Shown: in pieces, positions 1-47,523 of the stretch | Position numbering within the stretch: the first letter of the stretch is position 1 | How the letters are laid out: the number at the start of each line of letters is the position of its first letter | Source of the DNA: a virus | DNA length: 47,523 nucleotides | Reading direction: 5' to 3' (one strand) | Virus record (IMG/VR): IMGVR_UViG_3300036827_000033 | Coordinates: 1-47,523 of that record | Translations under genes and position numbers: made by a program | Notes under the pieces: generated by a model | The model's database searches: none | Seen by the model: only the letters and a program-made list of their open reading frames with translations | Told to the model about the DNA's origin: nothing

Positions 1-24
1 CGACAGGAGCGTGATGTCGCTCAT
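1..24 (-). CDS. 5' end of an unknown gene, cut by the left edge
   Basis: An ATG at position 24 opens a frame that runs off the left edge after eight codons (reads M-S-D-I-T-L-L-S). Its start overlaps the stop of the cupin-like gene by four bases (ATGA), the coupling used at many junctions in this genome. Too short to identify. Confidence 0.5.
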
Positions 25-527
25 GACCGCGCGCCGGCCTCGACGTACGCGTTGCGTCGAAAATACTCCACGTGGTCGACCAGCGCATCGTCGACCCAGA
101 AGCCCCACGAGCCGACGCGCTTGCCGATGAGGCCGATGGTCCATGTGTTCGGCCGAACCTCGGTGATGCGATGGAACGTGTCGCTCGTGATGCGGTTGAC
201 GTCGCCAGGCGCCAGCTCGCGCGTGTCGACATGCGAGCGGTCCGCCGACCATCGCTGCTCGGTGTACCCGCCGCTGACGATGAGGAAGTCGGCGAACGAC
301 CAGGGATGGTTGTGGAGATATCGATCCGCATCCGGCCGATGGATCTGATGGATCATCAACCGTCGATTCGCGATGCGCGGCAGCAGTGTGCGCGTCAGAT
401 ACGGCGAGCGGCTCGTGATGTCCATGATCACGTACGTGAACGCGTGGCCGTTCTGCGGCATCTGCGCGAGCGCGCCCGCGATGGCGCAGAGTCCGGCGCG
501 CGTGATGATGTCGAGCGTCCGATTCAT
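21..527 (-). CDS. cupin-like phage protein
   Basis: Predicted protein of 168 residues. The motif H-N-H-P-W (His72, His74) followed by a glycine-rich turn and a later His119 fits a small double-stranded beta-helix (cupin) with a His-based metal site. Phage genomes often carry such small cupin-like proteins of unknown substrate. The ATG at 527 is chosen over the one at 542 because GGAGG sits eight bases upstream and the ATG overlaps the preceding stop (ATGA). No catalytic role can be assigned; the cupin call rests on the His motif and predicted strands only. Confidence 0.6.
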   Translation of the reverse strand: MNRTLDIITRAGLCAIAGALAQMPQNGHAFTYVIMDITSRSPYLTRTLLPRIANRRLMIHQIHRPDADRYLHNHPWSFADFLIVSGGYTEQRWSADRSHVDTRELAPGDVNRITSDTFHRITEVRPNTWTIGLIGKRVGSWGFWVDDALVDHVEYFRRNAYVEAGARS

Positions 528-733
528 CCGCGCAGCCTCCATAGCGACGACTCGGCGCGCCGCGCTTCCTTCGTGTTCTCGGCGATGAGCAGCGCACGGA
601 CGAAGTCGATCGCCGCCGTCTCGAGCTCGTGCTGCGACGTCTCCGTCGTGACGCCGATGGAATTCGCAGCATCCGCATAGTCCGCGGCGCGACGGCGAAG
701 CTCGGCGCGGGCGCCGTCAATGACCGTGGACAC
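524..733 (-). CDS. hypothetical protein, 69 aa
   Basis: Small, mainly helical, charged protein (Ala-, Glu- and Arg-rich) with no motif I recognise. It begins with GTG, three bases after the stop of the Ala-Tyr repeat gene, and its stop overlaps the next start by four bases. Position and coupling support a real gene; function unknown. Confidence 0.6.
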   Translation of the reverse strand: MSTVIDGARAELRRRAADYADAANSIGVTTETSQHELETAAIDFVRALLIAENTKEARRAESSLWRLRG

Positions 734-736
734 GTC

Positions 737-1411
737 TCACGACTCCGTGAGCGCGATGGCGGATTCGAACGACGCGATCGACCGATCGATCGTCTCCTTG
801 CGGAGCTGCTTCCAGGCGTCGTCGGCGGCGGCGGCGGCGGCGTAGGCGGCGGCGTAGGCGGCGGCGGCGTAGGCGGCGTAGGCGGCGTCGGCGGCGTCGG
901 CGTAGGCGTAGGCGGCGTCGGCGGCGTCGGCGGCGTAGGCGGCGGCGTAGGCGGCGTCGTCGGCGGCGGCGGCGGCGGCGTCGGTTCCCTCCGTTTGGCA
1001 ACGCTTCGCCGCATTGCGCATTGCGTCGCGATGCTCTTTGTCAGGATGGACCGACGCGGCAGAAAAAAGCGCAATCGGAACGATATGGCGAATCGTCTTC
1101 TCGATGACGATCCTCAGAAATTTCGCCTCATCGACTACGCCCTTACTGCCAAGCTGCGCGAGTCCCGCGCGACGCAGCCCCTTTGCGCGGGCCGCATCGC
1201 TCGACCATTGAGAATCGTTGATGATGATCTTGTGTTCGCGCACGACATTCGCCACGCATTCGGGCTTATCGCCGTGCGGACGACCCAACGCGAAGCAGAC
1301 CGCGGCCTCGATGCACATCTTGCCCGGCTCCGGGGTTCCGACGCCTTCGCATAGTCCAGCATCGATCGTCTTCAGCAGTTTCGTGGCGACCGCTTTGGTA
1401 ATCGTCTTCAT
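737..1411 (-). CDS. Ala-Tyr repeat protein with conserved N-terminal domain
   Basis: About 224 residues. Residues 1-140 form an ordinary globular-looking domain with conserved-looking blocks (P-G-K-M-C-I-E-A-A-V-C, L-G-R-P-H-G-D, N-D-S-Q-W-S-S). Residues of about 148-200 are a low-complexity run of AAYAA, AADAA and AADDAA units encoded by GCC/TAC/GAC triplet repeats, ending in a charged helix. Phage and metagenome proteins with this domain plus Ala-Tyr repeats are known to me as hypotheticals, some annotated as putative immunity proteins. An earlier ATG at 1426 is possible; 1411 has an AAGG-type ribosome site. The C-terminal block seen in the related gene at the right edge is absent here. Function unknown. 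Confidence 0.75.
   Translation of the reverse strand: MKTITKAVATKLLKTIDAGLCEGVGTPEPGKMCIEAAVCFALGRPHGDKPECVANVVREHKIIINDSQWSSDAARAKGLRRAGLAQLGSKGVVDEAKFLRIVIEKTIRHIVPIALFSAASVHPDKEHRDAMRNAAKRCQTEGTDAAAAAADDAAYAAAYAADAADAAYAYADAADAAYAAYAAAAYAAAYAAAAAADDAWKQLRKETIDRSIASFESAIALTES
805..985. repeat. GC-rich triplet tandem repeat inside the Ala-Tyr gene
   Basis: Imperfect runs of GGC/GCG triplets punctuated by GTA and GTC, encoding the Ala/Tyr/Asp low-complexity tract on the minus strand. Such tracts vary in length by slippage. A similar but distinct repeat ends the window at the right edge. Confidence 0.85.
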
Positions 1412-1439
1412 CGAAATTCCCTTCATTCCATCGACCCGC

Positions 1440-1660
1440 TTACGCCTTCACCGCCCCGTCGAAGTCGCTGTTGAACCGCTCGGGGTCAATCGGCCAGATT
1501 CCCAAATTAACCCATCCCGCTTCCATCGCGATTCCTCTTCGGGCGATACCATCCGCATTACTTCCGATAATCGTCCGCGCGCCGATGGCGTTTGCTTTGG
1601 AGGGTGCCGCCGCGCGACACGTAATCCAAATGCGTCGCGAATGTAAAATCGTCGGCCATG
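1440..1660 (-). pseudogene. small gene split between two frames (frameshift)
   Basis: Two adjacent frames look coding. ATG at 1660 opens a frame (M-A-D-D-F-T-F-A-T-H-L-D-Y-V) that closes at 1558. A second frame, one base ahead, carries a well-composed stretch from about 1590 to the stop at 1440, including G-W-V-N-L-G-I-W-P-I-D and F-N-S-D-F-D-G. Joined, they would give about 73 residues. About 71 % of codons in the second frame end in G or C, against about 56 % in the rival frame. That rival, 1448-1714, has a better ribosome site (GGAGG) but poorer codon use. It may be an indel, a sequencing error or programmed frameshifting. Confidence 0.4.
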
Positions 1661-1701
1661 CGCCGGGTTAGATCGAATTTTCATCCGTCCATCAATTTGC
1701 A

Positions 1702-1890
1702 TCATCGCCGACATTGCGTGCCTCCATTCAGCCCGTCCAAGTCTTCCTGAAACTCGCCGCGAAGGTCTCGCTCCACGTCCTCTTCCGCGTCAGCGATGAG
1801 CCGGTCGATGTCTTCAACCACGTCGGGGTCGATTACCGGCAACGTCCCGTCGCGACGGCCCTCGGCGATTAAGGTGTCGAGCTTGGTCAT
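1702..1890 (-). CDS. acidic hypothetical protein, 62 aa
   Basis: Small acidic helical protein (many Asp and Glu, for example D-V-V-E-D-I-D and E-E-D-V-E-R-D). Its ATG overlaps the preceding stop by four bases, so it is translationally coupled to the Cys-rich gene. No family recognised. Confidence 0.6.
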   Translation of the reverse strand: MTKLDTLIAEGRRDGTLPVIDPDVVEDIDRLIADAEEDVERDLRGEFQEDLDGLNGGTQCRR

Positions 1891-2132
1891 TGCTCGTTAC
1901 TCCGTTCTGCTTTGAGGGCGTTCACAATGACGTCGGGGGCGAAACACTTCTTGAGCGCCTTCATGCCCCGATCCGGCTTGCCGACGCGACCGCAAATGAT
2001 TCTGTCGCTCGCCTTCCGGTTGTCAGTTCCGTACCGGCATCGACACTGGTTTATCTTGCACCGGCTCTTGTGGGCATGAGTGTGTCCACAGATGCAATTA
2101 ACCATCTTCATCGTTCGCTCTAATCCGCTCAT
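1887..2132 (-). CDS. Cys/His-rich small protein, possible zinc binder
   Basis: Predicted protein of 81 residues with an N-terminal Cys/His cluster (C-I-C-G-H-T-H-A-H, then C-K-I-N-Q-C-R-C) and a basic middle. The spacing suggests one zinc-binding knuckle and a nucleic-acid or protein contact, but no named family fits. The start is at 2132, where ATGA overlaps the stop of the gene before it. Confidence 0.6.
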   Translation of the reverse strand: MSGLERTMKMVNCICGHTHAHKSRCKINQCRCRYGTDNRKASDRIICGRVGKPDRGMKALKKCFAPDVIVNALKAERSNEQ

Positions 2133-2434
2133 TGAAAACGCTCCTCGTAAACGCCCTGCAAATGCCCGCGGTGCGCGTTGAGAATGTCGGCACGCTCAAG
2201 GAACGACTCCCACCGCCGCGAGAACCGCAGCGACAGGTCCGAGTTGCGGCCTTCGTCGTTGTCGATGTGGCAGAAAACCGACTCTTCCAGGTCCGCGGCG
2301 TCGAACGATTCCATGAACTCGGCGGTTAGCTTCACCCGCACGCGCTCGGGTAGGTCGTCGAATAGCGCGGTAACGCTGGCGCGGAGCAAGCGGTCGGTGG
2401 CTTCGGAAATTGTGGGGTTATTGGCTAATGACAT
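2129..2434 (-). CDS. hypothetical protein, 101 aa
   Basis: Helical acidic protein with no recognised motif. An AT-rich stretch and GGAAGC-type ribosome site lie before the ATG at 2434, 13 bases after the stop of the coiled-coil gene. It heads a coupled set of three small genes (2434 to 1702). Confidence 0.6.
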   Translation of the reverse strand: MSLANNPTISEATDRLLRASVTALFDDLPERVRVKLTAEFMESFDAADLEESVFCHIDNDEGRNSDLSLRFSRRWESFLERADILNAHRGHLQGVYEERFQ

Positions 2435-2447
2435 TGCAAGCTTCCCG

Positions 2448-2900
2448 TTAAACCGCCATCGATGAGTAATCCCCGCTTTCTAAACAATCTGCCCAATCAT
2501 CGAGCCCCGCGGCTCGAAGATCAGCGACGACTCGCGATTGAGCATCTCGCATCACCGCGTCATAAATGTTACAAGCGCGATTAGCGGACGAAATGGCCTC
2601 GCGCATCGTGGCGTTGGTTCGTTTCGTTAATTCTCGAAGTCCCGGCTCTTCGCCGGGATTCTCCGAAACAATCTCGCGTTGAAGGCATGCGATGTGACAA
2701 CGGATGGCGTCACTAAAATCGCCAACATCGCCGTTGTACAGGCGATTGGATGGATCGCGTTGGCGGCGCTCGGTATCGCGCTGTCGGTCCCGTTCTTTTT
2801 CGCGTTCGCTTTCGCGGCGACGCAGGTCGTCCACGTCTCTGCGGTAACGCTCGGCCTCATATTTCGCGTCGCGCAATTCCGATTCGGTTGTCGTTTCCAT
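2448..2900 (-). CDS. coiled-coil hypothetical protein, 150 aa
   Basis: The first 50 residues are very rich in Arg, Glu and Asp (R-R-R-E-S-E-R-E-K-E-R-D), typical of a charged single helix or coiled coil; the rest is helical with Cys residues. The frame stays open upstream to 3287, but that part overlaps the repressor and has a poor composition. ATG at 2900 has AGGAG nine bases before it and is chosen. Function unknown. Confidence 0.6.
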   Translation of the reverse strand: METTTESELRDAKYEAERYRRDVDDLRRRESEREKERDRQRDTERRQRDPSNRLYNGDVGDFSDAIRCHIACLQREIVSENPGEEPGLRELTKRTNATMREAISSANRACNIYDAVMRDAQSRVVADLRAAGLDDWADCLESGDYSSMAV

Positions 2901-2989
2901 TGCCGTTACTCCTGTTTCGCCGCTCCTGTCGGTGGCGGGGTTACTTCGCCGTCTCGCCGGGGAGAACCATGTCGGGGTTGCCGGGCGGA

Positions 2990-3250
2990 CTACTTCGCCA
3001 TCTGCCCAGGCCGCGGCGTCTCGGGATCGATCAGTTGCGTCAACTCGATGGCCTTGATGCCGAGCACGCGTGCGATCTTGGGGAACATCTTTCCTTTGGG
3101 GATGCACTTGCCGGATTCCCAAAGGCTCACCGCGCTCACCGAAACACCAACCTTGCGGGCAAGTCCCGTCTGATCCAGTCCGGCGGCGAGGCGATAACGG
3201 CGAAGTTGGGTCATGAATTTTGCGGCGTCCGGTGCCATCTGCGTTACCAT
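2990..3250 (-). CDS. XRE-family helix-turn-helix regulator (Cro/CI-like)
   Basis: An 86-residue protein that is almost all helix-turn-helix: residues of about 13-65 (L-R-R-Y-R-L-A-A-G-L-D-Q-T-G-L-A-R-K, then V-S-V-S-A-V-S-L-W-E-S-G) match the XRE fold. Size fits a Cro-like regulator. It is divergent from a second XRE gene at 3349 across a 98-base AT-rich spacer, the classic arrangement of a phage switch. The minus-strand direction is that of the accessory genes to its left, so it may control or head that unit. Confidence 0.85.
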   Translation of the reverse strand: MVTQMAPDAAKFMTQLRRYRLAAGLDQTGLARKVGVSVSAVSLWESGKCIPKGKMFPKIARVLGIKAIELTQLIDPETPRPGQMAK

Positions 3251-3348
3251 GATTAGAGAACTTACGAGAGCTATTGAGAACTGTCAAGAGTATTCATCGG
3301 ATTTTTTATCGAGTCTAGTCGAGATTTTTTGAGTAGTTCCGGTAAGTT
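3251..3348. promoter_or_regulatory. divergent promoter and operator region between two XRE genes
   Basis: This spacer is much more AT-rich than its surroundings, with several T-runs. It holds a direct repeat GAGAACT (near 3255 and 3275), an inverted pair AACTTAC (near 3258) and GTAAGTT (3341-3347), and the 9-mer TTCCGGTAA at 3337-3345. The reverse complement of that 9-mer recurs at 4365-4373 ahead of the peptidase gene. These are candidate operators. The exact -35/-10 boxes are not clear. Confidence 0.5.
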
Positions 3349-3687
3349 GTGGTGGTGGAACAACTTGCAAAGGCTAAAAAATTAGTTGTGGAGTACAGAA
3401 TTGTGAGGGGGTGGACGCAACACGAGCTGTCTGAGAAATCCGGCGTTGGCTATAGCACCATCACGCGGATTGAAACTGCGGTCGCCCCATTTCCCACCCG
3501 TCGCATCATGCAGAAGCTAGCTGCCGCCTTCGGCAAGCACTACGACCCGGACAAGATCGCCTTCGTGGACGAATCGCCCCTATTGAAGATCGGCACATTC
3601 AAAGGCTCGGAACTCCAATCCCAAGCCGCCAGCTCCGGCAAAAAGGCCAAAGCCGCGGACGAGCGGAAGAAAAAGGCGAGAGAATGA
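3349..3687 (+). CDS. XRE-family repressor-like protein
   Basis: Predicted 112 residues. Residues 8-62 form a helix-turn-helix (R-G-W-T-Q-H-E-L-S-E-K-S-G-V-G-Y-S-T-I-T-R-I-E), followed by a linker and a Lys-rich tail. One of few plus-strand genes, so it is likely expressed in the prophage state. It converges on, and overlaps or abuts, the 3' end of the ImmA-like gene. ImmR-type repressors paired with ImmA-type peptidases are known from conjugative elements and phages; pairing here is an inference from position. Start is one of several GTG codons near 3349; no strong ribosome site. Confidence 0.8.
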   Translation: MVVEQLAKAKKLVVEYRIVRGWTQHELSEKSGVGYSTITRIETAVAPFPTRRIMQKLAAAFGKHYDPDKIAFVDESPLLKIGTFKGSELQSQAASSGKKAKAADERKKKARE

Positions 3688-3689
3688 GC

Positions 3690-4328
3690 CTACGCCATCG
3701 CGCGAAGCTGGGGAATCCGGTTCTCCGCGAACCATTGCGCGGCCTGCGCCCCGTTCAAGAATCGCGGCGGCGGGAAAGGCAGGATCGTCCCGACCGGCTC
3801 GCCGTCCTCGGTGCACAGTTCCCGCCAGACGGTCGGAAGGTCGTTGCACAGGTCGCACACGATGCCCCGGTCCATCGTGAACGCGTTATGCCGCGCCGAC
3901 CACTTGGGCAGTCCGTTAATCACGTCGCCGATCGCGGCTGGCTTGCCACACTTGCCGCACAGGTAGTCCCGAAGCACAATTGTCGCCGCCGCCTGATTGG
4001 GCGACTTCTCCGGCGCGGGGTCAAGCGATTCCAGCGTCGCGTCGCCGCCCTGCCCGAGATATTGCTCGGTGAGCGCAAGCGTCGCGTCCGCAAACTGATC
4101 CGCATCCGCTTCGTCGTCGCTGGCGCGTCCATGCGCTTCGACCCACGCGTGACGCAACTCGTGGAACAATTCGCGCTTGCGCTCGTGCCGTTTCAGCTCG
4201 GCACTCAGAAGGATGCGACAGGATCGGGGGTCGATCTTCGCACGGCGGGGCTGGCCGTTGAGCATGATCGGTGCCGAACTAATCTCAATCACATAACGCC
4301 GCTGGTCGATGTCGAAATGCACGATCAA
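3690..4328 (-). CDS. ImmA/IrrE-like zinc metallopeptidase with zinc ribbon
   Basis: A 212-residue protein. The motif H-E-L-R-H at 56-60, inside E-L-F-H-E-L-R-H-A-W, is the HExxH zinc site of the ImmA/IrrE (gluzincin-like) family, whose members cleave or inactivate XRE repressors to release lysogeny. A second pair of C-x-x-C motifs (Cys124/127 and Cys158/161) gives a C-terminal four-Cys zinc ribbon, an addition to the minimal peptidase. It is convergent with the XRE gene at 3349. Likely role: antirepressor peptidase (inference). Confidence 0.75.
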   Translation of the reverse strand: MIVHFDIDQRRYVIEISSAPIMLNGQPRRAKIDPRSCRILLSAELKRHERKRELFHELRHAWVEAHGRASDDEADADQFADATLALTEQYLGQGGDATLESLDPAPEKSPNQAAATIVLRDYLCGKCGKPAAIGDVINGLPKWSARHNAFTMDRGIVCDLCNDLPTVWRELCTEDGEPVGTILPFPPPRFLNGAQAAQWFAENRIPQLRAMA

Positions 4329-4441
4329 CTCCCGGTTACGGCCCGCCCTGGCCTGAATTGCTCATTACCGGAAATTACCCTAACCCACGATTCGGCGGCG
4401 GTCAAGCAATTTGTTCGGGATTTGTTTTTTGGGCGGCAAAC
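4329..4441. promoter_or_regulatory. divergent promoter region of the peptidase gene
   Basis: This is the spacer between the minus-strand peptidase and a plus-strand micro-ORF. It carries TTACCGGAA at 4365-4373, the exact reverse complement of the 9-mer found upstream of the XRE repressor, and a nearby C-C-G-G-T-T-A-C variant at 4332. This is a candidate shared operator. A T-rich stretch (4418-4433) may hold the plus-strand promoter. Confidence 0.4.
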
Positions 4442-4537
4442 ATGACCCGCATCGAACTCTGGCAAGCGTTCTTCACCGCCCTGATGCTCGGCTGTCCGGT
4501 GGCGTTTTGGGGTTGGGTGGTGGGGAAGCGGAAATAA
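4442..4537 (+). CDS. 31-aa single-span membrane micro-protein
   Basis: ATG at 4442 encodes a 31-residue peptide with one hydrophobic span (F-F-T-A-L-M-L-G-C-P-V-A-F-W-G-W-V-V-G) and a basic tail G-K-R-K. It sits between the ImmA-like gene and a zinc-ribbon membrane protein gene in the same direction. No clear ribosome site, so support is only composition and context. Confidence 0.4.
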   Translation: MTRIELWQAFFTALMLGCPVAFWGWVVGKRK

Positions 4538-4541
4538 ACAA

Positions 4542-4560
4542 GCCCCGGTTTGGCCGGGGC
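4542..4560 (-). terminator. hairpin, probable terminator of the late operon
   Basis: Perfect 7-bp stem (GCCCCGG/CCGGGGC) with a 5-base loop. Read on the minus strand it is followed by TTGTTTATTT, which fits an intrinsic terminator that would stop late transcription running leftward past the convergent zinc-ribbon gene. On the plus strand there is no T-run. Confidence 0.5.
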
Positions 4561-4597
4561 GGGAGTGAACGATGAGATTTAACAGGCGAGTGAAAAC

Positions 4598-4948
4598 ATG
4601 CCACTAATCCAATGTCCAGAATGCGGGCAACAAATTAGCTCGATGGCGGCGACTTGCCCGCAATGCGCGTTTCCAATTCATCAATCGGGATTGCGAGCGG
4701 GCAGGCTGAATCCATCTCATTCGGGTCGGATCGTGACGACGGAGAAAACCGGGAAGGGATTGAAGGCACAACAACTGCTTGCCGTGTGCCTGCTGATTAC
4801 GTCGGTAACGATGCTCTGCTTTCTTGCCAGCGAATCGAGCAAGGGCAACGACCTTGATATAAGGCTTGCCGCATGGGGGCTTTCGACCTTCATCTCGGTT
4901 TGTTGGCTCGCTTATGTTTCCGTCGCGAAGTGGTGGCGTCACGGTTGA
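4598..4948 (+). CDS. zinc-ribbon membrane protein
   Basis: Predicted 116 residues. The N-terminus is a zinc ribbon (C-P-E-C-G and C-P-Q-C near residues 6-24). It is followed by a polar linker and two hydrophobic spans (about 58-76 and 90-110). Small zinc-ribbon proteins with two membrane spans are common and uncharacterised. A plus-strand gene in the lysogeny segment, it could be a prophage-expressed (lysogenic conversion) protein; that is inference. It converges with the Cys-rich gene at 4951. Confidence 0.65.
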   Translation: MPLIQCPECGQQISSMAATCPQCAFPIHQSGLRAGRLNPSHSGRIVTTEKTGKGLKAQQLLAVCLLITSVTMLCFLASESSKGNDLDIRLAAWGLSTFISVCWLAYVSVAKWWRHG

Positions 4949-4950
4949 GC

Positions 4951-5196
4951 TTATTTCGGTATCTCCACATCCGTCGTTCCGCTCCCGTCACATCCACACC
5001 CGCCTTCAGTTTTGTCGCGCTCAAGCAGTTCTTCGATTTGCTCGTCGCTGGCGGGGAATTTTCCGGCGGGGCAGAAACCGCTTCGCGAGCGATCGACAAT
5101 GTTTACTGGGTTTAAGGGATCGTAAGAGCAATCCATCCGAAGTTCTTTCGGAAGATTGCGCGCGTACTTGCATCGATGACAGATGGCTTCGCGCAT
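4951..5196 (-). CDS. Cys-rich small protein, 81 aa
   Basis: C-H-R-C near the N-terminus, further Cys residues (D-C-S-Y, F-C-P-A-G) and a G-G-C-G-C-D-G loop near the C-terminus suggest a small metal- or disulfide-stabilised fold. It follows the tail-tip gene at 5197 without a gap and is the last gene of the leftward late operon. No family recognised. Confidence 0.6.
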   Translation of the reverse strand: MREAICHRCKYARNLPKELRMDCSYDPLNPVNIVDRSRSGFCPAGKFPASDEQIEELLERDKTEGGCGCDGSGTTDVEIPK

Positions 5197-5823
5197 TTAG
5201 GAGGGGGTAATCGTTATGACACCACTATTTGCCAGATTGCTAGTGACGCATGTAGTCAACGTGTTGGAAATTCCGCTATGACTGGATGTGCAGTCGGATA
5301 GGGAAACGCTACCCGAGAAGATGCTTCCGAAACCAGATGCACAGAGAATAGACATCGCCCCGCCAAATCGAACAAAGATCCATTGGACATCAACCTGAGA
5401 AGTCGTCGTGACGCAAGTTCCCCCACTATATTGCTGGTTCACTAAAACCGCGTGATCGTAGGTATAATCCCATCGGCAAAATGAACCGATCGTCTGATTC
5501 TGTGTAATCGTGATTGTCGATCCGATTGAACCGATCAGTTGTTGAGCAACGCCCCCGATTGTTACGCAGCCGCAAAAGGTGATCGGCGTTGTAACCGTCA
5601 AAATCCAGGTGAGCGGCGTGGTGGTCGAACATTGGGAACACGGTGTTCCGGCCGCACAACAGCAGGGTTGCGGGGACGCCGGATCGTGCGCCTTCATCTT
5701 CCCATCGCTGCCACGGCGCATCTTCCCGTCGCTGCCGCGCTGTAGTTTCGCCAGCGTCGGCAACCGCCACCACGGCCCGGCGCGCGGCGTCCAGAGCGAC
5801 GGACTCCATAACGCGGCGCTCAT
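5197..5823 (-). CDS. Cys-rich tail-tip or fibre-like protein
   Basis: The 208-residue reading starts at 5823, where ATGA overlaps the stop of the gene before it. The longer frame upstream is a shadow. The N-terminal region has a doubled R-G-S-D-G-K-M unit, followed by P-C-C-C and P-C-S-Q-C. The rest is Thr/Ser/Gly-rich beta-strand-like sequence. Layout resembles the last structural gene of prophages I recall from planctomycetes. It is probably virion-surface exposed; no enzymatic motif. Confidence 0.55.
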   Translation of the reverse strand: MSAALWSPSLWTPRAGPWWRLPTLAKLQRGSDGKMRRGSDGKMKAHDPASPQPCCCAAGTPCSQCSTTTPLTWILTVTTPITFCGCVTIGGVAQQLIGSIGSTITITQNQTIGSFCRWDYTYDHAVLVNQQYSGGTCVTTTSQVDVQWIFVRFGGAMSILCASGFGSIFSGSVSLSDCTSSHSGISNTLTTCVTSNLANSGVITITPS

Positions 5824-6668
5824 GTACACGCCTTCCAATCGTTCCCGTTGATGCGGATGAAGGGCTTCCCGTCCGTGTGGAGATAGCCGGTAATGCTTCC
5901 CACAAATACTTTTGTGATCGGCGTTCCCGAAGTCAGATCGTGCGTCGATTGGCCAACTTCTGCGGAATTCAGGACGTAGCAGTTGTCGGCGGATGGGACC
6001 GTACCGAAGTCGGCTTCTGCAAGCGTAGTGGTTAGGTCGGGCGACGCAGCACCGGTGGAGAGAATCCGCCCGTTGTATTTTCCCCCTCCCGTGCAATCCC
6101 CCGTCACCTTAACGAGTACGCTGCGGCTCAGAGGCAGCGATAGCGAAAGGAAAACAAACTTATCGCCCGTTCCGGATTCCTTAAATAGGATCTTGGCCGC
6201 GCCCGCGCTTGCGGATTGCATTTTGTCAGTGGTCGCCGTGACCGTTGCCCACGAGTCGTTCGCATCGACAACATTTACCTTTGCGGGGAAAATGCCAGAC
6301 GCGAAGGCGCGACCGTTAAGCCCGCTCGCAATCGGCTCGGCAGTAATAACAAAACTATCAAAATGGGTTGCGATCGCAGGCGTGACTCCGCTCAACATGA
6401 CGCGGGATTTGAAGAGGTCTTGGTTTTCGGTGGGGGTGATGAGCGCGGTATCGATTCCGAGCACGCCGAACTGGTCGACGTTCGCCCCGCTGGAATTCTT
6501 GACCGTGACGATAACCGCACTGTCGGCTAGATTCGCGCCGGGGCCATCGCCGCCGGAGATTATCCCCCGCGAGCGGGCGTATCGCGCGGCGTCGATAAAG
6601 AGGGAGGTTTGTGCCGCGGATGGCTGGAACGGATCGCCCGGCCGCGGCTTGGCGAGTGGATCTGGCAT
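5820..6668 (-). CDS. tail-associated structural protein, 282 aa
   Basis: The N-terminus (R-P-G-D-P-F-Q-P-S-A-A, then S-L-F-I-D-A-A-R) matches a motif I recall from planctomycete prophage tail-tip proteins. The rest is beta-rich. It lies between a probable baseplate-type gene and the Cys-rich gene, starting one base before the upstream stop region. No catalytic motif. Tail tip or fibre support role is inferred from position. Confidence 0.55.
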   Translation of the reverse strand: MPDPLAKPRPGDPFQPSAAQTSLFIDAARYARSRGIISGGDGPGANLADSAVIVTVKNSSGANVDQFGVLGIDTALITPTENQDLFKSRVMLSGVTPAIATHFDSFVITAEPIASGLNGRAFASGIFPAKVNVVDANDSWATVTATTDKMQSASAGAAKILFKESGTGDKFVFLSLSLPLSRSVLVKVTGDCTGGGKYNGRILSTGAASPDLTTTLAEADFGTVPSADNCYVLNSAEVGQSTHDLTSGTPITKVFVGSITGYLHTDGKPFIRINGNDWKACT

Positions 6669-7508
6669 TTATGCCGCCGTACCGATTTGGAGCTGCGAGT
6701 AGTCGCCCACGTCGTAGACCTGCTCGACATTCGCCTGCTGTGGGACGGGCGCGAGCCATTTGGCCGATCCCGCAGTGACAGTTTTCTCGACGTAATAAAT
6801 CCAGAGATATTCCCATCCCTTTTTGTTGAACGGCAGAATGTCGCCGACGACGATTGCGGTCGCGTTGTCGAGCTGCGAAAATCCGAAGGTTAGCGACCAC
6901 TTTCCATCGGATCGCTTCGCCCCACGCACCTTTCGCAGCCGAACTTCGCCGGCGTTGTAGCCGCGGAAGGCCGCATTGTTCACCTGTCGGCAGAGTGTTT
7001 TCAGGGTCGTCTTGAACCCCGGCGTAATCTGCGAATCTTCAAAAACGTGCTCCTCTTCCCACTCATAGAGGGTGATGTCGATGTCGCAGCCCGCGACACT
7101 TCCATCTTGGCCGACGCCGATCGCGCCCTTGAAATCAATGATCGTGAATGGAGTAATCGGCGCACGGGAAACATTAGCCTTGGCCTGTGTGATGTGCTGC
7201 GTTGCCGTGCCGATGTCGAATGAGAAGCTGGTATCTCCCGGCTGAAGCGCGTCGCCCGTCGTGCCCCTGCGATACCTGACCGTCACGTCCCACCAACCGC
7301 CGCCTAGATTGACTTCGGTTGGCGCGACGCTGCTTCGTGGCAGTCCGTTGTCGTCCTCGGTCGGCGCGACGGCTAGAGCCGCATTGGCGATGGCGTTGAT
7401 GTCTGCCGTGCCGTCCGTGTCGTGCGCGATGTACAGAATTTCGCTGTAGTTGTAATCGCCGAATTCTCCAGCCTTGCTGCGGTAACGCTCGTTTATGTCG
7501 ATGGGCAT
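6669..7508 (-). CDS. tail tip or baseplate-like protein, 279 aa
   Basis: A beta-rich protein directly downstream of the tape-measure gene, where distal tail or baseplate hub proteins lie in siphoviruses. Blocks such as H-I-T-Q-A, D-F-K-G-A-I-G-V, N-N-A-A-F-R-G-Y and K-K-G-W-E-Y-L-W-I-Y-Y recall a conserved family of planctomycete prophages. It ends one base before the next start. Distal tail protein role is inferred from gene order. Confidence 0.6.
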   Translation of the reverse strand: MPIDINERYRSKAGEFGDYNYSEILYIAHDTDGTADINAIANAALAVAPTEDDNGLPRSSVAPTEVNLGGGWWDVTVRYRRGTTGDALQPGDTSFSFDIGTATQHITQAKANVSRAPITPFTIIDFKGAIGVGQDGSVAGCDIDITLYEWEEEHVFEDSQITPGFKTTLKTLCRQVNNAAFRGYNAGEVRLRKVRGAKRSDGKWSLTFGFSQLDNATAIVVGDILPFNKKGWEYLWIYYVEKTVTAGSAKWLAPVPQQANVEQVYDVGDYSQLQIGTAA

Positions 7509-7512
7509 GAAT

Positions 7513-9450
7513 TCACGCCGTATAAATCAACCCGCCGCCCGTGCGGGCGACGCGGGCGAGGAAGTCGGTATTGCGGGCGGTTCGGTCTGCGGCGTCGGCG
7601 GTGCGCCGCGCGTAATCCGTCGTTCCCGATTGCAGACCCTGAAGCCCCGCGATGTTAAACAGGCCGCGTGATTGCTCGCTGGCTTTCAGGACGGATTTCG
7701 ATATGTCGTTGGTGTCGAACTTGGGGAAGGTTGGTGGGGTGGATGTTGGCGGCGGTTCGTTTGTTCCGGGCGGGGATTCTTCCTTCGCTTTTTCCCGCAG
7801 CTTTTTCAGTTTCTCTTCGAGGTCTGCAAGATCCTGCTTTTGCTGATTCGCCTCGGCCTCCGAACCTTTCTGACTGATCTGTTCGATAGCGGCGAGCTTG
7901 GCATCGCGCTCTTTCTCGATCGCGGCGATGGCGTCGGCGGTTTCTTGTGCGACCGCCGGCGGGCTCTTTTTGAACAAATCCTCCATGTACTTCTTTTCTT
8001 CTTCCAGTTTCTTCAACCGTGCCTGTTGCTCACCGATAAACTTTCGCGCGCTCTCCTTGTCTGATTCGGATGAGTCCTTGCTGTCGATTGTGTTTTGCGT
8101 GTAGCCGATTTGCCGTTTCTGCTCATCGATATCCGCCTGCTTGTCGTTGAGTTGAATCCGATCAGCGGCCGTCTGCAAAGGAATCTGCACGAAAGCCCTC
8201 AGCTTCTGCCACAAGATTTTCACTTCCGCAATCGCCTTGGTCCAAGCAATCACTAGGTTCTGTCCTATGGCATCGAAAATCGCGGTGAGTGCGCCCTTCA
8301 ATTCAATCCAGCCGATTTTTAGTTCGGTGACAACGATCTTCCCGGCCAGCGCAATGTCGCCCGCTGCCAGCGCATCCGTGATGCCACCGAACGCCGTTGC
8401 TGCCGTGTCCCGCAGCGTCGTGAACTGTCGCCCGAGATAGCTCAATGCCTTGTTACCCGAATCGCTCAGAAAGAAAAACGCGGAGGCTGCGCCCACGACA
8501 ACAGCCGAGAGAAGTCCGAGCGGCGTCAATAGGGCTTCCAGCAATCCAGTTACAACTCCGAGCGTCGCGCCGATTCCAATGATGGCGATTCCAAAGCCCG
8601 TTATCGCGGTGCCCACAACGGTTAGTGCGATGCCCACGAGCCCTGCGGTCACGGCCAGTTGTTTATGCGACTGCGCGAAATCGATGATTGCACGCCCCGC
8701 TTGGTTCGCAGCCCGCTGGAACGGCAATAGTGCGTCGGCAATCGCCCCGCCGATAGTGAATGTGACAACCTTCACCTGCGTCCACAGCCGCAACATCGCA
8801 TCGTGGAACTGTTCGGCGGCGAGCGCGTCCTTCGTCGTCATAACAATTCCAAGATCGGTCGCTTCCTGCATCAGCGCGCGAACGCCCTTCGAGCCCTGCG
8901 TGAGCAACGGCAACAATGCTGCTCCGCCGCGGCCAAATACCGACATGGCCGCTGCCGTTCGTTCGGCTGGATCTGCAATCGACGCGATGGAATCTGCCAC
9001 CTTCGCGAACTGCTGATCGGGCGAGAGCCCGGCCAGTGCCTCGGTAGTCAATCCGAGCTTGTCGAGTTTTCCGGTCGTACCTTCCGTTTCGTCCGCTACG
9101 CCCGCGATGCTCTTTTGCATCTTGCCGATCGCGGGCAACAACTGATCGAACGAAACGCCCGATTGCTGGGCCGCGAATTTCAGTTGCGACAACGCTTCAA
9201 CGCTGATGCCTGTGCGCTTGCTGGCCTTGGCGAGTTCATCGCCCATTTCCGAGAACGTTCCGAGTGCGACACCCAGCGCACCGGTGATGGCGCCGCCCGC
9301 GGCGGTGATGCCAGCGCCAACCTTGGCGATGGTCTTGCCGAAAGAATTAAACGCGGATTCTGCCTTCTTCATGTCTTTGATGAAGGCGTTGGAATCTGCG
9401 CCAAGCTCGACGTAGGCGCGGCCAGCGCGAATGTTGGATGATGAAGGCAT
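7513..9450 (-). CDS. tail tape measure protein
   Basis: The 645-residue protein has a helical Ala/Gly-rich N-terminus, a block typical of tape-measure proteins (G-I-S-V-E-A-L-S-Q-L-K-F-A-A, then V-F-G-R-G-G-A-A-L-L-P-L-L), a strongly hydrophobic central part (about 265-330) and a long charged coiled coil (about 430-570). It sits between the gp10-like gene and the distal tail genes. Its length predicts a fairly short tail, by the usual rule that tail length scales with this protein. Confidence 0.9.
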   Translation of the reverse strand: MPSSSNIRAGRAYVELGADSNAFIKDMKKAESAFNSFGKTIAKVGAGITAAGGAITGALGVALGTFSEMGDELAKASKRTGISVEALSQLKFAAQQSGVSFDQLLPAIGKMQKSIAGVADETEGTTGKLDKLGLTTEALAGLSPDQQFAKVADSIASIADPAERTAAAMSVFGRGGAALLPLLTQGSKGVRALMQEATDLGIVMTTKDALAAEQFHDAMLRLWTQVKVVTFTIGGAIADALLPFQRAANQAGRAIIDFAQSHKQLAVTAGLVGIALTVVGTAITGFGIAIIGIGATLGVVTGLLEALLTPLGLLSAVVVGAASAFFFLSDSGNKALSYLGRQFTTLRDTAATAFGGITDALAAGDIALAGKIVVTELKIGWIELKGALTAIFDAIGQNLVIAWTKAIAEVKILWQKLRAFVQIPLQTAADRIQLNDKQADIDEQKRQIGYTQNTIDSKDSSESDKESARKFIGEQQARLKKLEEEKKYMEDLFKKSPPAVAQETADAIAAIEKERDAKLAAIEQISQKGSEAEANQQKQDLADLEEKLKKLREKAKEESPPGTNEPPPTSTPPTFPKFDTNDISKSVLKASEQSRGLFNIAGLQGLQSGTTDYARRTADAADRTARNTDFLARVARTGGGLIYTA

Positions 9451-9894
9451 TTAGCTCGATTTAACCGCGTTCGCCCATCGTGCTGGCATCTGCGGGATTT
9501 CTTTTTGGAGTGCCGGACCCATGAACGGACGAGCGGGATATTTCGCGACTTTGACGACTCCGCGACGACCGCGGCGCGGGACGCTGCCGCCGAATTCTTC
9601 CAAGTTAGGCGCTTCGCCTTTTCCGAACGGGACCGGGCCGATGACAACCGAGCGATTGCCGGGGTCAAAACCGAAAAATAGAAGGTCTTTGAGTTGTCCC
9701 GCGTGGACGTTCGGCGGCGTACCGGGTGCGCTATATGAGCCCGCCTTCTTCCCCTGGCGGGACTTCATCGAACTGCGGGCCGTGCGGCGAACGAACGCGC
9801 CTGCCTTGGAGAGTGCCGATCGCGTAGCCTTGTCCATCGCGGATACGACGGCGGCTCGGTCAAAAAAGAATTGCGTTACCTTCGCGGTAATCAC
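9451..9894 (-). CDS. HK97 gp10-like tail completion protein
   Basis: Predicted 147 residues: basic helical N-terminus (R-R-T-A-R-S-S-M-K), then S-A-P-G-T-P-P-N-V-H-A-G-Q-L and a P-A-R-P-F-M-G-P-A-L end block, the signature of gp10-like proteins that close the head-tail interface or tail end. It overlaps the 163-residue gene upstream by four bases and is followed directly by the tape measure. The position is later than in HK97. Confidence 0.7.
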   Translation of the reverse strand: MITAKVTQFFFDRAAVVSAMDKATRSALSKAGAFVRRTARSSMKSRQGKKAGSYSAPGTPPNVHAGQLKDLLFFGFDPGNRSVVIGPVPFGKGEAPNLEEFGGSVPRRGRRGVVKVAKYPARPFMGPALQKEIPQMPARWANAVKSS

Positions 9895-10382
9895 GGCAGC
9901 GGGCCTTCAGAAAAGATGCCCTGAACGAATACTCCGGTTTGTAACGTTCCGCCGCCAGCGGTCGCGGTGATGATGGTTTCAAACCAGTCGTCCGCAGCAT
10001 AGGTTCCGCCCGAGATGGTTCCCGTTTCGACAACTCGCGTCGTGTTTCCGGTATCGAGCGTTATGACCGCGGAGAGGATGGACGATCCATTTTTCTTCAG
10101 GTCCACTGTCACGGTCGCGGCGCCCACGGCGATACCGATCGAGCCCGCCGCGAACTCGTCAACGGTTCCCGCCGAACGCGCGACATGAAGAATGCGCGTC
10201 TCGGTAGTCGCCGTCGTGTTCGGCTGCGAGTGGCTCTTGAAATGCTGGTGGTTGATCTTGTCGACGCTGATCGCGGCGGCTGCCGCGATCTTGGCGTCCG
10301 TGACTGAGCCATCGGACGGGACGTTGTTGTCTGCGGTGATCGTTCCGATGACGCGCAAGTCGCCTTGAATTCTATTTGACAT
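9891..10382 (-). CDS. structural protein, 163 aa (tail or decoration)
   Basis: The N-terminus reads R-I-Q-G-D-L-R-V-I-G-T-I, then an Ala/Ile segment with K-I-N-H-Q-H, followed by a beta-rich domain. I recall this type from planctomycete prophage structural modules. It lies between the chaperone frame and the gp10-like gene. No enzymatic motif; probably a virion surface protein. Confidence 0.55.
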   Translation of the reverse strand: MSNRIQGDLRVIGTITADNNVPSDGSVTDAKIAAAAAISVDKINHQHFKSHSQPNTTATTETRILHVARSAGTVDEFAAGSIGIAVGAATVTVDLKKNGSSILSAVITLDTGNTTRVVETGTISGGTYAADDWFETIITATAGGGTLQTGVFVQGIFSEGPLP

Positions 10383-10680
10383 GGATTTTGTCTTTCTTGG
10401 GAATCATCCCCTTGAGGGCTTCAATGGGAACGGGGATCGCGGTGGGCTGGGGTGCGTAGGGGTTGAAGTCGGCGGGCTTCCACGTTCCGCCGCCCCGCTT
10501 GACAAACCCCTTCGGATTCATGCTCGTGGCGCATATGGCGTTCAGCAGCGTCGCGAACAAAGAGGACGTGCGACTCCATTCCAGGCGGCTCTTTCCTTCG
10601 GCCATCCATGACAGTTCTCGCAGCGTCAGGGGGCCGGGATCAACGCCGATGACGCCGGCAAGTTCGCAGGCGAGTTTTTC
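10372..10680 (-). CDS. tail assembly chaperone, frameshifted (gpT-like) extension
   Basis: In the -1 frame relative to the chaperone at 10626, the sequence V-E-K-L-A-C-E-L-A-G-V-I-G-V-D-P-G-P-L-T-L-R-E-L runs from about 10680 to the stop at 10372, without a convincing start. An in-frame ATG (M-A-E-G-K-S-R) could begin a shorter protein, but the conserved block lies ahead of it. This is the lambda gpG/gpGT pattern, in which ribosomes slip to make a longer fusion. Slip site candidate GAAAAAC at 10674-10680. The block resembles a conserved family of planctomycete prophages. About 100 residues. Confidence 0.65.
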   Translation of the reverse strand, partial: EKLACELAGVIGVDPGPLTLRELSWMAEGKSRLEWSRTSSLFATLLNAICATSMNPKGFVKRGGGTWKPADFNPYAPQPTAIPVPIEALKGMIPKKDKIHVK

Positions 10681-11108
10681 AACGTCTCGGCCAGAAGGTT
10701 GTCGATGTCGATCGCTTCGATCGTCTGAGTTGCCGCGGCGGTTGCCTTCTGCATCAGCTCCGCCTGTCGGCGGATCGCCGCTACCGCTTCCGTCTGATGC
10801 AGCCCCCGGAAAAAATCGGCCCACTCCGCAAAGAAGGCTTCGCGCGCGGCGTAGATCGCGTCGCCGCCCAGCGCCGCGCCGAATTGTTCATCCGTCAATT
10901 TGCGTTCGTCGCATTGTGGCTTGCATAGCGCGTAGAGCGTGTTGCAGAAAAGCTCGATGTCGGTAACGAGGCGCGTCGATAGCGGCGGTTTGCCGTCCGC
11001 ATATCCCGCGAGATTGACTTCGGGAATGATGCCCTTGACCCGCTTGATTGCGGCGTAGGTGATGGAGATTTGCCACTCCGGCCCGTCCGCGTTCTTGAAT
11101 GTTTTCAT
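10626..11108 (-). CDS. tail assembly chaperone (gpG-like)
   Basis: The 160-residue helical protein is read from ATG at 11108, which overlaps the stop of the tail-tube gene (TGATG). A longer reading from 11129 is less likely. Contents (Y-A-L-C-K-P-Q-C-D, D-A-I-Y-A-A-R-E-A-F) and its place between tail tube and tape measure fit the tail assembly chaperone that wraps the tape measure before tube polymerisation. Its last 17 codons overlap the downstream frame, which is expressed by probable -1 slippage. Confidence 0.75.
   Translation of the reverse strand: MKTFKNADGPEWQISITYAAIKRVKGIIPEVNLAGYADGKPPLSTRLVTDIELFCNTLYALCKPQCDERKLTDEQFGAALGGDAIYAAREAFFAEWADFFRGLHQTEAVAAIRRQAELMQKATAAATQTIEAIDIDNLLAETLKNSPANLPASSALIPAP
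10674..10680 (-). promoter_or_regulatory. candidate -1 ribosomal slippery site (GAAAAAC)
   Basis: On the minus strand the codons TTG-AAA-AAC contain GAAAAAC, near the 3' end of the gpG-like frame and at the 5' edge of the conserved part of the gpT-like frame. It is not a perfect X-XXY-YYZ heptamer, so efficiency is uncertain. No other run of repeated bases exists in the overlap. Confidence 0.45.
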
Positions 11109-11602
11109 CAGAGTGTGACCGTGACCCACTCGGGCGCGACCGATGTGTTTCCGGTTTTCAGGTTGAAGGTGATGAGTTGCCCCGCGATTAAGGGCTCGTC
11201 CTTGTCGTACTTCGTCACTTGAAAATCAGACCAAAGCCCCTGCGTTCCTACAGTCGCGGCGTCGCCGTCCAGAATGGCGATGGGGATCGTCGTGTTATTC
11301 AATGCCGCACCGATCAGTGCCGCCATGATCCCGTCCGTGTCGTCGGCCGGGTTATAGGTGGCGGTCAGGTCAACGCTCGCGTCTTTCAGGACCGTCGCCG
11401 TTGCCGTCCATCCGCCGTTGCCGCGATTGGTTACGTCGGCGGTTCCCTTTTCCATGTTGTATTTCACGTCTTTGACTTGTGTGAACTCAACCAGGACCGG
11501 CGCCGGCCCCTCTACCGATCCGGTATCGGTGTTGAGCGTGCCCCACGATGCGCGAACATCGTCCAGCCAATAGACCTTCGCGTTGATTCCTAGCAGCGGC
11601 AT
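11108..11602 (-). CDS. major tail (tube) protein, copy 2
   Basis: Predicted 164 residues, beta-rich. It shares its plan with the neighbouring gene at 11628: same opening (L-L-G-I-N-A-K-V-Y), a central K-D-V-K-Y-N-M-E-K-G-T-A-D-V block, and the same ending (V-A-P-E-W-V-T-V-T). Position just before the chaperone pair fits a tail-tube subunit. This is the second of two tandem paralogues; one may form the tube and the other a decoration or initiator ring. Confidence 0.75.
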   Translation of the reverse strand: MPLLGINAKVYWLDDVRASWGTLNTDTGSVEGPAPVLVEFTQVKDVKYNMEKGTADVTNRGNGGWTATATVLKDASVDLTATYNPADDTDGIMAALIGAALNNTTIPIAILDGDAATVGTQGLWSDFQVTKYDKDEPLIAGQLITFNLKTGNTSVAPEWVTVTL

Positions 11603-11627
11603 GATTCGCCTTTCATCTGCGCGGTGA

Positions 11628-12116
11628 TTACGAAGTGACCTTGACCCATTGCGGCGCGACGGCCGACAGGCCCGGCTTGATGGTGAACGTGACCATCTGG
11701 CCTTCGGTCAACGCTTCGTCCTTCTCCATCTTCGTGACTGAGAAATCCGCCCAGATTCCCATCGTGCCGACGACGGTTTTCGCGTTGTCGAGAAGCGCGA
11801 GCGGAATCAACGTATTGAGCAGGTACGACGCCATCAGCGCGACAAAATCAGCGTCGGCCGGATCGTAGACCATCGTGATTGTGCCCTCGCCATCCTTAAG
11901 CGTCGCGAGCGTGGATGCCCAGCCGTTGTTCCCGCGAATGCTCACGTCGGCGCTGCCTTTGTCGATGGAGAATTTCACATCCTTGGCCTGCGTGATTTCA
12001 TCAAGTCCGGTGTGCGCCGCCCCTCCGTTCATACCGTTGCCATCGGCTGCGCCCCATGTGGCGCGCGTGGTGGTGCAGCGGTAGGCTTTGGCGTTGAGTC
12101 CAAGTAATGCGGACAT
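11628..12116 (-). CDS. major tail (tube) protein, copy 1
   Basis: Predicted 162 residues and paralogous to the gene at 11108: L-L-G-L-N-A-K-A-Y at the start, K-D-V-K-F-S-I-D-K-G-S-A-D-V in the middle and V-A-P-Q-W-V-K-V-T at the end. It lies 12 bases after the tail-terminator-like gene. The two copies have clearly diverged, so the duplication is not recent. Confidence 0.75.
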   Translation of the reverse strand: MSALLGLNAKAYRCTTTRATWGAADGNGMNGGAAHTGLDEITQAKDVKFSIDKGSADVSIRGNNGWASTLATLKDGEGTITMVYDPADADFVALMASYLLNTLIPLALLDNAKTVVGTMGIWADFSVTKMEKDEALTEGQMVTFTIKPGLSAVAPQWVKVTS

Positions 12117-12128
12117 GATGAGGCTCCT

Positions 12129-12578
12129 TTAGATTGCGGTGAATTCTTTGAACGTCAGGGTGATGAGGCTGGCGAAAATGTGCTCGCTGCGTAGGCGGTC
12201 GCGGTCGTAGACCGGATCGTTAAGCGTTTCGATCCATTTCAGGCTGCTGCTTACGATCTTTCCGGGTCCAAACAGCCGCGCGAGCGTCTTGGTTTGCGTG
12301 ACCAGCGCGTCAATCTCGGGGTTCGCTTCTTCCGTTGCGGGGTTGCCGGTGACCAGCTTGTAAACGCCTACGTCGACCGCCAGATTGTTTTCGTACTGAT
12401 TGCGCGAGGCCAAAATCCATGCGTCGGTGTGCGGCATGACCGCGACGCGCAGAGTTTTACATTCTTCGAGCGTGAACGCGGGGACATAAACGCGGATTGC
12501 GGCGTATGCCGCCGGGCTTCCCGCCGCCGCGTTCAGTACCGTTTTTACGGCATCGGCTGCGTCGATGGCGGTACTCAT
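12129..12578 (-). CDS. tail terminator or head-tail completion protein
   Basis: Predicted 149 residues with mixed helix and strand, placed between the head-tail joining gene and the tail-tube pair, the slot of tail terminator proteins in many siphoviruses. Its start overlaps the stop of the gene at 12575 by four bases. No motif of its own is diagnostic. Confidence 0.55.
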   Translation of the reverse strand: MSTAIDAADAVKTVLNAAAGSPAAYAAIRVYVPAFTLEECKTLRVAVMPHTDAWILASRNQYENNLAVDVGVYKLVTGNPATEEANPEIDALVTQTKTLARLFGPGKIVSSSLKWIETLNDPVYDRDRLRSEHIFASLITLTFKEFTAI

Positions 12579-12943
12579 GTCTTGCTCGTCTGCTTCGTGT
12601 GGATGCGGTAGGTCTGTCGGTAGGGATCAGAGAACCGCCATGCTGGTTCGGTCCCAAAATCCATCACCGTGTAGATGACGCTCCCCTCAGTAATCGTGTC
12701 GCCGATGGTCGGCTCCATCGTCACGCCGTCTACAATCAGGTCAGCAGTAGCGACCATGTAGTCGCGGGATTCCAGCGTGACGACCACGCCGTTCCCATCA
12801 TCCACATTGAAGGTTGTTCGCCCGATAACGGCTGAAACGCATCTCAGTTGCCATCCGTTGCCCGCGTACGTCACGCTCTGCGCAGCGAACGCTTTCATCT
12901 GCTGGCCGAGCCAAGCCGAACCGTCTTTTAGTAGGTCAATCAT
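12575..12943 (-). CDS. head-tail joining protein-like, 122 aa
   Basis: A beta-rich protein (F-N-V-D-D-G-N-G-V-V-V-T-L-E-S-R-D-Y, then G-D-T-I-T-E-G) whose size and place match small head-tail connector or stopper proteins. Its start overlaps the end of the methyltransferase-glycosyltransferase gene by eight bases. Assignment is by position and fold type only. Confidence 0.5.
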   Translation of the reverse strand: MIDLLKDGSAWLGQQMKAFAAQSVTYAGNGWQLRCVSAVIGRTTFNVDDGNGVVVTLESRDYMVATADLIVDGVTMEPTIGDTITEGSVIYTVMDFGTEPAWRFSDPYRQTYRIHTKQTSKT

Positions 12944-14318
12944 TGCGTTCTGGTGTGGTCTCGGCCGGCGCGTTCTTGTCCCACTTTGCCCGCGTATCGT
13001 CGTCGCCGTTCATGTACGTTCCCCATCCACGCCAGTTGGGGAATTGCGCGTCGCCGCGGTGGGAAAGGGGGATTTTTCGCGTGATGAACGTCCTGGCCCC
13101 GAGCGCGTGAAGTTGGCGTGAGAAATACCAGTCCTCCGACTCGCGCAGGTTCATCCACTGATGATCGGGTCCGCGGGTTACGCCAGTTGGGAAATCAAAG
13201 AAGCATTTCAGCCGTCCGCGCTCGTCAGTCTCAAAAAACAACGGCTTGCGCAGATCGCATACCCAACAACCGGTGTTGTGCAATAGAACCTTGTCGGGAT
13301 GCGGCGTATCTTCGATCCCGAACGTCTCGGGAAGCTCCATGATTTCCCACATGGTGAAGCGGCGGAACGCGCCCCAGGGATTATCCTTGTCGCCTAATCC
13401 GCAACTCGTCAGCCCGCGAATGTCCTTCAGTGGGATCGCGGTCGAGACCATGTGCGCATCAAGCCGTTCAAGTTCCCCGATCAGCACATCCAACCAACCC
13501 GGCGACGGCTCAACGTCCGAATGCAGCATCGCGAAATGGGTGATTTCTCCACCTTCGTAGGCGTTCAATGCCTGCGCCCAAAGCGCGTTGAAATCGTCCC
13601 AGCCGTTCGAGTTGTTTCTCGCCGTCACTTCATGCGCGCCGAGCGACGATTGCGAAATTCCGCTGACTGCGCCCCACGAAAATCCCTTGCCCGGCGCTGC
13701 AAGCATGACCTTTCTGCGCTCAACGACGCATCGCTCTGCAATCATCGCAGAATCGACCCGTCGGTGGACGCGCCAGCGCGACGGATCGCGCATGATCTGT
13801 TCATCGAACGCGCGTACGACATCCAAGTCGGATTCATGGCAGTCATGCACCATGAGCATCCCGCCGAGCGCCAGTTTTGGGAAGTAAAGCCGGAAATCCC
13901 GCGAGACGGTCAAATAATCATGCCCACCATCTACGAATAAGACGGCGCAGCCGGGAATTTCATCAACCGCGTCCTGGCTTGCTTTGGGAATGATCTTGAC
14001 GAGCCCGTTCACGCCAACGCGATCTAGGTTCGCGCGCACCAGTTCCGGCGTGCTGCTTTTCCATCCCGGTTGCAGCCCCGATGCCGATGGCCGGTCTGCG
14101 GGCGGGACGCCTTCAAAACTGTCGATGGCGTAAACCGGGTGGCCCGCGCCCGCCATGCTGCCCAGCGCTAGCGCCGCCGTGGATCGGCCTTGCCACGAAC
14201 CGATTTCGACAATCGGCCCGGTCGCTTCTTTCGCGAGGTCGTACAACGCCCCCGCCTCACGCTCGGTTAGCCATCCATCAATCGACGTAGCCGCTTTGAT
14301 CGCTTCATCACGATCCAT
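12936..14318 (-). CDS. fused SAM methyltransferase and glycosyltransferase
   Basis: Predicted 460 residues in two domains. Residues of about 15-200 form a class I SAM-dependent methyltransferase: I-V-E-I-G-S-W-Q-G-R-S (36-46) is the SAM loop, with V-Y-A-I-D-S (62-67), F-V-D-G-G-H (128-133) and G-G-M-L-M-V-H-D (152-159) as in Methyltransf_24/CmcI-type enzymes. Residues of about 205-440 look like a GT-A glycosyltransferase, with H-S-D-V-E-P (266-271) as a DxD-like metal site and W-x-x-x-L-I-x-E-L after it. It lies inside the head-tail module, where a sugar-modifying enzyme could act on capsid or tail proteins, or on host glycans. Substrate unknown. The adjacent upstream spacer holds a terminator hairpin. 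Confidence 0.75.
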   Translation of the reverse strand: MDRDEAIKAATSIDGWLTEREAGALYDLAKEATGPIVEIGSWQGRSTAALALGSMAGAGHPVYAIDSFEGVPPADRPSASGLQPGWKSSTPELVRANLDRVGVNGLVKIIPKASQDAVDEIPGCAVLFVDGGHDYLTVSRDFRLYFPKLALGGMLMVHDCHESDLDVVRAFDEQIMRDPSRWRVHRRVDSAMIAERCVVERRKVMLAAPGKGFSWGAVSGISQSSLGAHEVTARNNSNGWDDFNALWAQALNAYEGGEITHFAMLHSDVEPSPGWLDVLIGELERLDAHMVSTAIPLKDIRGLTSCGLGDKDNPWGAFRRFTMWEIMELPETFGIEDTPHPDKVLLHNTGCWVCDLRKPLFFETDERGRLKCFFDFPTGVTRGPDHQWMNLRESEDWYFSRQLHALGARTFITRKIPLSHRGDAQFPNWRGWGTYMNGDDDTRAKWDKNAPAETTPERND

Positions 14319-14367
14319 TTGTCGCTCCTGTTGCTGTCATCATTCGGTCCCTCTTTGATCCGATAAA

Positions 14368-14399
14368 CCGCGCCGGCGAGATTTACCCCGCCGGCGCGG
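14368..14399 (-). terminator. intrinsic terminator after the decoration gene
   Basis: Perfect 11-bp stem (CCGCGCCGGCG/CGCCGGCGCGG) with a 10-base loop, followed on the minus strand by GGTTTATCGG. It lies after the decoration gene stop and before the methyltransferase-glycosyltransferase gene, so it would split the late operon unless read through. Confidence 0.65.
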
Positions 14400-14415
14400 G
14401 TGATGAAGCGACAGA

Positions 14416-15384
14416 TTAGGTCGGCGTTTCCGCCGCCGTGAACCAGTCGGTGGTGTTGTAGGCGTAGAACGAACGAAGCGAGAGGTTCGCCATGTTGTAG
14501 ACGGCATTCGCGGTCGCGCCGTTGATCTTGCTGCCCGATGGCGGAAAGACCTGAAGCGTACTGCCGCTCGTGCCGCTCTTGATATGGCAAACAGCGCCCG
14601 CCGCGGTTGTCGGCAACACAACCGCCGCCGAATTGTTCGCGCCTGTGACGAGCGTAAACCCTTCGGTCACGGCATTCGCATTGCCCTGTGCCGTGCCGCC
14701 AACGGCGACGGTCGCAACCGGGATGCGTGGATTGTGACCGAACGTCACCGTGCCGGTGGTTCCGATGGTGATCGCGCCATCGGTCCCGGTCCCGTTTTTG
14801 GCACCGCCGTTGATCGTGACCGCGCCGCCGTTGGAGTTGTTGGCCGTCGCCGCTCCACCGGCAATCGTAACGGCCCCGCCCGCGCCGGTCGTCGCACCGC
14901 CGGCTGCACCGGAAATGGCGATAGCACCGCCTGCGGCACTTGCAGCAGCCGCCGCTCCGGTGATCCCGAGCGACGAATCGCTGCCCGTGATGTCATCGGC
15001 GGTCACGGTTCCGCCAACGCTGGTCGCGAGCTTGATCGCTGTCAGCTTGACGTTGAGCGTGGCATCGCCCGTCAATGCGGCGAGAACGCAGACGCCAAGC
15101 AGATTAGCGCCCGATGCCGTAGACGTTGCCGCACCGGTCCCAGCCGTGCCGACAACCGGGTTTGCCGTTGCGTTCCAGTAGACGGCATCCCCAGCCGAAA
15201 ACGTGGACGTGTCCTTGGCGACGGCGTAAACGCCCTCGGCCGCGAGGGCTCCGAGCGCATTGGCCGCGATGTCGTTGTCCGCGATGATCGGCAACGTGCC
15301 GATGACGACCACGGAACCAGCCTTGACCGCGCTGCCGGGCGTGTAATCAATCTGTCGGCCTTCTTTGAGTCGAGTAGCTTGCAT
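14416..15384 (-). CDS. DUF2190-like capsid decoration protein with Gly/Ala repeat insert
   Basis: Residues 1-120 match DUF2190-type head decoration proteins (R-Q-I-D-Y-T-P-G-S-A-V-K-A-G-S-V-V, I-A-A-N-A-L-G-A-L-A-A-E-G-V-Y). Residues of about 140-205 are a Gly/Ala/Thr repeat with units such as G-G-A-V-T-I-A-G-G-A, and the last 110 residues are a beta-rich domain. Total 322 residues, far longer than plain DUF2190 proteins (about 110). It follows the capsid fusion gene. The extension probably forms a spike or fibre on the capsid surface (inference). Confidence 0.7.
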   Translation of the reverse strand: MQATRLKEGRQIDYTPGSAVKAGSVVVIGTLPIIADNDIAANALGALAAEGVYAVAKDTSTFSAGDAVYWNATANPVVGTAGTGAATSTASGANLLGVCVLAALTGDATLNVKLTAIKLATSVGGTVTADDITGSDSSLGITGAAAAASAAGGAIAISGAAGGATTGAGGAVTIAGGAATANNSNGGAVTINGGAKNGTGTDGAITIGTTGTVTFGHNPRIPVATVAVGGTAQGNANAVTEGFTLVTGANNSAAVVLPTTAAGAVCHIKSGTSGSTLQVFPPSGSKINGATANAVYNMANLSLRSFYAYNTTDWFTAAETPT

Positions 15385-15420
15385 GATGATTCTCCGTTGA
15401 GAGTGAGTTGATGAATGGAA

Positions 15421-17640
15421 TTAGACGCCGGCGCTCCATTGGGCCGTGCGGTAATCGTGGAGCGCGACACCAAAGTCGTAGATGCAGCGCAGGTAGATGC
15501 CCAGCGTGTTGAAGTTGGCTTCGCCGCGTTCGATGATCGGCGTGGACTGGCCGCGCAGATAACCGATTTGCAGCGGAGCCTTGCCCGTGCCGGGGTCGCC
15601 CAAAAGCATCCACGCCGTATCCGTCATGCCCGAGACCGGCGATTGCGCGCCAAACCACGGAGAGACGACCGGCGTGTATTTGTTGCGGTGAGCGTTGAGA
15701 TTGGGCTCGACGCTCTTGCTTGACGTGCTGCCGAGCGCGCCGACAACAAGGTTCGCACCTTGGAAAAGGTTGTCGGCGGTTGTTTCGAGCGCGGGGCCAA
15801 CAAGAATCCGATCCGGTGTCTGCATGATCGGGTTTCCGTTGGCATCTTTTTGCTCGCGGAACTTCTGGCGAGCGGTTGCCATCGATGCGATAGCCAGCGC
15901 CGAGCCCGCCCCGCTCGCGTAATTCTTAGCGCCGGACGAAAAAAAGTTGAAGGCGTTGGCCGTCTGTCCCGTGCTTGCGCCCGGAGCAACGGTCGTCAGA
16001 CCGGAAAGCAGCGTCGTGAAGGCTGCCTTTTCCCGCGTCACCATCGCGAGTTCCATCAACGATTGCGGAGCGGCGGTAATCGCGCTCATATCGTCGTTGA
16101 CAATCATCGTGCGCGTGATGACCAAAAGGCCGCCCTGCGTCTTGATCTGGTTTTGGTACGTTTCGTCCTGCAAGCCGACGTTCGGCACTTCGCCGGTCGG
16201 TGCTACTTCCGACATCGTTCCCAGCGCCGTCATGCGGTATGACTTGAACGGCTTAAAGTCGTTGGAATCGCGCTTCCAGCAGAGCTGATCGACAACGCTT
16301 TCGGCCATGTCGTACTGCTGCAAAAGCATCTTGTTCAAGACGTTTTCGAGCAGTCCAGACAGGCTCATCGTCGAAAAATCGCCGCCTGCGGCTTGAATGC
16401 CCGACAGGTTGCGATCGTGCATGAACATCCTGCGCAGGAAATCTTCGTCCATGCGGCCCGGCTGGAACGGAATGCCATTGGCCGCGGCGATCATGTACAT
16501 CGCCTGATGCAATCCCATCCGGCGAAGCTGCTTGCCAGTGGCGATTTCCTTGGCTTGGTCGGTGAGCCCTCGCAATGCGTACTCTTCGCTGACGCCGCCA
16601 GACATTGCGACCGATGCGTAGATCATGTCCGGGGTGGCATCTTTGCCGGCGCCGGTGTTGATGTACGGCCCACCGCTCGGGCGCGAGGCGCGGAGTGTTT
16701 CAAGTTCCGTCTTCTCGATCGTCCAGCCTTCTTCGATGGCCTTGGCCTCGATGTCGGCGTGCTTGCCGTCGCAGGTTTTGCGGATGGCATTGATGCGCTT
16801 TGTTTCCGCTGTCTGCGTGGCGCGAATCTGCTTCAGCGTCTCGCCCGCAACGTCAACGGCTGGCTCGTCGTCAACCTTGGCCTTGATCGGCTTCTTCAGC
16901 GGCTTGGCGGCCAGAACGACTTCATCGTCGTCGGCACCATCGGCAGCAACCGCGGCCTCGGCATCATACGCCGCCTGCAAAACGGGCTTCTGCTGGTCGC
17001 TGAGGTCGCCCAGCGCGAAGCCCTTCGACTTGAGCCATTGCTCGAAAGTCATGGGGATTCCTTCTGCGGCCTTGGCCGCAATGCGGGCGGACGTGTTTTC
17101 GTCAGCGCCACGGGTGGTGAATGTCAGCTCGGACAAAACGGTTTTGCGAGCTACAACTAGCGGTCCCGAAAACGTCTTCCCGTTGACCTGGACCATTCGG
17201 CCTTCGGGTATGAATTCGTTCTTTTGCGGATCTGCCCCGATGGAAATTTGCCACGGGAAGCCCTGCAACCCCGATTCGCGAACCTCATTTGCCGCCGGGC
17301 CGGCGCCGGAAATGATTCCTGAAGCGGTGATCTGGTTCGCGGTGATGCTGATCGCGGTGGTGTGGCCCACCCTGTCATCGCCTTTGTGTTCCAGAAGTGC
17401 CGGAATCGTCTGTTTTGTGGTCATCCCCTGAAGGTCAACCACGAGCGGATACGGCGCGTAGGCTTTGAGGCGAAGCTCGCCGCCGGTGTAGGCCGTGACG
17501 TTGAATTTCGCCGGGCCTTTGTCGACGCTGGCTTGAATTTCCGCTGTGGCGTCAAAATCGAAGCGGATCAGCTTTGGCGTTCCCTTGGACGTGTTGAGGG
17601 AAGCCAAGATGGTCCGCCGCGGGCGGTTTTTCGTTTTCAT
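15421..17640 (-). CDS. prohead protease fused to major capsid protein
   Basis: Predicted 739 residues. Residues of about 25-210 look like an HK97-type prohead protease (His85 in L-L-E-H-K-G-D-D, Ser133 in Q-I-S-I-G). An acidic linker follows, then from about 330 a major capsid protein region ending in L-R-C-I-Y-D-F-G-V. Protease and capsid protein fused in one chain is known in some Mu-like and other phages. The protease would cut itself off and trim the scaffold-like linker during maturation. Preceded by the portal gene in the usual order. Confidence 0.85.
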   Translation of the reverse strand: MKTKNRPRRTILASLNTSKGTPKLIRFDFDATAEIQASVDKGPAKFNVTAYTGGELRLKAYAPYPLVVDLQGMTTKQTIPALLEHKGDDRVGHTTAISITANQITASGIISGAGPAANEVRESGLQGFPWQISIGADPQKNEFIPEGRMVQVNGKTFSGPLVVARKTVLSELTFTTRGADENTSARIAAKAAEGIPMTFEQWLKSKGFALGDLSDQQKPVLQAAYDAEAAVAADGADDDEVVLAAKPLKKPIKAKVDDEPAVDVAGETLKQIRATQTAETKRINAIRKTCDGKHADIEAKAIEEGWTIEKTELETLRASRPSGGPYINTGAGKDATPDMIYASVAMSGGVSEEYALRGLTDQAKEIATGKQLRRMGLHQAMYMIAAANGIPFQPGRMDEDFLRRMFMHDRNLSGIQAAGGDFSTMSLSGLLENVLNKMLLQQYDMAESVVDQLCWKRDSNDFKPFKSYRMTALGTMSEVAPTGEVPNVGLQDETYQNQIKTQGGLLVITRTMIVNDDMSAITAAPQSLMELAMVTREKAAFTTLLSGLTTVAPGASTGQTANAFNFFSSGAKNYASGAGSALAIASMATARQKFREQKDANGNPIMQTPDRILVGPALETTADNLFQGANLVVGALGSTSSKSVEPNLNAHRNKYTPVVSPWFGAQSPVSGMTDTAWMLLGDPGTGKAPLQIGYLRGQSTPIIERGEANFNTLGIYLRCIYDFGVALHDYRTAQWSAGV

Positions 17641-17661
17641 GGGATTTCTCCGGGGGTTAAA

Positions 17662-19275
17662 TCAGTCGTCTGACGTCGGCGTTTCGTCGTCGCCGTCGTT
17701 GTCGGATTCTTCGGGGTTTGGTTCTGGCGCGATGGAGGCTGGCGTCGGCGTCCCGCGTGTCGCAAAAACCTTCTCGCGCCGCGCTGCGCGCAGTTCGTCG
17801 ACGCTCATGCCGTAGGATTTCGCCGCAGATTCCTCAACCTCTTCCCAGTCGTAACCTTCCAGCGAGCATTCGATCGGAATGGAGGATACGCCGCTTTCAA
17901 GTCGTGTTTCCGCCGCCGTCGCCATCTTCGCGGGGTCCGCGTGCGCGGTAATGCGGTCCCAGCGCCAGCCGTGCGGGGTTTCGATCAGCACGCCTGGAAT
18001 CGGCTGTGGCATAGGCTTGGAGAAAAGCCCCGCCAGTCCCATCGATCGCAACATGCCGTCGACGCGCTGCGCTTCAAGAATCCATTCGGCGAAAATCCGG
18101 TCGAGCAAAAACTCGTACTCGCTGCGGTCGACGTTCACGGACTTAATGAACGATTGCGAGGCAACGTAAGCGCTGGACATATTCGCCAGCCGCGCATCAC
18201 CTGTGAAGATAAACAGCGGCATGTCGAGCGTCTGGCTGATCTCCATCAGCAGGGCCATCGTGTACATGTCGTAAGTCGTCGTCGGCTGCTCGGGCTTCAT
18301 CTGGAAGGCATCGTAGCCATCCGGCAGAACGCCCATCATGCGGCGCTTGATCTCGATATAGTCCGTGTCCGTGCCGAATCCGGTGTTGCCCTTCGTCGCG
18401 GTGTCCGCGTCGGCCGGTCCCTGCGTCTTAATGAACCCCGCATGGTCCGCCGCGGTCTCTGCCGCCGCTAAAACCGCCTTGCGATAGCGACGAAGCTCCG
18501 CAAACAGGTCCAAGGCGGGCACGGCGTCGGGAATCCCGCGGTGCTGGCCGGGGCGAATGCGTCGAAAATCGTGCAAAACGTAGCGCGCTTCCCACGGATC
18601 GAATTGATAGCCCATCAGCACGAACGCCCCGAAAGCGCCTGGATGCTGCTTCAAAATGTGATAAATCTGCGGATTACCCCACTTATCCAGCACAATTCCA
18701 TCGAAATATTGGTCGGGGAACTGCGATGGGTACATGCCAAATAGCGGACTCGCCACCTGATCGCATTCGATTTCAAAAACGTCGAGCTGAACCGGGTGTG
18801 GGATACCCGGATTATTCCGCATGAGATTGAATCCCTCGCCGTTGTAGAACCGCGCCGCTCGCCCGGTGCGCATCTTCTCGGCTAGGCGAATCTTCTTCGT
18901 CCACAGATTGAAGCTGGTTTCGATTTCTTCGTTGAGCCCTTTATCGTCGGTTCCCATGTGAAGCCGCGGGCCGGTGCCGATAACGAATCGAGCCAGCCGA
19001 TTAGCGCCGCCCATGAAAAACGGGTTGTTGTGATATTCATAACGGCAACGCATCCGCAACGTGCGCCGGACCATCCACGATGCCGACGCATCAACCGACA
19101 TCGCATCGGCCATTGCCCAGTGACGGCGGTTATCATCGGTCGTAAACTGCGCATCGAACCGCGCGCGAACCGCCGGGAGATGGGGAATCTCCCCGAATTG
19201 CGGGCCAGTTACCCGATTCGCCTGAGCCGGCGTCGATCGCGATGATGTATCGCCGAACGGCGGGAGCTGCTTCAT
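17662..19275 (-). CDS. portal protein (lambda gpB family)
   Basis: A 537-residue protein with the lambda-family portal signature: R-A-R-F-D-A-Q-F-T-T near the start, then H-D-F-R-R-I-R-P-G-Q-H-R-G-I-P and M-E-I-S-Q-T-L-D-M-P. It forms the dodecameric vertex ring through which DNA enters and leaves the head. An acidic tail (D-N-D-G-D-D-E-T-P) ends it. Overlaps the gpW-like gene by four bases. Order terminase, gpW-like, portal matches lambda A, W, B. Confidence 0.9.
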   Translation of the reverse strand: MKQLPPFGDTSSRSTPAQANRVTGPQFGEIPHLPAVRARFDAQFTTDDNRRHWAMADAMSVDASASWMVRRTLRMRCRYEYHNNPFFMGGANRLARFVIGTGPRLHMGTDDKGLNEEIETSFNLWTKKIRLAEKMRTGRAARFYNGEGFNLMRNNPGIPHPVQLDVFEIECDQVASPLFGMYPSQFPDQYFDGIVLDKWGNPQIYHILKQHPGAFGAFVLMGYQFDPWEARYVLHDFRRIRPGQHRGIPDAVPALDLFAELRRYRKAVLAAAETAADHAGFIKTQGPADADTATKGNTGFGTDTDYIEIKRRMMGVLPDGYDAFQMKPEQPTTTYDMYTMALLMEISQTLDMPLFIFTGDARLANMSSAYVASQSFIKSVNVDRSEYEFLLDRIFAEWILEAQRVDGMLRSMGLAGLFSKPMPQPIPGVLIETPHGWRWDRITAHADPAKMATAAETRLESGVSSIPIECSLEGYDWEEVEESAAKSYGMSVDELRAARREKVFATRGTPTPASIAPEPNPEESDNDGDDETPTSDD

Positions 19276-19496
19276 ACAAGCCGGTCGTTGTCGGTTAAAT
19301 CAACGTCAGCCGCGCCCGGCGGAACAATGCGAACGTAGCGAATGCCCACACCTACCTTGTTCGCAGCCTTTGCGGACAGGTATTTATCGAGCTTGATTAG
19401 GTCATCCGCAGAACGCGATTCGACGCTGCCCTGATCGCCTGACACGCGGAGCGGGCCATTCATCGCATCGGTTAGTTTGTCGGTTGAATCGGACAT
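19272..19496 (-). CDS. gpW-like head-tail joining protein
   Basis: A 74-residue protein between terminase and portal genes, the place of gpW in lambda. Contents (D-D-L-I-K-L-D-K-Y-L-S, K-V-G-V-G-I-R-Y-V-R-I-V-P-P-G-A) are compatible with gpW-like or similar small connector proteins. ATGA overlap with the portal start. Assignment is mainly by size and position. Confidence 0.65.
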   Translation of the reverse strand: MSDSTDKLTDAMNGPLRVSGDQGSVESRSADDLIKLDKYLSAKAANKVGVGIRYVRIVPPGAADVDLTDNDRLV

Positions 19497-19508
19497 GGAT
19501 TTCCTCGG

Positions 19509-21653
19509 TTAGCTTCTTCGCTGCATTTCCGAAAATCTGACGCGCTTCACGATCCGCTCGACCATTCCTGGCGACTCGGGGATCTTCACGCCGCGCACCG
19601 ATGCCGCGACATGGCACCCCACAAGGCAGTCAAGCCAGTGGTTGTCCGAGCCCTTTACCCGCAGTTCCCACTCCGTCACCGTTCGATCGCTGGCCGTTAC
19701 CGGAATTCCGCGCTCAGAGACGATGTGATCGGCGAGCAGGCGATGATCCTCGGGTTCCTTGCCAAACAGGGACAGGCACCCACGTCCGCCCATCCCCACG
19801 CGGAGCCGGGAGAAAACAAATGACTTCCAGAAATTTGAGTTGAACGTGACGTAACGGACGGTACGACGGCCCGCCACATTCGGCATTCGCCAATTCAGCC
19901 CCACGCGATCGCCCGGCTTGCGGTGGTATTCAGACATCGGGCGATTCTTTGCGCCGATGCCCTGGCCATGCGATGGCATCAGAATTCCCGTATGCGCTGA
20001 TTGCCTGCAAAACTGATAAATCACGTCGGTTGAGTCGCCCCAGTTGGCGTCAATCTGAATCGCGCTGGGCTTCATCACCGCGCCGTCCTCGCGCAGCCAA
20101 TCGCGCGACATCAGATTGCCCACCGTCATGTCGAGGCCAGCATAAATCGCCTCTTCGAGACTTTCCTTTCCGGTTTCCTTTTGCAGCGTCCGTCGCACGT
20201 CCTTATAGGCGAAGTATTTCCGCCGCTGGTCGGGGAACGTGTCATAATCGACAATCTCGCCGGTGAAGTCATCGGCGAACGCCACGCACATCCAATACAG
20301 GGCGTTTTTCTGAACGTCGATGAATGAAACAAGGTGCGAGGCTGTCGGCGGCAGTAGTCCGCGGTCGCGACCCGTGATCTTTTCGGCGATCTCCTTTGCA
20401 GTGATCTGGTCGCCGGCCTGGTCCTTCTCGCGCGTCGGCTCGTTCTGGCACTCGCTGGCGAAGACTTCCGGCCCATCGTCAATCAGCGCGTTGTAGGCGT
20501 GCTGAATTGCCGACAATTCCGTCGCGGGGTCAAAGCAATGTTCCCACGCGACCGCGCACGCTTCGTCCATCTTGCCGCGATTGGTCTGATAGAACTCGGT
20601 CGCGGCCCGGTGCGCGCGCTGCTGATCCCCCAGCATCGCGCCATCGTAAGTGTTTCGCAGGCGGGCGTAGTCGCCGAGCCAAAGCGTGTCGTGTGTTTTC
20701 GACCACGCCGACACCATCTTGATCCGCATTCCCTGCCACGCGGGGAACTTCTTGGCATCCAGCAGTGTTTCAATCAGGTCGTCGGGGCGGATGACGGTCG
20801 CATTCATCACGACCGCGATTTTCCGATTGTGACCCCCCAGTTTCAGGATGCTCTTGCGAATCACGTCCAGCCGCTTGCGGACCTGTAGTTCCGTCGCTGC
20901 GCTTTCGTCAGTCTGCGGATCGTCGATGACAACGAAGTCCGGTCGCTGCTGCGTCCCGTCGGGCCGCTTGTGCTTCATCCCGCGGCTCGCCGCCATGATC
21001 GAGCACGCCGCGATGATGGCGCCGCTCGCGACGCTGCCGGGAATCGTCGGCAGGACGATCGTGTCGGCCCGCCATTCGATATGCGTCTGCTGGCCCTGGT
21101 ACGTCTGTGACCCGCACCGCTGCGGCTTACCTTCCAGCGCCCGCACCGCGTGGCAAACTTCGGGAAAGTCGGCGTAGAGCAGTTCGTTCTCGGACAGCTC
21201 AAGCTTGATACTGTCGATGTTGCCCGCTGACCCATCGGCGCCGGATGCGAAGATCGGGACGAAGCGGCGATGCCCGTACAGCACGGCCCAGAGCGCGGCG
21301 TTTTCTGAAATCGTCGTCTTGGCAAATCCGCGGGGGAACGCTTGAACGAACAACCCGCCGTCAATCGCGCATTGCTGAATTCGGCTGATCGCGTCCGTGT
21401 GGGACTGGCTGAACGGTTTCAGGCCGGTTGACGCTGGGAAATACGTCGCGAGGAAGAGTTTCAGGTCAAGACGGCAGCGATCGCGGCGATCGGGGTCGAT
21501 TAGCGCCGGAAGGTCGCCGATGTCAGCAACAGCAATCGTTCGTTCGCGCGATCGCTTGGCCGCTGCTTCGCGGTTTGCGTCACCGGCGCCTCGCAGTATC
21601 GAAATCTCCGCCGGAATCGGTGATGGTTCCGGCGTTTTTTTGCGACGGGACAT
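19509..21653 (-). CDS. terminase large subunit (gpA family)
   Basis: A 714-residue DNA-packaging motor. The ATPase has a Walker A-type loop F-P-R-G-F-A-K-T-T (106-114) and Walker B V-V-I-D-D-P-Q (241-247). The C-terminal nuclease starts near F-I-D-V-Q-K-N-A-L-Y-W (about 445-455) with a later D-C-L-V-G-C-H-V-A-A block. The lambda gpA-like family fits the downstream gpW/portal order. I could not identify a small terminase subunit; the genes before it are short or tail-tip-like. A 133-base AT-rich spacer precedes it. Confidence 0.9.
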   Translation of the reverse strand: MSRRKKTPEPSPIPAEISILRGAGDANREAAAKRSRERTIAVADIGDLPALIDPDRRDRCRLDLKLFLATYFPASTGLKPFSQSHTDAISRIQQCAIDGGLFVQAFPRGFAKTTISENAALWAVLYGHRRFVPIFASGADGSAGNIDSIKLELSENELLYADFPEVCHAVRALEGKPQRCGSQTYQGQQTHIEWRADTIVLPTIPGSVASGAIIAACSIMAASRGMKHKRPDGTQQRPDFVVIDDPQTDESAATELQVRKRLDVIRKSILKLGGHNRKIAVVMNATVIRPDDLIETLLDAKKFPAWQGMRIKMVSAWSKTHDTLWLGDYARLRNTYDGAMLGDQQRAHRAATEFYQTNRGKMDEACAVAWEHCFDPATELSAIQHAYNALIDDGPEVFASECQNEPTREKDQAGDQITAKEIAEKITGRDRGLLPPTASHLVSFIDVQKNALYWMCVAFADDFTGEIVDYDTFPDQRRKYFAYKDVRRTLQKETGKESLEEAIYAGLDMTVGNLMSRDWLREDGAVMKPSAIQIDANWGDSTDVIYQFCRQSAHTGILMPSHGQGIGAKNRPMSEYHRKPGDRVGLNWRMPNVAGRRTVRYVTFNSNFWKSFVFSRLRVGMGGRGCLSLFGKEPEDHRLLADHIVSERGIPVTASDRTVTEWELRVKGSDNHWLDCLVGCHVAASVRGVKIPESPGMVERIVKRVRFSEMQRRS

Positions 21654-21786
21654 TGAAAAGGGAGGAAAGTTGCTGTTGTTGACAGTTCGCTATGCAAGCA
21701 AAAAATGATTTATTCGCTGGGAGAACCTAAGAAAATCGAAGCGAATTCCATACACAGGACGCAGCTAATAGATGAACAGCCATTAG
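21654..21786. other. AT-rich spacer ahead of the terminase gene
   Basis: Noncoding spacer with a 7-bp inverted repeat AGCTAAT/ATTAGCT (21763-21769 and 21782-21788) that reaches into the stop region of the 74-residue gene. AT-rich unlike its neighbours. It may hold the terminase promoter or the packaging (cos or pac) site, which often lies near terminase. Nothing decisive was seen. Confidence 0.35.
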
Positions 21787-22011
21787 CTACGGCCTAGCCA
21801 ATGCGTTCGCCGCGTCAAGAATCTGTTGCGCAACGCCACGATGCCCCGCATTGCGGCTGATTGACACTGTGGCGACGTACTTCCCTTCGGCATCCCTGAT
21901 CTGCACACTCGATGCGTTCTCTTCCCCGCGATGCCACGGCAGCGGATGCGCATCGAACACCGATCGAATCGGTGCATCATGCACGAGCGGCGATGAGGCA
22001 GGAACGATCAT
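21787..22011 (-). CDS. hypothetical protein, 74 aa
   Basis: Contains H-P-L-P-W-H-R, then I-R-D-A-E-G-K-Y-V-A-T-V, a pattern seen in short phage proteins of unknown function. Its start overlaps the end of the tail-tip gene at 22008 by four bases. The other frame at 21783-21980 is a shadow. Confidence 0.6.
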   Translation of the reverse strand: MIVPASSPLVHDAPIRSVFDAHPLPWHRGEENASSVQIRDAEGKYVATVSISRNAGHRGVAQQILDAANALARP

Positions 22012-22871
22012 ACGTCCAGCACACTGGGCACGATCGACAGCTTGCCTTGGAGCAGGACAATCTTGTCGTCAACGTTCCATAGGAAATACTGATAGGCTTT
22101 TGGCGTCACGGTGTCGGCAGCGTTGTAAGTCACCGTCACCTGATTGTTGTCCACACCCCCTAGCGTAATTCCGCTGCCGCTCTCATATTTGAATGCCGGC
22201 GTCAGCGAGTCGTCATATACGCTCTCGGTGTCCTTCTCGTCTCTCGTGTAGACGATGAATCGTAGCGTCTTGCCCGACAGGTCCACCGCGGCCCCAGTTC
22301 CATCGACAATAACGAACGATTCGGATGGTGCCGATCCAGCCGCTACGTCGGGTAAGTCTCGCGTTGAGTATCGTGGATTTGCTGAGTTCGCGAGGATCGG
22401 CGTGATTACCATCGTCGCCCCGCTACTCGCCGCAATATCCGCCGCGATCGACGCGCCCGCTGGTGTGCCGAGCGTCGTCACAATCCTCGCCACGGTGTTC
22501 TCGATCTGCTCAAACCCTTCACTGCCATCCAGCAAGCCCGGCACACTGCTCACCGTCACTTCGTTAGACCCGTTCCAATCGAAAGCGCCATCGAAATAGA
22601 GTGGCGGCCTGCCATCCGAAAACGCGAACGACGCGCCCGCCTTGATGCACACTTCACGGGTCCACAGCCCAGCCGGTAGCGTCGAAAGATCGGGCGGCGG
22701 ATAAAATCCGGTTGAGCCAACTTCCGTTCGTGCGATGCCGCAATGCGCCTCGTTCGCACCGCTGATCGCAACCGTCGCGTTTCCGACGAAATCGCGGATG
22801 TTCGATCCCTGCGTGAAGCGGTCATAGAGCGACAGGCCCGAGACGTTCGAAATGGTTGCGGTGTCAGGCAT
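22008..22871 (-). CDS. tail-tip or baseplate-like protein, 287 aa
   Basis: A beta-rich protein whose C-terminal third (V-D-L-S-G-K-T-L-R-F-I-V-Y-T-R-D, then V-T-V-T-Y-N-A-A-D-T) resembles BppU-type baseplate upper proteins. N-terminal region is of unknown fold. It sits with two surface-adhesion genes upstream of terminase, an unusual place that may reflect a late-acquired receptor-binding module. Confidence 0.5.
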   Translation of the reverse strand: MPDTATISNVSGLSLYDRFTQGSNIRDFVGNATVAISGANEAHCGIARTEVGSTGFYPPPDLSTLPAGLWTREVCIKAGASFAFSDGRPPLYFDGAFDWNGSNEVTVSSVPGLLDGSEGFEQIENTVARIVTTLGTPAGASIAADIAASSGATMVITPILANSANPRYSTRDLPDVAAGSAPSESFVIVDGTGAAVDLSGKTLRFIVYTRDEKDTESVYDDSLTPAFKYESGSGITLGGVDNNQVTVTYNAADTVTPKAYQYFLWNVDDKIVLLQGKLSIVPSVLDV

Positions 22872-22874
22872 AGA

Positions 22875-23930
22875 TCAAAAAAGGTTTGCCGTCAGAAGCG
22901 ACCCCGTTCCGTTATTCACATCGAGCACCGCGCCGCCATCCCTGCGCGAGCAGCCCGCCGTCACGACATTTCCGGTTTGCGTGTCGTCGATGTATCGATC
23001 GGCGAGCGTTTCACCGTTGCCCGCATCAATCACGTCCGTCATCACCGCGCACGCGCGGACGGTTCCAGACCCGAACGCGCCCAGCGCGACGCTGAGATTG
23101 AGGCTGCCCGTCGCTCGGACCACGCCACCGAAGATATTCACGTTCCCGTTGCCGCAGGCGATCGCAGCCGCACGCGCGCCGGCGGTGTTGCTTGGCCCAA
23201 GCGATTCGAGGATGCACGTGTAGAGATTGACCGTGCCAGTGAAAACGCGGCAGACATCGAACTTGGCCGAGCAATGGCAATTCCAGTAACTCGATTCGCC
23301 AGTCCCGCCGTTCTGGTAGATGCAGTCCGTATCCGCGCCCAGCAGGTCGCAGTTGATGACGTGGTTGCCGCCATTGCTGCTCGACACGCCGATCACCGAT
23401 GACGAATTGGTCAAGCTTTGCAGCGTCAGATTGGCGACGATGAGGTTCCCGCCCATCTTGAGCAGCCCGTTCGCGGGGCTGGATTTCGTGTTGGTGACGA
23501 TCGACACGCCGCGTCCCGATCCGATGAGCGAGACGTATTGCGGCAGCGTGTAATTGTTGTTGCCTAGCGCATAAGTTCCGGGCGCAAGGTAGATCGCCAC
23601 CGGCGAGGCCGAGCTAGGCGTCGCGGCGCTCGCAGCGGTGATCGCTGCGGGAATCGTCAGAAGCGGCTTGTCGATTCGCCCGATCGCGCCGCTCCCATCA
23701 TTGCCCGCCGGATCGACGAAGATGCTACGCGAACGGTTGACCTGTGAAAGTAGAAGCGCATCCGCCGCTGCCCTGGCCGTCGCTTCCGTCGCGATTGCGA
23801 CATCGGTCTGCGTCGTGGTGTAGTAACTGCTGGGGCTTTTCCCGGAATCCACCACTCGCCCGCCGCTGCCGATGCCGGCGAAGTTGCCGCTCGTTCCGCC
23901 GGGGATCGTGAGTGTTGGAGTCAGGCCCAT
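22875..23930 (-). CDS. right-handed beta-helix protein, probable receptor-binding fibre
   Basis: Predicted 351 residues. From about residue 70 it has F-V-D-P-A-G-N-D-G and then short strand repeats (L-T-I-P-A-A-I, Y-L-A-P-G-T-Y, L-I-V-A-N-L-T-L, G-N-V-N-I-F-G-G) typical of a right-handed parallel beta-helix with a pectate-lyase-like start. The N-terminus (T-I-P-G-G-T-S-G) resembles tail attachment regions. Likely a tail fibre or spike. No clear catalytic triad was identified. Confidence 0.65.
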   Translation of the reverse strand: MGLTPTLTIPGGTSGNFAGIGSGGRVVDSGKSPSSYYTTTQTDVAIATEATARAAADALLLSQVNRSRSIFVDPAGNDGSGAIGRIDKPLLTIPAAITAASAATPSSASPVAIYLAPGTYALGNNNYTLPQYVSLIGSGRGVSIVTNTKSSPANGLLKMGGNLIVANLTLQSLTNSSSVIGVSSSNGGNHVINCDLLGADTDCIYQNGGTGESSYWNCHCSAKFDVCRVFTGTVNLYTCILESLGPSNTAGARAAAIACGNGNVNIFGGVVRATGSLNLSVALGAFGSGTVRACAVMTDVIDAGNGETLADRYIDDTQTGNVVTAGCSRRDGGAVLDVNNGTGSLLTANLF

Positions 23931-23932
23931 CG

Positions 23933-25291
23933 TTAAATCTCCCCGTGCGGCCCGATCGCCTTATCGTTGAACGTCGACGACGCGAACGAAACCGCCCCCG
24001 GATTCGCCTTGACGTACGCCGCCGTCGCCTGCGTGAACAGCGATTCACCGTAGAACTCGGAGCCGCTGATCGTCGCCACCGCCCCCGGCCATTTGGCGAA
24101 GCCGTCCTTGCTCGTGCGCGGACCTTCGAGATTGATGCAGGCGTATTCCTTGGCCCCGACCTTGGCGCGAATGACGACATTCTCGACAAGCCCATCGCAT
24201 CCGGCGGTCAGGTCGAGAAACTTGTCGCGCACCCATATTTCCATATTGCGGTAATGAAGGAACGTGCGCTCGTTGTTCCGAATCGCCGGCGATCGAGTTT
24301 CATCGTCTAAGTGGACGGTGAGTGGACCACCGCCCGCCGGACCATCGCATAGCATGTTCTGGAAGATCGTGCGGTAGCCAACCGGCACGGTTCGATTCGC
24401 GTTATACGCCGCCATCTCCGCGGCGCTCAGCGGCATGCTCTCTTTGCAGGTGATGGCCGCGCCGGGATAGGGCGAATCGTGCTTGATGTAGCCCGAGCGC
24501 CCGTAGGCGGGGTGATTCGGCGGCAGATCCAGCTTGCGATCGGGGTCGCCGTAAACGCATCCGCGATGAACGTGCGTGCGGATGCCGTGGTAGCCACTCA
24601 GGTTTTCGAGTTCCTTCTCCGTGAGCTTGTGCGTCGGGTCGACATGGCCCGCCACGACGATCTCAAGGGTGTGAATCCACATGCCGATCGTCGGTGTGGC
24701 GTCGCCGCCGTTGTATTCGCCGTACTCGCGCGGATCGCCCTCGGACGAGTCGAGAAACCCGACGTCCAGATTTTGCGAGCCGGACGCGAAGAGCGCCGAA
24801 GCGGTGCCGAGCTGCGTGATCGAGTCGATGCGCTGATTCTTACCAGCCATCTGCACGGCACAGCCGGCGCGATCGTCGTGCCGCAGCAGTAGGTTCCCCA
24901 AGTGCGCGCCGTCCGTGCGATTGACGATCGCGGCGGTGGATGGTTGTACCCACGGTGCCGCTCTCGTCAGCGTGAACCCGATTGATTCGCTGCCGAGCAA
25001 CGTAATCGGCCCCGCGAACACTTCCACCTTGAGCGTGTGCGCCCCGATGCCCAATGCGAGCGGCGTATACGATCCGTCCGGGTTGTCGCCAGCCGCGGAA
25101 TAAGGCGGCTTGCTTTCGACGTGCTGAGCGCCGTCCAGCGTGAATCGAACACTGCCCACGGTCGCGCCGGTGATGTCCGCGCGCACGGACCATTTCGCGG
25201 GAAGGGTTGACGGGTCGATGGCGTTGCCGTTGACAAGCGAACGAATCACCTTGCCGTTGCTCGCGTCGACGATGGAGAGGGTGATGGTCAT
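23933..25291 (-). CDS. Ig-like plus beta-helix adhesion protein, 452 aa
   Basis: Residues 1-110 look like an immunoglobulin-type domain (S-V-R-F-T-L-D-G-A-Q, S-Y-T-P-L-A-L-G, H-T-L-K-V-E-V-F). The remainder is a chain of short strands with C-I-N-L-E-G-P-R, N-V-V-I-R-A-K-V and similar, suggesting a beta-helix. Preceding gene overlap and order place it with the fibre gene at 22875. Probably a surface adhesin that binds or trims host polysaccharide; no active site visible. Confidence 0.55.
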   Translation of the reverse strand: MTITLSIVDASNGKVIRSLVNGNAIDPSTLPAKWSVRADITGATVGSVRFTLDGAQHVESKPPYSAAGDNPDGSYTPLALGIGAHTLKVEVFAGPITLLGSESIGFTLTRAAPWVQPSTAAIVNRTDGAHLGNLLLRHDDRAGCAVQMAGKNQRIDSITQLGTASALFASGSQNLDVGFLDSSEGDPREYGEYNGGDATPTIGMWIHTLEIVVAGHVDPTHKLTEKELENLSGYHGIRTHVHRGCVYGDPDRKLDLPPNHPAYGRSGYIKHDSPYPGAAITCKESMPLSAAEMAAYNANRTVPVGYRTIFQNMLCDGPAGGGPLTVHLDDETRSPAIRNNERTFLHYRNMEIWVRDKFLDLTAGCDGLVENVVIRAKVGAKEYACINLEGPRTSKDGFAKWPGAVATISGSEFYGESLFTQATAAYVKANPGAVSFASSTFNDKAIGPHGEI

Positions 25292-25335
25292 TGGGTGTCG
25301 TTGGCCGAGATTTGCAGGGTTTGGGTGGTAATCAT
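25288..25335 (-). CDS. 15-codon micro-ORF between membrane peptide and adhesin
   Basis: ATG at 25335 follows the stop of the 29-residue peptide after one base and ends with TGATG overlapping the start of the adhesin. Translational coupling makes it plausible as a relay, but the peptide is tiny and may be chance. Confidence 0.25.
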   Translation of the reverse strand: MITTQTLQISANDTQ

Positions 25336-25336
25336 T

Positions 25337-25426
25337 TCATTTCCCTTGCGTCGTCACCAGCCACGCCAGCGCGAGCAGCGTCACGATGCCCAGCGGCGCG
25401 AGGACGTTGGCGGCGCGGGTGGTCAT
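25337..25426 (-). CDS. 29-aa single-span membrane peptide
   Basis: ATG at 25426 overlaps the stop of the gene at 25423 (ATGA). The peptide has one hydrophobic span (L-A-P-L-G-I-V-T-L-L-A-L-A-W-L-V). It lies in the membrane-protein cluster that is the probable lysis region. Confidence 0.5.
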   Translation of the reverse strand: MTTRAANVLAPLGIVTLLALAWLVTTQGK

Positions 25427-25629
25427 TTCATCAACACCGCTCGTACCGCGCAGTCCTTTGCTTCCAGCAATTTTCGGAGTGCCGCAGTCGTTTCGGCATT
25501 CTGCGGCCCGTCCGCGATCCGGTTCGCAAGCTCCCCGAACGGTTTCGATGCTTCCTGCAAATGGGCGGGAAGATGCTCATAGGCAAAGAATTGCATCAGT
25601 GATTGCACGCCGGGATGTCGTTCAGCCAT
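25423..25629 (-). CDS. hypothetical protein (HPGVQSLMQFFAYEHLP family)
   Basis: The 68-residue reading starts at 25629 (M-A-E-R-H-P-G-V-Q-S-L-M-Q-F-F-A-Y-E-H-L-P). The longer frame upstream is a shadow. I recall this highly conserved small protein (ending R-K-L-L-E-A-K-D-C-A-V-R-A) from many prophages. It is helical and of unknown function. It overlaps the 57-residue gene before it by eight bases. Confidence 0.75.
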   Translation of the reverse strand: MAERHPGVQSLMQFFAYEHLPAHLQEASKPFGELANRIADGPQNAETTAALRKLLEAKDCAVRAVLMK

Positions 25630-25795
25630 CGTTGTTTTCCGTTTCTGCTGCGACGGCGATTCCGTGCATATCAATCACGGCTCTGCCGTCGTCTTCGTTA
25701 AATGCGTGCTGGTAGCCAGCTGCTTCCAGCTTCTCTTTAATTTCCGCGAACGCCTGTCCGCTTAGTTCTAAAATTGCGTAAGTGTGAGTTCCCAA
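25622..25795 (-). CDS. hypothetical protein, 57 aa, TTG start
   Basis: Begins with TTG at 25795, six bases after an excellent ribosome site (GGAGAG), directly after a stop in the same frame. The protein (Y-A-I-L-E-L-S-G-Q-A-F-A-E-I-K-E-K-L, D-D-G-R-A-V-I-D-M-H-G-I-A) matches a small phage protein family I recall without function. Overlaps the next start. Confidence 0.7.
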   Translation of the reverse strand: MGTHTYAILELSGQAFAEIKEKLEAAGYQHAFNEDDGRAVIDMHGIAVAAETENNDG

Positions 25796-25798
25796 AAG

Positions 25799-25978
25799 TC
25801 ACTCTCCTGCTGTCAACTTCCAGCAACACGAACACTCGATACTTGTCTGACCGTTTTTCGCCACAACTTTCAGACGAAGACCTTTTCCGCACTCGAAACA
25901 GCGCAATCCCGCGATGCGAGACAGAAGATTGCCCATCGCAACAACACACTTCAGCAACAGCAGCAGGGCTTGTTTCAA
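25799..25978 (-). CDS. Cys-rich small protein, start uncertain
   Basis: About 59 residues from TTG at 25978, which overlaps the stop of the gene before it (TTGA). GTG at 25987 or ATG at 25936 are also possible. The C-terminal part has C-F-E-C and C-S-C-C, suggesting a zinc-binding knuckle, like the com-type small proteins of some phages. Hydrophobic N-terminus in the longer readings. Confidence 0.5.
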   Translation of the reverse strand: MKQALLLLLKCVVAMGNLLSRIAGLRCFECGKGLRLKVVAKNGQTSIECSCCWKLTAGE

Positions 25979-26187
25979 AACGGCCACCGATAAAACGCCG
26001 CCCACAACACGAAGGCGATGAAGATTGCGCCGAGCACCATCAGCACGCGGGCGATGATTGTTACGGCGATGTCGCTCATTTCGGTTTCCTCCGAACAGCC
26101 GCCGAGAAGTCCGAAAATCACGCAGACCAAGCAATCCGAAACCTTCTCGATGATTCGTCTCGCGAAGTTGGCGGCATGGGTGGTCAT
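25975..26187 (-). CDS. small membrane protein with possible dual start
   Basis: ATG at 26187 gives 70 residues with ATGA coupling to the gene before it. An internal ATG at 26079 has a far better ribosome site (GGAGG seven bases upstream) and gives 34 residues. The long form has a Cys-rich hydrophobic stretch (C-L-V-C-V-I-F-G-L-L-G-G-C) before the shared span (V-L-M-V-L-G-A-I-F-I-A-F-V-L-W). Two starts producing long and short membrane proteins is the lambda S holin/antiholin plan; here only an inference. Confidence 0.5.
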   Translation of the reverse strand: MTTHAANFARRIIEKVSDCLVCVIFGLLGGCSEETEMSDIAVTIIARVLMVLGAIFIAFVLWAAFYRWPF

Positions 26188-26348
26188 TCCAGCGGCGACC
26201 CGAAAAGCCCGTAGCCGATCAGCCCGAGCAGCACCCAGACGATCAGCGAAGGAACGAGAAAACGCCGGTCGGATTCGACGTAGCCGCGCCAGCCGATGAA
26301 CAGCAGCGCGATGACGTATATGAGCCAGTACCAAACGCCGATTGTCAT
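26184..26348 (-). CDS. 54-aa membrane protein
   Basis: Start at 26348. The upstream frame is a shadow. Two hydrophobic spans (W-Y-W-L-I-Y-V-I-A-L-L-F-I-G-W and L-I-V-W-V-L-L-G-L-I-G-Y-G-L-F) separated by a charged loop. Size and context fit a holin-class or accessory lysis protein, without proof. Confidence 0.55.
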   Translation of the reverse strand: MTIGVWYWLIYVIALLFIGWRGYVESDRRFLVPSLIVWVLLGLIGYGLFGSPLE

Positions 26349-26379
26349 TTGCGTTCCTTTCGCGGAAGTAGGCTTTGGG

Positions 26380-26763
26380 TCATACGTCCGCCTGCTTCGC
26401 GTCGTGGTCCCGCGCCACGCTCTCCGCGGCGTCAGCAATCGCCACGTCCTCTTTCTTCTTCGTTAGCTCAGCGATGCGCCGCTTGTCGGAGGCGATGGTA
26501 TTGAGCATCAGGCTGCGCTCGCCGTTGAGCTGCTTGTGAATGGTCTTCGTTGTGGCGGTGTTGTCTTTCAATTCCGTTTTTACTTCCGCGACCTTCTCTT
26601 TGACTTCGCGGCGATCGACCTTCGCCTCTTTATCCCGCTTCGATGCTTTGTGATCCGCCCAGCGCTGCATGATGACCGCGATGATGACCATCACCGGCGT
26701 CAGCAGACTGAACCACTGGTCGGAGGAAACGGTGGCGAGGATGCTGAGTGATCCGTGCGTCAC
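26380..26763 (-). CDS. membrane-anchored coiled-coil protein, holin-like
   Basis: Predicted 127 residues: one hydrophobic span (about 18-34, L-L-T-P-V-M-V-I-I-A-V-I-M) then a long charged coiled coil (Lys/Glu-rich, about 40-118). This is a common phage layout next to lysis genes. It overlaps the start of the lipobox gene's end by four bases. Could also be a membrane-linked structural factor. Confidence 0.55.
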   Translation of the reverse strand: MTHGSLSILATVSSDQWFSLLTPVMVIIAVIMQRWADHKASKRDKEAKVDRREVKEKVAEVKTELKDNTATTKTIHKQLNGERSLMLNTIASDKRRIAELTKKKEDVAIADAAESVARDHDAKQADV

Positions 26764-27455
26764 GTCACCGCCGCGTCAGACTTCGCCTGCACCGCCTGCT
26801 TCGCGTCCATCAGCAGTTTCTTTGTCGTTTCAGAAACGTCGAGATTGGCGAGCTGGCCGGGCGGGATGTTGGCCGCGACTTCGGTCGTCAATTTGCGCTC
26901 ACGCAGATAGCGAATCGCGAAGTAGACGAAGATTCCCGCCGTCGTGACGATCAGGGCCGCGCCACAGCCGACGAGCCACGGCATGAGCTTGTCCAGCAGT
27001 TCGTCGGAGATGCGCATCAGGCCGAATACGAGCGCGCCCGCCAGGCCCGCGATCAACACGCCCGCGCCGGCCTGGACCTTCCCGCCGTCGAGAAAGGCGT
27101 GAACGCCGAGCGCTATGCCAGCGACGATCGCCAGCGCCGCAATAATTCGAATCACGTCCTCCACGCGGTAGAGCCACTGGCGGCTCGAATCGTTCTCTTT
27201 GGTGAGCGTCTTGACCTGCTTCACCGCGTCGGATTCTCCGGTGCGCACGTCCTTTTCGCCCGATTGGATCTCCGACGCGCCCGCGGCTTGGTTTGCGTTG
27301 AGTGGTGCGGATTTCACGCGGGTCAGGCCGTCGTCAATCTGCTTCAGGCCCGAGTCCATCGCGCCAAAACCGCCGACGTGCTCACTGACGTCGGCGCCGT
27401 TCTTGGGACAGCCGGTGAGCAGGACTAGCAGGATGATGGGGAGCAGAGATTTCAT
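26760..27455 (-). CDS. lipobox membrane protein of the lysis region
   Basis: Predicted 231 residues. The N-terminus is a lipoprotein signal (I-I-L-L-V-L-L-T-G-C; Cys16). Three hydrophobic spans follow (about 100-120, 130-150, 158-182), with a helical tail. A lipobox plus spans is atypical of a classic spanin. It could be a fused membrane-spanning protein. A terminator hairpin abuts the start codon and no Shine-Dalgarno is seen before it. Confidence 0.55.
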   Translation of the reverse strand: MKSLLPIILLVLLTGCPKNGADVSEHVGGFGAMDSGLKQIDDGLTRVKSAPLNANQAAGASEIQSGEKDVRTGESDAVKQVKTLTKENDSSRQWLYRVEDVIRIIAALAIVAGIALGVHAFLDGGKVQAGAGVLIAGLAGALVFGLMRISDELLDKLMPWLVGCGAALIVTTAGIFVYFAIRYLRERKLTTEVAANIPPGQLANLDVSETTKKLLMDAKQAVQAKSDAAVT

Positions 27456-27465
27456 GTTTCAAAAA

Positions 27466-27492
27466 CCCGGCGCGCCCGAAAGCGTCGCCGGG
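27466..27492 (-). terminator. intrinsic terminator abutting the lipobox gene start
   Basis: 7-bp perfect stem (CCCGGCG/CGCCGGG) with a 13-base loop, followed on the minus strand by TTTTTG and then GAAAC before the ATG at 27455. It lies 14 bases after the stop of the upstream gene. It would stop rightward-to-left transcription before the lysis and tail genes unless antiterminated. Confidence 0.6.
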
Positions 27493-27506
27493 AAGGTCGG
27501 GCAGAC

Positions 27507-27956
27507 CTATGCCGTGGGAAATTCAGGCCAAAGCCAAGCGGCGATTCGTCGCCCAAGTCCATCGGCGCTATCCATTCGTTGTTGCAGTTCAGCGAATGAT
27601 TCGAAATTCTGACCGGAAATTCTCCAATAGAATTTCACGGCGTTCGCTGGCGCGTCTTGCCCTTCGTCGATTACGAGCACAAACAGGTTCTTCCAATCGC
27701 TGCGAGTCGATTCGAGTTCTGCGCGGATATGCAAATCTTGGCCGCGTGGGACGCGCTCGCCCTCGCGCTTGTATTCGATGCGGGCCTTCCTTTTTGCACC
27801 CCAATTATCCAGTTCGTGCGTGCTGAAAGAGTGGTCGACATCGCATGGTCCGTTTCTTTCCGGGCAATGCTTGTTGATCCATTGCCCGGATCGAAGCCAT
27901 GACACTTCGCCGGTTCCCCCGCAACATGGGCAAGATGTGCGAAGCGGATCGTTCAC
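27507..27956 (-). CDS. hypothetical protein with N-terminal Cys cluster
   Basis: Predicted 149 residues. The N-terminus C-P-C-C-G-G-T-G-E-V-S-W looks like a DnaJ-type zinc-ribbon repeat; the rest is mixed and helical (W-K-N-L-F-V-L-V-I-D-E-G-Q-D). Its ATG overlaps the methylase stop by four bases. Function unknown. Confidence 0.6.
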   Translation of the reverse strand: MNDPLRTSCPCCGGTGEVSWLRSGQWINKHCPERNGPCDVDHSFSTHELDNWGAKRKARIEYKREGERVPRGQDLHIRAELESTRSDWKNLFVLVIDEGQDAPANAVKFYWRISGQNFESFAELQQRMDSADGLGRRIAAWLWPEFPTA

Positions 27957-28960
27957 CGGATCAACACAAAACCGAACTTCGTGAATGATTCACAAAATGC
28001 CTTCGCGTCTTTCCCGAGATAGATAACCGCCTGCCCCTGAAGCGGTGCGCCCGGTTTGCCGTCCTCGTCCAAAAACTTGACGCGCCCGGATGGAAAACAA
28101 ATCGCGGAGGCGACGTTCGCCAACTTCTGAAACCATTTCGTCTCAGTGGCGTTGTTCACCAAAACGATTGCTTCGGGAACGTCGGCGGGGAAATGCCCGC
28201 AGAGTTTTTCAGTGAAGGCCGTCACCAGATCGGACGTGTAAGGCGGGTTCATCCACACCTTGCCGCGCCAATCTTGCTTCAGGCCGTCGTCGTCAACGGC
28301 GTAGAACGTTTCCGCGCCGACAACTTTTTGAGCAATCTTCGATGTGGCGGGGTCGAGTTCGATCTCACCCAGCACTTCGCGGGCCGCTTCGATATATTCC
28401 TTCGGCGTGTACCATTCGGGAACGCCGGTATTCTTCGAGACGTGCGCCGCAGTTCCCGCCTTCTCTGTCCCGGTGGCGAACCGGATGAAATCGATAACGC
28501 TCACCGGCTCGTCGACTTCCTTGTTGGCCTCGAAATACTCGTCAATCCGTTCCGCGTTCGCGGCTACCTTGCGGTAGTTTGTCAGCGTGTTTTTCGAGAA
28601 GGGCAAAGCTGTCCCATCGCTTGGGATAGCTTTGTTGCCCTTGCCGCCCATCGCCCCGCGCTCTTCGGGCGGCTTCGCTGGCATCGCCTTGCCGATGTAC
28701 GCCGTCAGCTTGAATCGCCCGGCTTGAATCGTGTTGATAGCGTCGCGTGTGGCGTGAAGATCGTTGGCGAGCTTCAATAGCCCATCACCAGCCCGCAGCG
28801 CCTTCAGTGAATCTCCAACGGACGCTTCGTTGGAAACTATCGCGTCCACCTTTTCGAGAAATATCTTCGCGCCCGTCGTAACGTCGCGCGAAACTAATGA
28901 TCCGTTGCCGTTCCGCTTGCTGATTGAGCGCGCGGAGGTGGCAGTCTGCCCGACTGTCAT
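27953..28960 (-). CDS. phage DNA N6-adenine methyltransferase with N-terminal extension
   Basis: Predicted 335 residues. The C-terminal part (about 160-335) is a Dam-type phage methylase: W-Y-T-P-K-E-Y-I, E-L-D-P-A-T-S, and the catalytic M-N-P-P-Y motif (N-P-P-Y, methyl transfer to adenine). The N-terminal half is an extra helical domain. It is downstream of the NusG-like gene and its terminators. The phage methylates its own DNA, probably against host restriction (inference). Confidence 0.85.
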   Translation of the reverse strand: MTVGQTATSARSISKRNGNGSLVSRDVTTGAKIFLEKVDAIVSNEASVGDSLKALRAGDGLLKLANDLHATRDAINTIQAGRFKLTAYIGKAMPAKPPEERGAMGGKGNKAIPSDGTALPFSKNTLTNYRKVAANAERIDEYFEANKEVDEPVSVIDFIRFATGTEKAGTAAHVSKNTGVPEWYTPKEYIEAAREVLGEIELDPATSKIAQKVVGAETFYAVDDDGLKQDWRGKVWMNPPYTSDLVTAFTEKLCGHFPADVPEAIVLVNNATETKWFQKLANVASAICFPSGRVKFLDEDGKPGAPLQGQAVIYLGKDAKAFCESFTKFGFVLIR

Positions 28961-28991
28961 ACGATCTCCTGTTAAAGTTTTGGAAAGTTTC

Positions 28992-29195
28992 TCAGTCTTC
29001 CGCCCGCGCCATCAGCCGGCGCAGCGGCGTCCAATCCATCCGGCGCAACCGCGGCAGGGAACGCCCGTCTTCGGTGTACAGCCGGTGATTGCGCATCCAC
29101 ACGCCCGTCTGCCGCGTCGCCTGGTCCAGCACGTCGGATGCGGTGGCGAACGGGGAATCAATCACTACCGGGATCTGGTCGATGAACAGCGTCAT
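28992..29195 (-). CDS. hypothetical protein, 67 aa
   Basis: Opens with T-L-F-I-D-Q-I-P-V-V-I-D and contains W-M-R-N-H-R-L-Y-T-E-D-G. Not recognised. A strong hairpin with a T-run ends eight bases before the ATG and there is no Shine-Dalgarno, so translation would be limited or need special conditions. Confidence 0.5.
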   Translation of the reverse strand: MTLFIDQIPVVIDSPFATASDVLDQATRQTGVWMRNHRLYTEDGRSLPRLRRMDWTPLRRLMARAED

Positions 29196-29203
29196 CGGAA
29201 AAA

Positions 29204-29235
29204 CCGCCGCCCGGTGAACGAATGCCGGGCGACGG
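29204..29235 (-). terminator. intrinsic terminator before the 67-aa gene
   Basis: Stem of about 11 bp with one wobble pair; core CGCCCGG/CCGGGCG at 29208-29214 and 29225-29231. Read on the minus strand it is followed by TTTTT and ends just before ATG at 29195. Second of two tandem hairpins after the NusG-like gene. Confidence 0.6.
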
Positions 29236-29258
29236 GGAAGGGAAGAGTGAAGGCTAAA

Positions 29259-29288
29259 ACCGGCGCGGGTTCGTCGGGCCGCGCCGGT
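29259..29288 (-). terminator. intrinsic terminator after the NusG-like gene
   Basis: Perfect 10-bp stem (ACCGGCGCGG/CCGCGCCGGT) with a 10-base loop, followed by TTTTAG on the minus strand. It starts 14 bases past the NusG-like stop. Together with the second hairpin it should block transcription into the methylase and late genes. Confidence 0.7.
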
Positions 29289-29302
29289 GGGGGAAGAAAA
29301 GA

Positions 29303-29863
29303 TCAGGCGGCTTCGAGTATGGCCGGATCGATGTCAGTTGGAATGGACTGGCCCATGATCTCAAGGCGAACGGTGAACACTTCTTTGCCGCCACGGATTC
29401 GGCGGTTTTCGAGCGTACCCTCGCGGCCCATGAACGCGTCAGCTCGCACGCGTACACGTCCGCCCTCGCGCAATTCGGGGTATAGATCAGGCGTTTGCGC
29501 CAAATGGAGCTCCACTTCAGCGAGTTGCGATTTCAAGCGTGCTTGCCCTGATTGCGGGATGAGCTGATGCGCGGAAACGCGGTGATTGCGATCGGCTATG
29601 TCGCGGCCACGCTGGCCGGAGCCGACGAAAAGCTTGTAAGGAAACACGGACCTTTTCCATGTCCGGGCTTTGCCATTGGGCCGTCGGCCACGCTCAACAT
29701 AGACCGGCTTGTAGCAACCGACGCCGTTGCCGCGAAGCTCTTCGATGAGCGCGGATTCGTGCGTTCTGCCGCCGTAACTGCGGAATCTTGGCCGACAAAT
29801 GCTGATTTCACCTTCGAGCGTCGCAACCGAATTTAGGGAATCTTCCGCTGGAATCTCGTCCAT
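29303..29863 (-). CDS. NusG-like transcription factor, probable antiterminator
   Basis: Predicted 186 residues in two domains. The N-terminal half has the NGN pattern (A-L-I-E-E-L, G-V-G-C-Y-K-P-V, then a basic stretch, V-F-P-Y-K-L-F-V). The C-terminal part has a KOW-type stretch (G-R-V-R-V-R-A-D-A-F-M-G-R-E-G-T-L) and V-R-L-E-I-M-G-Q. NusG paralogues such as RfaH and UpxY act as processive antiterminators. Two terminators follow immediately. A GGAGG site lies before the ATG. No ops-like recruitment element was recognised in the 127-base leader. Confidence 0.7.
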   Translation of the reverse strand: MDEIPAEDSLNSVATLEGEISICRPRFRSYGGRTHESALIEELRGNGVGCYKPVYVERGRRPNGKARTWKRSVFPYKLFVGSGQRGRDIADRNHRVSAHQLIPQSGQARLKSQLAEVELHLAQTPDLYPELREGGRVRVRADAFMGREGTLENRRIRGGKEVFTVRLEIMGQSIPTDIDPAILEAA

Positions 29864-29990
29864 TCTCGTCCTCCATGCGCGGTCCGTAGGCGTAATGTTG
29901 TGGCGAGCTACAGAGTGGATGCCGCCGTTCGCCAGCGACTAGGTAGCCCGGTGCCCTTGGTTGGCGTTAGAACAATCATGGACGGGAAAA
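29864..29990. promoter_or_regulatory. leader region of the NusG-like gene
   Basis: Noncoding spacer ahead of the NusG-like gene with a GGAGG ribosome site near the ATG. No clear -35/-10 pair or ops-type element was identified. It lies just past the stop of the ribbon-helix-helix-like gene. Confidence 0.3.
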
Positions 29991-30188
29991 TCAGCGATGT
30001 GAAGCTTTTTCGGGCGGATGATTTGTTTTTGTCATACTTTTCGATCGCCGTTTCTCGCTCATTGCCCGCGCCAAAAGCCGTTGAACTACACGACTGGCGT
30101 TGCGATGCCCCTTGAGCCATACGGCTTGCGATTGCATGATCGAGATACAAACCCGCGCCCGGCCATCAACTTCATTGCTTCCCGCCAT
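29991..30188 (-). CDS. ribbon-helix-helix-like DNA-binding protein, 65 aa
   Basis: Starts at 30188 with GGAG upstream. The longer frame (to 30311) is a shadow. R-V-C-I-S-I-M-Q-S-Q-A-V-W-L-K then N-A-S-R-V-V-Q-R-L-L-A-R-A-M fits the strand plus two helices of a CopG/Arc type. Basic tail. Might regulate the NusG-like gene downstream. Confidence 0.5.
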   Translation of the reverse strand: MAGSNEVDGRARVCISIMQSQAVWLKGHRNASRVVQRLLARAMSEKRRSKSMTKTNHPPEKASHR

Positions 30189-30225
30189 CCTTAGCTCCGT
30201 TGCCTTGCTTCCCTTCGCCACGACA

Positions 30226-30669
30226 CTACGCCGCCTTGATCCACTCCCAACGCCGCTGCGCGCAACGTCGGCCCGTGCAGATCGCGGTCTTGAGATTGGC
30301 GTAATTAACACGCAACATCCGCGACGCCTCCGCCGCGTTGCGGAACGTCTCGCCGCGATCGCTTTTCAAGATACGAAGCGCAACCGGCTTGGCGGTGCGC
30401 GGCTTCGGGGTCAGCTTCCCGCGCACGCCAAACCTCTCCGCGATTGCCGACAGGGCGCTAACTCGATCATTGCGCTCGCGCTCAAAAGCGCGATCCACGC
30501 CGACGCTCTTTGCCGCCGCTCGATTGTATTTCGGATGCTGGTAGGACTCGTCGCAACAAGCGGCTTCGTACCCATTGGTCAGCACGATTCCGCCGCGAAA
30601 CACGCTCTCGGTTGCGGCAAGTCGCTCGCGGTGCTCGGCTTCGTCTCTTTCGATTTGCTCTGCGGTCAT
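30226..30669 (-). CDS. NUMOD/IENR-like DNA-binding protein, 147 aa
   Basis: The C-terminal block F-R-N-A-A-E-A-S-R-M-L-R-V-N-Y-A-N-L-K-T (then C-T-G-R-R-C-A-Q-R-R-W-E-W) resembles the helical repeats found next to homing-endonuclease domains, used for DNA contact. The N-terminal helix is charged. No HNH or GIY-YIG core seen, so a DNA-binding protein rather than an active nuclease. ATGA overlap with the gene at 30666. Confidence 0.55.
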   Translation of the reverse strand: MTAEQIERDEAEHRERLAATESVFRGGIVLTNGYEAACCDESYQHPKYNRAAAKSVGVDRAFERERNDRVSALSAIAERFGVRGKLTPKPRTAKPVALRILKSDRGETFRNAAEASRMLRVNYANLKTAICTGRRCAQRRWEWIKAA

Positions 30670-30863
30670 TTCTGCTCCGTCGCTAAACCTTCCCCGCGCG
30701 AATCAGCCGCTTCCTTCTCCAACTCCCCCACGCGCTTCGCCGCGCCCTTCTCATCGGGACGCCATCCGACCTGTTCGCCGTCGGCAAGGATGATCCAACC
30801 TTCGCGTCCGTGGTATTGACCGAGTTCGCCGGTGCCAGTGCATTTTTGAACTTCGTAGGTCAT
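30666..30863 (-). CDS. hypothetical protein, 65 aa
   Basis: Small protein with W-I-I-L-A-D-G-E-Q-V-G-W-R-P-D-E and a charged helix. Its ATG (30863) is partly inside the left target duplication of the IS element. The pre-insertion context was TAG then GGAGGAAAG-ATG; after insertion AGGA is kept, so translation may survive but transcription would have to cross the element. Confidence 0.55.
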   Translation of the reverse strand: MTYEVQKCTGTGELGQYHGREGWIILADGEQVGWRPDEKGAAKRVGELEKEAADSRGEGLATEQK

Positions 30864-30870
30864 CTTTCCT
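30863..30870. repeat. target-site duplication, left copy (TCTTTCCT)
   Basis: Identical 8-bp sequence at 33849-33856 on the other side of the element. Eight bases is the usual target duplication of the IS1595 family. An exact copy means the insertion is recent or unmodified. Confidence 0.95.
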
Positions 30871-30880
30871 CGGAAGTATG

Positions 30881-30931
30881 CCCTTTACGCAATTAAATAA
30901 TCTTGCTACTTGACAATGATTGCGTAAAGGG
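30881..30931. repeat. inner inverted repeat flanking the transposase promoter
   Basis: Perfect 13-bp inverted repeat (CCCTTTACGCAAT at 30881-30893, its reverse complement at 30919-30931). The inner part of the terminal repeat is therefore present a second time, flipped, between the end and the gene. A TTGACA at 30910-30915 sits between the arms. Transposase binding here could also repress its own promoter. Confidence 0.75.
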
Positions 30932-30937
30932 TAAAAT
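30910..30937 (+). promoter_or_regulatory. transposase promoter, likely leaderless
   Basis: -35 TTGACA (30910-30915), 16-base spacer, -10 TAAAAT (30932-30937). Transcription would begin at or next to the ATG at 30944, and no Shine-Dalgarno is present, so the message is likely leaderless. Confidence 0.6.
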
Positions 30938-30943
30938 TAAACC

Positions 30944-31954
30944 ATGGCAAGCAAGAAGCAACATCACCTGTCCAACTCAGAAGTCATCCGAGAAATCCCA
31001 ATCGCTTGCTCGGACGAAACCGCCGCTGTCGAGTTCTTTGAGCACAAGCGCTGGGGCGGTACGCCCTGCTGCGTCCACTGCGCCAGCGTGAACGTCTACA
31101 AGATGGTCGATGCCAAGACCGGCGAGCGCAACAGGCGTTTCCTCTGGCGTTGCCGCGAGAAAGAATGCGGTAAGCAATATACGGTTCGGATCGGGACCGT
31201 CTATGAAGAAACGCGCCTGCCGCTACGCCACTGGGCTTATGCGTTCTGGCGCGCGTCCACGTCCAAGAAGGGCGTGAGCGCATTGGAAATCAAGCGCCAC
31301 TGCCAGATTGGATACCGCGCCGCGTTGTTCCTGATGAACCGCATTCGCTTCGCCATGGCCCCAGAGCCAACCGAATCGAACAAGCTCAAAGGCATCGTGG
31401 AGTGCGATGAAGTCTATCTTGGCGGGAAGCCCCGCCACCACACCGGCCCGCACAAGCGCGGGCTCGGCACGCTCAAGACGCCGGTGTTCGTCGCCGTTGA
31501 GCGCGGTGGGCAGATTCGCCGTCGAATCATGCCAAACGTCACGGCTCGTAATGTCAAAGCTGCGATTCGCGAGATGGTTCATACGAGTGCCGAAATCCAC
31601 ACGGATGAAAATCGCGTGTATCAGGGACTCGGAAACGAGTTCGCCGGTCACGCAACCGTCTGCCACAAGACTGGCGAATACGTTCGCGAGGGCGTTCACA
31701 ACAACACCGCCGAATCGAGCAACGCCCTAATCAAACGCGGACTCATGGGCATCTATCACAACGTCAGCAAGCAATATCTCCACCGCTACCTATGGCAGTG
31801 GGATTTCTGCTGGAACAGCCGCGACCTGAACGACGGCGAGCGAACGCTTGTGGCGATCCATGCGGCAGAGGGCAAGCGGTTGATGTATCGTGAGCCAACA
31901 GCCAAGCCGGTTCCGCCGCTTCCGGGCGAGCAGTTGCCACCATTTCCGCTATAA
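30944..31954 (+). CDS. IS1595-family transposase
   Basis: Predicted 336 residues. N-terminal zinc-ribbon region (C-C-V-H-C and later C-R-E-K-E-C-G, about residues 37-80), then the ISXO2-like catalytic domain with V-E-C-D-E-V-Y-L-G-G-K and I-H-T-D-E-N as acidic residues and H-N-N-T-A-E-S-S-N as the third. Length matches the family. It starts at 30944, right after its own -10 box. Confidence 0.9.
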   Translation: MASKKQHHLSNSEVIREIPIACSDETAAVEFFEHKRWGGTPCCVHCASVNVYKMVDAKTGERNRRFLWRCREKECGKQYTVRIGTVYEETRLPLRHWAYAFWRASTSKKGVSALEIKRHCQIGYRAALFLMNRIRFAMAPEPTESNKLKGIVECDEVYLGGKPRHHTGPHKRGLGTLKTPVFVAVERGGQIRRRIMPNVTARNVKAAIREMVHTSAEIHTDENRVYQGLGNEFAGHATVCHKTGEYVREGVHNNTAESSNALIKRGLMGIYHNVSKQYLHRYLWQWDFCWNSRDLNDGERTLVAIHAAEGKRLMYREPTAKPVPPLPGEQLPPFPL

Positions 31955-32000
31955 CTGGCCATTACTTGCATATTGATACGTCGATGGCTTCAATATTCGA

Positions 32001-33452
32001 ATGTCCGAAGGCGGCAATTTCGAACAGTTGCCGCTAGATTTTCCGAAAGCGGCCCCTCCTATGGCGATCACATCCGCAGAGATTTCGAAGGAACAGGCGG
32101 AACGGATTTCGAATACGCCGGAGGGGCAGTTTTCGGACGTGAAGGCTGTCGAGATTGCTCCTGCAAAGCTCACGAAGGCAATCTCCGCGCTGGCGAACTC
32201 CGATGGTGGAGATGTTTACATCGGGATTGATGAAATCGGCCCGGATAAGCGTCGCCAATGGCGCGGATTTGCAGACGAGGAGGCAGCAAACGGCCACATT
32301 CAAATATTCGAAAAGCTATTTCCGCTTGGCACGGACTTCCAGTATGAGTTCTTGGCGACCGACGCATTTCCCGGTTCGGTGCTTCACATCCAAGTTAACA
32401 AAACCCAAGGCATCGTGACCGCCTCAAACGGTATCGCCTATATCCGCAGGGGGGCGTCCAGTTTGCCCGCAGATAACCCCGAAATGCGGAAGCGGCTGGA
32501 ATACGCCAAGGGGGTTGTATCGTTTGAAGTCGAGTTGGTGAATGCTCCGATCAGCACGGTAACTGAATCGAAAACCGTCCAGGTATTCATTCGCGAGGTT
32601 GTTCCGACATCAACTCCGCAACTTTGGCTTCGAAAGCAACTGCTCACCCGCGAAGATCGGCCCACCGTTGGTGCCACTTTGCTTTTTTCCGATGAGCCGC
32701 AATCCACGCTTCCGAAGCATTGCGGCGTAAAGATTTACCGTTACAAGACCAAGGAGCAGACAGGCTTCCGTGAGGCACTAGCGTTTACGCCCAAGACCGT
32801 CGAAGGCTGCCTCTACCAACAGATTAAAGATGCCGTTCGAATCACGCGAGAGACGGCGGAGAGTATCCCAAGGCTCGGCGAACAGTCTCTTGAGCAGATC
32901 ACTTATCCCGCCGAAACACTTCACGAAATCATCACCAATGCAGTGATTCACCGCGATTACAGCATTAAGGACGACGTACACATTCGAGTTTTTGAGAATC
33001 GCATCGAAGTTCAGAGCCCCGGAAAGTTGCCCGCGCACGTTACTGTCGAGAACATTTTGGAAGAACGGTACGCAAGAAATGGCGCGATTGTAAGGATCTT
33101 GAACAAGTTTCCCGATCCGCCGAATCAAGATGTTGGCGAAGGGCTGAACACTGCATTTTCGGCAATGCACAAATTGGGACTCAAAGAGCCGACGATTACG
33201 CAGACGGAAAATGATGTTCTAGTAATCATCAAGCACGAGCCGCTGGCCAGCCCAGAAGAGGCCATCATGGACTACTTGGAGAATAACCAGCAAATCAACA
33301 ACAGCACGGCTCGCGAAATAACGCATGTTCGAGCTGACCATCAGATGAAAACGATATTCAAACGAATGGAGGCAAAGAACATGATCGAACAGATTCCGGG
33401 AACGATTACAAGAAACACGGCCTACCGAAAGAAGTCTCCTAGTAAGGACTAG
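32001..33452 (+). CDS. AlbA_2/Schlafen-like and HATPase_c passenger protein
   Basis: Predicted 483 residues. The N-terminal half (about 35-155) has the AlbA_2 pattern (A-L-A-N-S-D-G-G-D-V-Y-I-G-I-D, G-I-A-Y-I-R-R-G). The middle (about 300-400) is a GHKL ATPase-like stretch (I-I-T-N-A-V-I-H-R-D-Y-S, V-Q-S-P-G-K-L-P, D-V-G-E-G-L-N-T-A-F). The C-terminus is a winged helix (D-Y-L-E-N-N-Q-Q-I-N-N-S-T-A-R-E-I). Such proteins are annotated as transcriptional regulators or helicase-like; some relatives act in defence. Cargo of the element. A second ATG at 32061 is possible. Confidence 0.75.
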   Translation: MSEGGNFEQLPLDFPKAAPPMAITSAEISKEQAERISNTPEGQFSDVKAVEIAPAKLTKAISALANSDGGDVYIGIDEIGPDKRRQWRGFADEEAANGHIQIFEKLFPLGTDFQYEFLATDAFPGSVLHIQVNKTQGIVTASNGIAYIRRGASSLPADNPEMRKRLEYAKGVVSFEVELVNAPISTVTESKTVQVFIREVVPTSTPQLWLRKQLLTREDRPTVGATLLFSDEPQSTLPKHCGVKIYRYKTKEQTGFREALAFTPKTVEGCLYQQIKDAVRITRETAESIPRLGEQSLEQITYPAETLHEIITNAVIHRDYSIKDDVHIRVFENRIEVQSPGKLPAHVTVENILEERYARNGAIVRILNKFPDPPNQDVGEGLNTAFSAMHKLGLKEPTITQTENDVLVIIKHEPLASPEEAIMDYLENNQQINNSTAREITHVRADHQMKTIFKRMEAKNMIEQIPGTITRNTAYRKKSPSKD

Positions 33453-33464
33453 CCATTTAAGTGA

Positions 33465-33549
33465 TGCGGCGCACAGGATTTGAACCCGCACAACACATGG
33501 TGTTAAGAGCTTCCAAAGCCCTCGCGTCTACCAATTCCGCCACCGCCGC
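33465..33549 (-). tRNA. class II tRNA, anticodon UGG, inside the IS element
   Basis: Folded by eye: acceptor GCGGCGG/GCGCCGC (last pair G-G mismatch), three-pair D-stem with G18-G19, anticodon stem AGGGC/GCTCT, loop T-T-T-G-G-A-A (anticodon UGG, Pro CCA), a 16-base variable region with stem AACAC/GTGTT, T-stem and loop T-T-C-A-A-A-T, discriminator A73. No encoded CCA (TCA follows). Long variable arm and A73 are Leu-type features. The anticodon is not a Leu anticodon, so this is an odd tRNA: Leu body, Pro anticodon. Confidence 0.8.
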
Positions 33550-33550
33550 G

Positions 33551-33577
33551 AATGGGCCACTGGTGGCCCGGTATTCG
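33551..33577. repeat. palindrome upstream of the tRNA
   Basis: GGGCCAC/GTGGCCC inverted repeat, extended by GAAT/ATTC outside. Lies between tRNA and the basic-protein gene on the other strand. Could act as a terminator, operator or processing signal. Confidence 0.5.
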
Positions 33578-33641
33578 CGGGCTCGCTGTGGGGACGCGGT
33601 TTGTGGGCAAGATATAACTGTCTGACGCGGAGAATATTCCG

Positions 33642-33779
33642 ATGGCGAAAAGGAAACTAAAAGCCAAAGCCAAGCCCGGCCCAAAGCCCGACATCCTCAA
33701 GATCGAAGGCAACTGGGAGGATGCGGTAGCGAAGTCGTTCAAGAAGAAGAAGCCCGCGAAGGGTTGGCCGAAGAAGTAG
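33642..33779 (+). CDS. 45-aa Lys-rich basic protein
   Basis: ATG at 33642, TAG at 33777. Begins M-A-K-R-K-L-K-A-K-A-K-P and ends K-G-W-P-K-K, with I-E-G-N-W-E-D-A-V-A-K-S in the middle. I recall short proteins of this type from planctomycetes, with unknown function. Lys-rich, likely nucleic-acid-binding. Near the right end of the element. Confidence 0.65.
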   Translation: MAKRKLKAKAKPGPKPDILKIEGNWEDAVAKSFKKKKPAKGWPKK

Positions 33780-33848
33780 CCGCCGCGACACCGATCGCTC
33801 CTAAGTCATTGAGCATTATTTCGATATTGCGTAAGGGGCATACTTCCG

Positions 33849-33856
33849 TCTTTCCT
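33849..33856. repeat. target-site duplication, right copy (TCTTTCCT)
   Basis: Matches 30863-30870 exactly, next to the right inverted repeat end. Confidence 0.95.
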
Positions 33857-33857
33857 C

Positions 33858-34376
33858 CTACGCCGCGTTTTCCGCTCTCAAGATGAAGCAGGCGATATGC
33901 CGCCCGGTCCCCTTGCCTGCGCTTCCGTCCTCGGTCGCGAGCCATTTAACATCGCCGAGATTTCTCACCTCCGAATCGACCGCTTTCAAAAGCATCAGAA
34001 CCCACTTATCAATCGGGTAAACCATCACAATCGTTTTCCCTTTCTGGTGCTCTAGAAGCGCCTTGCGCACCCACGCCGTCATTCCCTTTTTACGTCCCTG
34101 ATGGATGATGGATCCGAACGGCGGATTGACGTAGTTGGAAGAACCCCATTCGCACGTCAGGCCATCGAAACCAGCGGGCAGCGGGAACGGACAGGGATCG
34201 AAAGTGAAGTGAAATTCGGCGTCGAGTTCCGCGTAAAGTTCCTGCGGAGTCAGCCAATAGTGTTTTCCGTCGTCTGCATTTCCGGCGTGAAATTTGTTCT
34301 TCGTCGGGTCTAGAAGTTCGCCGCGCCGATTGCGATTGGCACCGTCCCATAGATATTTCTGGCTAACGTCAATCAT
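33858..34376 (-). CDS. phage DNA N6-adenine methyltransferase (Dam-like), 172 aa
   Basis: H-Y-W-L-T-P-Q-E-L-Y-A-E-L-D, then F-D-P-C-P-F-P-L and N-Y-V-N-P-P-F-G-S-I, the catalytic N-P-P-F of Dam-type phage methylases. Ends V-Y-P-I-D-K-W and a C-terminal strand. Its stop lies one base from the target duplication of the element, so the insertion left the gene intact. Confidence 0.8.
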   Translation of the reverse strand: MIDVSQKYLWDGANRNRRGELLDPTKNKFHAGNADDGKHYWLTPQELYAELDAEFHFTFDPCPFPLPAGFDGLTCEWGSSNYVNPPFGSIIHQGRKKGMTAWVRKALLEHQKGKTIVMVYPIDKWVLMLLKAVDSEVRNLGDVKWLATEDGSAGKGTGRHIACFILRAENAA

Positions 34377-34380
34377 GTTT

Positions 34381-34605
34381 TCACGCCGCGTTTTCCGCGC
34401 ATCCGGCCAGGGGCGGGGCAGAATGAAGCCGCGACAACTTCGTCACCTTCGCGCCATCCAACGGCAGTTCCGCCGCAACCAGTGCAAGTTGCTGCTGAAT
34501 CGCGTTGATGATGTCCCACGGTTGCGCATCCGGTTTCCGCGCGTTGGCTGCCGCGGACGTGCATGAGTCTTGGATGATGGATAGCGCTTGTGCGTAGGTC
34601 ATCAT
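34381..34605 (-). CDS. hypothetical protein, 74 aa
   Basis: Helical small protein (A-Q-A-L-S-I-I-Q-D-S-C-T, then I-I-N-A-I-Q-Q-Q-L-A-L-V-A-A). The frame 34373-34615 that overlaps it is a shadow. Lies between helicase and methylase genes. Function unknown. Confidence 0.6.
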   Translation of the reverse strand: MMTYAQALSIIQDSCTSAAANARKPDAQPWDIINAIQQQLALVAAELPLDGAKVTKLSRLHSAPPLAGCAENAA

Positions 34606-34611
34606 AAGTTC

Positions 34612-35982
34612 TCACTGGAACGGGTCGTAACTAGGGTCGGACGCCACATATGATTCCCGCGTCTCAAGCTCGACAAGCGATTGCGTCTGCCCGTTCCATT
34701 GCACGTAACGCATCCCGCCAGTTCCTTCGCGCACCTTCGAGCCAATGATGCTTGTCATTCCGGTTGCGCGCCAATTCGGATCTTCCCGGTGATGCACGTC
34801 GTCACTGTCTGAGAAGAGAACCACGTCGGCATCGGCGTGATAGGCGCCGCTGTCGCGCAGGTCATCGGGTGAAGGCTTGCGGATCGCCGTGCCGCGTTTC
34901 TTGAGCTGTTTGACGGCGATGACGGGGATATTCAGACGCTTAGCGAGATGCTTCAATGTTCGCGACATGGCGTTGTGCCGCGTCGTCGCGCTGTCGTCAT
35001 TGTCCGAACGGCCCATGTCGATCAGGTCAACGTGGTCTACGATCGCCCATTCCCACGCTTGCTGAACGACACCAACCTCGATCGACGTCACCACCTGAAC
35101 GAGAGTCTGCGCGGTGTCGTGGATATAGAGCTTCTGCCCCGCCAGCGCCGCGATTCCATCCACGAGCTTGTCGGCCTGATTCCCGGTGATTCTTCCCTTG
35201 CGGATGTCTTTATTGTTTACGCCTGTCGTTGACGACAGGATATTGCGCGCGATTTTCTTTCGGCTTTCTTCGAGCGAGACGATCCCGCCGGGGTGTCCGT
35301 GCTTCGCGAAGTGCGCGGCGATTTGCTTGCAGAATGCCGATTTCCCGTGACTAGGCCAGCCCGCGATGATGACGTATTCGCCGCTCGCTAGGCCGCCACC
35401 CGTCCAATCGTTCAGGAAGCTGAACGGGAGCGATATCATCGGCACGCCATCGCCGGTCGCTTCTTCGTACACCTCGTGCAGGGCATCTTCGAGAACGACC
35501 GCGGCGGGAGTGCGGCCCGTAGCGTGCTGCGTGGCGAGTTCGCTGATGGCCCACTGATTGATTTCCGCCGATTCCGCATCCGGTGCCATAGCGCGTTTCA
35601 ATTGCTCGTACGACTGGCGGATAAGCCGTCGCAGCGCAGATTTTTCGGCGACGATTCTCGCGTAGTGGGCACCGTTCGCTGGCGATGGAACGGTCGATAA
35701 AATCACGGCCAGGTATTGAAATCCGCCGATACTTTCCAGCTCGCCAATCCTGACCAATTCCTCACGCAAAATCACCGCGTCGATCGGTTTTTCCAGCGCT
35801 CGCAACCCGGCTATGGCCCGAAAAATGATGATGTGGTCTTCGAGAAAGCAATCGTCTGCGGACGCGATTTGCAGCACGTCGCGCAGGATATCCTTATCGA
35901 GCATCATCGACGCCAGCATGCAGCGTTCGGCGTCGATGTTGCGCGGCGGAAGGCGGTCGAATTGCTCGGCGATGTCGTGCAT
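34612..35982 (-). CDS. DnaB-family replicative helicase
   Basis: Predicted 456 residues. N-terminal domain (about 10-110, I-D-A-E-R-C-M-L-A-S-M) then RecA-like core with Walker A A-G-W-P-S-H-G-K-S (207-215), a sensor-like block (I-V-D-H-V-D-L-I-D-M), and C-terminal Arg-finger region. Typical DnaB order. It unwinds DNA at the phage fork. One base separates its start from the stop of the replication gene at 35983. Confidence 0.85.
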   Translation of the reverse strand: MHDIAEQFDRLPPRNIDAERCMLASMMLDKDILRDVLQIASADDCFLEDHIIIFRAIAGLRALEKPIDAVILREELVRIGELESIGGFQYLAVILSTVPSPANGAHYARIVAEKSALRRLIRQSYEQLKRAMAPDAESAEINQWAISELATQHATGRTPAAVVLEDALHEVYEEATGDGVPMISLPFSFLNDWTGGGLASGEYVIIAGWPSHGKSAFCKQIAAHFAKHGHPGGIVSLEESRKKIARNILSSTTGVNNKDIRKGRITGNQADKLVDGIAALAGQKLYIHDTAQTLVQVVTSIEVGVVQQAWEWAIVDHVDLIDMGRSDNDDSATTRHNAMSRTLKHLAKRLNIPVIAVKQLKKRGTAIRKPSPDDLRDSGAYHADADVVLFSDSDDVHHREDPNWRATGMTSIIGSKVREGTGGMRYVQWNGQTQSLVELETRESYVASDPSYDPFQ

Positions 35983-36765
35983 TTACCCCCAATCCCTTTC
36001 GGGCGTTGGCGCCGTCCCTGCGAAGGGATCAACGAGGTCTTGAGCGTCGGTTTCCCACGGCGTCCGGTTGAGCCAGGTCATCGGGAACGGGATGTACTCG
36101 CCGCCTTCCTTCGTCCAGTCGTGGCAATTTTTGAACCGTTCCAGCGTCGAAACCACCGCGTCGGCGATCGGTTCAAGTTTTTCCCGTTTCCAGTGCGCGA
36201 CGCATTTCGAGCGGCCCTGCTTGCGAAAATGCTTGGGCCAAGCCTTCCAAAACCGAGAAAACCCAGCCGGGAGTACGGCCTCGCCCGGAACGGGCGCAGG
36301 TTTTATGGGTTCGGGTCGGTTGGGTTGGGTTGGGTTGGGTTGGGTTAGCGGGTCGAAAGTCTCACGGATTCCGGCCCGGATTCGGCCCGGATTCGGCCCG
36401 ATGTCGTTTGTTCCCTTCGATGGGAACCGGATATCGGGCTTCGTGTCTGAACGTAAGTCCTTGCGGCAATTGACGATCTCGATGTAATGCCGGCCGTCTG
36501 CTTCATAGATTTCTATGAGCCGGGCGTCTGCTAGTTCATCGATTCTCGTCTGTACCGCCTTCACATTGACCTGTCCCAACGCCATCCGCCTGGTGTAGAG
36601 TTTTCCCAGCACCATCGGAGCGTCACCGTAGTAGTGATTCGCATCGTCGGATTGAGCGATCAGACGGGTAAAGAGGGTTTCGGCACCCTCGCTGACCGCG
36701 TTGATCTTCTCGCTGTCGGGGTATGACTTGAGCAGCGGGTTGTATGGCTCTCGCTTATTCATCAT
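35983..36765 (-). CDS. replication initiator or helicase-loader-like protein
   Basis: Predicted 260 residues. The central part has N-P-T-Q-P-N and P-L-T-Q repeats made by GGGTT tandem repeats; the C-terminal half has F-W-K-A-W-P-K-H-F-R-K-Q-G-R-S-K and W-L-N-R-T-P-W-E, a pattern common in phage initiator or loader proteins located next to DnaB. Lambda O carries its origin iterons inside the gene; similar repeats occur here (36322-36399). Confidence 0.6.
   Translation of the reverse strand: MMNKREPYNPLLKSYPDSEKINAVSEGAETLFTRLIAQSDDANHYYGDAPMVLGKLYTRRMALGQVNVKAVQTRIDELADARLIEIYEADGRHYIEIVNCRKDLRSDTKPDIRFPSKGTNDIGPNPGRIRAGIRETFDPLTQPNPTQPNRPEPIKPAPVPGEAVLPAGFSRFWKAWPKHFRKQGRSKCVAHWKREKLEPIADAVVSTLERFKNCHDWTKEGGEYIPFPMTWLNRTPWETDAQDLVDPFAGTAPTPERDWG
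36322..36399. other. candidate origin: G-tracts and iteron-like repeats
   Basis: Five GGGTT repeats (36322-36346; a G-quadruplex-capable strand) followed by three copies of GGATTC(C)GGCCC at 36366-36377, 36378-36388 and 36389-36399. They lie inside the replication gene, as origin iterons do in lambda O. Alternatively they only encode Pro-rich sequence. Confidence 0.4.
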
Positions 36766-36958
36766 CCCTGACCAACCGCCGACAAGCCTGCGTCCCGCAG
36801 AGACGGGAGGGTGTGAAGCGCCTCGTCAGGGTTGACGGGACGCAGGCTTGCGGACGGTTCATTAAGGCGCTTCACGACAAGTTATTCGCTCGCCGTCATC
36901 GCCCATCCTCATTCGTTCATTTCCTCTGTCCCCGGCCCGCGCCGGTTCCCAAGCCGAT
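36766..36958. other. intergenic region with interlocked inverted repeats
   Basis: Arm pair 1: CAAGCCTGCGTCCCG (36783-36797) with its perfect reverse complement at 36836-36850 (15 bp). Arm pair 2: GTGAAGCGCCT (36813-36823) with AGGCGCTTCAC at 36865-36875 (11 bp). The left arm of pair 2 lies inside pair 1 and its right arm outside, a pseudoknot (H-type) topology. It precedes the replication gene. No ORF found in it. Confidence 0.7.
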
Positions 36959-37336
36959 TCAACGGACGCCGCTAAACCCTTCCTCGAACATGTCCGCAGA
37001 ATGGCGCATCCCTTCATTTCGCATCCACTCCACCGCCTCAGCCTTGAACTGGGCGCGATGCTCTTTCTCGGCGGCGCGGAGGGCGTCGGCGATCGCTATT
37101 TCGATCGAAACGATTCCCGAATCGTCGCGGTTCCATTCTCCCGCGATCTGCTGCGCTTTTGCATCCGCCCAGTCTTTCGTTTTCGCTGGCGGCGTCACCG
37201 CCGGCGAGTCCGGTGGTAGCAGCGCATCTATGGCATTGCGCAGTTGCCGCATTACGTCGTCTGCATCAATTCGCGATGGATGCAAACACTGATGCTCAAT
37301 TTCCTTCCTGACGTTCCTCAATTCATCCACGTTCAC
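36959..37336 (-). CDS. hypothetical protein, 125 aa
   Basis: GTG at 37336 has GGAG seven bases upstream and overlaps the previous stop (GTGA). Helical, acidic and Ala-rich, with no recognised motif (A-I-A-D-A-L-R-A-A-E-K-E-H-R). Lies just ahead of the structured region and the replication gene. Confidence 0.6.
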   Translation of the reverse strand: MNVDELRNVRKEIEHQCLHPSRIDADDVMRQLRNAIDALLPPDSPAVTPPAKTKDWADAKAQQIAGEWNRDDSGIVSIEIAIADALRAAEKEHRAQFKAEAVEWMRNEGMRHSADMFEEGFSGVR

Positions 37337-37527
37337 GTTTCGCTCCTTTCGAGTTGTGATTCGTCCAGCTTGTCCAATATCGCGAGCATCGCGCGCAACG
37401 GAGCAATATCCCACTTACTCGCCGCCTCGGCCTTCAGTGCCACAATCACCTTCCGCACGTTCTCCCGCTGCCGCTTCTCGGCTTCGCGGATCAGCGCGAC
37501 GACTTGTTGTTGGTCGGCGGGGGTCAC
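37333..37527 (-). CDS. hypothetical protein, 64 aa
   Basis: Helical charged protein (D-Q-Q-Q-V-V-A-L-I-R-E-A-E-K-R-Q). Overlaps the next start by four bases. Function unknown. Confidence 0.55.
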   Translation of the reverse strand: MTPADQQQVVALIREAEKRQRENVRKVIVALKAEAASKWDIAPLRAMLAILDKLDESQLERSET

Positions 37528-37727
37528 GGTTTAATCCCTGCCGCCGTAGCATTCGCCTGCGGCTCGAATTCAACGTCGAAGTTTTCGTCTACGCTGCATG
37601 CCGATGTGTCCTTAGACTTTTGCAAGACCGTAACCGTCACCGGTTCTATGAGCTGAGAGTTAAGATAAAACTCCACAGCCGATTTCATCGTTGCCATGTT
37701 CATCGTGATTTTGTTCTTGCCTTTCAC
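37524..37727 (-). CDS. hypothetical protein, 67 aa, GTG start
   Basis: Reading starts at GTG 37727, four bases after GGAGG, and overlaps the stop of the upstream gene (GTGA). Lys-rich N-terminus, then strand-rich sequence (P-V-T-V-T-V-L-Q). The longer frame is a shadow. Function unknown. Confidence 0.55.
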   Translation of the reverse strand: MKGKNKITMNMATMKSAVEFYLNSQLIEPVTVTVLQKSKDTSACSVDENFDVEFEPQANATAAGIKP

Positions 37728-38206
37728 TTTGCCTCCTTCCCCCGCGACTGCGCGGCGAGAGACGACCCGTCGAGCTTGAACTCCCATCCGCAGGGAGTCT
37801 CGCCGGGGAAATGCGCATAGTGCGTATCGTGCTGCTCGATCTGCAATCGCAAATAGTTGCGCTCCTCCACCATCCCCTTCACCTTCTCCACCAGCGTCGC
37901 GCCGGGGTGCGGGGCCATGATGATGTAAAGCTCGGTGAGTTCTGTGACTTTTGCGCGCAGGGCGTCGCGCTCGGAGAGAAGATCGGGGAGCGCGTTGCGG
38001 GCATCGGCTATAAACTTTGTGAGGTCTCTATCATTCTCATCGTCTCGCGTGTTCGCCATGAAGCAGGCCGTGAACAGTCGTAGTCCGGTTCGGTCGGGAT
38101 AGACCACCTGGTGCGCGCCGTCTGTACGATGGTCATAATCTGGAGCCCACCGCCTCGGCACTCTCATTTCCAGTTCCTTCAATTCCTCAATCTGTTTCTC
38201 GTCCAT
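37724..38206 (-). CDS. hypothetical protein, 160 aa
   Basis: Start near 38206 has AGGAGG a few bases upstream. Contents: R-V-P-R-R-W-A-P-D-Y-D-H, then a coiled-coil-like helix and H-F-P-G-E-T-P-C-G-W-E-F near the end. No family recognised. Confidence 0.6.
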   Translation of the reverse strand: MDEKQIEELKELEMRVPRRWAPDYDHRTDGAHQVVYPDRTGLRLFTACFMANTRDDENDRDLTKFIADARNALPDLLSERDALRAKVTELTELYIIMAPHPGATLVEKVKGMVEERNYLRLQIEQHDTHYAHFPGETPCGWEFKLDGSSLAAQSRGKEAK

Positions 38207-38214
38207 GATTCCTC

Positions 38215-39054
38215 CTATGCGGTTGCGTCTTTCGTGTAACTGGGGCCGTTGATGAGCAGGACTTCGGGGGCGGTCGTGCAGCTTTCGCCCTGCCTTCCGA
38301 GCGCCATCGACTTCGCGCGATATACTTCGCGCTTCGTCCAACCTGGATAAAGTTCTTTCAGGTCGTGGTGCTCGTAGTAACTAACGACAACGCGGGTTTT
38401 AGTGAACCGGCGCATGGCCTTCGCGAGCCGACGATGCGCCAACCAATCGAAATCGTGTTGGTATTCTCCATTCTTTTTCAGATATGGCGGATCCGCGTAA
38501 ACAACCGTTCCTTCCTTGTCTTCGATGCGTTCGCACATTTCAAAAGCGTCCATGCGGAATATCGCGACGTGCCGCAGCCTTCTACGCCATGCGGGGATTG
38601 AGTCAACTGCCGACATCAACCGCTTGCCAGGCGCGCCGCCGTTACTTGTGAATCGGCGACAAAAATTTTGATTCGATTCCTTCGTCCCCGCCGTCCCGTT
38701 ACGACAAATCCATGAATGAAGGAAATACCAGTAGGCCCGGTCAATCCCAACATCGCTTATCGGATCGCTGCACTTTTCCCTCGCCTCCGCGAGATAATCC
38801 TCGTGAAAGAGGACGCGCCTGAGGCGACGATATAGAAGCACGGCGTCCGCGCCTTGGATAACCCTCGCCAGATTTATCAGGTCGCCGTGAAGATCGTTCA
38901 CAGTCTCTTGCTTTACCTGTGGTTTTTGAAGTAGGACCGCCATCGATCCGCAGAAGGGTTCAAAATACACAGAATGCGGCCCGATCTCCCGCACGATCGT
39001 CGGCGCGAGTGTCCTCTTGCCGCCGAACCAGGGGGCGATCGCCGTGATTTTCAT
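38215..39054 (-). CDS. D12-class DNA adenine methylase
   Basis: About 279 residues from ATG 39054 (an earlier ATG at 39072 exists). N-terminal P-W-F-G-G-K-R is the SAM loop of D12-class (Dam, DpnM-type) methylases, F-E-P-F-C-G-S follows, and A-D-P-P-Y-L-K-K is the catalytic motif. These enzymes methylate adenine in a short site such as GATC. Third adenine methylase in the genome. Confidence 0.85.
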   Translation of the reverse strand: MKITAIAPWFGGKRTLAPTIVREIGPHSVYFEPFCGSMAVLLQKPQVKQETVNDLHGDLINLARVIQGADAVLLYRRLRRVLFHEDYLAEAREKCSDPISDVGIDRAYWYFLHSWICRNGTAGTKESNQNFCRRFTSNGGAPGKRLMSAVDSIPAWRRRLRHVAIFRMDAFEMCERIEDKEGTVVYADPPYLKKNGEYQHDFDWLAHRRLAKAMRRFTKTRVVVSYYEHHDLKELYPGWTKREVYRAKSMALGRQGESCTTAPEVLLINGPSYTKDATA

Positions 39055-39068
39055 TTCGGATTCTCCGC

Positions 39069-39608
39069 TCACTTTCCCGCCTCCCCTTCCCCGCCGGCGA
39101 GGGAGATAATTTCGATTACGACGAAAAAATCACCACAGCCGATATGCGGGACAACCACATCGAATTGAAGCGGTGATGTCGGCGCGTCGTCCACGCCGTA
39201 CATCCGTGCCAGCTGGTCCCTGAGATAACAACAGGAGCCGGTCGCGTTATCGCTGTCCAACGGCTTGCCTTTGCTGTATCGCGTGAATCTCACCGTCGCG
39301 GGCAGCGGCGGAAGGTCAAACTTCCTGACGATGGAAGCGAGCGCGCGAGCCTGAAGCTGGGCGCGTTTCCGCTTCACCCAGAACGGCTCGCTCGAATTCT
39401 TCTCCGTCTGCGTGCGAACTGGAATGACGGCGCGGAGATAACCCGGTCGCGTTGTCACGCCCGGCCTGAGCGACAGCATGAGCTTCTTGCGCATCGCGGC
39501 GGCGCCGGTACCGCGCGGACGGTTCCGCTTGGCCGGCGCTGTGGCGGCGGTGTCGGCGCAGGGGAGTTTCACGCCCGCCCTGCGAAGCTCTGTGAGTTTA
39601 ATGCCCAT
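39069..39608 (-). CDS. RusA-like Holliday junction resolvase (tentative)
   Basis: Predicted 179 residues. The block K-P-L-D-S-D-N-A-T, R-D-Q-L-A-R-M-Y-G-V-D-D resembles the D-x-D-N and R-D acidic core of RusA-type resolvases, in the usual position next to replication and methylase genes. Basic N-terminal extension. The match is partial; confidence is moderate. Confidence 0.5.
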   Translation of the reverse strand: MGIKLTELRRAGVKLPCADTAATAPAKRNRPRGTGAAAMRKKLMLSLRPGVTTRPGYLRAVIPVRTQTEKNSSEPFWVKRKRAQLQARALASIVRKFDLPPLPATVRFTRYSKGKPLDSDNATGSCCYLRDQLARMYGVDDAPTSPLQFDVVVPHIGCGDFFVVIEIISLAGGEGEAGK

Positions 39609-39651
39609 TCTTTGCCTTCCGTGACGTTGCTACTTCTCCATCGCCCGCAGT

Positions 39652-40641
39652 TCATCCGCGTTCGGGGTGGTCGCTCGCCACTCCCTGTTTTGGAAATTCC
39701 CTGACGCGCAGCTCTTCTGGCCATTCGGACGGTTCGCCGCCCTTGCAGTCTTTAATCATCCCGCAGCGCAGTTCAGGGTCGGTCGTTACGGGGCGCTTAC
39801 CGAGTTGTTTGATGAAGCACGGAACGCCTGCCGCCGCGCACTGCTTGCGAATTGAGTTAATCCAACGTACGTCACATTCACGCGATCCACGCCCACTCTC
39901 GCCGCCGACGATGCACCAGTTAATGACGGGCGCGCCATTCCGATTGCACGATGGATCGGCGCGGCGGATCGGGCGTAACGACGCGATGCCGTCGAACGAA
40001 AGATCAAGATCAATCGCCCCCAGCAACGGCTCGCATGAAAGAAAACGCACCGCCGCCAGGCATCGCAGCAAATGCGGAATGCGCTCGTCCGCCGCTTTCT
40101 GATTTTCCACGCTCGTGCCCAGCCAGACGTTCGGCAGCGGCCAGTCGCGTGTTGTGATATGACCATCAACCAGCCATCGACCTACATTGCCTTGAAGATC
40201 TGGATCAGTAGGTCGTTCGCGTTTTAGATATTCCGCCATCCTCTCCGGTCGCTTGGTCAGTACCTGAAACGTGTGTTGCGGACAAAGCGCCATCACCGCG
40301 AAAACCTTGTCGATGAAGTCGAACGCCACGCCCTCGTGGAACAAATCAGACATGCTGTTGACGAATACGCGACGCGGCTTCTTCCATTTCAGCGGATCAG
40401 CCAGCGCCTCGGGAACGAGTTCAACGCGCCCGTTCCACCGCCCGTCTTCATTGACGACTTTCAGATAGTGCGCCTTGCGACCGGGACTCTTGCCGTCTTT
40501 CTCGTCGGCCAAAGCCATGCCGCGAAGGCGATTGCTCATCGTTTCGGCATAGCAATGCGCGCAGCCGGGGCTAACCATCGTGCAGCCGACGACCGGATTC
40601 CATGTCGTGTCCGTCCATTGAATTGCGCTGTTGCTGCTCAT
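39652..40641 (-). CDS. phage Gp37/Gp68 family protein (DUF5131-like)
   Basis: 329 residues from ATG at 40641. The longer frame is a shadow. Starts S-S-N-S-A-I-Q-W-T-D-T-T-W-N-P-V-V-G-C with Cys20, Cys27 and Cys30 (C-x6-C-x2-C, S-P-G-C-A-H-C-Y-A), then F-V-N-S-M-S-D-L-F and Q-V-L-T-K-R-P-E-R. The family looks radical-SAM-related; role in phages is not known to me. Confidence 0.8.
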   Translation of the reverse strand: MSSNSAIQWTDTTWNPVVGCTMVSPGCAHCYAETMSNRLRGMALADEKDGKSPGRKAHYLKVVNEDGRWNGRVELVPEALADPLKWKKPRRVFVNSMSDLFHEGVAFDFIDKVFAVMALCPQHTFQVLTKRPERMAEYLKRERPTDPDLQGNVGRWLVDGHITTRDWPLPNVWLGTSVENQKAADERIPHLLRCLAAVRFLSCEPLLGAIDLDLSFDGIASLRPIRRADPSCNRNGAPVINWCIVGGESGRGSRECDVRWINSIRKQCAAAGVPCFIKQLGKRPVTTDPELRCGMIKDCKGGEPSEWPEELRVREFPKQGVASDHPERG

Positions 40642-40660
40642 CGCTGGCCTTTCGGGGGAA

Positions 40661-41329
40661 TCACTTAGGATTGTGGTGATCGTCCAACAACGTCTTCGCC
40701 GCCTGCAACATCTCCCACTTTTCCGGGTCTCCATTCTTGTCAGGATGCAATTTCGTCGTCGCGTCCCGGTAAGCGTCGCGCCACACAATCGCCGAATCGA
40801 TGATGTTGGATGCGAGACTCGCGCACTCGCCGTTGGTCGCTCCGACGCCTGCCACGAACCGCGCCGCCGCCTCCAGCGTCAGAACGCCCGTGTGCGTAGG
40901 GCTGGGAAGGTATTTGCCGAAGCCAAGGTACTGCTGGGAATTCTGCGTCACGCCGTAGCGGTCGATGCGACGTAAATCTTCCAGCGCGATCGCCACCGCG
41001 CGAATGTTCGCGTGATAGGGCGTGAACCGCGCCGCAGGGAAATAGAGCGGCACCATGTCCATCTGCCCGCGCGGGTTCCTCACCGGCTTGCGGATGCGGA
41101 CGATGATCCCCGGATGCTCCGGCGTGGCGTCGGCGTAGGGAATCCCGTCGCGGTTGAACGCGCCGTCCTTCAGCGCCAACTCTACGACCGCATCAATCCC
41201 GCGGATCATGCGCACCTCGCGGTCGAGAAGGTTGACGGTCGAGCGGTAGTCGGCCTTGAAGGGGGCGCGAAGTCGCTCGATTTTTATGTCGTCCGGCCAC
41301 TTCTTCATTGGCCGATAAAGGATGCTCAT
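40661..41329 (-). CDS. hypothetical protein with J-domain-like C-terminus
   Basis: Predicted 222 residues. Residues of about 183-218 read W-R-D-A-Y-R-D-A-T-T-K-L-H-P-D-K-N-G-D then a helix A-A-K-T-L-L-D-D: an H-P-D motif in the DnaJ spacing. The N-terminal 180 residues are a separate unknown domain (P-G-I-I-V-R-I-R-K-P). Could recruit the host DnaK to the replication complex (inference). Confidence 0.65.
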   Translation of the reverse strand: MSILYRPMKKWPDDIKIERLRAPFKADYRSTVNLLDREVRMIRGIDAVVELALKDGAFNRDGIPYADATPEHPGIIVRIRKPVRNPRGQMDMVPLYFPAARFTPYHANIRAVAIALEDLRRIDRYGVTQNSQQYLGFGKYLPSPTHTGVLTLEAAARFVAGVGATNGECASLASNIIDSAIVWRDAYRDATTKLHPDKNGDPEKWEMLQAAKTLLDDHHNPK

Positions 41330-41336
41330 CTCTTAA

Positions 41337-41549
41337 TCACTCCTTCCCGCGCATCGCGGGGGCGGGGGAAACTGCTAAGAGAAATTCGCGCATCCCATTT
41401 GCGCACGCCTTGCAGTAATGCCGCTCGCAATCACCCGGCGACTGCGCAACGAATTTGCCATTGACGCCACCAGCGAACGCGAATCCGATAAGTTGGTCTT
41501 GCAACTTTTCGGCCCCGCATAGGTCGCATTTGAACAGCATCTTTCGCAT
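41337..41549 (-). CDS. zinc-ribbon small protein, 70 aa
   Basis: C-D-L-C-G near the N-terminus and H-Y-C-K-A-C-A-N later, a four-Cys zinc ribbon. Eight bases before the J-like gene. Function unknown. Confidence 0.6.
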   Translation of the reverse strand: MRKMLFKCDLCGAEKLQDQLIGFAFAGGVNGKFVAQSPGDCERHYCKACANGMREFLLAVSPAPAMRGKE

Positions 41550-41589
41550 CTCTCGCCTTTCGTCAGAACCTTCGGGGCGGGGGAAAACG

Positions 41590-41988
41590 CTAAACGCTCA
41601 TTGCGTCCTGCACTTGGATTCCAAACTCCGAAAGCCACGCTGTAATCTTGTCGATGTACTCGGCGAACTCTGTTGTGCTCAGTGTTGTCGTACTTCGCAC
41701 GGTCGAGCCGATCGCTTCGCCGGTCGTCATGTTCACCACCGTCTTGCGCAGGAACTTGAGCTTGAAAAACTCGTGCGCCTGCTCATCGTCAAACTCTTCG
41801 CCCTGGCCGTGCCGGAACTCCGTGAACGCGGGCAGGACAACGCCCCAGTAAAATCGATTGGCCTGCGAACTCCGCGTCTTGCGGTGTTGCTTGAGCGTTA
41901 CCCGGTGCATCCCGCGCAGACGGCGAACTCCGGCGATGAGATTCGCCGTCTCGCGCGGGTCGGAGAGGTTCACGATTAGGTCGGTCAT
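41590..41988 (-). CDS. NinB-like recombination protein (tentative)
   Basis: 132 residues from ATG at 41988, overlapping the previous stop (ATGA). R-S-S-Q-A-N-R-F-Y-W-G-V-V-L-P, then L-K-F-L-R-K-T and S-T-T-E-F-A-E-Y-I-D-K-I resemble the conserved R-S-x-x-Q-N core of NinB-type ssDNA-binding recombination proteins. Next to the ssDNA-handling genes. Confidence 0.5.
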   Translation of the reverse strand: MTDLIVNLSDPRETANLIAGVRRLRGMHRVTLKQHRKTRSSQANRFYWGVVLPAFTEFRHGQGEEFDDEQAHEFFKLKFLRKTVVNMTTGEAIGSTVRSTTTLSTTEFAEYIDKITAWLSEFGIQVQDAMSV

Positions 41989-42179
41989 GGCTCGAAGCCG
42001 GGTTGCAGCTTGTAGTCGTCTGGAACAACCATCCAATAGCGTGGCGCGCGGTCGCCTCCGTGAACTTCGTTTATCGCCGCCGCGATTTTCCTCGCGTCCT
42101 CCTCGGACATGGACGGAATGTTCACGAATTGCTCGTTGGGGTAGTCGCTGTCGTGGTTGTCTGTCTCAATAATTTTCAT
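41985..42179 (-). CDS. hypothetical protein, 64 aa
   Basis: E-D-A-R-K-I-A-A-A-I-N, then R-Y-W-M-V-V-P-D-D-Y-K-L-Q-P-G-F-E-P, a C-terminus I recall in short phage proteins. Function unknown. Overlaps next start. Confidence 0.6.
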   Translation of the reverse strand: MKIIETDNHDSDYPNEQFVNIPSMSEEDARKIAAAINEVHGGDRAPRYWMVVPDDYKLQPGFEP

Positions 42180-42187
42180 CGGGATTC

Positions 42188-42706
42188 CTAGAACGGAATT
42201 TCATCTTCCTTGAACTGCTGCTCGTCGCCGTACGGTTTTTCGGGTGCACTGCCGGCGCCGACGTGTTCGCGTTCCCGCCTGATGCTCGCCGCGTCACGCG
42301 GATATTGCTTTGGCGCTGCTGGCTTCAGTCGTCCGATTTTGTTCTGATCGTCGAAGCCGACTTGCTCATCGATTACCAGATTGACCACGAGCGAATCGTT
42401 CAGGTGTTTGCGGGCGCGAAACGCCCGAGCCTTGAACTTCGCTTCTTCGTTGAACGCGCGGGCCAGATTCTTGATCTTGAACGTGCAAGCTGGAACGGTG
42501 ACGTAATCCTTGATGAGCTGCTTGCGTCCATCCGAGTTGTAGACCTCGAATGTCCAGACTTGCATCGGATTTCCGCCGCTACCGTCATCTTTCACCTTGC
42601 TCGTTTTGTCCTCGACTACCTTGAGGACGGCTTGGTAGTCGATGGGCTTGCCGTCCGATCCTTTTTCTGGCCAGCATGTTTGAGCGTCTTCGGGGTTATA
42701 TTCCAC
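42188..42706 (-). CDS. SSB-like (DUF669-type) ssDNA-binding protein
   Basis: Predicted 172 residues, a beta-rich OB-like domain (V-W-T-F-E-V-Y-N-S-D-G-R) followed by a polar linker and an acidic C-terminal tip E-D-E-I-P-F, as in SSB proteins. Next to the Sak4-like ATPase gene, a frequent pair in phage recombination modules. Confidence 0.65.
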   Translation of the reverse strand: MEYNPEDAQTCWPEKGSDGKPIDYQAVLKVVEDKTSKVKDDGSGGNPMQVWTFEVYNSDGRKQLIKDYVTVPACTFKIKNLARAFNEEAKFKARAFRARKHLNDSLVVNLVIDEQVGFDDQNKIGRLKPAAPKQYPRDAASIRREREHVGAGSAPEKPYGDEQQFKEDEIPF

Positions 42707-42746
42707 GGTTCACTTCCTTTTTATTTCTTAATTCTCGTCCGTTGGT

Positions 42747-43598
42747 TCACGCCGCCGCCGCCGACGCCGGTAGCTTCTTCTTCACCGCGTCGATGCACTT
42801 GGCGATCACGTCGCCGGGCATGTCCTCCCACTGATCGACGCCGGCCTTGCTCAGCCATTTCTCCGTCGTTCCGTCCGGTAGACGCACGATGTTGAGAAGA
42901 GCCTGTATCTCCGTGACCTGATCGGGCGATGCCAGCGCCACGACCTGGGCCTCGCGTTCGAGCGTGCCAATGTCATAGCGGTCTTTGATCGCGTCGTAAG
43001 ACCAGTCGAAGTTGTCGTCATCGGGGAACGACTCGATGCGGGTCTTGCGGACGACACCGACGCGATTTTTCCCGCGCTTCGCCAGCTCGACCACCAGATC
43101 GAAGATGTAGTCAAGTTGCTTCCATCCATCGAAAGTGATCCCGAGTTTTTGAAGCTTGTCGCCGTATTCGGTCTTCGCGTGCGCTGTCACCACGACGTTC
43201 ATGTCCAACGTCATGATGAGATTCGCGAGCCGTTTCATTTCCTTGTTGGCAGCGCCGTAGTGTCGACCGAACTCGTTTCCGACCTTCTGCTCGCACTTAT
43301 CGAGCAGATCGTTGTAAAGCGTCGTGATGGGGTCGATAACCAGCGTGCGGAACTCGTGTTTTTCCGTCGCCAGTGACCGCACTTCCTGAATGACGTCGCC
43401 CATGTCATTGCTTGGGAACACGACCGAGCCGCTGGTGTTAATCAGCTTCTCGTAGTTCTCGCTGCCGCGCTCGGCGTCGATGATGTAGGACTTGGGGAAC
43501 TGGATCGCCGCCGTGGTCTTGCCGACACCGGCAGGCCCGAACATGAATAACTTGAGCCGCTTGGTGACGGCTTCGGGCTTCTTCGCACGTAAGGCCAT
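42747..43598 (-). CDS. Sak4-like RecA-fold ATPase
   Basis: Predicted 283 residues. Walker A G-P-A-G-V-G-K-T-T (21-29) and Walker B T-L-V-I-D-P (85-90), with V-V-V-T-A-H-A-K as the following motif. Size and neighbour (SSB-like protein) match phage Sak4-type single-strand annealing/recombination proteins. AGAGGTG ribosome site before ATG. Confidence 0.75.
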   Translation of the reverse strand: MALRAKKPEAVTKRLKLFMFGPAGVGKTTAAIQFPKSYIIDAERGSENYEKLINTSGSVVFPSNDMGDVIQEVRSLATEKHEFRTLVIDPITTLYNDLLDKCEQKVGNEFGRHYGAANKEMKRLANLIMTLDMNVVVTAHAKTEYGDKLQKLGITFDGWKQLDYIFDLVVELAKRGKNRVGVVRKTRIESFPDDDNFDWSYDAIKDRYDIGTLEREAQVVALASPDQVTEIQALLNIVRLPDGTTEKWLSKAGVDQWEDMPGDVIAKCIDAVKKKLPASAAAA

Positions 43599-43677
43599 AA
43601 CACACCTCTTTCCCCGGCAGCCTTTTAAGCGGATTCGCCCGCGCGCCGGGTGACGCGGGTATTCCGCACGATTTGAA

Positions 43678-43758
43678 TCAATCCGGCCTGCGGGTCGCGA
43701 GTCCGCTTACGCTGGGGCCAGTCTCAAACCCTTCCGCCTGTCCAAGTTCGGTGCTCAT
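43678..43758 (-). CDS. 26-aa micro-ORF
   Basis: ATG at 43758 overlaps the stop of the preceding gene (ATGA). Short Gly/Ser-rich peptide. Coupling supports translation, but function is unknown and it may be chance. Confidence 0.3.
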   Translation of the reverse strand: MSTELGQAEGFETGPSVSGLATRRPD

Positions 43759-43991
43759 GCGGGCTCCTGGGAGGGGGTCGCAGCGACATCTTCGGAAACG
43801 TGACGCCAATCGGTCGGTTCGCAATAGACGTGCATCGAGCCGTCGGGAAGAAACCAGAGAGAGCCGACGCGCTTCAGCTTCATGTGATTCCGAACGCCAC
43901 GGTGATCGTGAGTCTTGGTATCGACGACCACGCCATCCGGGGGCAGGGCGTCGATGGCGCGCGTCCAGTTCAGGGGGCGGGAAGTGCTCAT
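43755..43991 (-). CDS. DUF551-like small protein, 78 aa
   Basis: N-W-T-R-A-I-D-A-L-P-P-D-G-V-V-V-D-T-K near the start and S-L-W-F-L-P-D-G-S-M-H-V-Y later, a pattern of small phage proteins of the DUF551 kind. Start overlaps the integrase stop region by four bases. Confidence 0.6.
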   Translation of the reverse strand: MSTSRPLNWTRAIDALPPDGVVVDTKTHDHRGVRNHMKLKRVGSLWFLPDGSMHVYCEPTDWRHVSEDVAATPSQEPA

Positions 43992-45367
43992 GCGGCACCG
44001 GCCTTTCCGCTGGGCCGATGGGCGACTCGCTGCACGGCGCGAGACAGGCGAACGATGTCCGATTTTCGCATTCGCGCGGCGCGGACCTTGACCAAACGCA
44101 GCGCTTTTTGCAGCGCGCGTCTCCCGGACCCGAGCGATTTAGCTATTTTCTGACGGTCGAACGACTCCCCTTGGGGGTACTCGGTTTCAGAAAAACCCTC
44201 AGTTTTATGGGGGTTTTTGTTTTGCTGTCCGGTTTGTGTCCGGTAGGTGTCGGTCCTGTCCACAGCGCTTTTTGCAGCGCCAGCCCTAAAATGCTCGTCG
44301 GTCACCTGAAGGTAGTGCTTCCTCGCGACGCTTTCGCTGTTCCCGATCCATGCGCATACGACGTGGAGTGGGAATACGCTGGCTAAATCAGTTTCGCGCG
44401 AACTGCGGAGATTCTGAAATATTTTGACCCACGCCTTGACGCCCGATCGCTCAACAATCTTATCTGCCATGCGGCGCGGGTTGGCCCCGCGATGAAGCAT
44501 GACGGCATGACGGTTCCCGTCTGACTGCTCGAAGGCGTCGCGGAGGTACGGAAGCAGCTCGGGGAAGATTGGAATTTCGCGCTTGTCGCCGCCCTTGTGG
44601 TGCTCGGTCTTGGGCGAGCGGATCGTCATGCGGCCTTCGCCCCACCGAACATCCGTCCAGAGCAATTCGTCCGTTTCGCTTGGAACGCGCACGCCACCGA
44701 ATCGCGCCAGCGCGAAAATCAACTTCCATTCCGCATCGGGGCAGGCTTCAATGACCTTCAGTAAGTCGGCGACGGCAACGTATTCTTGCCGATCAGCGTT
44801 CGCCATGCTCCCCGCCTTGATGCCTTTCAATGGCGTTTCATCAACCAATTCCCGGTCTACCGCGTCGGCAAAGAACTGGCGGGCCTTCTTGACGTGCATC
44901 GCGACTGTCGCCGTCGCATATCTCGATTTCATCTTGCGATGCCAGTCGCCCATGTCGCCGCGCGTAATCGTCTTCAAGTCGCGGTCCTTGCCGAAAAATT
45001 CAACGAGCCCAGATTGCACCTGCTTTAGATTCAGCACCGTGCGCGGCTTCAGATCCGTGCGGCCCGCGATGTACCGGTCGATGAACGGGCCGATGGCGGT
45101 TATCGAATGCTCTTGCCGCGGCGTGACGAGCTTCATTCCTGAAAGCTTGCCGTGAAGATCATCCGCGATGTCTGCGATCCACGCCGCTGTCTCTCTGGGC
45201 AACGACTGGCGATGAATGTTGTGCGCGATGATGTTGTCGATGTGCGACCGGATCGTCGTTGCATCCTTGCGGCTCATCTTGCCCAGGTAGAGCGTGTGCC
45301 GACCACGTTCGCCCGTCTTGGGGAACTGGACGATGCTGCGGCCCTTGATGTAACTGAGAGTCGCCAT
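43988..45367 (-). CDS. int: tyrosine recombinase (phage integrase)
   Basis: 459 residues from ATG 45367, which overlaps the excisionase-like stop (TAATG). Arm-binding and core-binding domains (about 1-190), then catalytic domain with Arg227 (G-G-V-R), R-S-S-R block with Arg324, W340 (C-A-W-I-G-N-S) and Tyr352 (R-K-H-Y). The HxxR histidine is not obvious. A basic tail of about 100 residues follows the tyrosine. The A-W-I-G-N-S-x-x-V-A-R-K-H-Y-L-Q-V-T-D end resembles planctomycete prophage integrases. Confidence 0.9.
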   Translation of the reverse strand: MATLSYIKGRSIVQFPKTGERGRHTLYLGKMSRKDATTIRSHIDNIIAHNIHRQSLPRETAAWIADIADDLHGKLSGMKLVTPRQEHSITAIGPFIDRYIAGRTDLKPRTVLNLKQVQSGLVEFFGKDRDLKTITRGDMGDWHRKMKSRYATATVAMHVKKARQFFADAVDRELVDETPLKGIKAGSMANADRQEYVAVADLLKVIEACPDAEWKLIFALARFGGVRVPSETDELLWTDVRWGEGRMTIRSPKTEHHKGGDKREIPIFPELLPYLRDAFEQSDGNRHAVMLHRGANPRRMADKIVERSGVKAWVKIFQNLRSSRETDLASVFPLHVVCAWIGNSESVARKHYLQVTDEHFRAGAAKSAVDRTDTYRTQTGQQNKNPHKTEGFSETEYPQGESFDRQKIAKSLGSGRRALQKALRLVKVRAARMRKSDIVRLSRAVQRVAHRPSGKAGAA

Positions 45368-45552
45368 TATTTCCTCAGTCCCGCCAGCGCGTCGATTTCC
45401 TTCAACGGGTAGAGCTTCACGCCGAGAACGCGCTTGCCTTTGACGAGCCTGGCCTTCTCCCACCGGCGGATCGTGCGCTCGGAAAGACCGTAACGCTTGG
45501 CGGCATCGGTTTGCGAAATCGCTTGCTGGATGATTTTTGTTGTGTCGCTCAT
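45367..45552 (-). CDS. excisionase-like HTH protein
   Basis: 61 residues from ATG 45552 (an earlier start at 45564 is possible). MerR/excisionase-type winged helix: T-D-A-A-K-R-Y-G-L-S-E-R-T-I-R-R-W-E. Directly coupled to the integrase, as xis is. Could also regulate the operon. Confidence 0.7.
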   Translation of the reverse strand: MSDTTKIIQQAISQTDAAKRYGLSERTIRRWEKARLVKGKRVLGVKLYPLKEIDALAGLRK

Positions 45553-45630
45553 CATCATCTCCAAACCCCGTCACCCAGCCCCGTCCGTGGGATCATCGCG
45601 CTTCACGTCTGCGCGCTGGGGAGGGGATAA

Positions 45631-46104
45631 TTATTCGCCGAATTCTTTTGCACCGCCCCACGCGCTAATCATGGCACCTAATCCGAGTTCATGTTTCTGC
45701 GTATCGGCAGCGCGAATCTCTTCGATAATTCGCACGCGCAGGTCTCGGTCCGCGAGAAGCCATTCATCCCGCTTCGCCGCGAACAAATCGAGTTGCTGTC
45801 GCATAGATTTGGCCAGCGACAAAACGTGAACCGCGTCCTTTAGCTCGGGCCTGTTCTCGTCCCCGGCATGTGCGCAGTCAAAACCAAAGATGCAGTAGTC
45901 GCCATCGTCCTCGGCATAGGTCAACCCGCCGTGAACGCTGAGAAACTGAAGCGCATCCGCATCGTAATTGCCGCGCCACGAATCGGGGGTTTTCTCTCTT
46001 GGGATCCGCGTGTAGCCACAAAGATGACTCCCGCGACAATCAACGACGCATTCATCCCCATCAACAAGAACCGATTGGGTGATAAAGTAGTTCCATTGTT
46101 TCAT
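45631..46104 (-). CDS. hypothetical protein, 157 aa
   Basis: M-K-Q-W-N-Y-F-I-T-Q-S-V-L-V-D-G, then L-C-G-Y-T-R-I-P-R, H-G-G-L-T-Y-A and F-G-F-D-C-A-H-A-G-D. I recall this family in many phages as uncharacterised. The ATG at 46104 is preferred to GTG 46113. Function unknown. Confidence 0.7.
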   Translation of the reverse strand: MKQWNYFITQSVLVDGDECVVDCRGSHLCGYTRIPREKTPDSWRGNYDADALQFLSVHGGLTYAEDDGDYCIFGFDCAHAGDENRPELKDAVHVLSLAKSMRQQLDLFAAKRDEWLLADRDLRVRIIEEIRAADTQKHELGLGAMISAWGGAKEFGE

Positions 46105-46116
46105 CTCTTCCACCTT

Positions 46117-46359
46117 TCACGCCCGCATGGGCAAGAGTTTTTCAACGTAGTCGATCATGTCGCCGACGTTCGCCCACTTCTGCGCGTCTTCGTCGGGGAT
46201 GGAAATCTCAAACTCCTCTTCGAGTTCCATGACGATTTCCATCGCGTCCAGCGAATCGATGCAGAGTGATTCCACGGTGGACTCGCGCGTCACTTCGTCT
46301 GCGCTCAGGCCCATCTGCTGGGCTACGATCGCGATTACTTTTTTCTGCGTGTCGGTCAT
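46117..46359 (-). CDS. acyl carrier protein
   Basis: 80 residues from ATG 46359, with AGGA seven bases upstream. Highly acidic helical protein with the ACP signature: C-I-D-S-L-D-A-M-E-I-V, Ser36 being the 4'-phosphopantetheine site, and E-E-E-F-E-I-S-I-P-D-E-D-A. Unusual cargo for a phage; it might feed host lipid or lipid-A modification, or be a carrier for an unknown enzyme. No acyltransferase partner seen nearby. Confidence 0.85.
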   Translation of the reverse strand: MTDTQKKVIAIVAQQMGLSADEVTRESTVESLCIDSLDAMEIVMELEEEFEISIPDEDAQKWANVGDMIDYVEKLLPMRA

Positions 46360-46426
46360 CACATTTCCTAAAAAGCGCTGGCCACTCACCCGTCCAGCAT
46401 GAAGGCCCGTTACTAACCTGGGCTGG

Positions 46427-46678
46427 TTAGGCCACAGGGTGCGTTCCCATTTTTTCGTTAATCAGCCGAATCCAATCTCCCATCCAAAGCGTCGTCGAAT
46501 CGGGCGCGCCGTCGTAGCGGTCCTCAAACTCAACGCAGATGAGCGAAAGCAAAATCCGAAGCTGAGTGCGCTCCGCGAGAAGTTGCTCGTTGGTCGGTGC
46601 AAATCGCTTCGCCGCATCCGCCAGCAGCTTGAACGCTTCAACGCACTCAAAGGCTTTCTCATCATTGGTTTTGCTCAT
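46427..46678 (-). CDS. hypothetical protein, 83 aa
   Basis: Start 46678. Helical (A-F-K-L-L-A-D-A-A-K-R-F) then C-V-E-F-E-D-R-Y-D-G and W-M-G-D-W-I-R-L. The longer frame is a shadow. A 6-bp hairpin (CTAACC/GGTTAG at 46413-46430) overlaps its stop. Confidence 0.6.
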   Translation of the reverse strand: MSKTNDEKAFECVEAFKLLADAAKRFAPTNEQLLAERTQLRILLSLICVEFEDRYDGAPDSTTLWMGDWIRLINEKMGTHPVA

Positions 46679-46709
46679 CGCGTCCTCGATCCCGCTCGCG
46701 GCGGGGAAG

Positions 46710-46898
46710 TCAAAGATTGGAAAGCGCGCCAGCACCGTATAGAAGCGCCACGTATATCGCGGCAGCCGCAACCGAAGCCACCGAACCGCCAAATCCAAAA
46801 GGTTCGCGCTCCTTAACGCCGTTGTAATCGGTATAAAGATTTCTCAGCAGTGATAACGCAGTGAGTGCGATCAGCGCCCATTGGTAAAAGGTCTTCAT
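46710..46898 (-). CDS. 62-aa membrane protein
   Basis: Start 46898. Two hydrophobic spans (F-Y-Q-W-A-L-I-A-L-T-A-L-S-L-L and V-A-A-A-A-I-Y-V-A-L-L-Y-G-A-G). Two bases after the end of the gene at 46901. Function unknown. Confidence 0.55.
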   Translation of the reverse strand: MKTFYQWALIALTALSLLRNLYTDYNGVKEREPFGFGGSVASVAAAAIYVALLYGAGALSNL

Positions 46899-46900
46899 CT

Positions 46901-47155
46901 TCAATTCTCCGATGCAAAAAGTTCCCTCAACCGCGCCGCCTGATCGCACGTCACCAGCTCGCTGATGCTCGTCGGTCCCGGCCAATCGCTCGTCAGGTCA
47001 ACGCCTGATTGCCGCGATATCGCCTCGTCAACCGTCTCATGCCCGAAGTCGTGATGATCCTGGCACGTGCATACCTTGGCGTTGCTGATGGTGCCGATGA
47101 CGTAGGCGAGCGCGTGGCTGGCGATCAGGGCGGGGATGGCGATGGCTCCGAGCAT
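46901..47155 (-). CDS. hypothetical protein, 84 aa, with N-terminal hydrophobic segment
   Basis: ATG at 47155 overlaps the stop of the Ala-rich gene (TGATG). N-terminal hydrophobic segment (A-I-A-I-P-A-L-I-A-S-H-A-L-A-Y), then C-T-C-Q-D-H-H-D-F-G-H and D-Q-A-A-R-L. Function unknown. Confidence 0.6.
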   Translation of the reverse strand: MLGAIAIPALIASHALAYVIGTISNAKVCTCQDHHDFGHETVDEAISRQSGVDLTSDWPGPTSISELVTCDQAARLRELFASEN

Positions 47156-47523
47156 CAATCCACCGCCATTTCGTATTCTTCGATTCTCTTCGGCTTTTTG
47201 ATTTTTTCTTTTGGCGCAAGATTCAAGTGCCTTACGCCCAGTGATCCGCATTCGATCAACGCTTCGACGCAGATTTCTGCGGCGAGAGAAAGGACGTAAT
47301 CTCTGGCGGCGTATCTGGCGGCGTCGTCGGCGGCGGCGGCGGCGGCGGCGGCGTATCTGGCGGCGGCGGCGGCGGCGGCGTATCTGGCGGCGGCGGCGGC
47401 GTATCTGGCGGCGTCGTCGGCGGCGGCGGCGGCGGCGGCGGCGTATCTGGCGGCGGCGGCGGCGGCGGCGTATCTGGCGGCGGCGGCGGCGGCGGCGTAT
47501 CTGGCGGCGGCGGCGGCGGCGGC
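47155..47523 (-). CDS. Ala-Arg-Tyr repeat protein, C-terminal part, cut by the right edge
   Basis: The frame opens beyond the window. It runs through repeats of A-A-A-A-R-Y-A-A and A-A-D-D-A, then a conserved-looking tail (Y-V-L-S-L-A-A-E-I-C-V-E-A-L-I-E-C-G-S-L-G) to the stop at 47155. It resembles the C-terminal half of the Ala-Tyr repeat proteins, to which the gene at 737 belongs. The repeat unit differs (Arg-Tyr against Tyr). Probably a paralogue. Confidence 0.65.
   Translation of the reverse strand, partial: AAAAAAARYAAAAAAARYAAAAAAARYAAAAAAAADDAARYAAAAARYAAAAAAARYAAAAAAAADDAARYAARDYVLSLAAEICVEALIECGSLGVRHLNLAPKEKIKKPKRIEEYEMAVD
47311..47523. repeat. GCC-type tandem repeat at the right edge
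   Basis: Tandem repeats with a core of about 21-24 bases: GGCGGCGGCGGC runs punctuated by GTATCT and GTCGTC. The contig stops inside the repeat, so its true copy number is unknown. Confidence 0.9.

What the first reader, a model, noticed from the sequence alone, without database searches (positions are those of the whole stretch)
29204..29863. NusG-like gene followed at once by tandem intrinsic terminators
A phage-coded NusG-like protein is followed after 14 bases by two strong terminators, and further ones occur at 27466-27492 and 14368-14399, each near a late gene boundary. This is the layout expected if the protein is a processive antiterminator, a functional counterpart of lambda Q or N but from a different family.
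Basis: partly seen in the sequence, partly recalled or inferred. Interest (0 to 1): 0.7.

Follow-up and report, generated by a model that had tools for sequence, protein, structure and literature searches.

The report
Phage NusG-type late gene antiterminator
This phage carries its own copy of a NusG-type protein, which rides on RNA polymerase, placed just before two strong transcription stop signals and the structural genes; similar proteins sit in the same place in many other phages, so it probably switches on late genes by letting the polymerase run on.

Summary
The gene at 29303-29863 (minus strand, 186 aa) encodes a divergent NusG-family protein. Pfam misses it, but leave-one-out profiles, matches in 33 of 392 Planctomycetota genomes, and an NGN+KOW model matching solved NusG/RfaH support it. 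The two terminators 14 nt after the stop codon are real (dG -18.1 and -22.4); no tandem pair that strong arose in 40 shuffles. The second ends 3 nt before the next ORF's ATG, so that ORF seems to need read-through.

The gene lies between replication and late genes of a planctomycete-type temperate phage. A survey showed this is general. Of 50 other viral records with NusG paralogues, 43 have a recognisable large terminase; in 43 of 43 it is downstream on the same strand, in 40 of 43 within 4 kb. Three named phages agree.

Best reading: a phage NusG paralogue in lambda Q's position, acting as a late antiterminator. The terminator layout itself is not general (2 of 58), the window's terminase relatives lack the gene, and activity is untested. 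I found no paper describing this class.

The parts
29303..29863 (-). NusG-family (NGN + KOW) gene, 186 aa, proposed late antiterminator
29260..29287 (-). intrinsic terminator 1, 14 nt after the stop codon, dG -18.1, tail TTTTAG
29204..29235 (-). intrinsic terminator 2, dG -22.4, tail TTTTTCC; its 3' arm holds the only Shine-Dalgarno-like GGCGG before the next ATG
28992..29195 (-). 67-aa ORF whose ATG follows the T-run of terminator 2 by 3 nt; no family known
29864..30225 (-). 362-nt stretch without a called same-strand gene before the NusG gene; no unusual fold (z -0.58)
27466..27492 (-). third strong intrinsic terminator, inside the region downstream of the NusG gene, dG -20.2
14368..14399 (-). 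strong G-C hairpin with a weak T-run, between the head decoration gene and the next gene
27953..28960 (-). Dam-type DNA adenine methyltransferase gene, downstream of the terminators
19509..21653 (-). terminase large subunit, 7.65 kb downstream of the NusG gene, same strand
17662..19275 (-). portal protein (late gene)
15421..17640 (-). capsid protein (late gene)
7513..9450 (-). tail tape measure protein (late gene)
34612..35982 (-). DnaB-type replicative helicase (early block, upstream)
35983..36765 (-). replication initiation protein (early block, upstream)

Best explanation
The protein is a phage-encoded specialised NusG paralogue at the junction of the early (replication) and late (structural) gene blocks. 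Shown: it belongs to the NusG family with NGN and KOW domains; it is followed by two strong terminators and, on the same strand, by the late genes; NusG paralogues in many other phages occupy the same position relative to the terminase. Inferred: it binds the elongating RNA polymerase through its NGN domain, as characterised NusG proteins do, and keeps the polymerase from stopping at the terminators at 29204-29287 and 27466-27492, and perhaps from Rho, so the late genes are transcribed once the protein has built up. It would do the job of lambda Q from another protein family, but probably with a NusG/RfaH/LoaP-like contact to polymerase rather than a Q-type nozzle in the RNA exit channel.
For: Family: UpxY model E 4.5e-6; 33 of 392 Planctomycetota genomes match, best E 1.3e-11, 33% identity over residues 34-184; profiles built without it score it 71.4 and about 41 bits, while the best of 1000 shuffles plus the reversed sequence scored 7.7 with the second profile; model pLDDT 78.6; Foldseek best NusG E 5.9e-7, RfaH 2.1e-6; residues 17-118 match the RfaH NGN domain at Z 8.3, 2.9 A over 92 residues. 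Position in the window: replication genes upstream, late genes downstream, one strand. Terminators beyond chance; the next ATG is 3 nt after the T-run, leaving no room for a promoter after terminator 2, and no promoter-like site was found on that strand between the stop codon and the ATG. Position elsewhere: 43 of 50 NusG-bearing viral records have a TerL by phrog_2, phrog_9 or phrog_15; 43 of 43 downstream and co-oriented, 40 of 43 within 4 kb, about 4.6 expected by random placement. Labrenzia phage vB_LagS-V1 and Microcystis phage vB_MweS-yong2: the gene is at the end of the early block and terminase opens the record; Bradyrhizobium phage ppBjS10J-1: it lies before the genes that run into the capsid gene. 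Phage_antitermQ matched neither the window nor any of the 50 records.
Against: Intrinsic terminators are not enriched after viral NusG genes (2 of 58 against 17 of 425) or before them (0 of 53 against 22 of 413). No NusG-like gene was found by profile in 50 records of phages with a related terminase (one weak tblastn match was not confirmed by profile), nor in 122 loci around relatives of the terminase or the Dam gene: the gene is not conserved in this phage group. The window's terminase is 7.65 kb away, further than in 42 of the 43 others. The protein is very divergent (branch 2.06) and has K77 where over 90% of relatives have Y. A transposon lies about 1 kb upstream of the gene. No recruitment site was found. 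No activity is shown.
Confidence: 0.62

Rival explanations
1. The gene is simply the last gene of the early operon. The two terminators end that transcript, late genes have their own promoter and activator, and the NusG paralogue acts only within the early operon or generally on polymerase.
For: Terminators at the end of an operon are ordinary. No recruitment site was found. Terminators after the NusG gene are not a conserved feature.
Against: Terminator 2 ends 3 nt before the next ATG, leaving no space for a promoter after it, and the scan found none between. The repeated placement before terminase in other phages is unexplained by this reading.
Confidence: 0.2
2. It is a cargo gene: a host-type NusG paralogue (UpxY-like) carried by the prophage to act on host polysaccharide operons rather than on phage genes.
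For: Closest sequence relatives are Planctomycetota paralogues, and proteins next to five of them include glycosyltransferases, a sugar transferase, polysaccharide biosynthesis and Wzt proteins. In the free tree it groups with them (95/91).
Against: It sits inside the phage's own one-strand gene series between replication and late genes, not at an edge. Grouping with phage NusG proteins is not rejected (AU p 0.58 and 0.285).
Confidence: 0.1
3. It has kept the fold but lost the activity, or works as a decoy that displaces host NusG and so blocks Rho, without reading through intrinsic terminators.
For: Loss of the conserved FPGY tyrosine and the first-strand tryptophan, long branch, lack of intrinsic terminators near the other viral NusG genes. 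RfaH strongly inhibits Rho and makes polymerase NusG-resistant (PMC5449661, start of abstract seen in the listing).
Against: The open reading frame is intact, has a good ribosome site and aligns along its length; strong intrinsic terminators are present here.
Confidence: 0.08

Closest known systems
UpxY family (Bacteroides capsule antiterminators; NCBIfam NF033644)
   Same: Best family-model match, nearly full length; a NusG paralogue encoded next to the long operon it is thought to serve (UpxY function from PMC7819879, passages seen).
   Different: 26.7 bits against a curated cut-off of 100; carried by a phage at the late-gene boundary; terminators lie after the gene, whereas UpxY acts in the leader before upxY.
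RfaH
   Same: NGN + KOW fold, structural match; specialised NusG paralogue for long operons.
   Different: RfaH is a stand-alone gene recruited by ops DNA; no credible ops site here, and the model shows the KOW domain as a barrel, not as the helices of autoinhibited RfaH (the helical state is recalled).
LoaP
   Same: NusG paralogue that promotes read-through of intrinsic terminators near its targets (PMC12691694, passages seen).
   Different: LoaP needs an RNA hairpin in the leader; none was identified here. Its known targets are antibiotic clusters.
Lambda Q
   Same: Place in the genome and proposed task: last early function, opens the late genes past a terminator (lambda layout recalled).
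   Different: Different protein family; no Phage_antitermQ match. Q loads at a DNA site in the late promoter; no such site is known here.
GafZ of the Caulobacter gene transfer agent
   Same: Antiterminator for a long structural cluster (PMC11150451, passages seen).
   Different: Not described as a NusG-family protein; it is proposed to work together with host NusG.
Phage proteins already labelled NusG/RfaH or phrog_6386
   Same: Same family: Microcystis phage protein UNJ22101.1 annotated NusG; BFVD entries named NusG and RfaH.
   Different: Only names by similarity; no role in late transcription is proposed in the records seen.

Membership tests
NusG/Spt5 family | NGN domain followed by a KOW domain, by sequence | tested here: met
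   Alignment with Planctomycetota paralogues over residues 34-184 and leave-one-out profiles. Pfam NusG PF02357 itself did not match.
NusG/Spt5 family | NGN alpha/beta fold and KOW beta-barrel | tested here: met
   Model pLDDT 78.6, pTM 0.49; Foldseek and VIA-align matches to NusG and RfaH. Domain arrangement is uncertain.
NusG/Spt5 family | Binding to the elongating RNA polymerase | not testable with these tools
   Needs biochemistry; part of the conserved FPGY motif is changed.
Housekeeping NusG | Groups with the housekeeping NusG rows | tested here: not met
   Nine rows taken as housekeeping NusG form a starred group (100/96) without it.
UpxY subfamily (NF033644) | Curated score cut-off of 100 bits | tested here: not met
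   26.7 bits.
RfaH | ops element in the target operon | tested here: inconclusive
   No exact match; 81 sites with up to 2 mismatches across the window, none marking the gene. The ops letters are recalled.
LoaP | UNCG-type RNA hairpin in the leader | not tested
   Only the overall fold of the 362-nt leader was tested, which is unremarkable (z -0.58).
Lambda Q family (PF06530) | Sequence match to Phage_antitermQ | tested here: not met
   No match in the window record.
Late antiterminators in the Q position (functional class) | Gene between early and late blocks, same strand as late genes | tested here: met
   Window map; survey of 50 viral records.
Late antiterminators in the Q position (functional class) | Read-through of a terminator before the late genes | not testable with these tools
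   Terminators present here; activity not measured.

The most novel reading that the evidence does not exclude
NusG paralogues form a widespread, undescribed class of phage late-gene regulators. Phages of planctomycetes, alphaproteobacteria, cyanobacteria and others would use a NusG-family protein, placed just before the terminase, where lambda uses Q. The window would be a case in which the terminators it overrides are still visible right after its gene.
Probability: 0.5. Interest if true: 0.78.

Novelty: new variant of a known kind. Interest (0 to 1): 0.62.

Why it matters
The known late antiterminators of phages and phage-like particles compared here (lambda Q, GafZ) are not NusG relatives. 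If NusG paralogues do this job in many phages, the one universally conserved transcription factor family has been recruited by phages as a late switch. It would also give a marker for the early/late boundary in phages of hosts with no phage genetics, and explain hypothetical proteins before many terminases. The window offers a compact test: one protein, two terminators, one downstream gene.

Tried and rejected
Sequence searches with the protein alone found nothing in viral contigs, genome contigs, cultured phages or the PDB: it is too divergent, which is not evidence against homology.

The match in viral record G009 (E 3.6e-4) was dropped: it covers only residues 27-86, lacks the conserved NusG motifs, and is not found by the family profiles.

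Terminators right after the gene as a general signature: tested and not found, nor in the 300 nt before it.

ops-like element: 81 matches with up to two mismatches against 47 expected; part of the excess is GGCGGC repeats near both ends of the record, not the gene. Leader RNA structure: no more stable than shuffles.

Independent capture from a planctomycete host: suggested by the free tree but not established; one clade with 9 phage rows (p 0.58) or with all 54 phage rows (p 0.285) is not rejected, so I make no claim on the number of origins.

Limits of the survey: the viral collection was scanned with one pattern, P[LV]F[PS][GSY]Y[LVI]F[LVM]; 88 of 187 candidates were confirmed and 80 kept. 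With the Labrenzia phage they reduce to 58 groups at 80% identity. 50 were given to the terminase searches, at most 50 being allowed per call; left out were L146, L167, L190, L196, L213, L214, L217 and L220. 7 of the 50 showed no terminase with the three families used. phrog_9 and phrog_15 were run only on the 19 without a phrog_2 match. The random-placement expectation (3.6 + 1.0 = 4.6 of 43) ignores gene order habits and the relatedness of the records. In some searches, 47 of 48 first large downstream ORFs were scanned (L214 left out for length). For the relatives of the terminase, 50 of 91 records were searched whole by family; many are fragments.

Literature: ten searches of open-licence PMC papers found no description of NusG-family late regulators in phages. 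[quoted passage not shown] Preprints and most subscription papers were not searchable, so absence is not proof.

Full report
What is there. The window is a virus record of 47,523 bases, 58.8% G+C, with nearly all genes on the minus strand. From right to left: an integrase at 43988-45574, replication genes (initiator 35983-36765, DnaB 34612-35982), the NusG-like gene at 29303-29863, a 67-aa ORF, a Dam methyltransferase at 27953-28960, unknown genes, and the late genes: terminase 19509-21653, portal, capsid, head decoration, tail tape measure. The terminase has relatives in planctomycete metagenome bins (best 61% identity, a Phycisphaerales bin), so a temperate phage of a planctomycete is the likely identity.

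The protein. Pfam and the PDB sequences do not recognise it. NCBIfam UpxY does at E 4.5e-6, far under that model's own cut-off, and phrog_6386, a transcription antiterminator, at 0.005. Searching Planctomycetota genomes with the protein gave matches in 33 of 392, best E 1.3e-11, over residues 34-184. Profiles made without the window protein still score it at 71.4 bits (24 host paralogues) and about 41 bits (45 viral ones), against 7.7 for the best of 1000 shuffles plus the reversed sequence with the second profile. The AlphaFold model has the order of strands and helices of an NGN domain followed by a KOW barrel; best structural matches are NusG and RfaH. The KOW barrel is common to many proteins, so the telling match is residues 17-118 on the RfaH NGN domain, Z 8.3, 2.9 A over 92 residues. 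It is a divergent member: the nearly invariant tyrosine of FPGY is a lysine and its tree branch is long.

The terminators. Hairpin 1 begins 14 nt after the stop codon; hairpin 2 follows, with five T. With the third at 27466-27492 they are the only three sites at dG <= -18 on either strand, against 0.43 expected, and no close pair arose in 40 shuffles. Hairpin 2's T-run ends 3 nt before the ATG of the 67-aa ORF, and the only Shine-Dalgarno-like bases before that ATG lie in the hairpin's 3' arm. If that ORF is a gene (its third-position G+C is 0.87; no relative was found), its message must come through the terminator. That is the strongest local argument for antitermination; it is inference from anatomy.

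Is the position meaningful? I collected NusG paralogues in viral contigs with a pattern drawn mainly from host paralogues. They fall into 58 groups. The first large ORF downstream was scanned in 47: phrog_2 (terminase large subunit) matched 25 and phrog_9 (terminase large subunit) 6; Pfam gave Terminase_6N 12, TerL_ATPase 6, Terminase_3 3, GpA_ATPase 2. Whole records were then searched for terminase without regard to position. Of 50 records, 31 matched phrog_2, and of the other 19, 9 matched phrog_9 and 3 phrog_15. In all 43 the terminase is downstream on the same strand; in 40 it is within 4 kb; random placement would give about 4.6. Among the 16 phrog_2 records of 20 kb or more it is 16 of 16 against 0.9 expected. 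Three named phages agree: in Labrenzia phage vB_LagS-V1 the gene follows the methylases and a helix-turn-helix gene, one HNH gene follows, and terminase opens the record; in Microcystis phage vB_MweS-yong2 it is the last gene and the terminase genes open the record; in Bradyrhizobium phage ppBjS10J-1 it lies before a set of hypothetical genes that runs into the major capsid gene. Adjacency across the record ends assumes circular or permuted genomes; the Labrenzia record is marked circular, the Microcystis record linear.

What speaks against. In those phages the NusG gene is often joined closely to the next gene (median gap 16 nt), so it may be part of the operon it serves, as with UpxY, and may act on Rho or on pausing rather than on intrinsic terminators. 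In the window's own phage group the gene is not conserved: 0 of 50 records with a related terminase by profile and none in 122 loci by in-house profile search, where the four phage NusG loci given as positive controls rang. The window's terminase is 7.65 kb away. Nearest chromosomal relatives sit beside polysaccharide genes (27 proteins near 5 of 12 fetched neighbourhoods scanned; in the other 7 my gene caller did not recover the NusG gene), so a role outside the phage cannot be excluded.

Phylogeny. The free tree puts the window protein with host paralogues, but trees that put it with 9 phage proteins, or with all 54, are not rejected. I therefore make no claim on how often phages acquired these genes.

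Mechanism. Established for the family (PMC7819879, passages; PMC12691694, passages): NusG proteins bind the elongating polymerase through the NGN domain; specialised paralogues act on few operons, some at intrinsic terminators (LoaP). Inferred here: the early transcript makes the protein; polymerases that carry it pass the two terminators and 27466-27492 and reach the late genes. The recruitment signal is unknown: no ops-like site stands out and the leader has no unusual fold.

Novelty. NusG paralogues are a known kind, and some phage copies carry that name in databases. Their consistent placement before terminase, and hence a role as late regulators, I did not find described; the library lacks preprints and most subscription papers. 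I rate it a new variant of a known kind.

Noticed in passing
30871-33848: A transposon of the IS1595 type with 44-nt inverted ends (75% complementary) and a perfect 8-bp target duplication TCTTTCCT. Besides the transposase (30944-31954) it carries an AlbA_2/Schlafen plus HATPase gene (32001-33452) and a tRNA-Pro gene (33465-33549, minus strand). It lies between the replication genes and the NusG-like gene, so it may cut the early operon.
   Followed up: partly
833-981 and 47344-47498: GGCGGCGGCGT repeats near both ends of the record.
   Followed up: no
21609-21634: A strong terminator-like hairpin with seven T on the plus strand, antisense to the start of the terminase gene (dG -17.8).
   Followed up: no
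12936-14318: A Methyltransf_24/TylF-like methyltransferase gene among the head and tail genes.
   Followed up: no
27953-28960 and 33858-34376: Two separate Dam-type methyltransferase genes, plus a D12 class one at 38215-39072.
   Followed up: no
viral loci of alignment A4 (first large ORF downstream of viral NusG genes): 6 of 47 such ORFs matched ParB-like plus DNA methyltransferase families, so a ParB-methyltransferase gene seems a regular neighbour in some groups. Which loci these are was not resolved.
   Followed up: no

What the first reader, a model, noticed from the sequence alone, without database searches (positions are those of the whole stretch)
33465..33549. Class II tRNA with a Pro anticodon (UGG) carried by a transposon
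The structure has a long variable arm and A73 as in tRNA-Leu, yet the anticodon loop is T-T-T-G-G-A-A, so it would read CCA (Pro). No tRNA-Leu anticodon fits. If charged with Leu it would mistranslate CCA codons. If not charged it may be a regulatory or decoy RNA. It lies inside exact IS boundaries, so it moves with the element.
Basis: seen in the sequence. Interest (0 to 1): 0.85.

Follow-up and report, generated by a model that had tools for sequence, protein, structure and literature searches.

The report
Transposon with its own code-bending tRNA
A family of jumping DNA elements carries a leucine-type tRNA with a proline-reading anticodon, and the transposase genes of these elements keep the matching proline codon (CCA) at the same few positions, which suggests that the elements use a private twist of the genetic code to make or tune their own transposase.

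Summary
The 85-nt gene is an intact tRNA-Leu-type (class II, A73) tRNA with anticodon UGG. It lies inside an IS1595 element with exact ends (30871-33848; 8-bp duplication TCTTTCCT) in a phage record. A search by tRNA body alone found the same kind of tRNA next to an IS1595 transposase in six bacterial phyla and in viruses. For about 20 elements I found inverted ends, exact 8-bp duplications, and the class II tRNA inside. The smallest (1.7 kb) holds only transposase and tRNA. The transposase genes are adapted to the anticodon. At four positions, Pro is written CCA in 49 of 53 cases with a UGG tRNA, against 12 of 60 without a tRNA; other Pro positions use CCA in 9-12%. The pattern held in elements not used to find it (22 of 23, p=3e-14). 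It did not appear in elements whose class II tRNA has another anticodon (0 of 6). An AGG element uses CCT, its own codon, at both sites. Best explanation: the element's Leu-charged tRNA decodes these CCA codons, so its transposase carries Leu at some or all of them. Charging, expression and the effect on transposition are inferred, not shown.

The parts
30863..30870 (.). left 8-bp target-site duplication TCTTTCCT
   Evidence: identical to 33849-33856
30871..30894 (+). left inverted terminal repeat of the IS1595 element
   Evidence: 22 of 24 bases match the right end
30944..31954 (+). IS1595 transposase, 336 aa (Zn ribbon + DDE_Tnp_IS1595)
   Evidence: Pfam PF12762 1e-35, PF12760 1e-8; AF2 model pLDDT 90.6
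30998..31000 (+). special CCA codon 1 (residue 19, inside predicted helix 13-23)
   Evidence: column 15: CCA 11 of 12 Pro in UGG-tRNA elements
31361..31363 (+). special CCA codon 2 (residue 140, linker after helix 124-137)
   Evidence: column 181: CCA 10 of 10 Pro in UGG-tRNA elements
31895..31897 (+). special CCA codon 3 (residue 318, C-terminal GKRLxYxxP motif)
   Evidence: column 494: CCA 17 of 18 Pro with UGG tRNA, 4 of 19 without
32001..33452 (+). passenger gene: SLFN_AlbA_2 + HATPase_c_4 protein, 483 aa
   Evidence: Pfam; PADLOC gives only weak partial matches; uses CCA 2 of 30 Pro
33465..33549 (-). class II Leu-body tRNA with anticodon UGG
33642..33779 (+). small basic ORF (45 aa, MAKRKLKAKAKPGPKPDILKIEGNWEDAVAKSFKKKKPAKGWPKK), similar DNA in L209 and L172
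   Evidence: translation; blastn 75% over about 100 bases
33825..33848 (-). right inverted terminal repeat
33849..33856 (.). right 8-bp target-site duplication TCTTTCCT

Best explanation
A group of IS1595 transposons encodes a functional leucine-type missense tRNA with anticodon UGG. Its conserved job is to read CCA codons at two or three fixed positions of the element's own transposase gene (N-terminal helix, linker before the DDE domain, C-terminal tail). Leucine then replaces proline there in some or all molecules. The host tRNA-Pro also reads CCA, so decoding would be a mixture, and the tRNA would set how much transposase carries leucine. I think it more likely that this licenses or rate-limits activity than that it poisons it. 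Shown: intact tRNA, Leu body, UGG anticodon, location inside the element, recurrence, and CCA codons specific to the anticodon. Inferred: charging with leucine, expression, decoding of these codons, and the effect on transposition.
For: (1) A tRNA-only pattern search in genomes gave 25 well-paired class II UGG tRNAs; 14 lie beside an IS1595 transposase, in Acidobacteriota, Planctomycetota, Chloroflexota, Pseudomonadota, Myxococcota and Verrucomicrobiota. (2) About 20 elements have matching ends, exact 8-bp TSDs and the class II tRNA inside; L277 holds only transposase + tRNA. (3) Covarying stems keep the fold. The model built from these tRNAs finds typically 4-5 matches in 298 of 299 other Pseudomonadota genomes, as expected of ordinary tRNA-Leu; blastn to phages names tRNA-Leu. 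(4) In a scan of 644 column-codon pairs, the four most tRNA-associated are all CCA, p 2e-13 to 4e-7; CCA is also the strongest codon-level conservation within tRNA+ transposases. (5) Special sites CCA 49/53 with UGG tRNA, 12/60 without; other Pro sites 28/237 and 103/1156. (6) Holdout elements 22/23 against 13/99, p=3e-14; later elements L465 and L466/L468 again have CCA. (7) Anticodon control: class II tRNAs with other anticodons 0/6 CCA; L358 (AGG) has CCT at both sites and nowhere else among 15 Pro. (8) Tree: 9 independent pairs, on average 6.1 go the same way and 0.0 the other way for CCA at any site; median p 0.03. (9) Transposases without a tRNA have Leu in 50% at the C-terminal site; site 19 is 69% hydrophobic and lies in a helix.
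Against: CCA is not avoided at conserved Pro columns (8/90 with tRNA, 44/497 without), so CCA must still be read largely as Pro. At the linker sites, relatives without a tRNA have D/E or Pro, not Leu, and a profile test still scores Pro best for CCA, though with half the support per codon. L184 has the tRNA but none of the special CCA codons; L209, L025, L277, L332 and L341 lack the C-terminal one. A few elements with no detected tRNA have special CCA codons (L339 at three sites, truncated on one side; L362, L376). Elements with UGC anticodons show no convincing matching GCA site. An AGG-like element (L334) does not use CCT there. No expression or charging data exist.
Confidence: 0.55

Rival explanations
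1. Same codon-tRNA coupling but opposite sign or pure tuning: Pro is the working residue, and the tRNA inserts Leu, or slows decoding at CCA, to restrain transposase as element copies and tRNA dose rise.
For: The special sites tolerate Pro in elements without a tRNA (4-24%); CCA is not purged at conserved Pro sites; two sites lie in a linker and a tail, where pausing or a mild change could act.
Against: None of the sites is a conserved Pro in relatives without a tRNA, so a specific need for Pro is not evident; the C-terminal site is mostly Leu and the helix site mostly hydrophobic.
Confidence: 0.2
2. The tRNA is charged with proline by ProRS through G35/G36 and A73 and simply helps translate CCA codons of the transposase.
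For: Anticodon UGG and A73 are part of the proline identity set (established knowledge); CCA is the codon read.
Against: Bacterial tRNA-Pro identity also uses C1-G72; here the pair is G1-C72 in 26 of 31. The body is Leu with a long variable arm. Bacterial hosts normally already have tRNA-Pro(UGG) (general knowledge), and a passenger gene of the same element shows no CCA preference (2 of 30).
Confidence: 0.1
3. The tRNA is cargo with another role (decoy for a tRNA-cutting toxin or defence nuclease, or poison for the host), and the codon pattern is inherited by chance.
For: Passenger genes include a SLFN_AlbA_2 protein (window), a SocA/Panacea antitoxin-like protein (L182) and an RmrA-like regulator (L329).
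Against: Passenger genes differ between elements while transposase + tRNA stay; L277 has no other ORF of 100 aa. The CCA pattern is anticodon-specific and holds out of sample.
Confidence: 0.1
4. It is a leftover tRNA or attachment-site fragment without function.
For: One acceptor mismatch and no encoded CCA end (and sequence).
Against: Full cloverleaf with strong covariation in 32 relatives; kept inside elements from many phyla. IS1595 transposes by a DDE enzyme with TSDs and needs no tRNA attachment site.
Confidence: 0.03

Closest known systems
nev-tRNAs of nematodes (PMC4300185)
   Same: class II tRNAs with non-Leu anticodons, charged with leucine in vitro
   Different: nuclear genes with Gly(CCC) and Ile(UAU) anticodons; no mobile element, no adapted partner gene, no misincorporation detected in vivo
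allo-tRNAs (reviewed in PMC7609411)
   Same: bacterial class II tRNAs whose anticodon does not match the body; [quoted passage not shown]
   Different: serine identity with 8/4 or 9/3 acceptor branch; here standard 7/5, leucine body, UGG anticodon, a defined IS1595 element and codon-adapted transposase
Phages with suppressor tRNAs and reassigned stop codons (e.g. PMC9523058, PMC10607447)
   Same: mobile genome brings a tRNA that changes how codons in its own genes are read
   Different: stop codons over many genes; here a sense codon at a few sites of one gene, with the host tRNA competing
IS1595 elements with passenger genes
   Same: DDE_Tnp_IS1595 transposase, inverted ends, 8-bp TSD, extra genes
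   Different: no mention of a tRNA as a shared part was found in the papers searched
tRNA-dependent lysogeny of phages (PMC10865867)
   Same: mobile element whose success depends on its own tRNA gene
   Different: there the tRNA is a normal isotype that replaces a host tRNA destroyed by integration

Membership tests
IS1595 family | ISXO2-like DDE transposase domain with Zn ribbon | tested here: met
   PF12762 1e-35 and PF12760 1e-8 over cut-off
IS1595 family | terminal inverted repeats and 8-bp target-site duplication | tested here: met
   22/24 end match, TSD TCTTTCCT
tRNA-Leu (body) | class II variable arm, A73, Leu-type D arm | tested here: met
tRNA-Leu (body) | Leu anticodon (UAA, CAA, UAG, CAG, GAG) | tested here: not met
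   anticodon UGG
tRNA-Leu (body) | charged by LeuRS | not testable with these tools
   needs aminoacylation assay
tRNA-Pro | UGG anticodon and A73 | tested here: met
   sequence
tRNA-Pro | short variable loop (class I) and C1-G72 | tested here: not met
   13-nt variable hairpin; G1-C72 in the window and in 26 of 31 relatives
allo-tRNA | 8/4 or 9/3 acceptor-T branch with serine identity | tested here: not met
   7/5 branch, Leu D arm, A73
nev-tRNA | class II tRNA with non-Leu anticodon, Leu identity | tested here: inconclusive
   structure alike; bacterial or viral, not nematode; charging untested
phage alternative code with suppressor tRNA | anticodon reads a stop codon | tested here: not met
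   UGG reads the sense codon CCA

The most novel reading that the evidence does not exclude
A transposon family with a private sense-codon recoding system: each element brings a Leu-charged tRNA(UGG) that must decode conserved CCA codons in its own transposase as leucine, so that transposase activity depends on, and is dosed by, the element's own missense tRNA. Different anticodon-codon pairs (such as AGG with CCT) may have arisen separately.
Probability: 0.42. Interest if true: 0.95.

Novelty: categorically new. Interest (0 to 1): 0.9.

Why it matters
If the decoding step holds, this is a self-contained mobile genetic code exception: a small DNA element that carries both a missense tRNA and a gene written for it. 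It would show sense-codon ambiguity used as a control device, a way for an element to spread codon misreading into hosts and phages, and a natural source of compact tRNA-gene pairs for synthetic biology. It also explains at least part of the class II tRNAs with a Pro anticodon that annotation tools label tRNA-Pro.

Tried and rejected
Close-relative search of viral contigs with the window transposase alone found nothing. Many pattern matches with ACTTGGA proved to be non-cloverleaf, with sequence like tRNA-Leu genes interrupted by a group I intron, and were discarded. I first thought the C-terminal site was always Leu in elements without a tRNA; a wider set showed Leu in 50% with P, S, I and T as well, so that claim was softened. 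A full reassignment of CCA to Leu was rejected: CCA still occurs at conserved Pro columns at the usual rate, and a Codetta-like profile test still ranks Pro first. A match of anticodon and codon for the UGC, GGA and UUA elements was looked for and not found. An attachment-site role was set aside because IS1595 is a DDE element with TSDs. A genome-wide scan with the tRNA covariance model could not find more elements because it matches ordinary tRNA-Leu everywhere. IS1595 ends were not found around several class II UGG tRNAs without a transposase.

Full report
Observation. The tRNA gene at 33465-33549 on the minus strand is real: ARAGORN calls tRNA-Pro(tgg) and the Rfam tRNA model matches end to end with 42 bits, gathering score 29. 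The anticodon loop is UUUGGAA and its stem is fully paired. There is a 5-bp variable stem, A73, one acceptor mismatch (7-66) and no encoded CCA. The surrounding element runs from 30871 to 33848, with 22 of 24 matching end bases and the 8-bp duplication TCTTTCCT on both sides. It holds an IS1595 transposase, a SLFN_AlbA_2/HATPase_c_4 protein, the tRNA and a small basic ORF. The record is a 47.5-kb virus contig with capsid, terminase, DnaB and integrase genes, and the element sits between phage genes.

Not chance and not a single case. I searched 84,980 species genomes with a pattern of the Leu D arm plus a UGG anticodon loop, without using the transposase. Of 39 matches, 25 are well-paired class II tRNAs. 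Fourteen of these have an IS1595 transposase close by, at 33-66% identity to the window's where it is complete. Two further loci without a transposase in reach, L185 (genome) and L021 (virus), have an IS1595-type end near the tRNA. The genomes belong to six phyla. Viral contigs gave more. A search starting from the transposase found further elements by covariance model. For about 20 elements I found ends and exact 8-bp duplications with the class II tRNA inside. L277, 1,709 bp, contains transposase and tRNA and no other ORF of 100 aa; the passenger genes of the others differ. So transposase and tRNA are the shared core.

A working tRNA with a Leu body. In 32 sequences, 98% of cells of the cloverleaf pair and 18 of 20 pairs show changes on both sides. 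The model built from them finds typically four or five genes in 298 of 299 other Pseudomonadota genomes, as expected of ordinary tRNA-Leu. Among the class II Leu-body tRNAs found transposase-first inside elements, none has a Leu anticodon: most are UGG, with a few UGC, AGG, GGA and UUA readings. The one Leu(CAA) gene, in L340, lies in a phage tRNA array. UGG is ascertained in the pattern-first set but not in this one. G1-C72 in 26 of 31 speaks against proline charging, since bacterial ProRS uses C1-G72 (established knowledge).

The transposase genes are adapted to the anticodon. In a codon alignment of 28 transposases with a UGG tRNA and 129 without, Pro codons in the first set fall into two classes. 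Four columns, window residues 19, 140, 143 and 318, are CCA in 49 of 53 Pro; all other Pro positions are CCA in 28 of 237. In transposases without a tRNA the same four columns are CCA in 12 of 60. A blind scan of 644 column-codon pairs puts these four CCA columns in the first four places. Within tRNA-bearing genes CCA is the strongest codon conservation, although neighbouring codons vary freely. The columns were seen in an early set. Elements found later through the transposase, not used to choose the columns, show 22 of 23 CCA against 13 of 99 at other Pro sites, p=3e-14. Two elements found after that agree. Elements whose class II tRNA has another anticodon show 0 of 6 CCA at these sites; in L358, with an AGG anticodon loop (weak anticodon stem), both sites are CCT, its only two CCT codons among 15 Pro. 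On a tree without the sites themselves, tRNA presence changes 14 times; in nine well-supported independent pairs, CCA at any site follows the tRNA in about six and never goes the other way (median p 0.03).

What it probably does. A Leu-body tRNA that reads CCA, and a transposase that keeps CCA at fixed places only when that tRNA is present, are most simply explained by decoding of those codons by that tRNA, with leucine as the likely amino acid. In relatives without a tRNA the C-terminal site is Leu in 50%, and the N-terminal site is hydrophobic in 69% and lies inside a predicted helix. The linker sites do not favour Leu in relatives, and CCA is not avoided at conserved Pro columns. So CCA is not wholly reassigned: the host tRNA-Pro still reads it, and the outcome should be a mixture. 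I therefore favour a model in which the element's tRNA sets the fraction of transposase with leucine at two or three sites, which licenses or limits transposition. The sign of the effect is open.

Place among known systems. Leucine-charged class II tRNAs with foreign anticodons are known as nev-tRNAs in nematodes (PMC4300185). Serine-type allo-tRNAs with foreign anticodons are known in bacteria, including a UAU pseudogene overlapping a transposon ORF (PMC7609411). Phages with suppressor tRNAs reassign stop codons (PMC9523058). In the papers searched I found no report of a transposon family with a conserved noncognate tRNA and a codon-adapted transposase; this library lacks many subscription papers, and the original allo-tRNA paper could not be read.

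Limits. Many elements come from metagenome assemblies. tRNA absence was judged from 1.5-3 kb of flank, so some 'absent' cases may be wrong (L339 has CCA at three sites and is cut on one side). The phylogenetic test has few independent pairs. Nothing here measures charging, expression or transposition.

Noticed in passing
L274 499-582(-), L336 1497-1581(-), L337 423-506(-): Class II Leu-body tRNAs with an Ala anticodon (UGC) beside IS1595 transposases; in L274 inside an element with perfect 24-bp ends and TSD CTAAATCG. No matching GCA site was established.
   Followed up: partly
L388 4621-4702(-): Class II tRNA with anticodon UUA (would read the stop codon UAA) inside an IS1595 element 2905-5791 with TSD GGAAAATG; the transposase ends in TAA right after GKRLMYQS.
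   Followed up: partly
L316 2167-2255(-), L369 919-1011(+): Class II tRNAs with a UAU anticodon near IS1595 transposases; L316 has a Ser-like body and G73, reminiscent of the transposon-linked allo-tRNA(UAU).
   Followed up: no
L010, L048, L049, L174, L178, L179, L188, L192, L193/L201, L195, L202: Well-formed class II UGG tRNAs with no IS1595 transposase or end detected nearby; neighbours include PIN (L193), NusA (L188) and ExoD (L178) genes.
   Followed up: partly
L176, L177, L180, L183, L186, L203, L207, L208, L210: Pattern matches that look like tRNA-Leu genes interrupted by a group I intron in the anticodon loop; they mimic a UGG anticodon loop.
   Followed up: no
L361, L364, L372, L390, L395, L401, L403, L225: IS1595 transposases without a detected tRNA whose C-terminal GKRLTYxxP Pro is CCT, a rare codon in them; shared ancestry or an undetected partner tRNA was not resolved.
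   Followed up: no
window 33642-33779(+): Small very basic ORF near the right end, with similar DNA in L209 and L172 elements; possible accessory protein of these transposons.
   Followed up: partly
L450 6870-6974(+), L441 3601-3684(-): Viral class II tRNAs with GGG and AGG (Pro) anticodons, no IS1595 transposase nearby.
   Followed up: no

Follow-up and report, generated by a model that had tools for sequence, protein, structure and literature searches.

Interlocked helices in the leader of a phage replication operon: a probable RNA switch whose layout recurs ahead of other phage replication genes

In the window (the whole stretch of viral DNA analysed here, 47,523 nt), a set of interlocked inverted repeats lies within the 193-nt gap that precedes the replication initiator gene. 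When the minus strand is read, this gap is the 5′ leader of the gene. We consider it likely that this element gives the replication operon a structured 5′ leader RNA, in which helix strands are interlocked in the order A, B, A′, B′ (with C and C′ in addition) and the RNA switches from A to B while it is being transcribed. It is probably an undescribed RNA switch that sets phage replication genes on or off.

The original prediction reported a 15-bp and an 11-bp perfect inverted repeat interlocked at 36783–36875, and both were confirmed from the sequence. The exact arms are CAAGCCTGCGTCCCG (36783–36797 with 36836–36850, 15 bp) and GTGAAGCGCCT (36813–36823 with 36865–36875, 11 bp). A longer repeat of 24 nt, 88% complementary (36774–36797 with 36836–36859), has the 15-bp arm as its core, and helix B can be extended by wobbles up to the base preceding the rep start codon. 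Helix C, in which 10 of 11 positions are paired (36825–36835 with 36762–36772), was not part of the original prediction; it spans the start codon of the initiator gene together with its ribosome-binding site. On the minus strand the order is A, B, C, A′, B′, C′, and each of the three helices crosses both others (Table 1). The ACCC in the 5′ strand of helix C is the loop of hairpin P2 in the A state.

Table 1. Features of the leader and of the replication operon in the window.
Feature	Positions	Strand	Remarks
Helix A, 5′ strand	36865–36875	−	GTGAAGCGCCT; where the leader RNA is expected to begin
Helix A, 3′ strand	36813–36823	−	AGGCGCTTCAC
Helix B, 5′ strand	36836–36859	−	24 nt; core 36836–36850 perfectly paired
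Helix B, 3′ strand	36774–36797	−	24 nt; can extend to 36766 across the ribosome-binding site
Helix C, 5′ strand	36825–36835	−	TCAACCCTGAC
Helix C, 3′ strand	36762–36772	−	GTCAGGGATGA; contains the AGGG ribosome-binding site (36766–36769) and the start codon (36763–36765)
Hairpin P2	36824–36837	−	CGTCA-ACCC-TGACG; adjoins the helix A 3′ strand
Possible leader ORF	36762–36875	−	GTG to TGA, 37 aa; stop overlaps the rep start (ATGA)
Replication initiation protein gene	35983–36765	−	260 aa; PHROG 270, 9474, 1408
DnaB-like replicative helicase gene	34612–35982	−	next in the operon

Several other features were observed in the window. Five-base repeats (GGGTTGGGTTGGGTT...) lie within the rep gene at 36306–36346 (+) and encode PNPTQPNPTQPN; they could be an origin or a G-quadruplex within the initiator gene. 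The same PTQPNPTQPN linker is present in the Rep proteins of L004 and L006, which are only distantly related. A tRNA-Pro (tgg) gene (33465–33549, −) adjoins the replication genes. An IS1595-type transposase and an AlbA_2/RecG-C-like gene (30944–33452, +) stand on the strand opposite to most genes, and this segment is likely an insertion. There are four DNA methyltransferase-like genes (12936–14318, 27953–28960, 33858–34376 and 38215–39072), and a DUF5131/PHROG 2045 protein (39652–40788, −) gave a strong match with no function assigned.

We explored the leaders of related replication genes, which were retrieved through alignment of the Rep N-terminal domain. The closest Rep proteins have about 46–53% identity in this domain. 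Three loci with close Reps (L118, L120 and L123), as well as L139, have a leader with a promoter and a helix, P1, that begins at about +1. A 7-bp hairpin P2 abuts the 3′ strand of P1 in all four, and its loop pairs with a stretch ending at the rep ribosome-binding site. L056 has a different Rep N-domain, yet its leader has the same P1, P2 and crossing helix. The crossing helix stops exactly at the ribosome-binding site in all five leaders. Helix A of the window and its P2 hairpin, with the ACCC loop facing AGGG, match this plan. In the collections searched, no DNA closely related to the window element was found, and it is a putative member of the class by its layout, its position and the P1–P2 fit.

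MAFFT set the leader helices one column off and gapped the leader of phage JC1, and the helices were therefore aligned by hand. Our covariation analysis of L118, L139, L120, L123 and L056 showed that all 20 pairs were kept in all five leaders (100/100 cells paired), 15 of them with two-sided changes. None of 500 shuffles reached any of the five measures. When the partners were slid by 1–3 columns, at most 49% of cells were paired (slid controls, at most 4). Taken by itself, the energy test is weak for L118, L120, L139 and L123, where the covariation carries the case.

Interlocked helices in A–B–A′–B′ order, most of them longer, were found in L140, L107, L043, L073, L117 and L106. L073 has three mutually crossing helices, as in the window. 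In L107 a perfect sigma-70 promoter sets helix A at +1, and a terminator precedes the promoter. With L118, L120, L123, L139 and L056, there are 11 loci at which the same layout heads a replication gene or operon. The energy of the crossing helices fell below z = −3 in 7/71 leaders of Rep relatives compared with 4/272 control stretches from the same contigs. Three of these seven leaders (L095, L066 and L099) were left out as unconvincing, since one hairpin or weak partners appear to drive most of their signal. Helices and loops vary freely in sequence among the members, and the layout is retained.

The plan is also found in cultured Burkholderia phages. In JC1, BcepMigl, BcepIL02, DC1 and CSP3 it precedes the first gene of the replication cluster, and helix B is 16–19 bp long. 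For the aligned outer 13 bp of helix B in Lessievirus, 64/65 cells were paired and 10 of the 13 columns were compensatory. The first gene of the JC1 cluster is described in the section of the JC1 paper covering it as conserved across Bcep22-like phages, and the terminator-like U-run of the leader is not among the Rho-independent terminators in the list given there (PMC9144972).

The arms had been expected to be absent from related phages, or unaccompanied by compensatory change, if the original prediction was wrong. Many relatives keep them with compensatory changes, and some are without the element. No such leader was found directly upstream of rep in the relatives L119, L121/122, L134 and L137. 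Other cultured phages, too, were without the element in the stretches tested: Pseudomonas phages AV001, psageB2, IME307 and Itty13 (weak), Acinetobacter MD-2021a, Moorella MCACPph1, Marinomonas P12026, Pasteurella Pmp14, Mannheimia 587AP2 and Sulfitobacter pCB2047-A.

Searches by sequence gave little. DNA homologs of the element were not found in phages by blastn, and the exact arm pattern had no match in the viral contigs searched. No Rfam (release 15) covariance model scored above its gathering cut-off; at gathering and permissive thresholds there were only tRNA matches and chance matches to microRNAs or sRNAs. Of the covariation checks originally suggested, Rfam gave no match, and the comparison of related leaders showed compensatory change. 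Neither a helicase query nor a genome-contig query with a single Rep retrieved relatives, the N-terminal domain of L123 had no match in plasmids, and phylum searches from two MAG matches added one weak locus.

We counted the first non-pair beside the crossing helices on the sense strand of the gene and found G·U 23 times, A·C 5 times and other combinations 20 times, in a count that was strand-symmetric, used exact Watson–Crick seeds only and included a few internal positions twice. The excess of G·U on the rep-sense strand points to RNA, not DNA, and the active molecule would be RNA of that strand. A sigma-70 promoter sets helix A at about +1 in 9/16 leaders. Upstream of helix A in the window there is no convincing sigma-70 promoter (6/12 matches; 128/300 shuffles equally good). 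Eight leaders (JC1, BcepMigl, BcepIL02, DC1, CSP3, L140, L073 and L117) have 6–8 T in the 10 nt after B′. The window, with 2 T in the 10 nt after B′, has no such U-run, and neither do L043, L118, L120, L123, L139 and L056; in most leaders without one, B′ overlaps or adjoins the ribosome-binding site.

Folding was predicted for the growing chain, with energies that ignore pseudoknots. The window RNA formed helix A and the small hairpin by 64 nt, and then helix B once B′ had been made; the GGG of the ribosome-binding site was about 1–2% unpaired in the final ensemble. The same succession of A and B was found in JC1 and L107, and in L140 the A state is the predicted optimum at full length. We propose that helix A/A′ would form first in the growing transcript and delay B, and that the later and stronger B/B′ would replace it, as both cannot be complete together. 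In the B state of the window the rep ribosome-binding site would be paired and translation would stop, which gives an off state. In relatives with a U-run after B′, the same rearrangement may end transcription instead. In either case the synthesis of the initiator would be limited or timed. The balance may be tipped by translation of the leader ORF, by a protein such as the initiator or by leader RNA acting in trans; at present the best candidate for the trigger is the ORF that connects helix A with the start of rep. A single long pseudoknot, as originally suggested, with both stems complete at once is less likely than conformers that replace one another, because a 24-bp stem would have only short connecting loops and the folding switches from A to B.

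The alternatives can be weighed against this A-to-B switch. The view that these are chance inverted repeats in a GC-rich phage appears very improbable. Once G·U pairs and mismatches are admitted, comparable energies occur elsewhere in the 47.5 kb and the pair is not exceptional on energy alone; such a whole-window scan is too noisy, and its top match (816–983) is a GGC/GTA-rich low-complexity repeat with 13 overlapping copies in an 81-nt register. Because of this, the case rests on the exact arms, the position and the relatives. The 15-bp/11-bp pair is the sole interlocked exact pair in the window with arms of at least 10 bp, and its sum of 26 bp exceeds the maximum of 24 bp that was reached when the whole window was shuffled 300 times with dinucleotides preserved. 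Within the 200-nt leader, the summed energy of two crossing helices is −70; shuffles average −34, and none of 200 does as well. The pair also lies in the leader of rep, and the layout recurs with covariation. A DNA element, such as a hairpin at a replication origin or sites bound by a dimeric protein, is very improbable as well. It would be in keeping with the adjoining replication genes and with a strong single-strand DNA fold (z −4.6). However, the G·U excess is on one strand, there are compensatory changes, and the element goes together with transcription starts and with U-runs or ribosome-binding sites. The DNA origin proposed in the original prediction is unsupported, as covariation and wobbles follow the RNA sense strand. 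Its proposal of an RNA that controls the replication gene has the support of the position over the start of that gene, strand-specific G·U pairs, compensatory changes and the layout shared with relatives.

Two other RNA readings must be considered. It is improbable that processing or termination turns the leader into a small RNA acting in trans on newly made leader transcripts, for copy control or superinfection immunity as in C4/P4. The terminator-like B′ of eight leaders would free an RNA of about 100 nt, and the halves of the leader are complementary block by block; however, the window has no U-run after B′, and Rfam gives no C4 or other match. A switch coupled to a leader peptide, as in repY–repZ, has a somewhat better claim, although we still judge it unlikely. 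Here a ribosome on the leader ORF would open the structure, and a pseudoknot beside the rep ribosome-binding site would turn initiator translation on instead of off. An ORF that reaches from helix A as far as the start of rep is found in 7/12 leaders including the window, where about 0.9 would be expected from shuffles; in the window its stop overlaps the rep start, and in L118, L120, L123, L139 and L056 the crossing helix ends at the ribosome-binding site. However, the ORF is missing in 5/12 leaders, its criterion was set after examples had been seen, its chance for the window leader is about 0.07, and the peptides show no similarity between members. Eight leaders end terminator-like instead, and a consensus scan, which is limited, found no antisense promoter in the window or over the loops of L107, L073 and L140.

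Among known systems, repY is the ColIb-P9 leader ORF that is coupled to repZ. The translation of repZ depends on a pseudoknot upstream of its ribosome-binding site (PMC8383071). The ColIb-P9 system (IncI-alpha, with IncB and IncL/M relatives) resembles the leaders studied here in that an initiator-gene leader has interlocking pairing by the ribosome-binding site, and a coupled leader ORF may exist here as well. A crossing helix lies at or directly upstream of the initiator ribosome-binding site in the window (C/C′ and the extended B) and in the L118-type relatives. However, in ColIb-P9 the pseudoknot activates and an antisense RNA controls, the helices of the window and its relatives are much longer, some phage members end in a terminator-like U-run, and initiators and hosts differ. 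The initiators are not homologous, the window Rep being a phage PHROG 270/1408 initiator. In pT181-type rep mRNA attenuators, two mutually exclusive leader conformers, one of them terminator-like, precede the initiator gene (PMC8383071). Such conformers ahead of an initiator gene are a likeness, whereas no antisense RNA was found here and the helices cross instead of sharing a strand. An intrinsic-terminator attenuator was rejected for the window, which has no U-run after B′. By analogy, the element would work most like the ColIb-P9 repY–repZ leader or the rep-mRNA attenuators, and it is not a member of either: the initiators differ, no antisense promoter was found and Rfam has no match.

In SAM-II type pseudoknot riboswitches, which hide the ribosome-binding site, the crossing helix likewise includes or abuts this site. 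However, the present leaders have no conserved ligand-pocket sequence, their helices change freely and Rfam gives no match; a ligand-binding riboswitch was rejected in the absence of a conserved binding core across members. The C4 and phage P4 immunity leader RNAs are phage leaders with internal complementarity and early termination. The leaders studied here share the internal complementarity, and differ in that there is no Rfam C4 match and the window leader has no terminator.

These leaders may, we tentatively suggest, form a widespread and undescribed class of phage leader RNA, an interlocked one-way folding timer at the head of replication operons, with interchangeable outputs (a terminator or a block of the ribosome-binding site) and no conserved sequence. 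Sequence searches would miss such a class, since the letters are not conserved and only the layout is kept. The Burkholderia phages provide cultured material for testing. The leaders would be a clean natural example of crossing helices that serve as a folding switch with two different outputs. If this is true, RNA folding topology decides in many phages how much replication initiator is made, or when.
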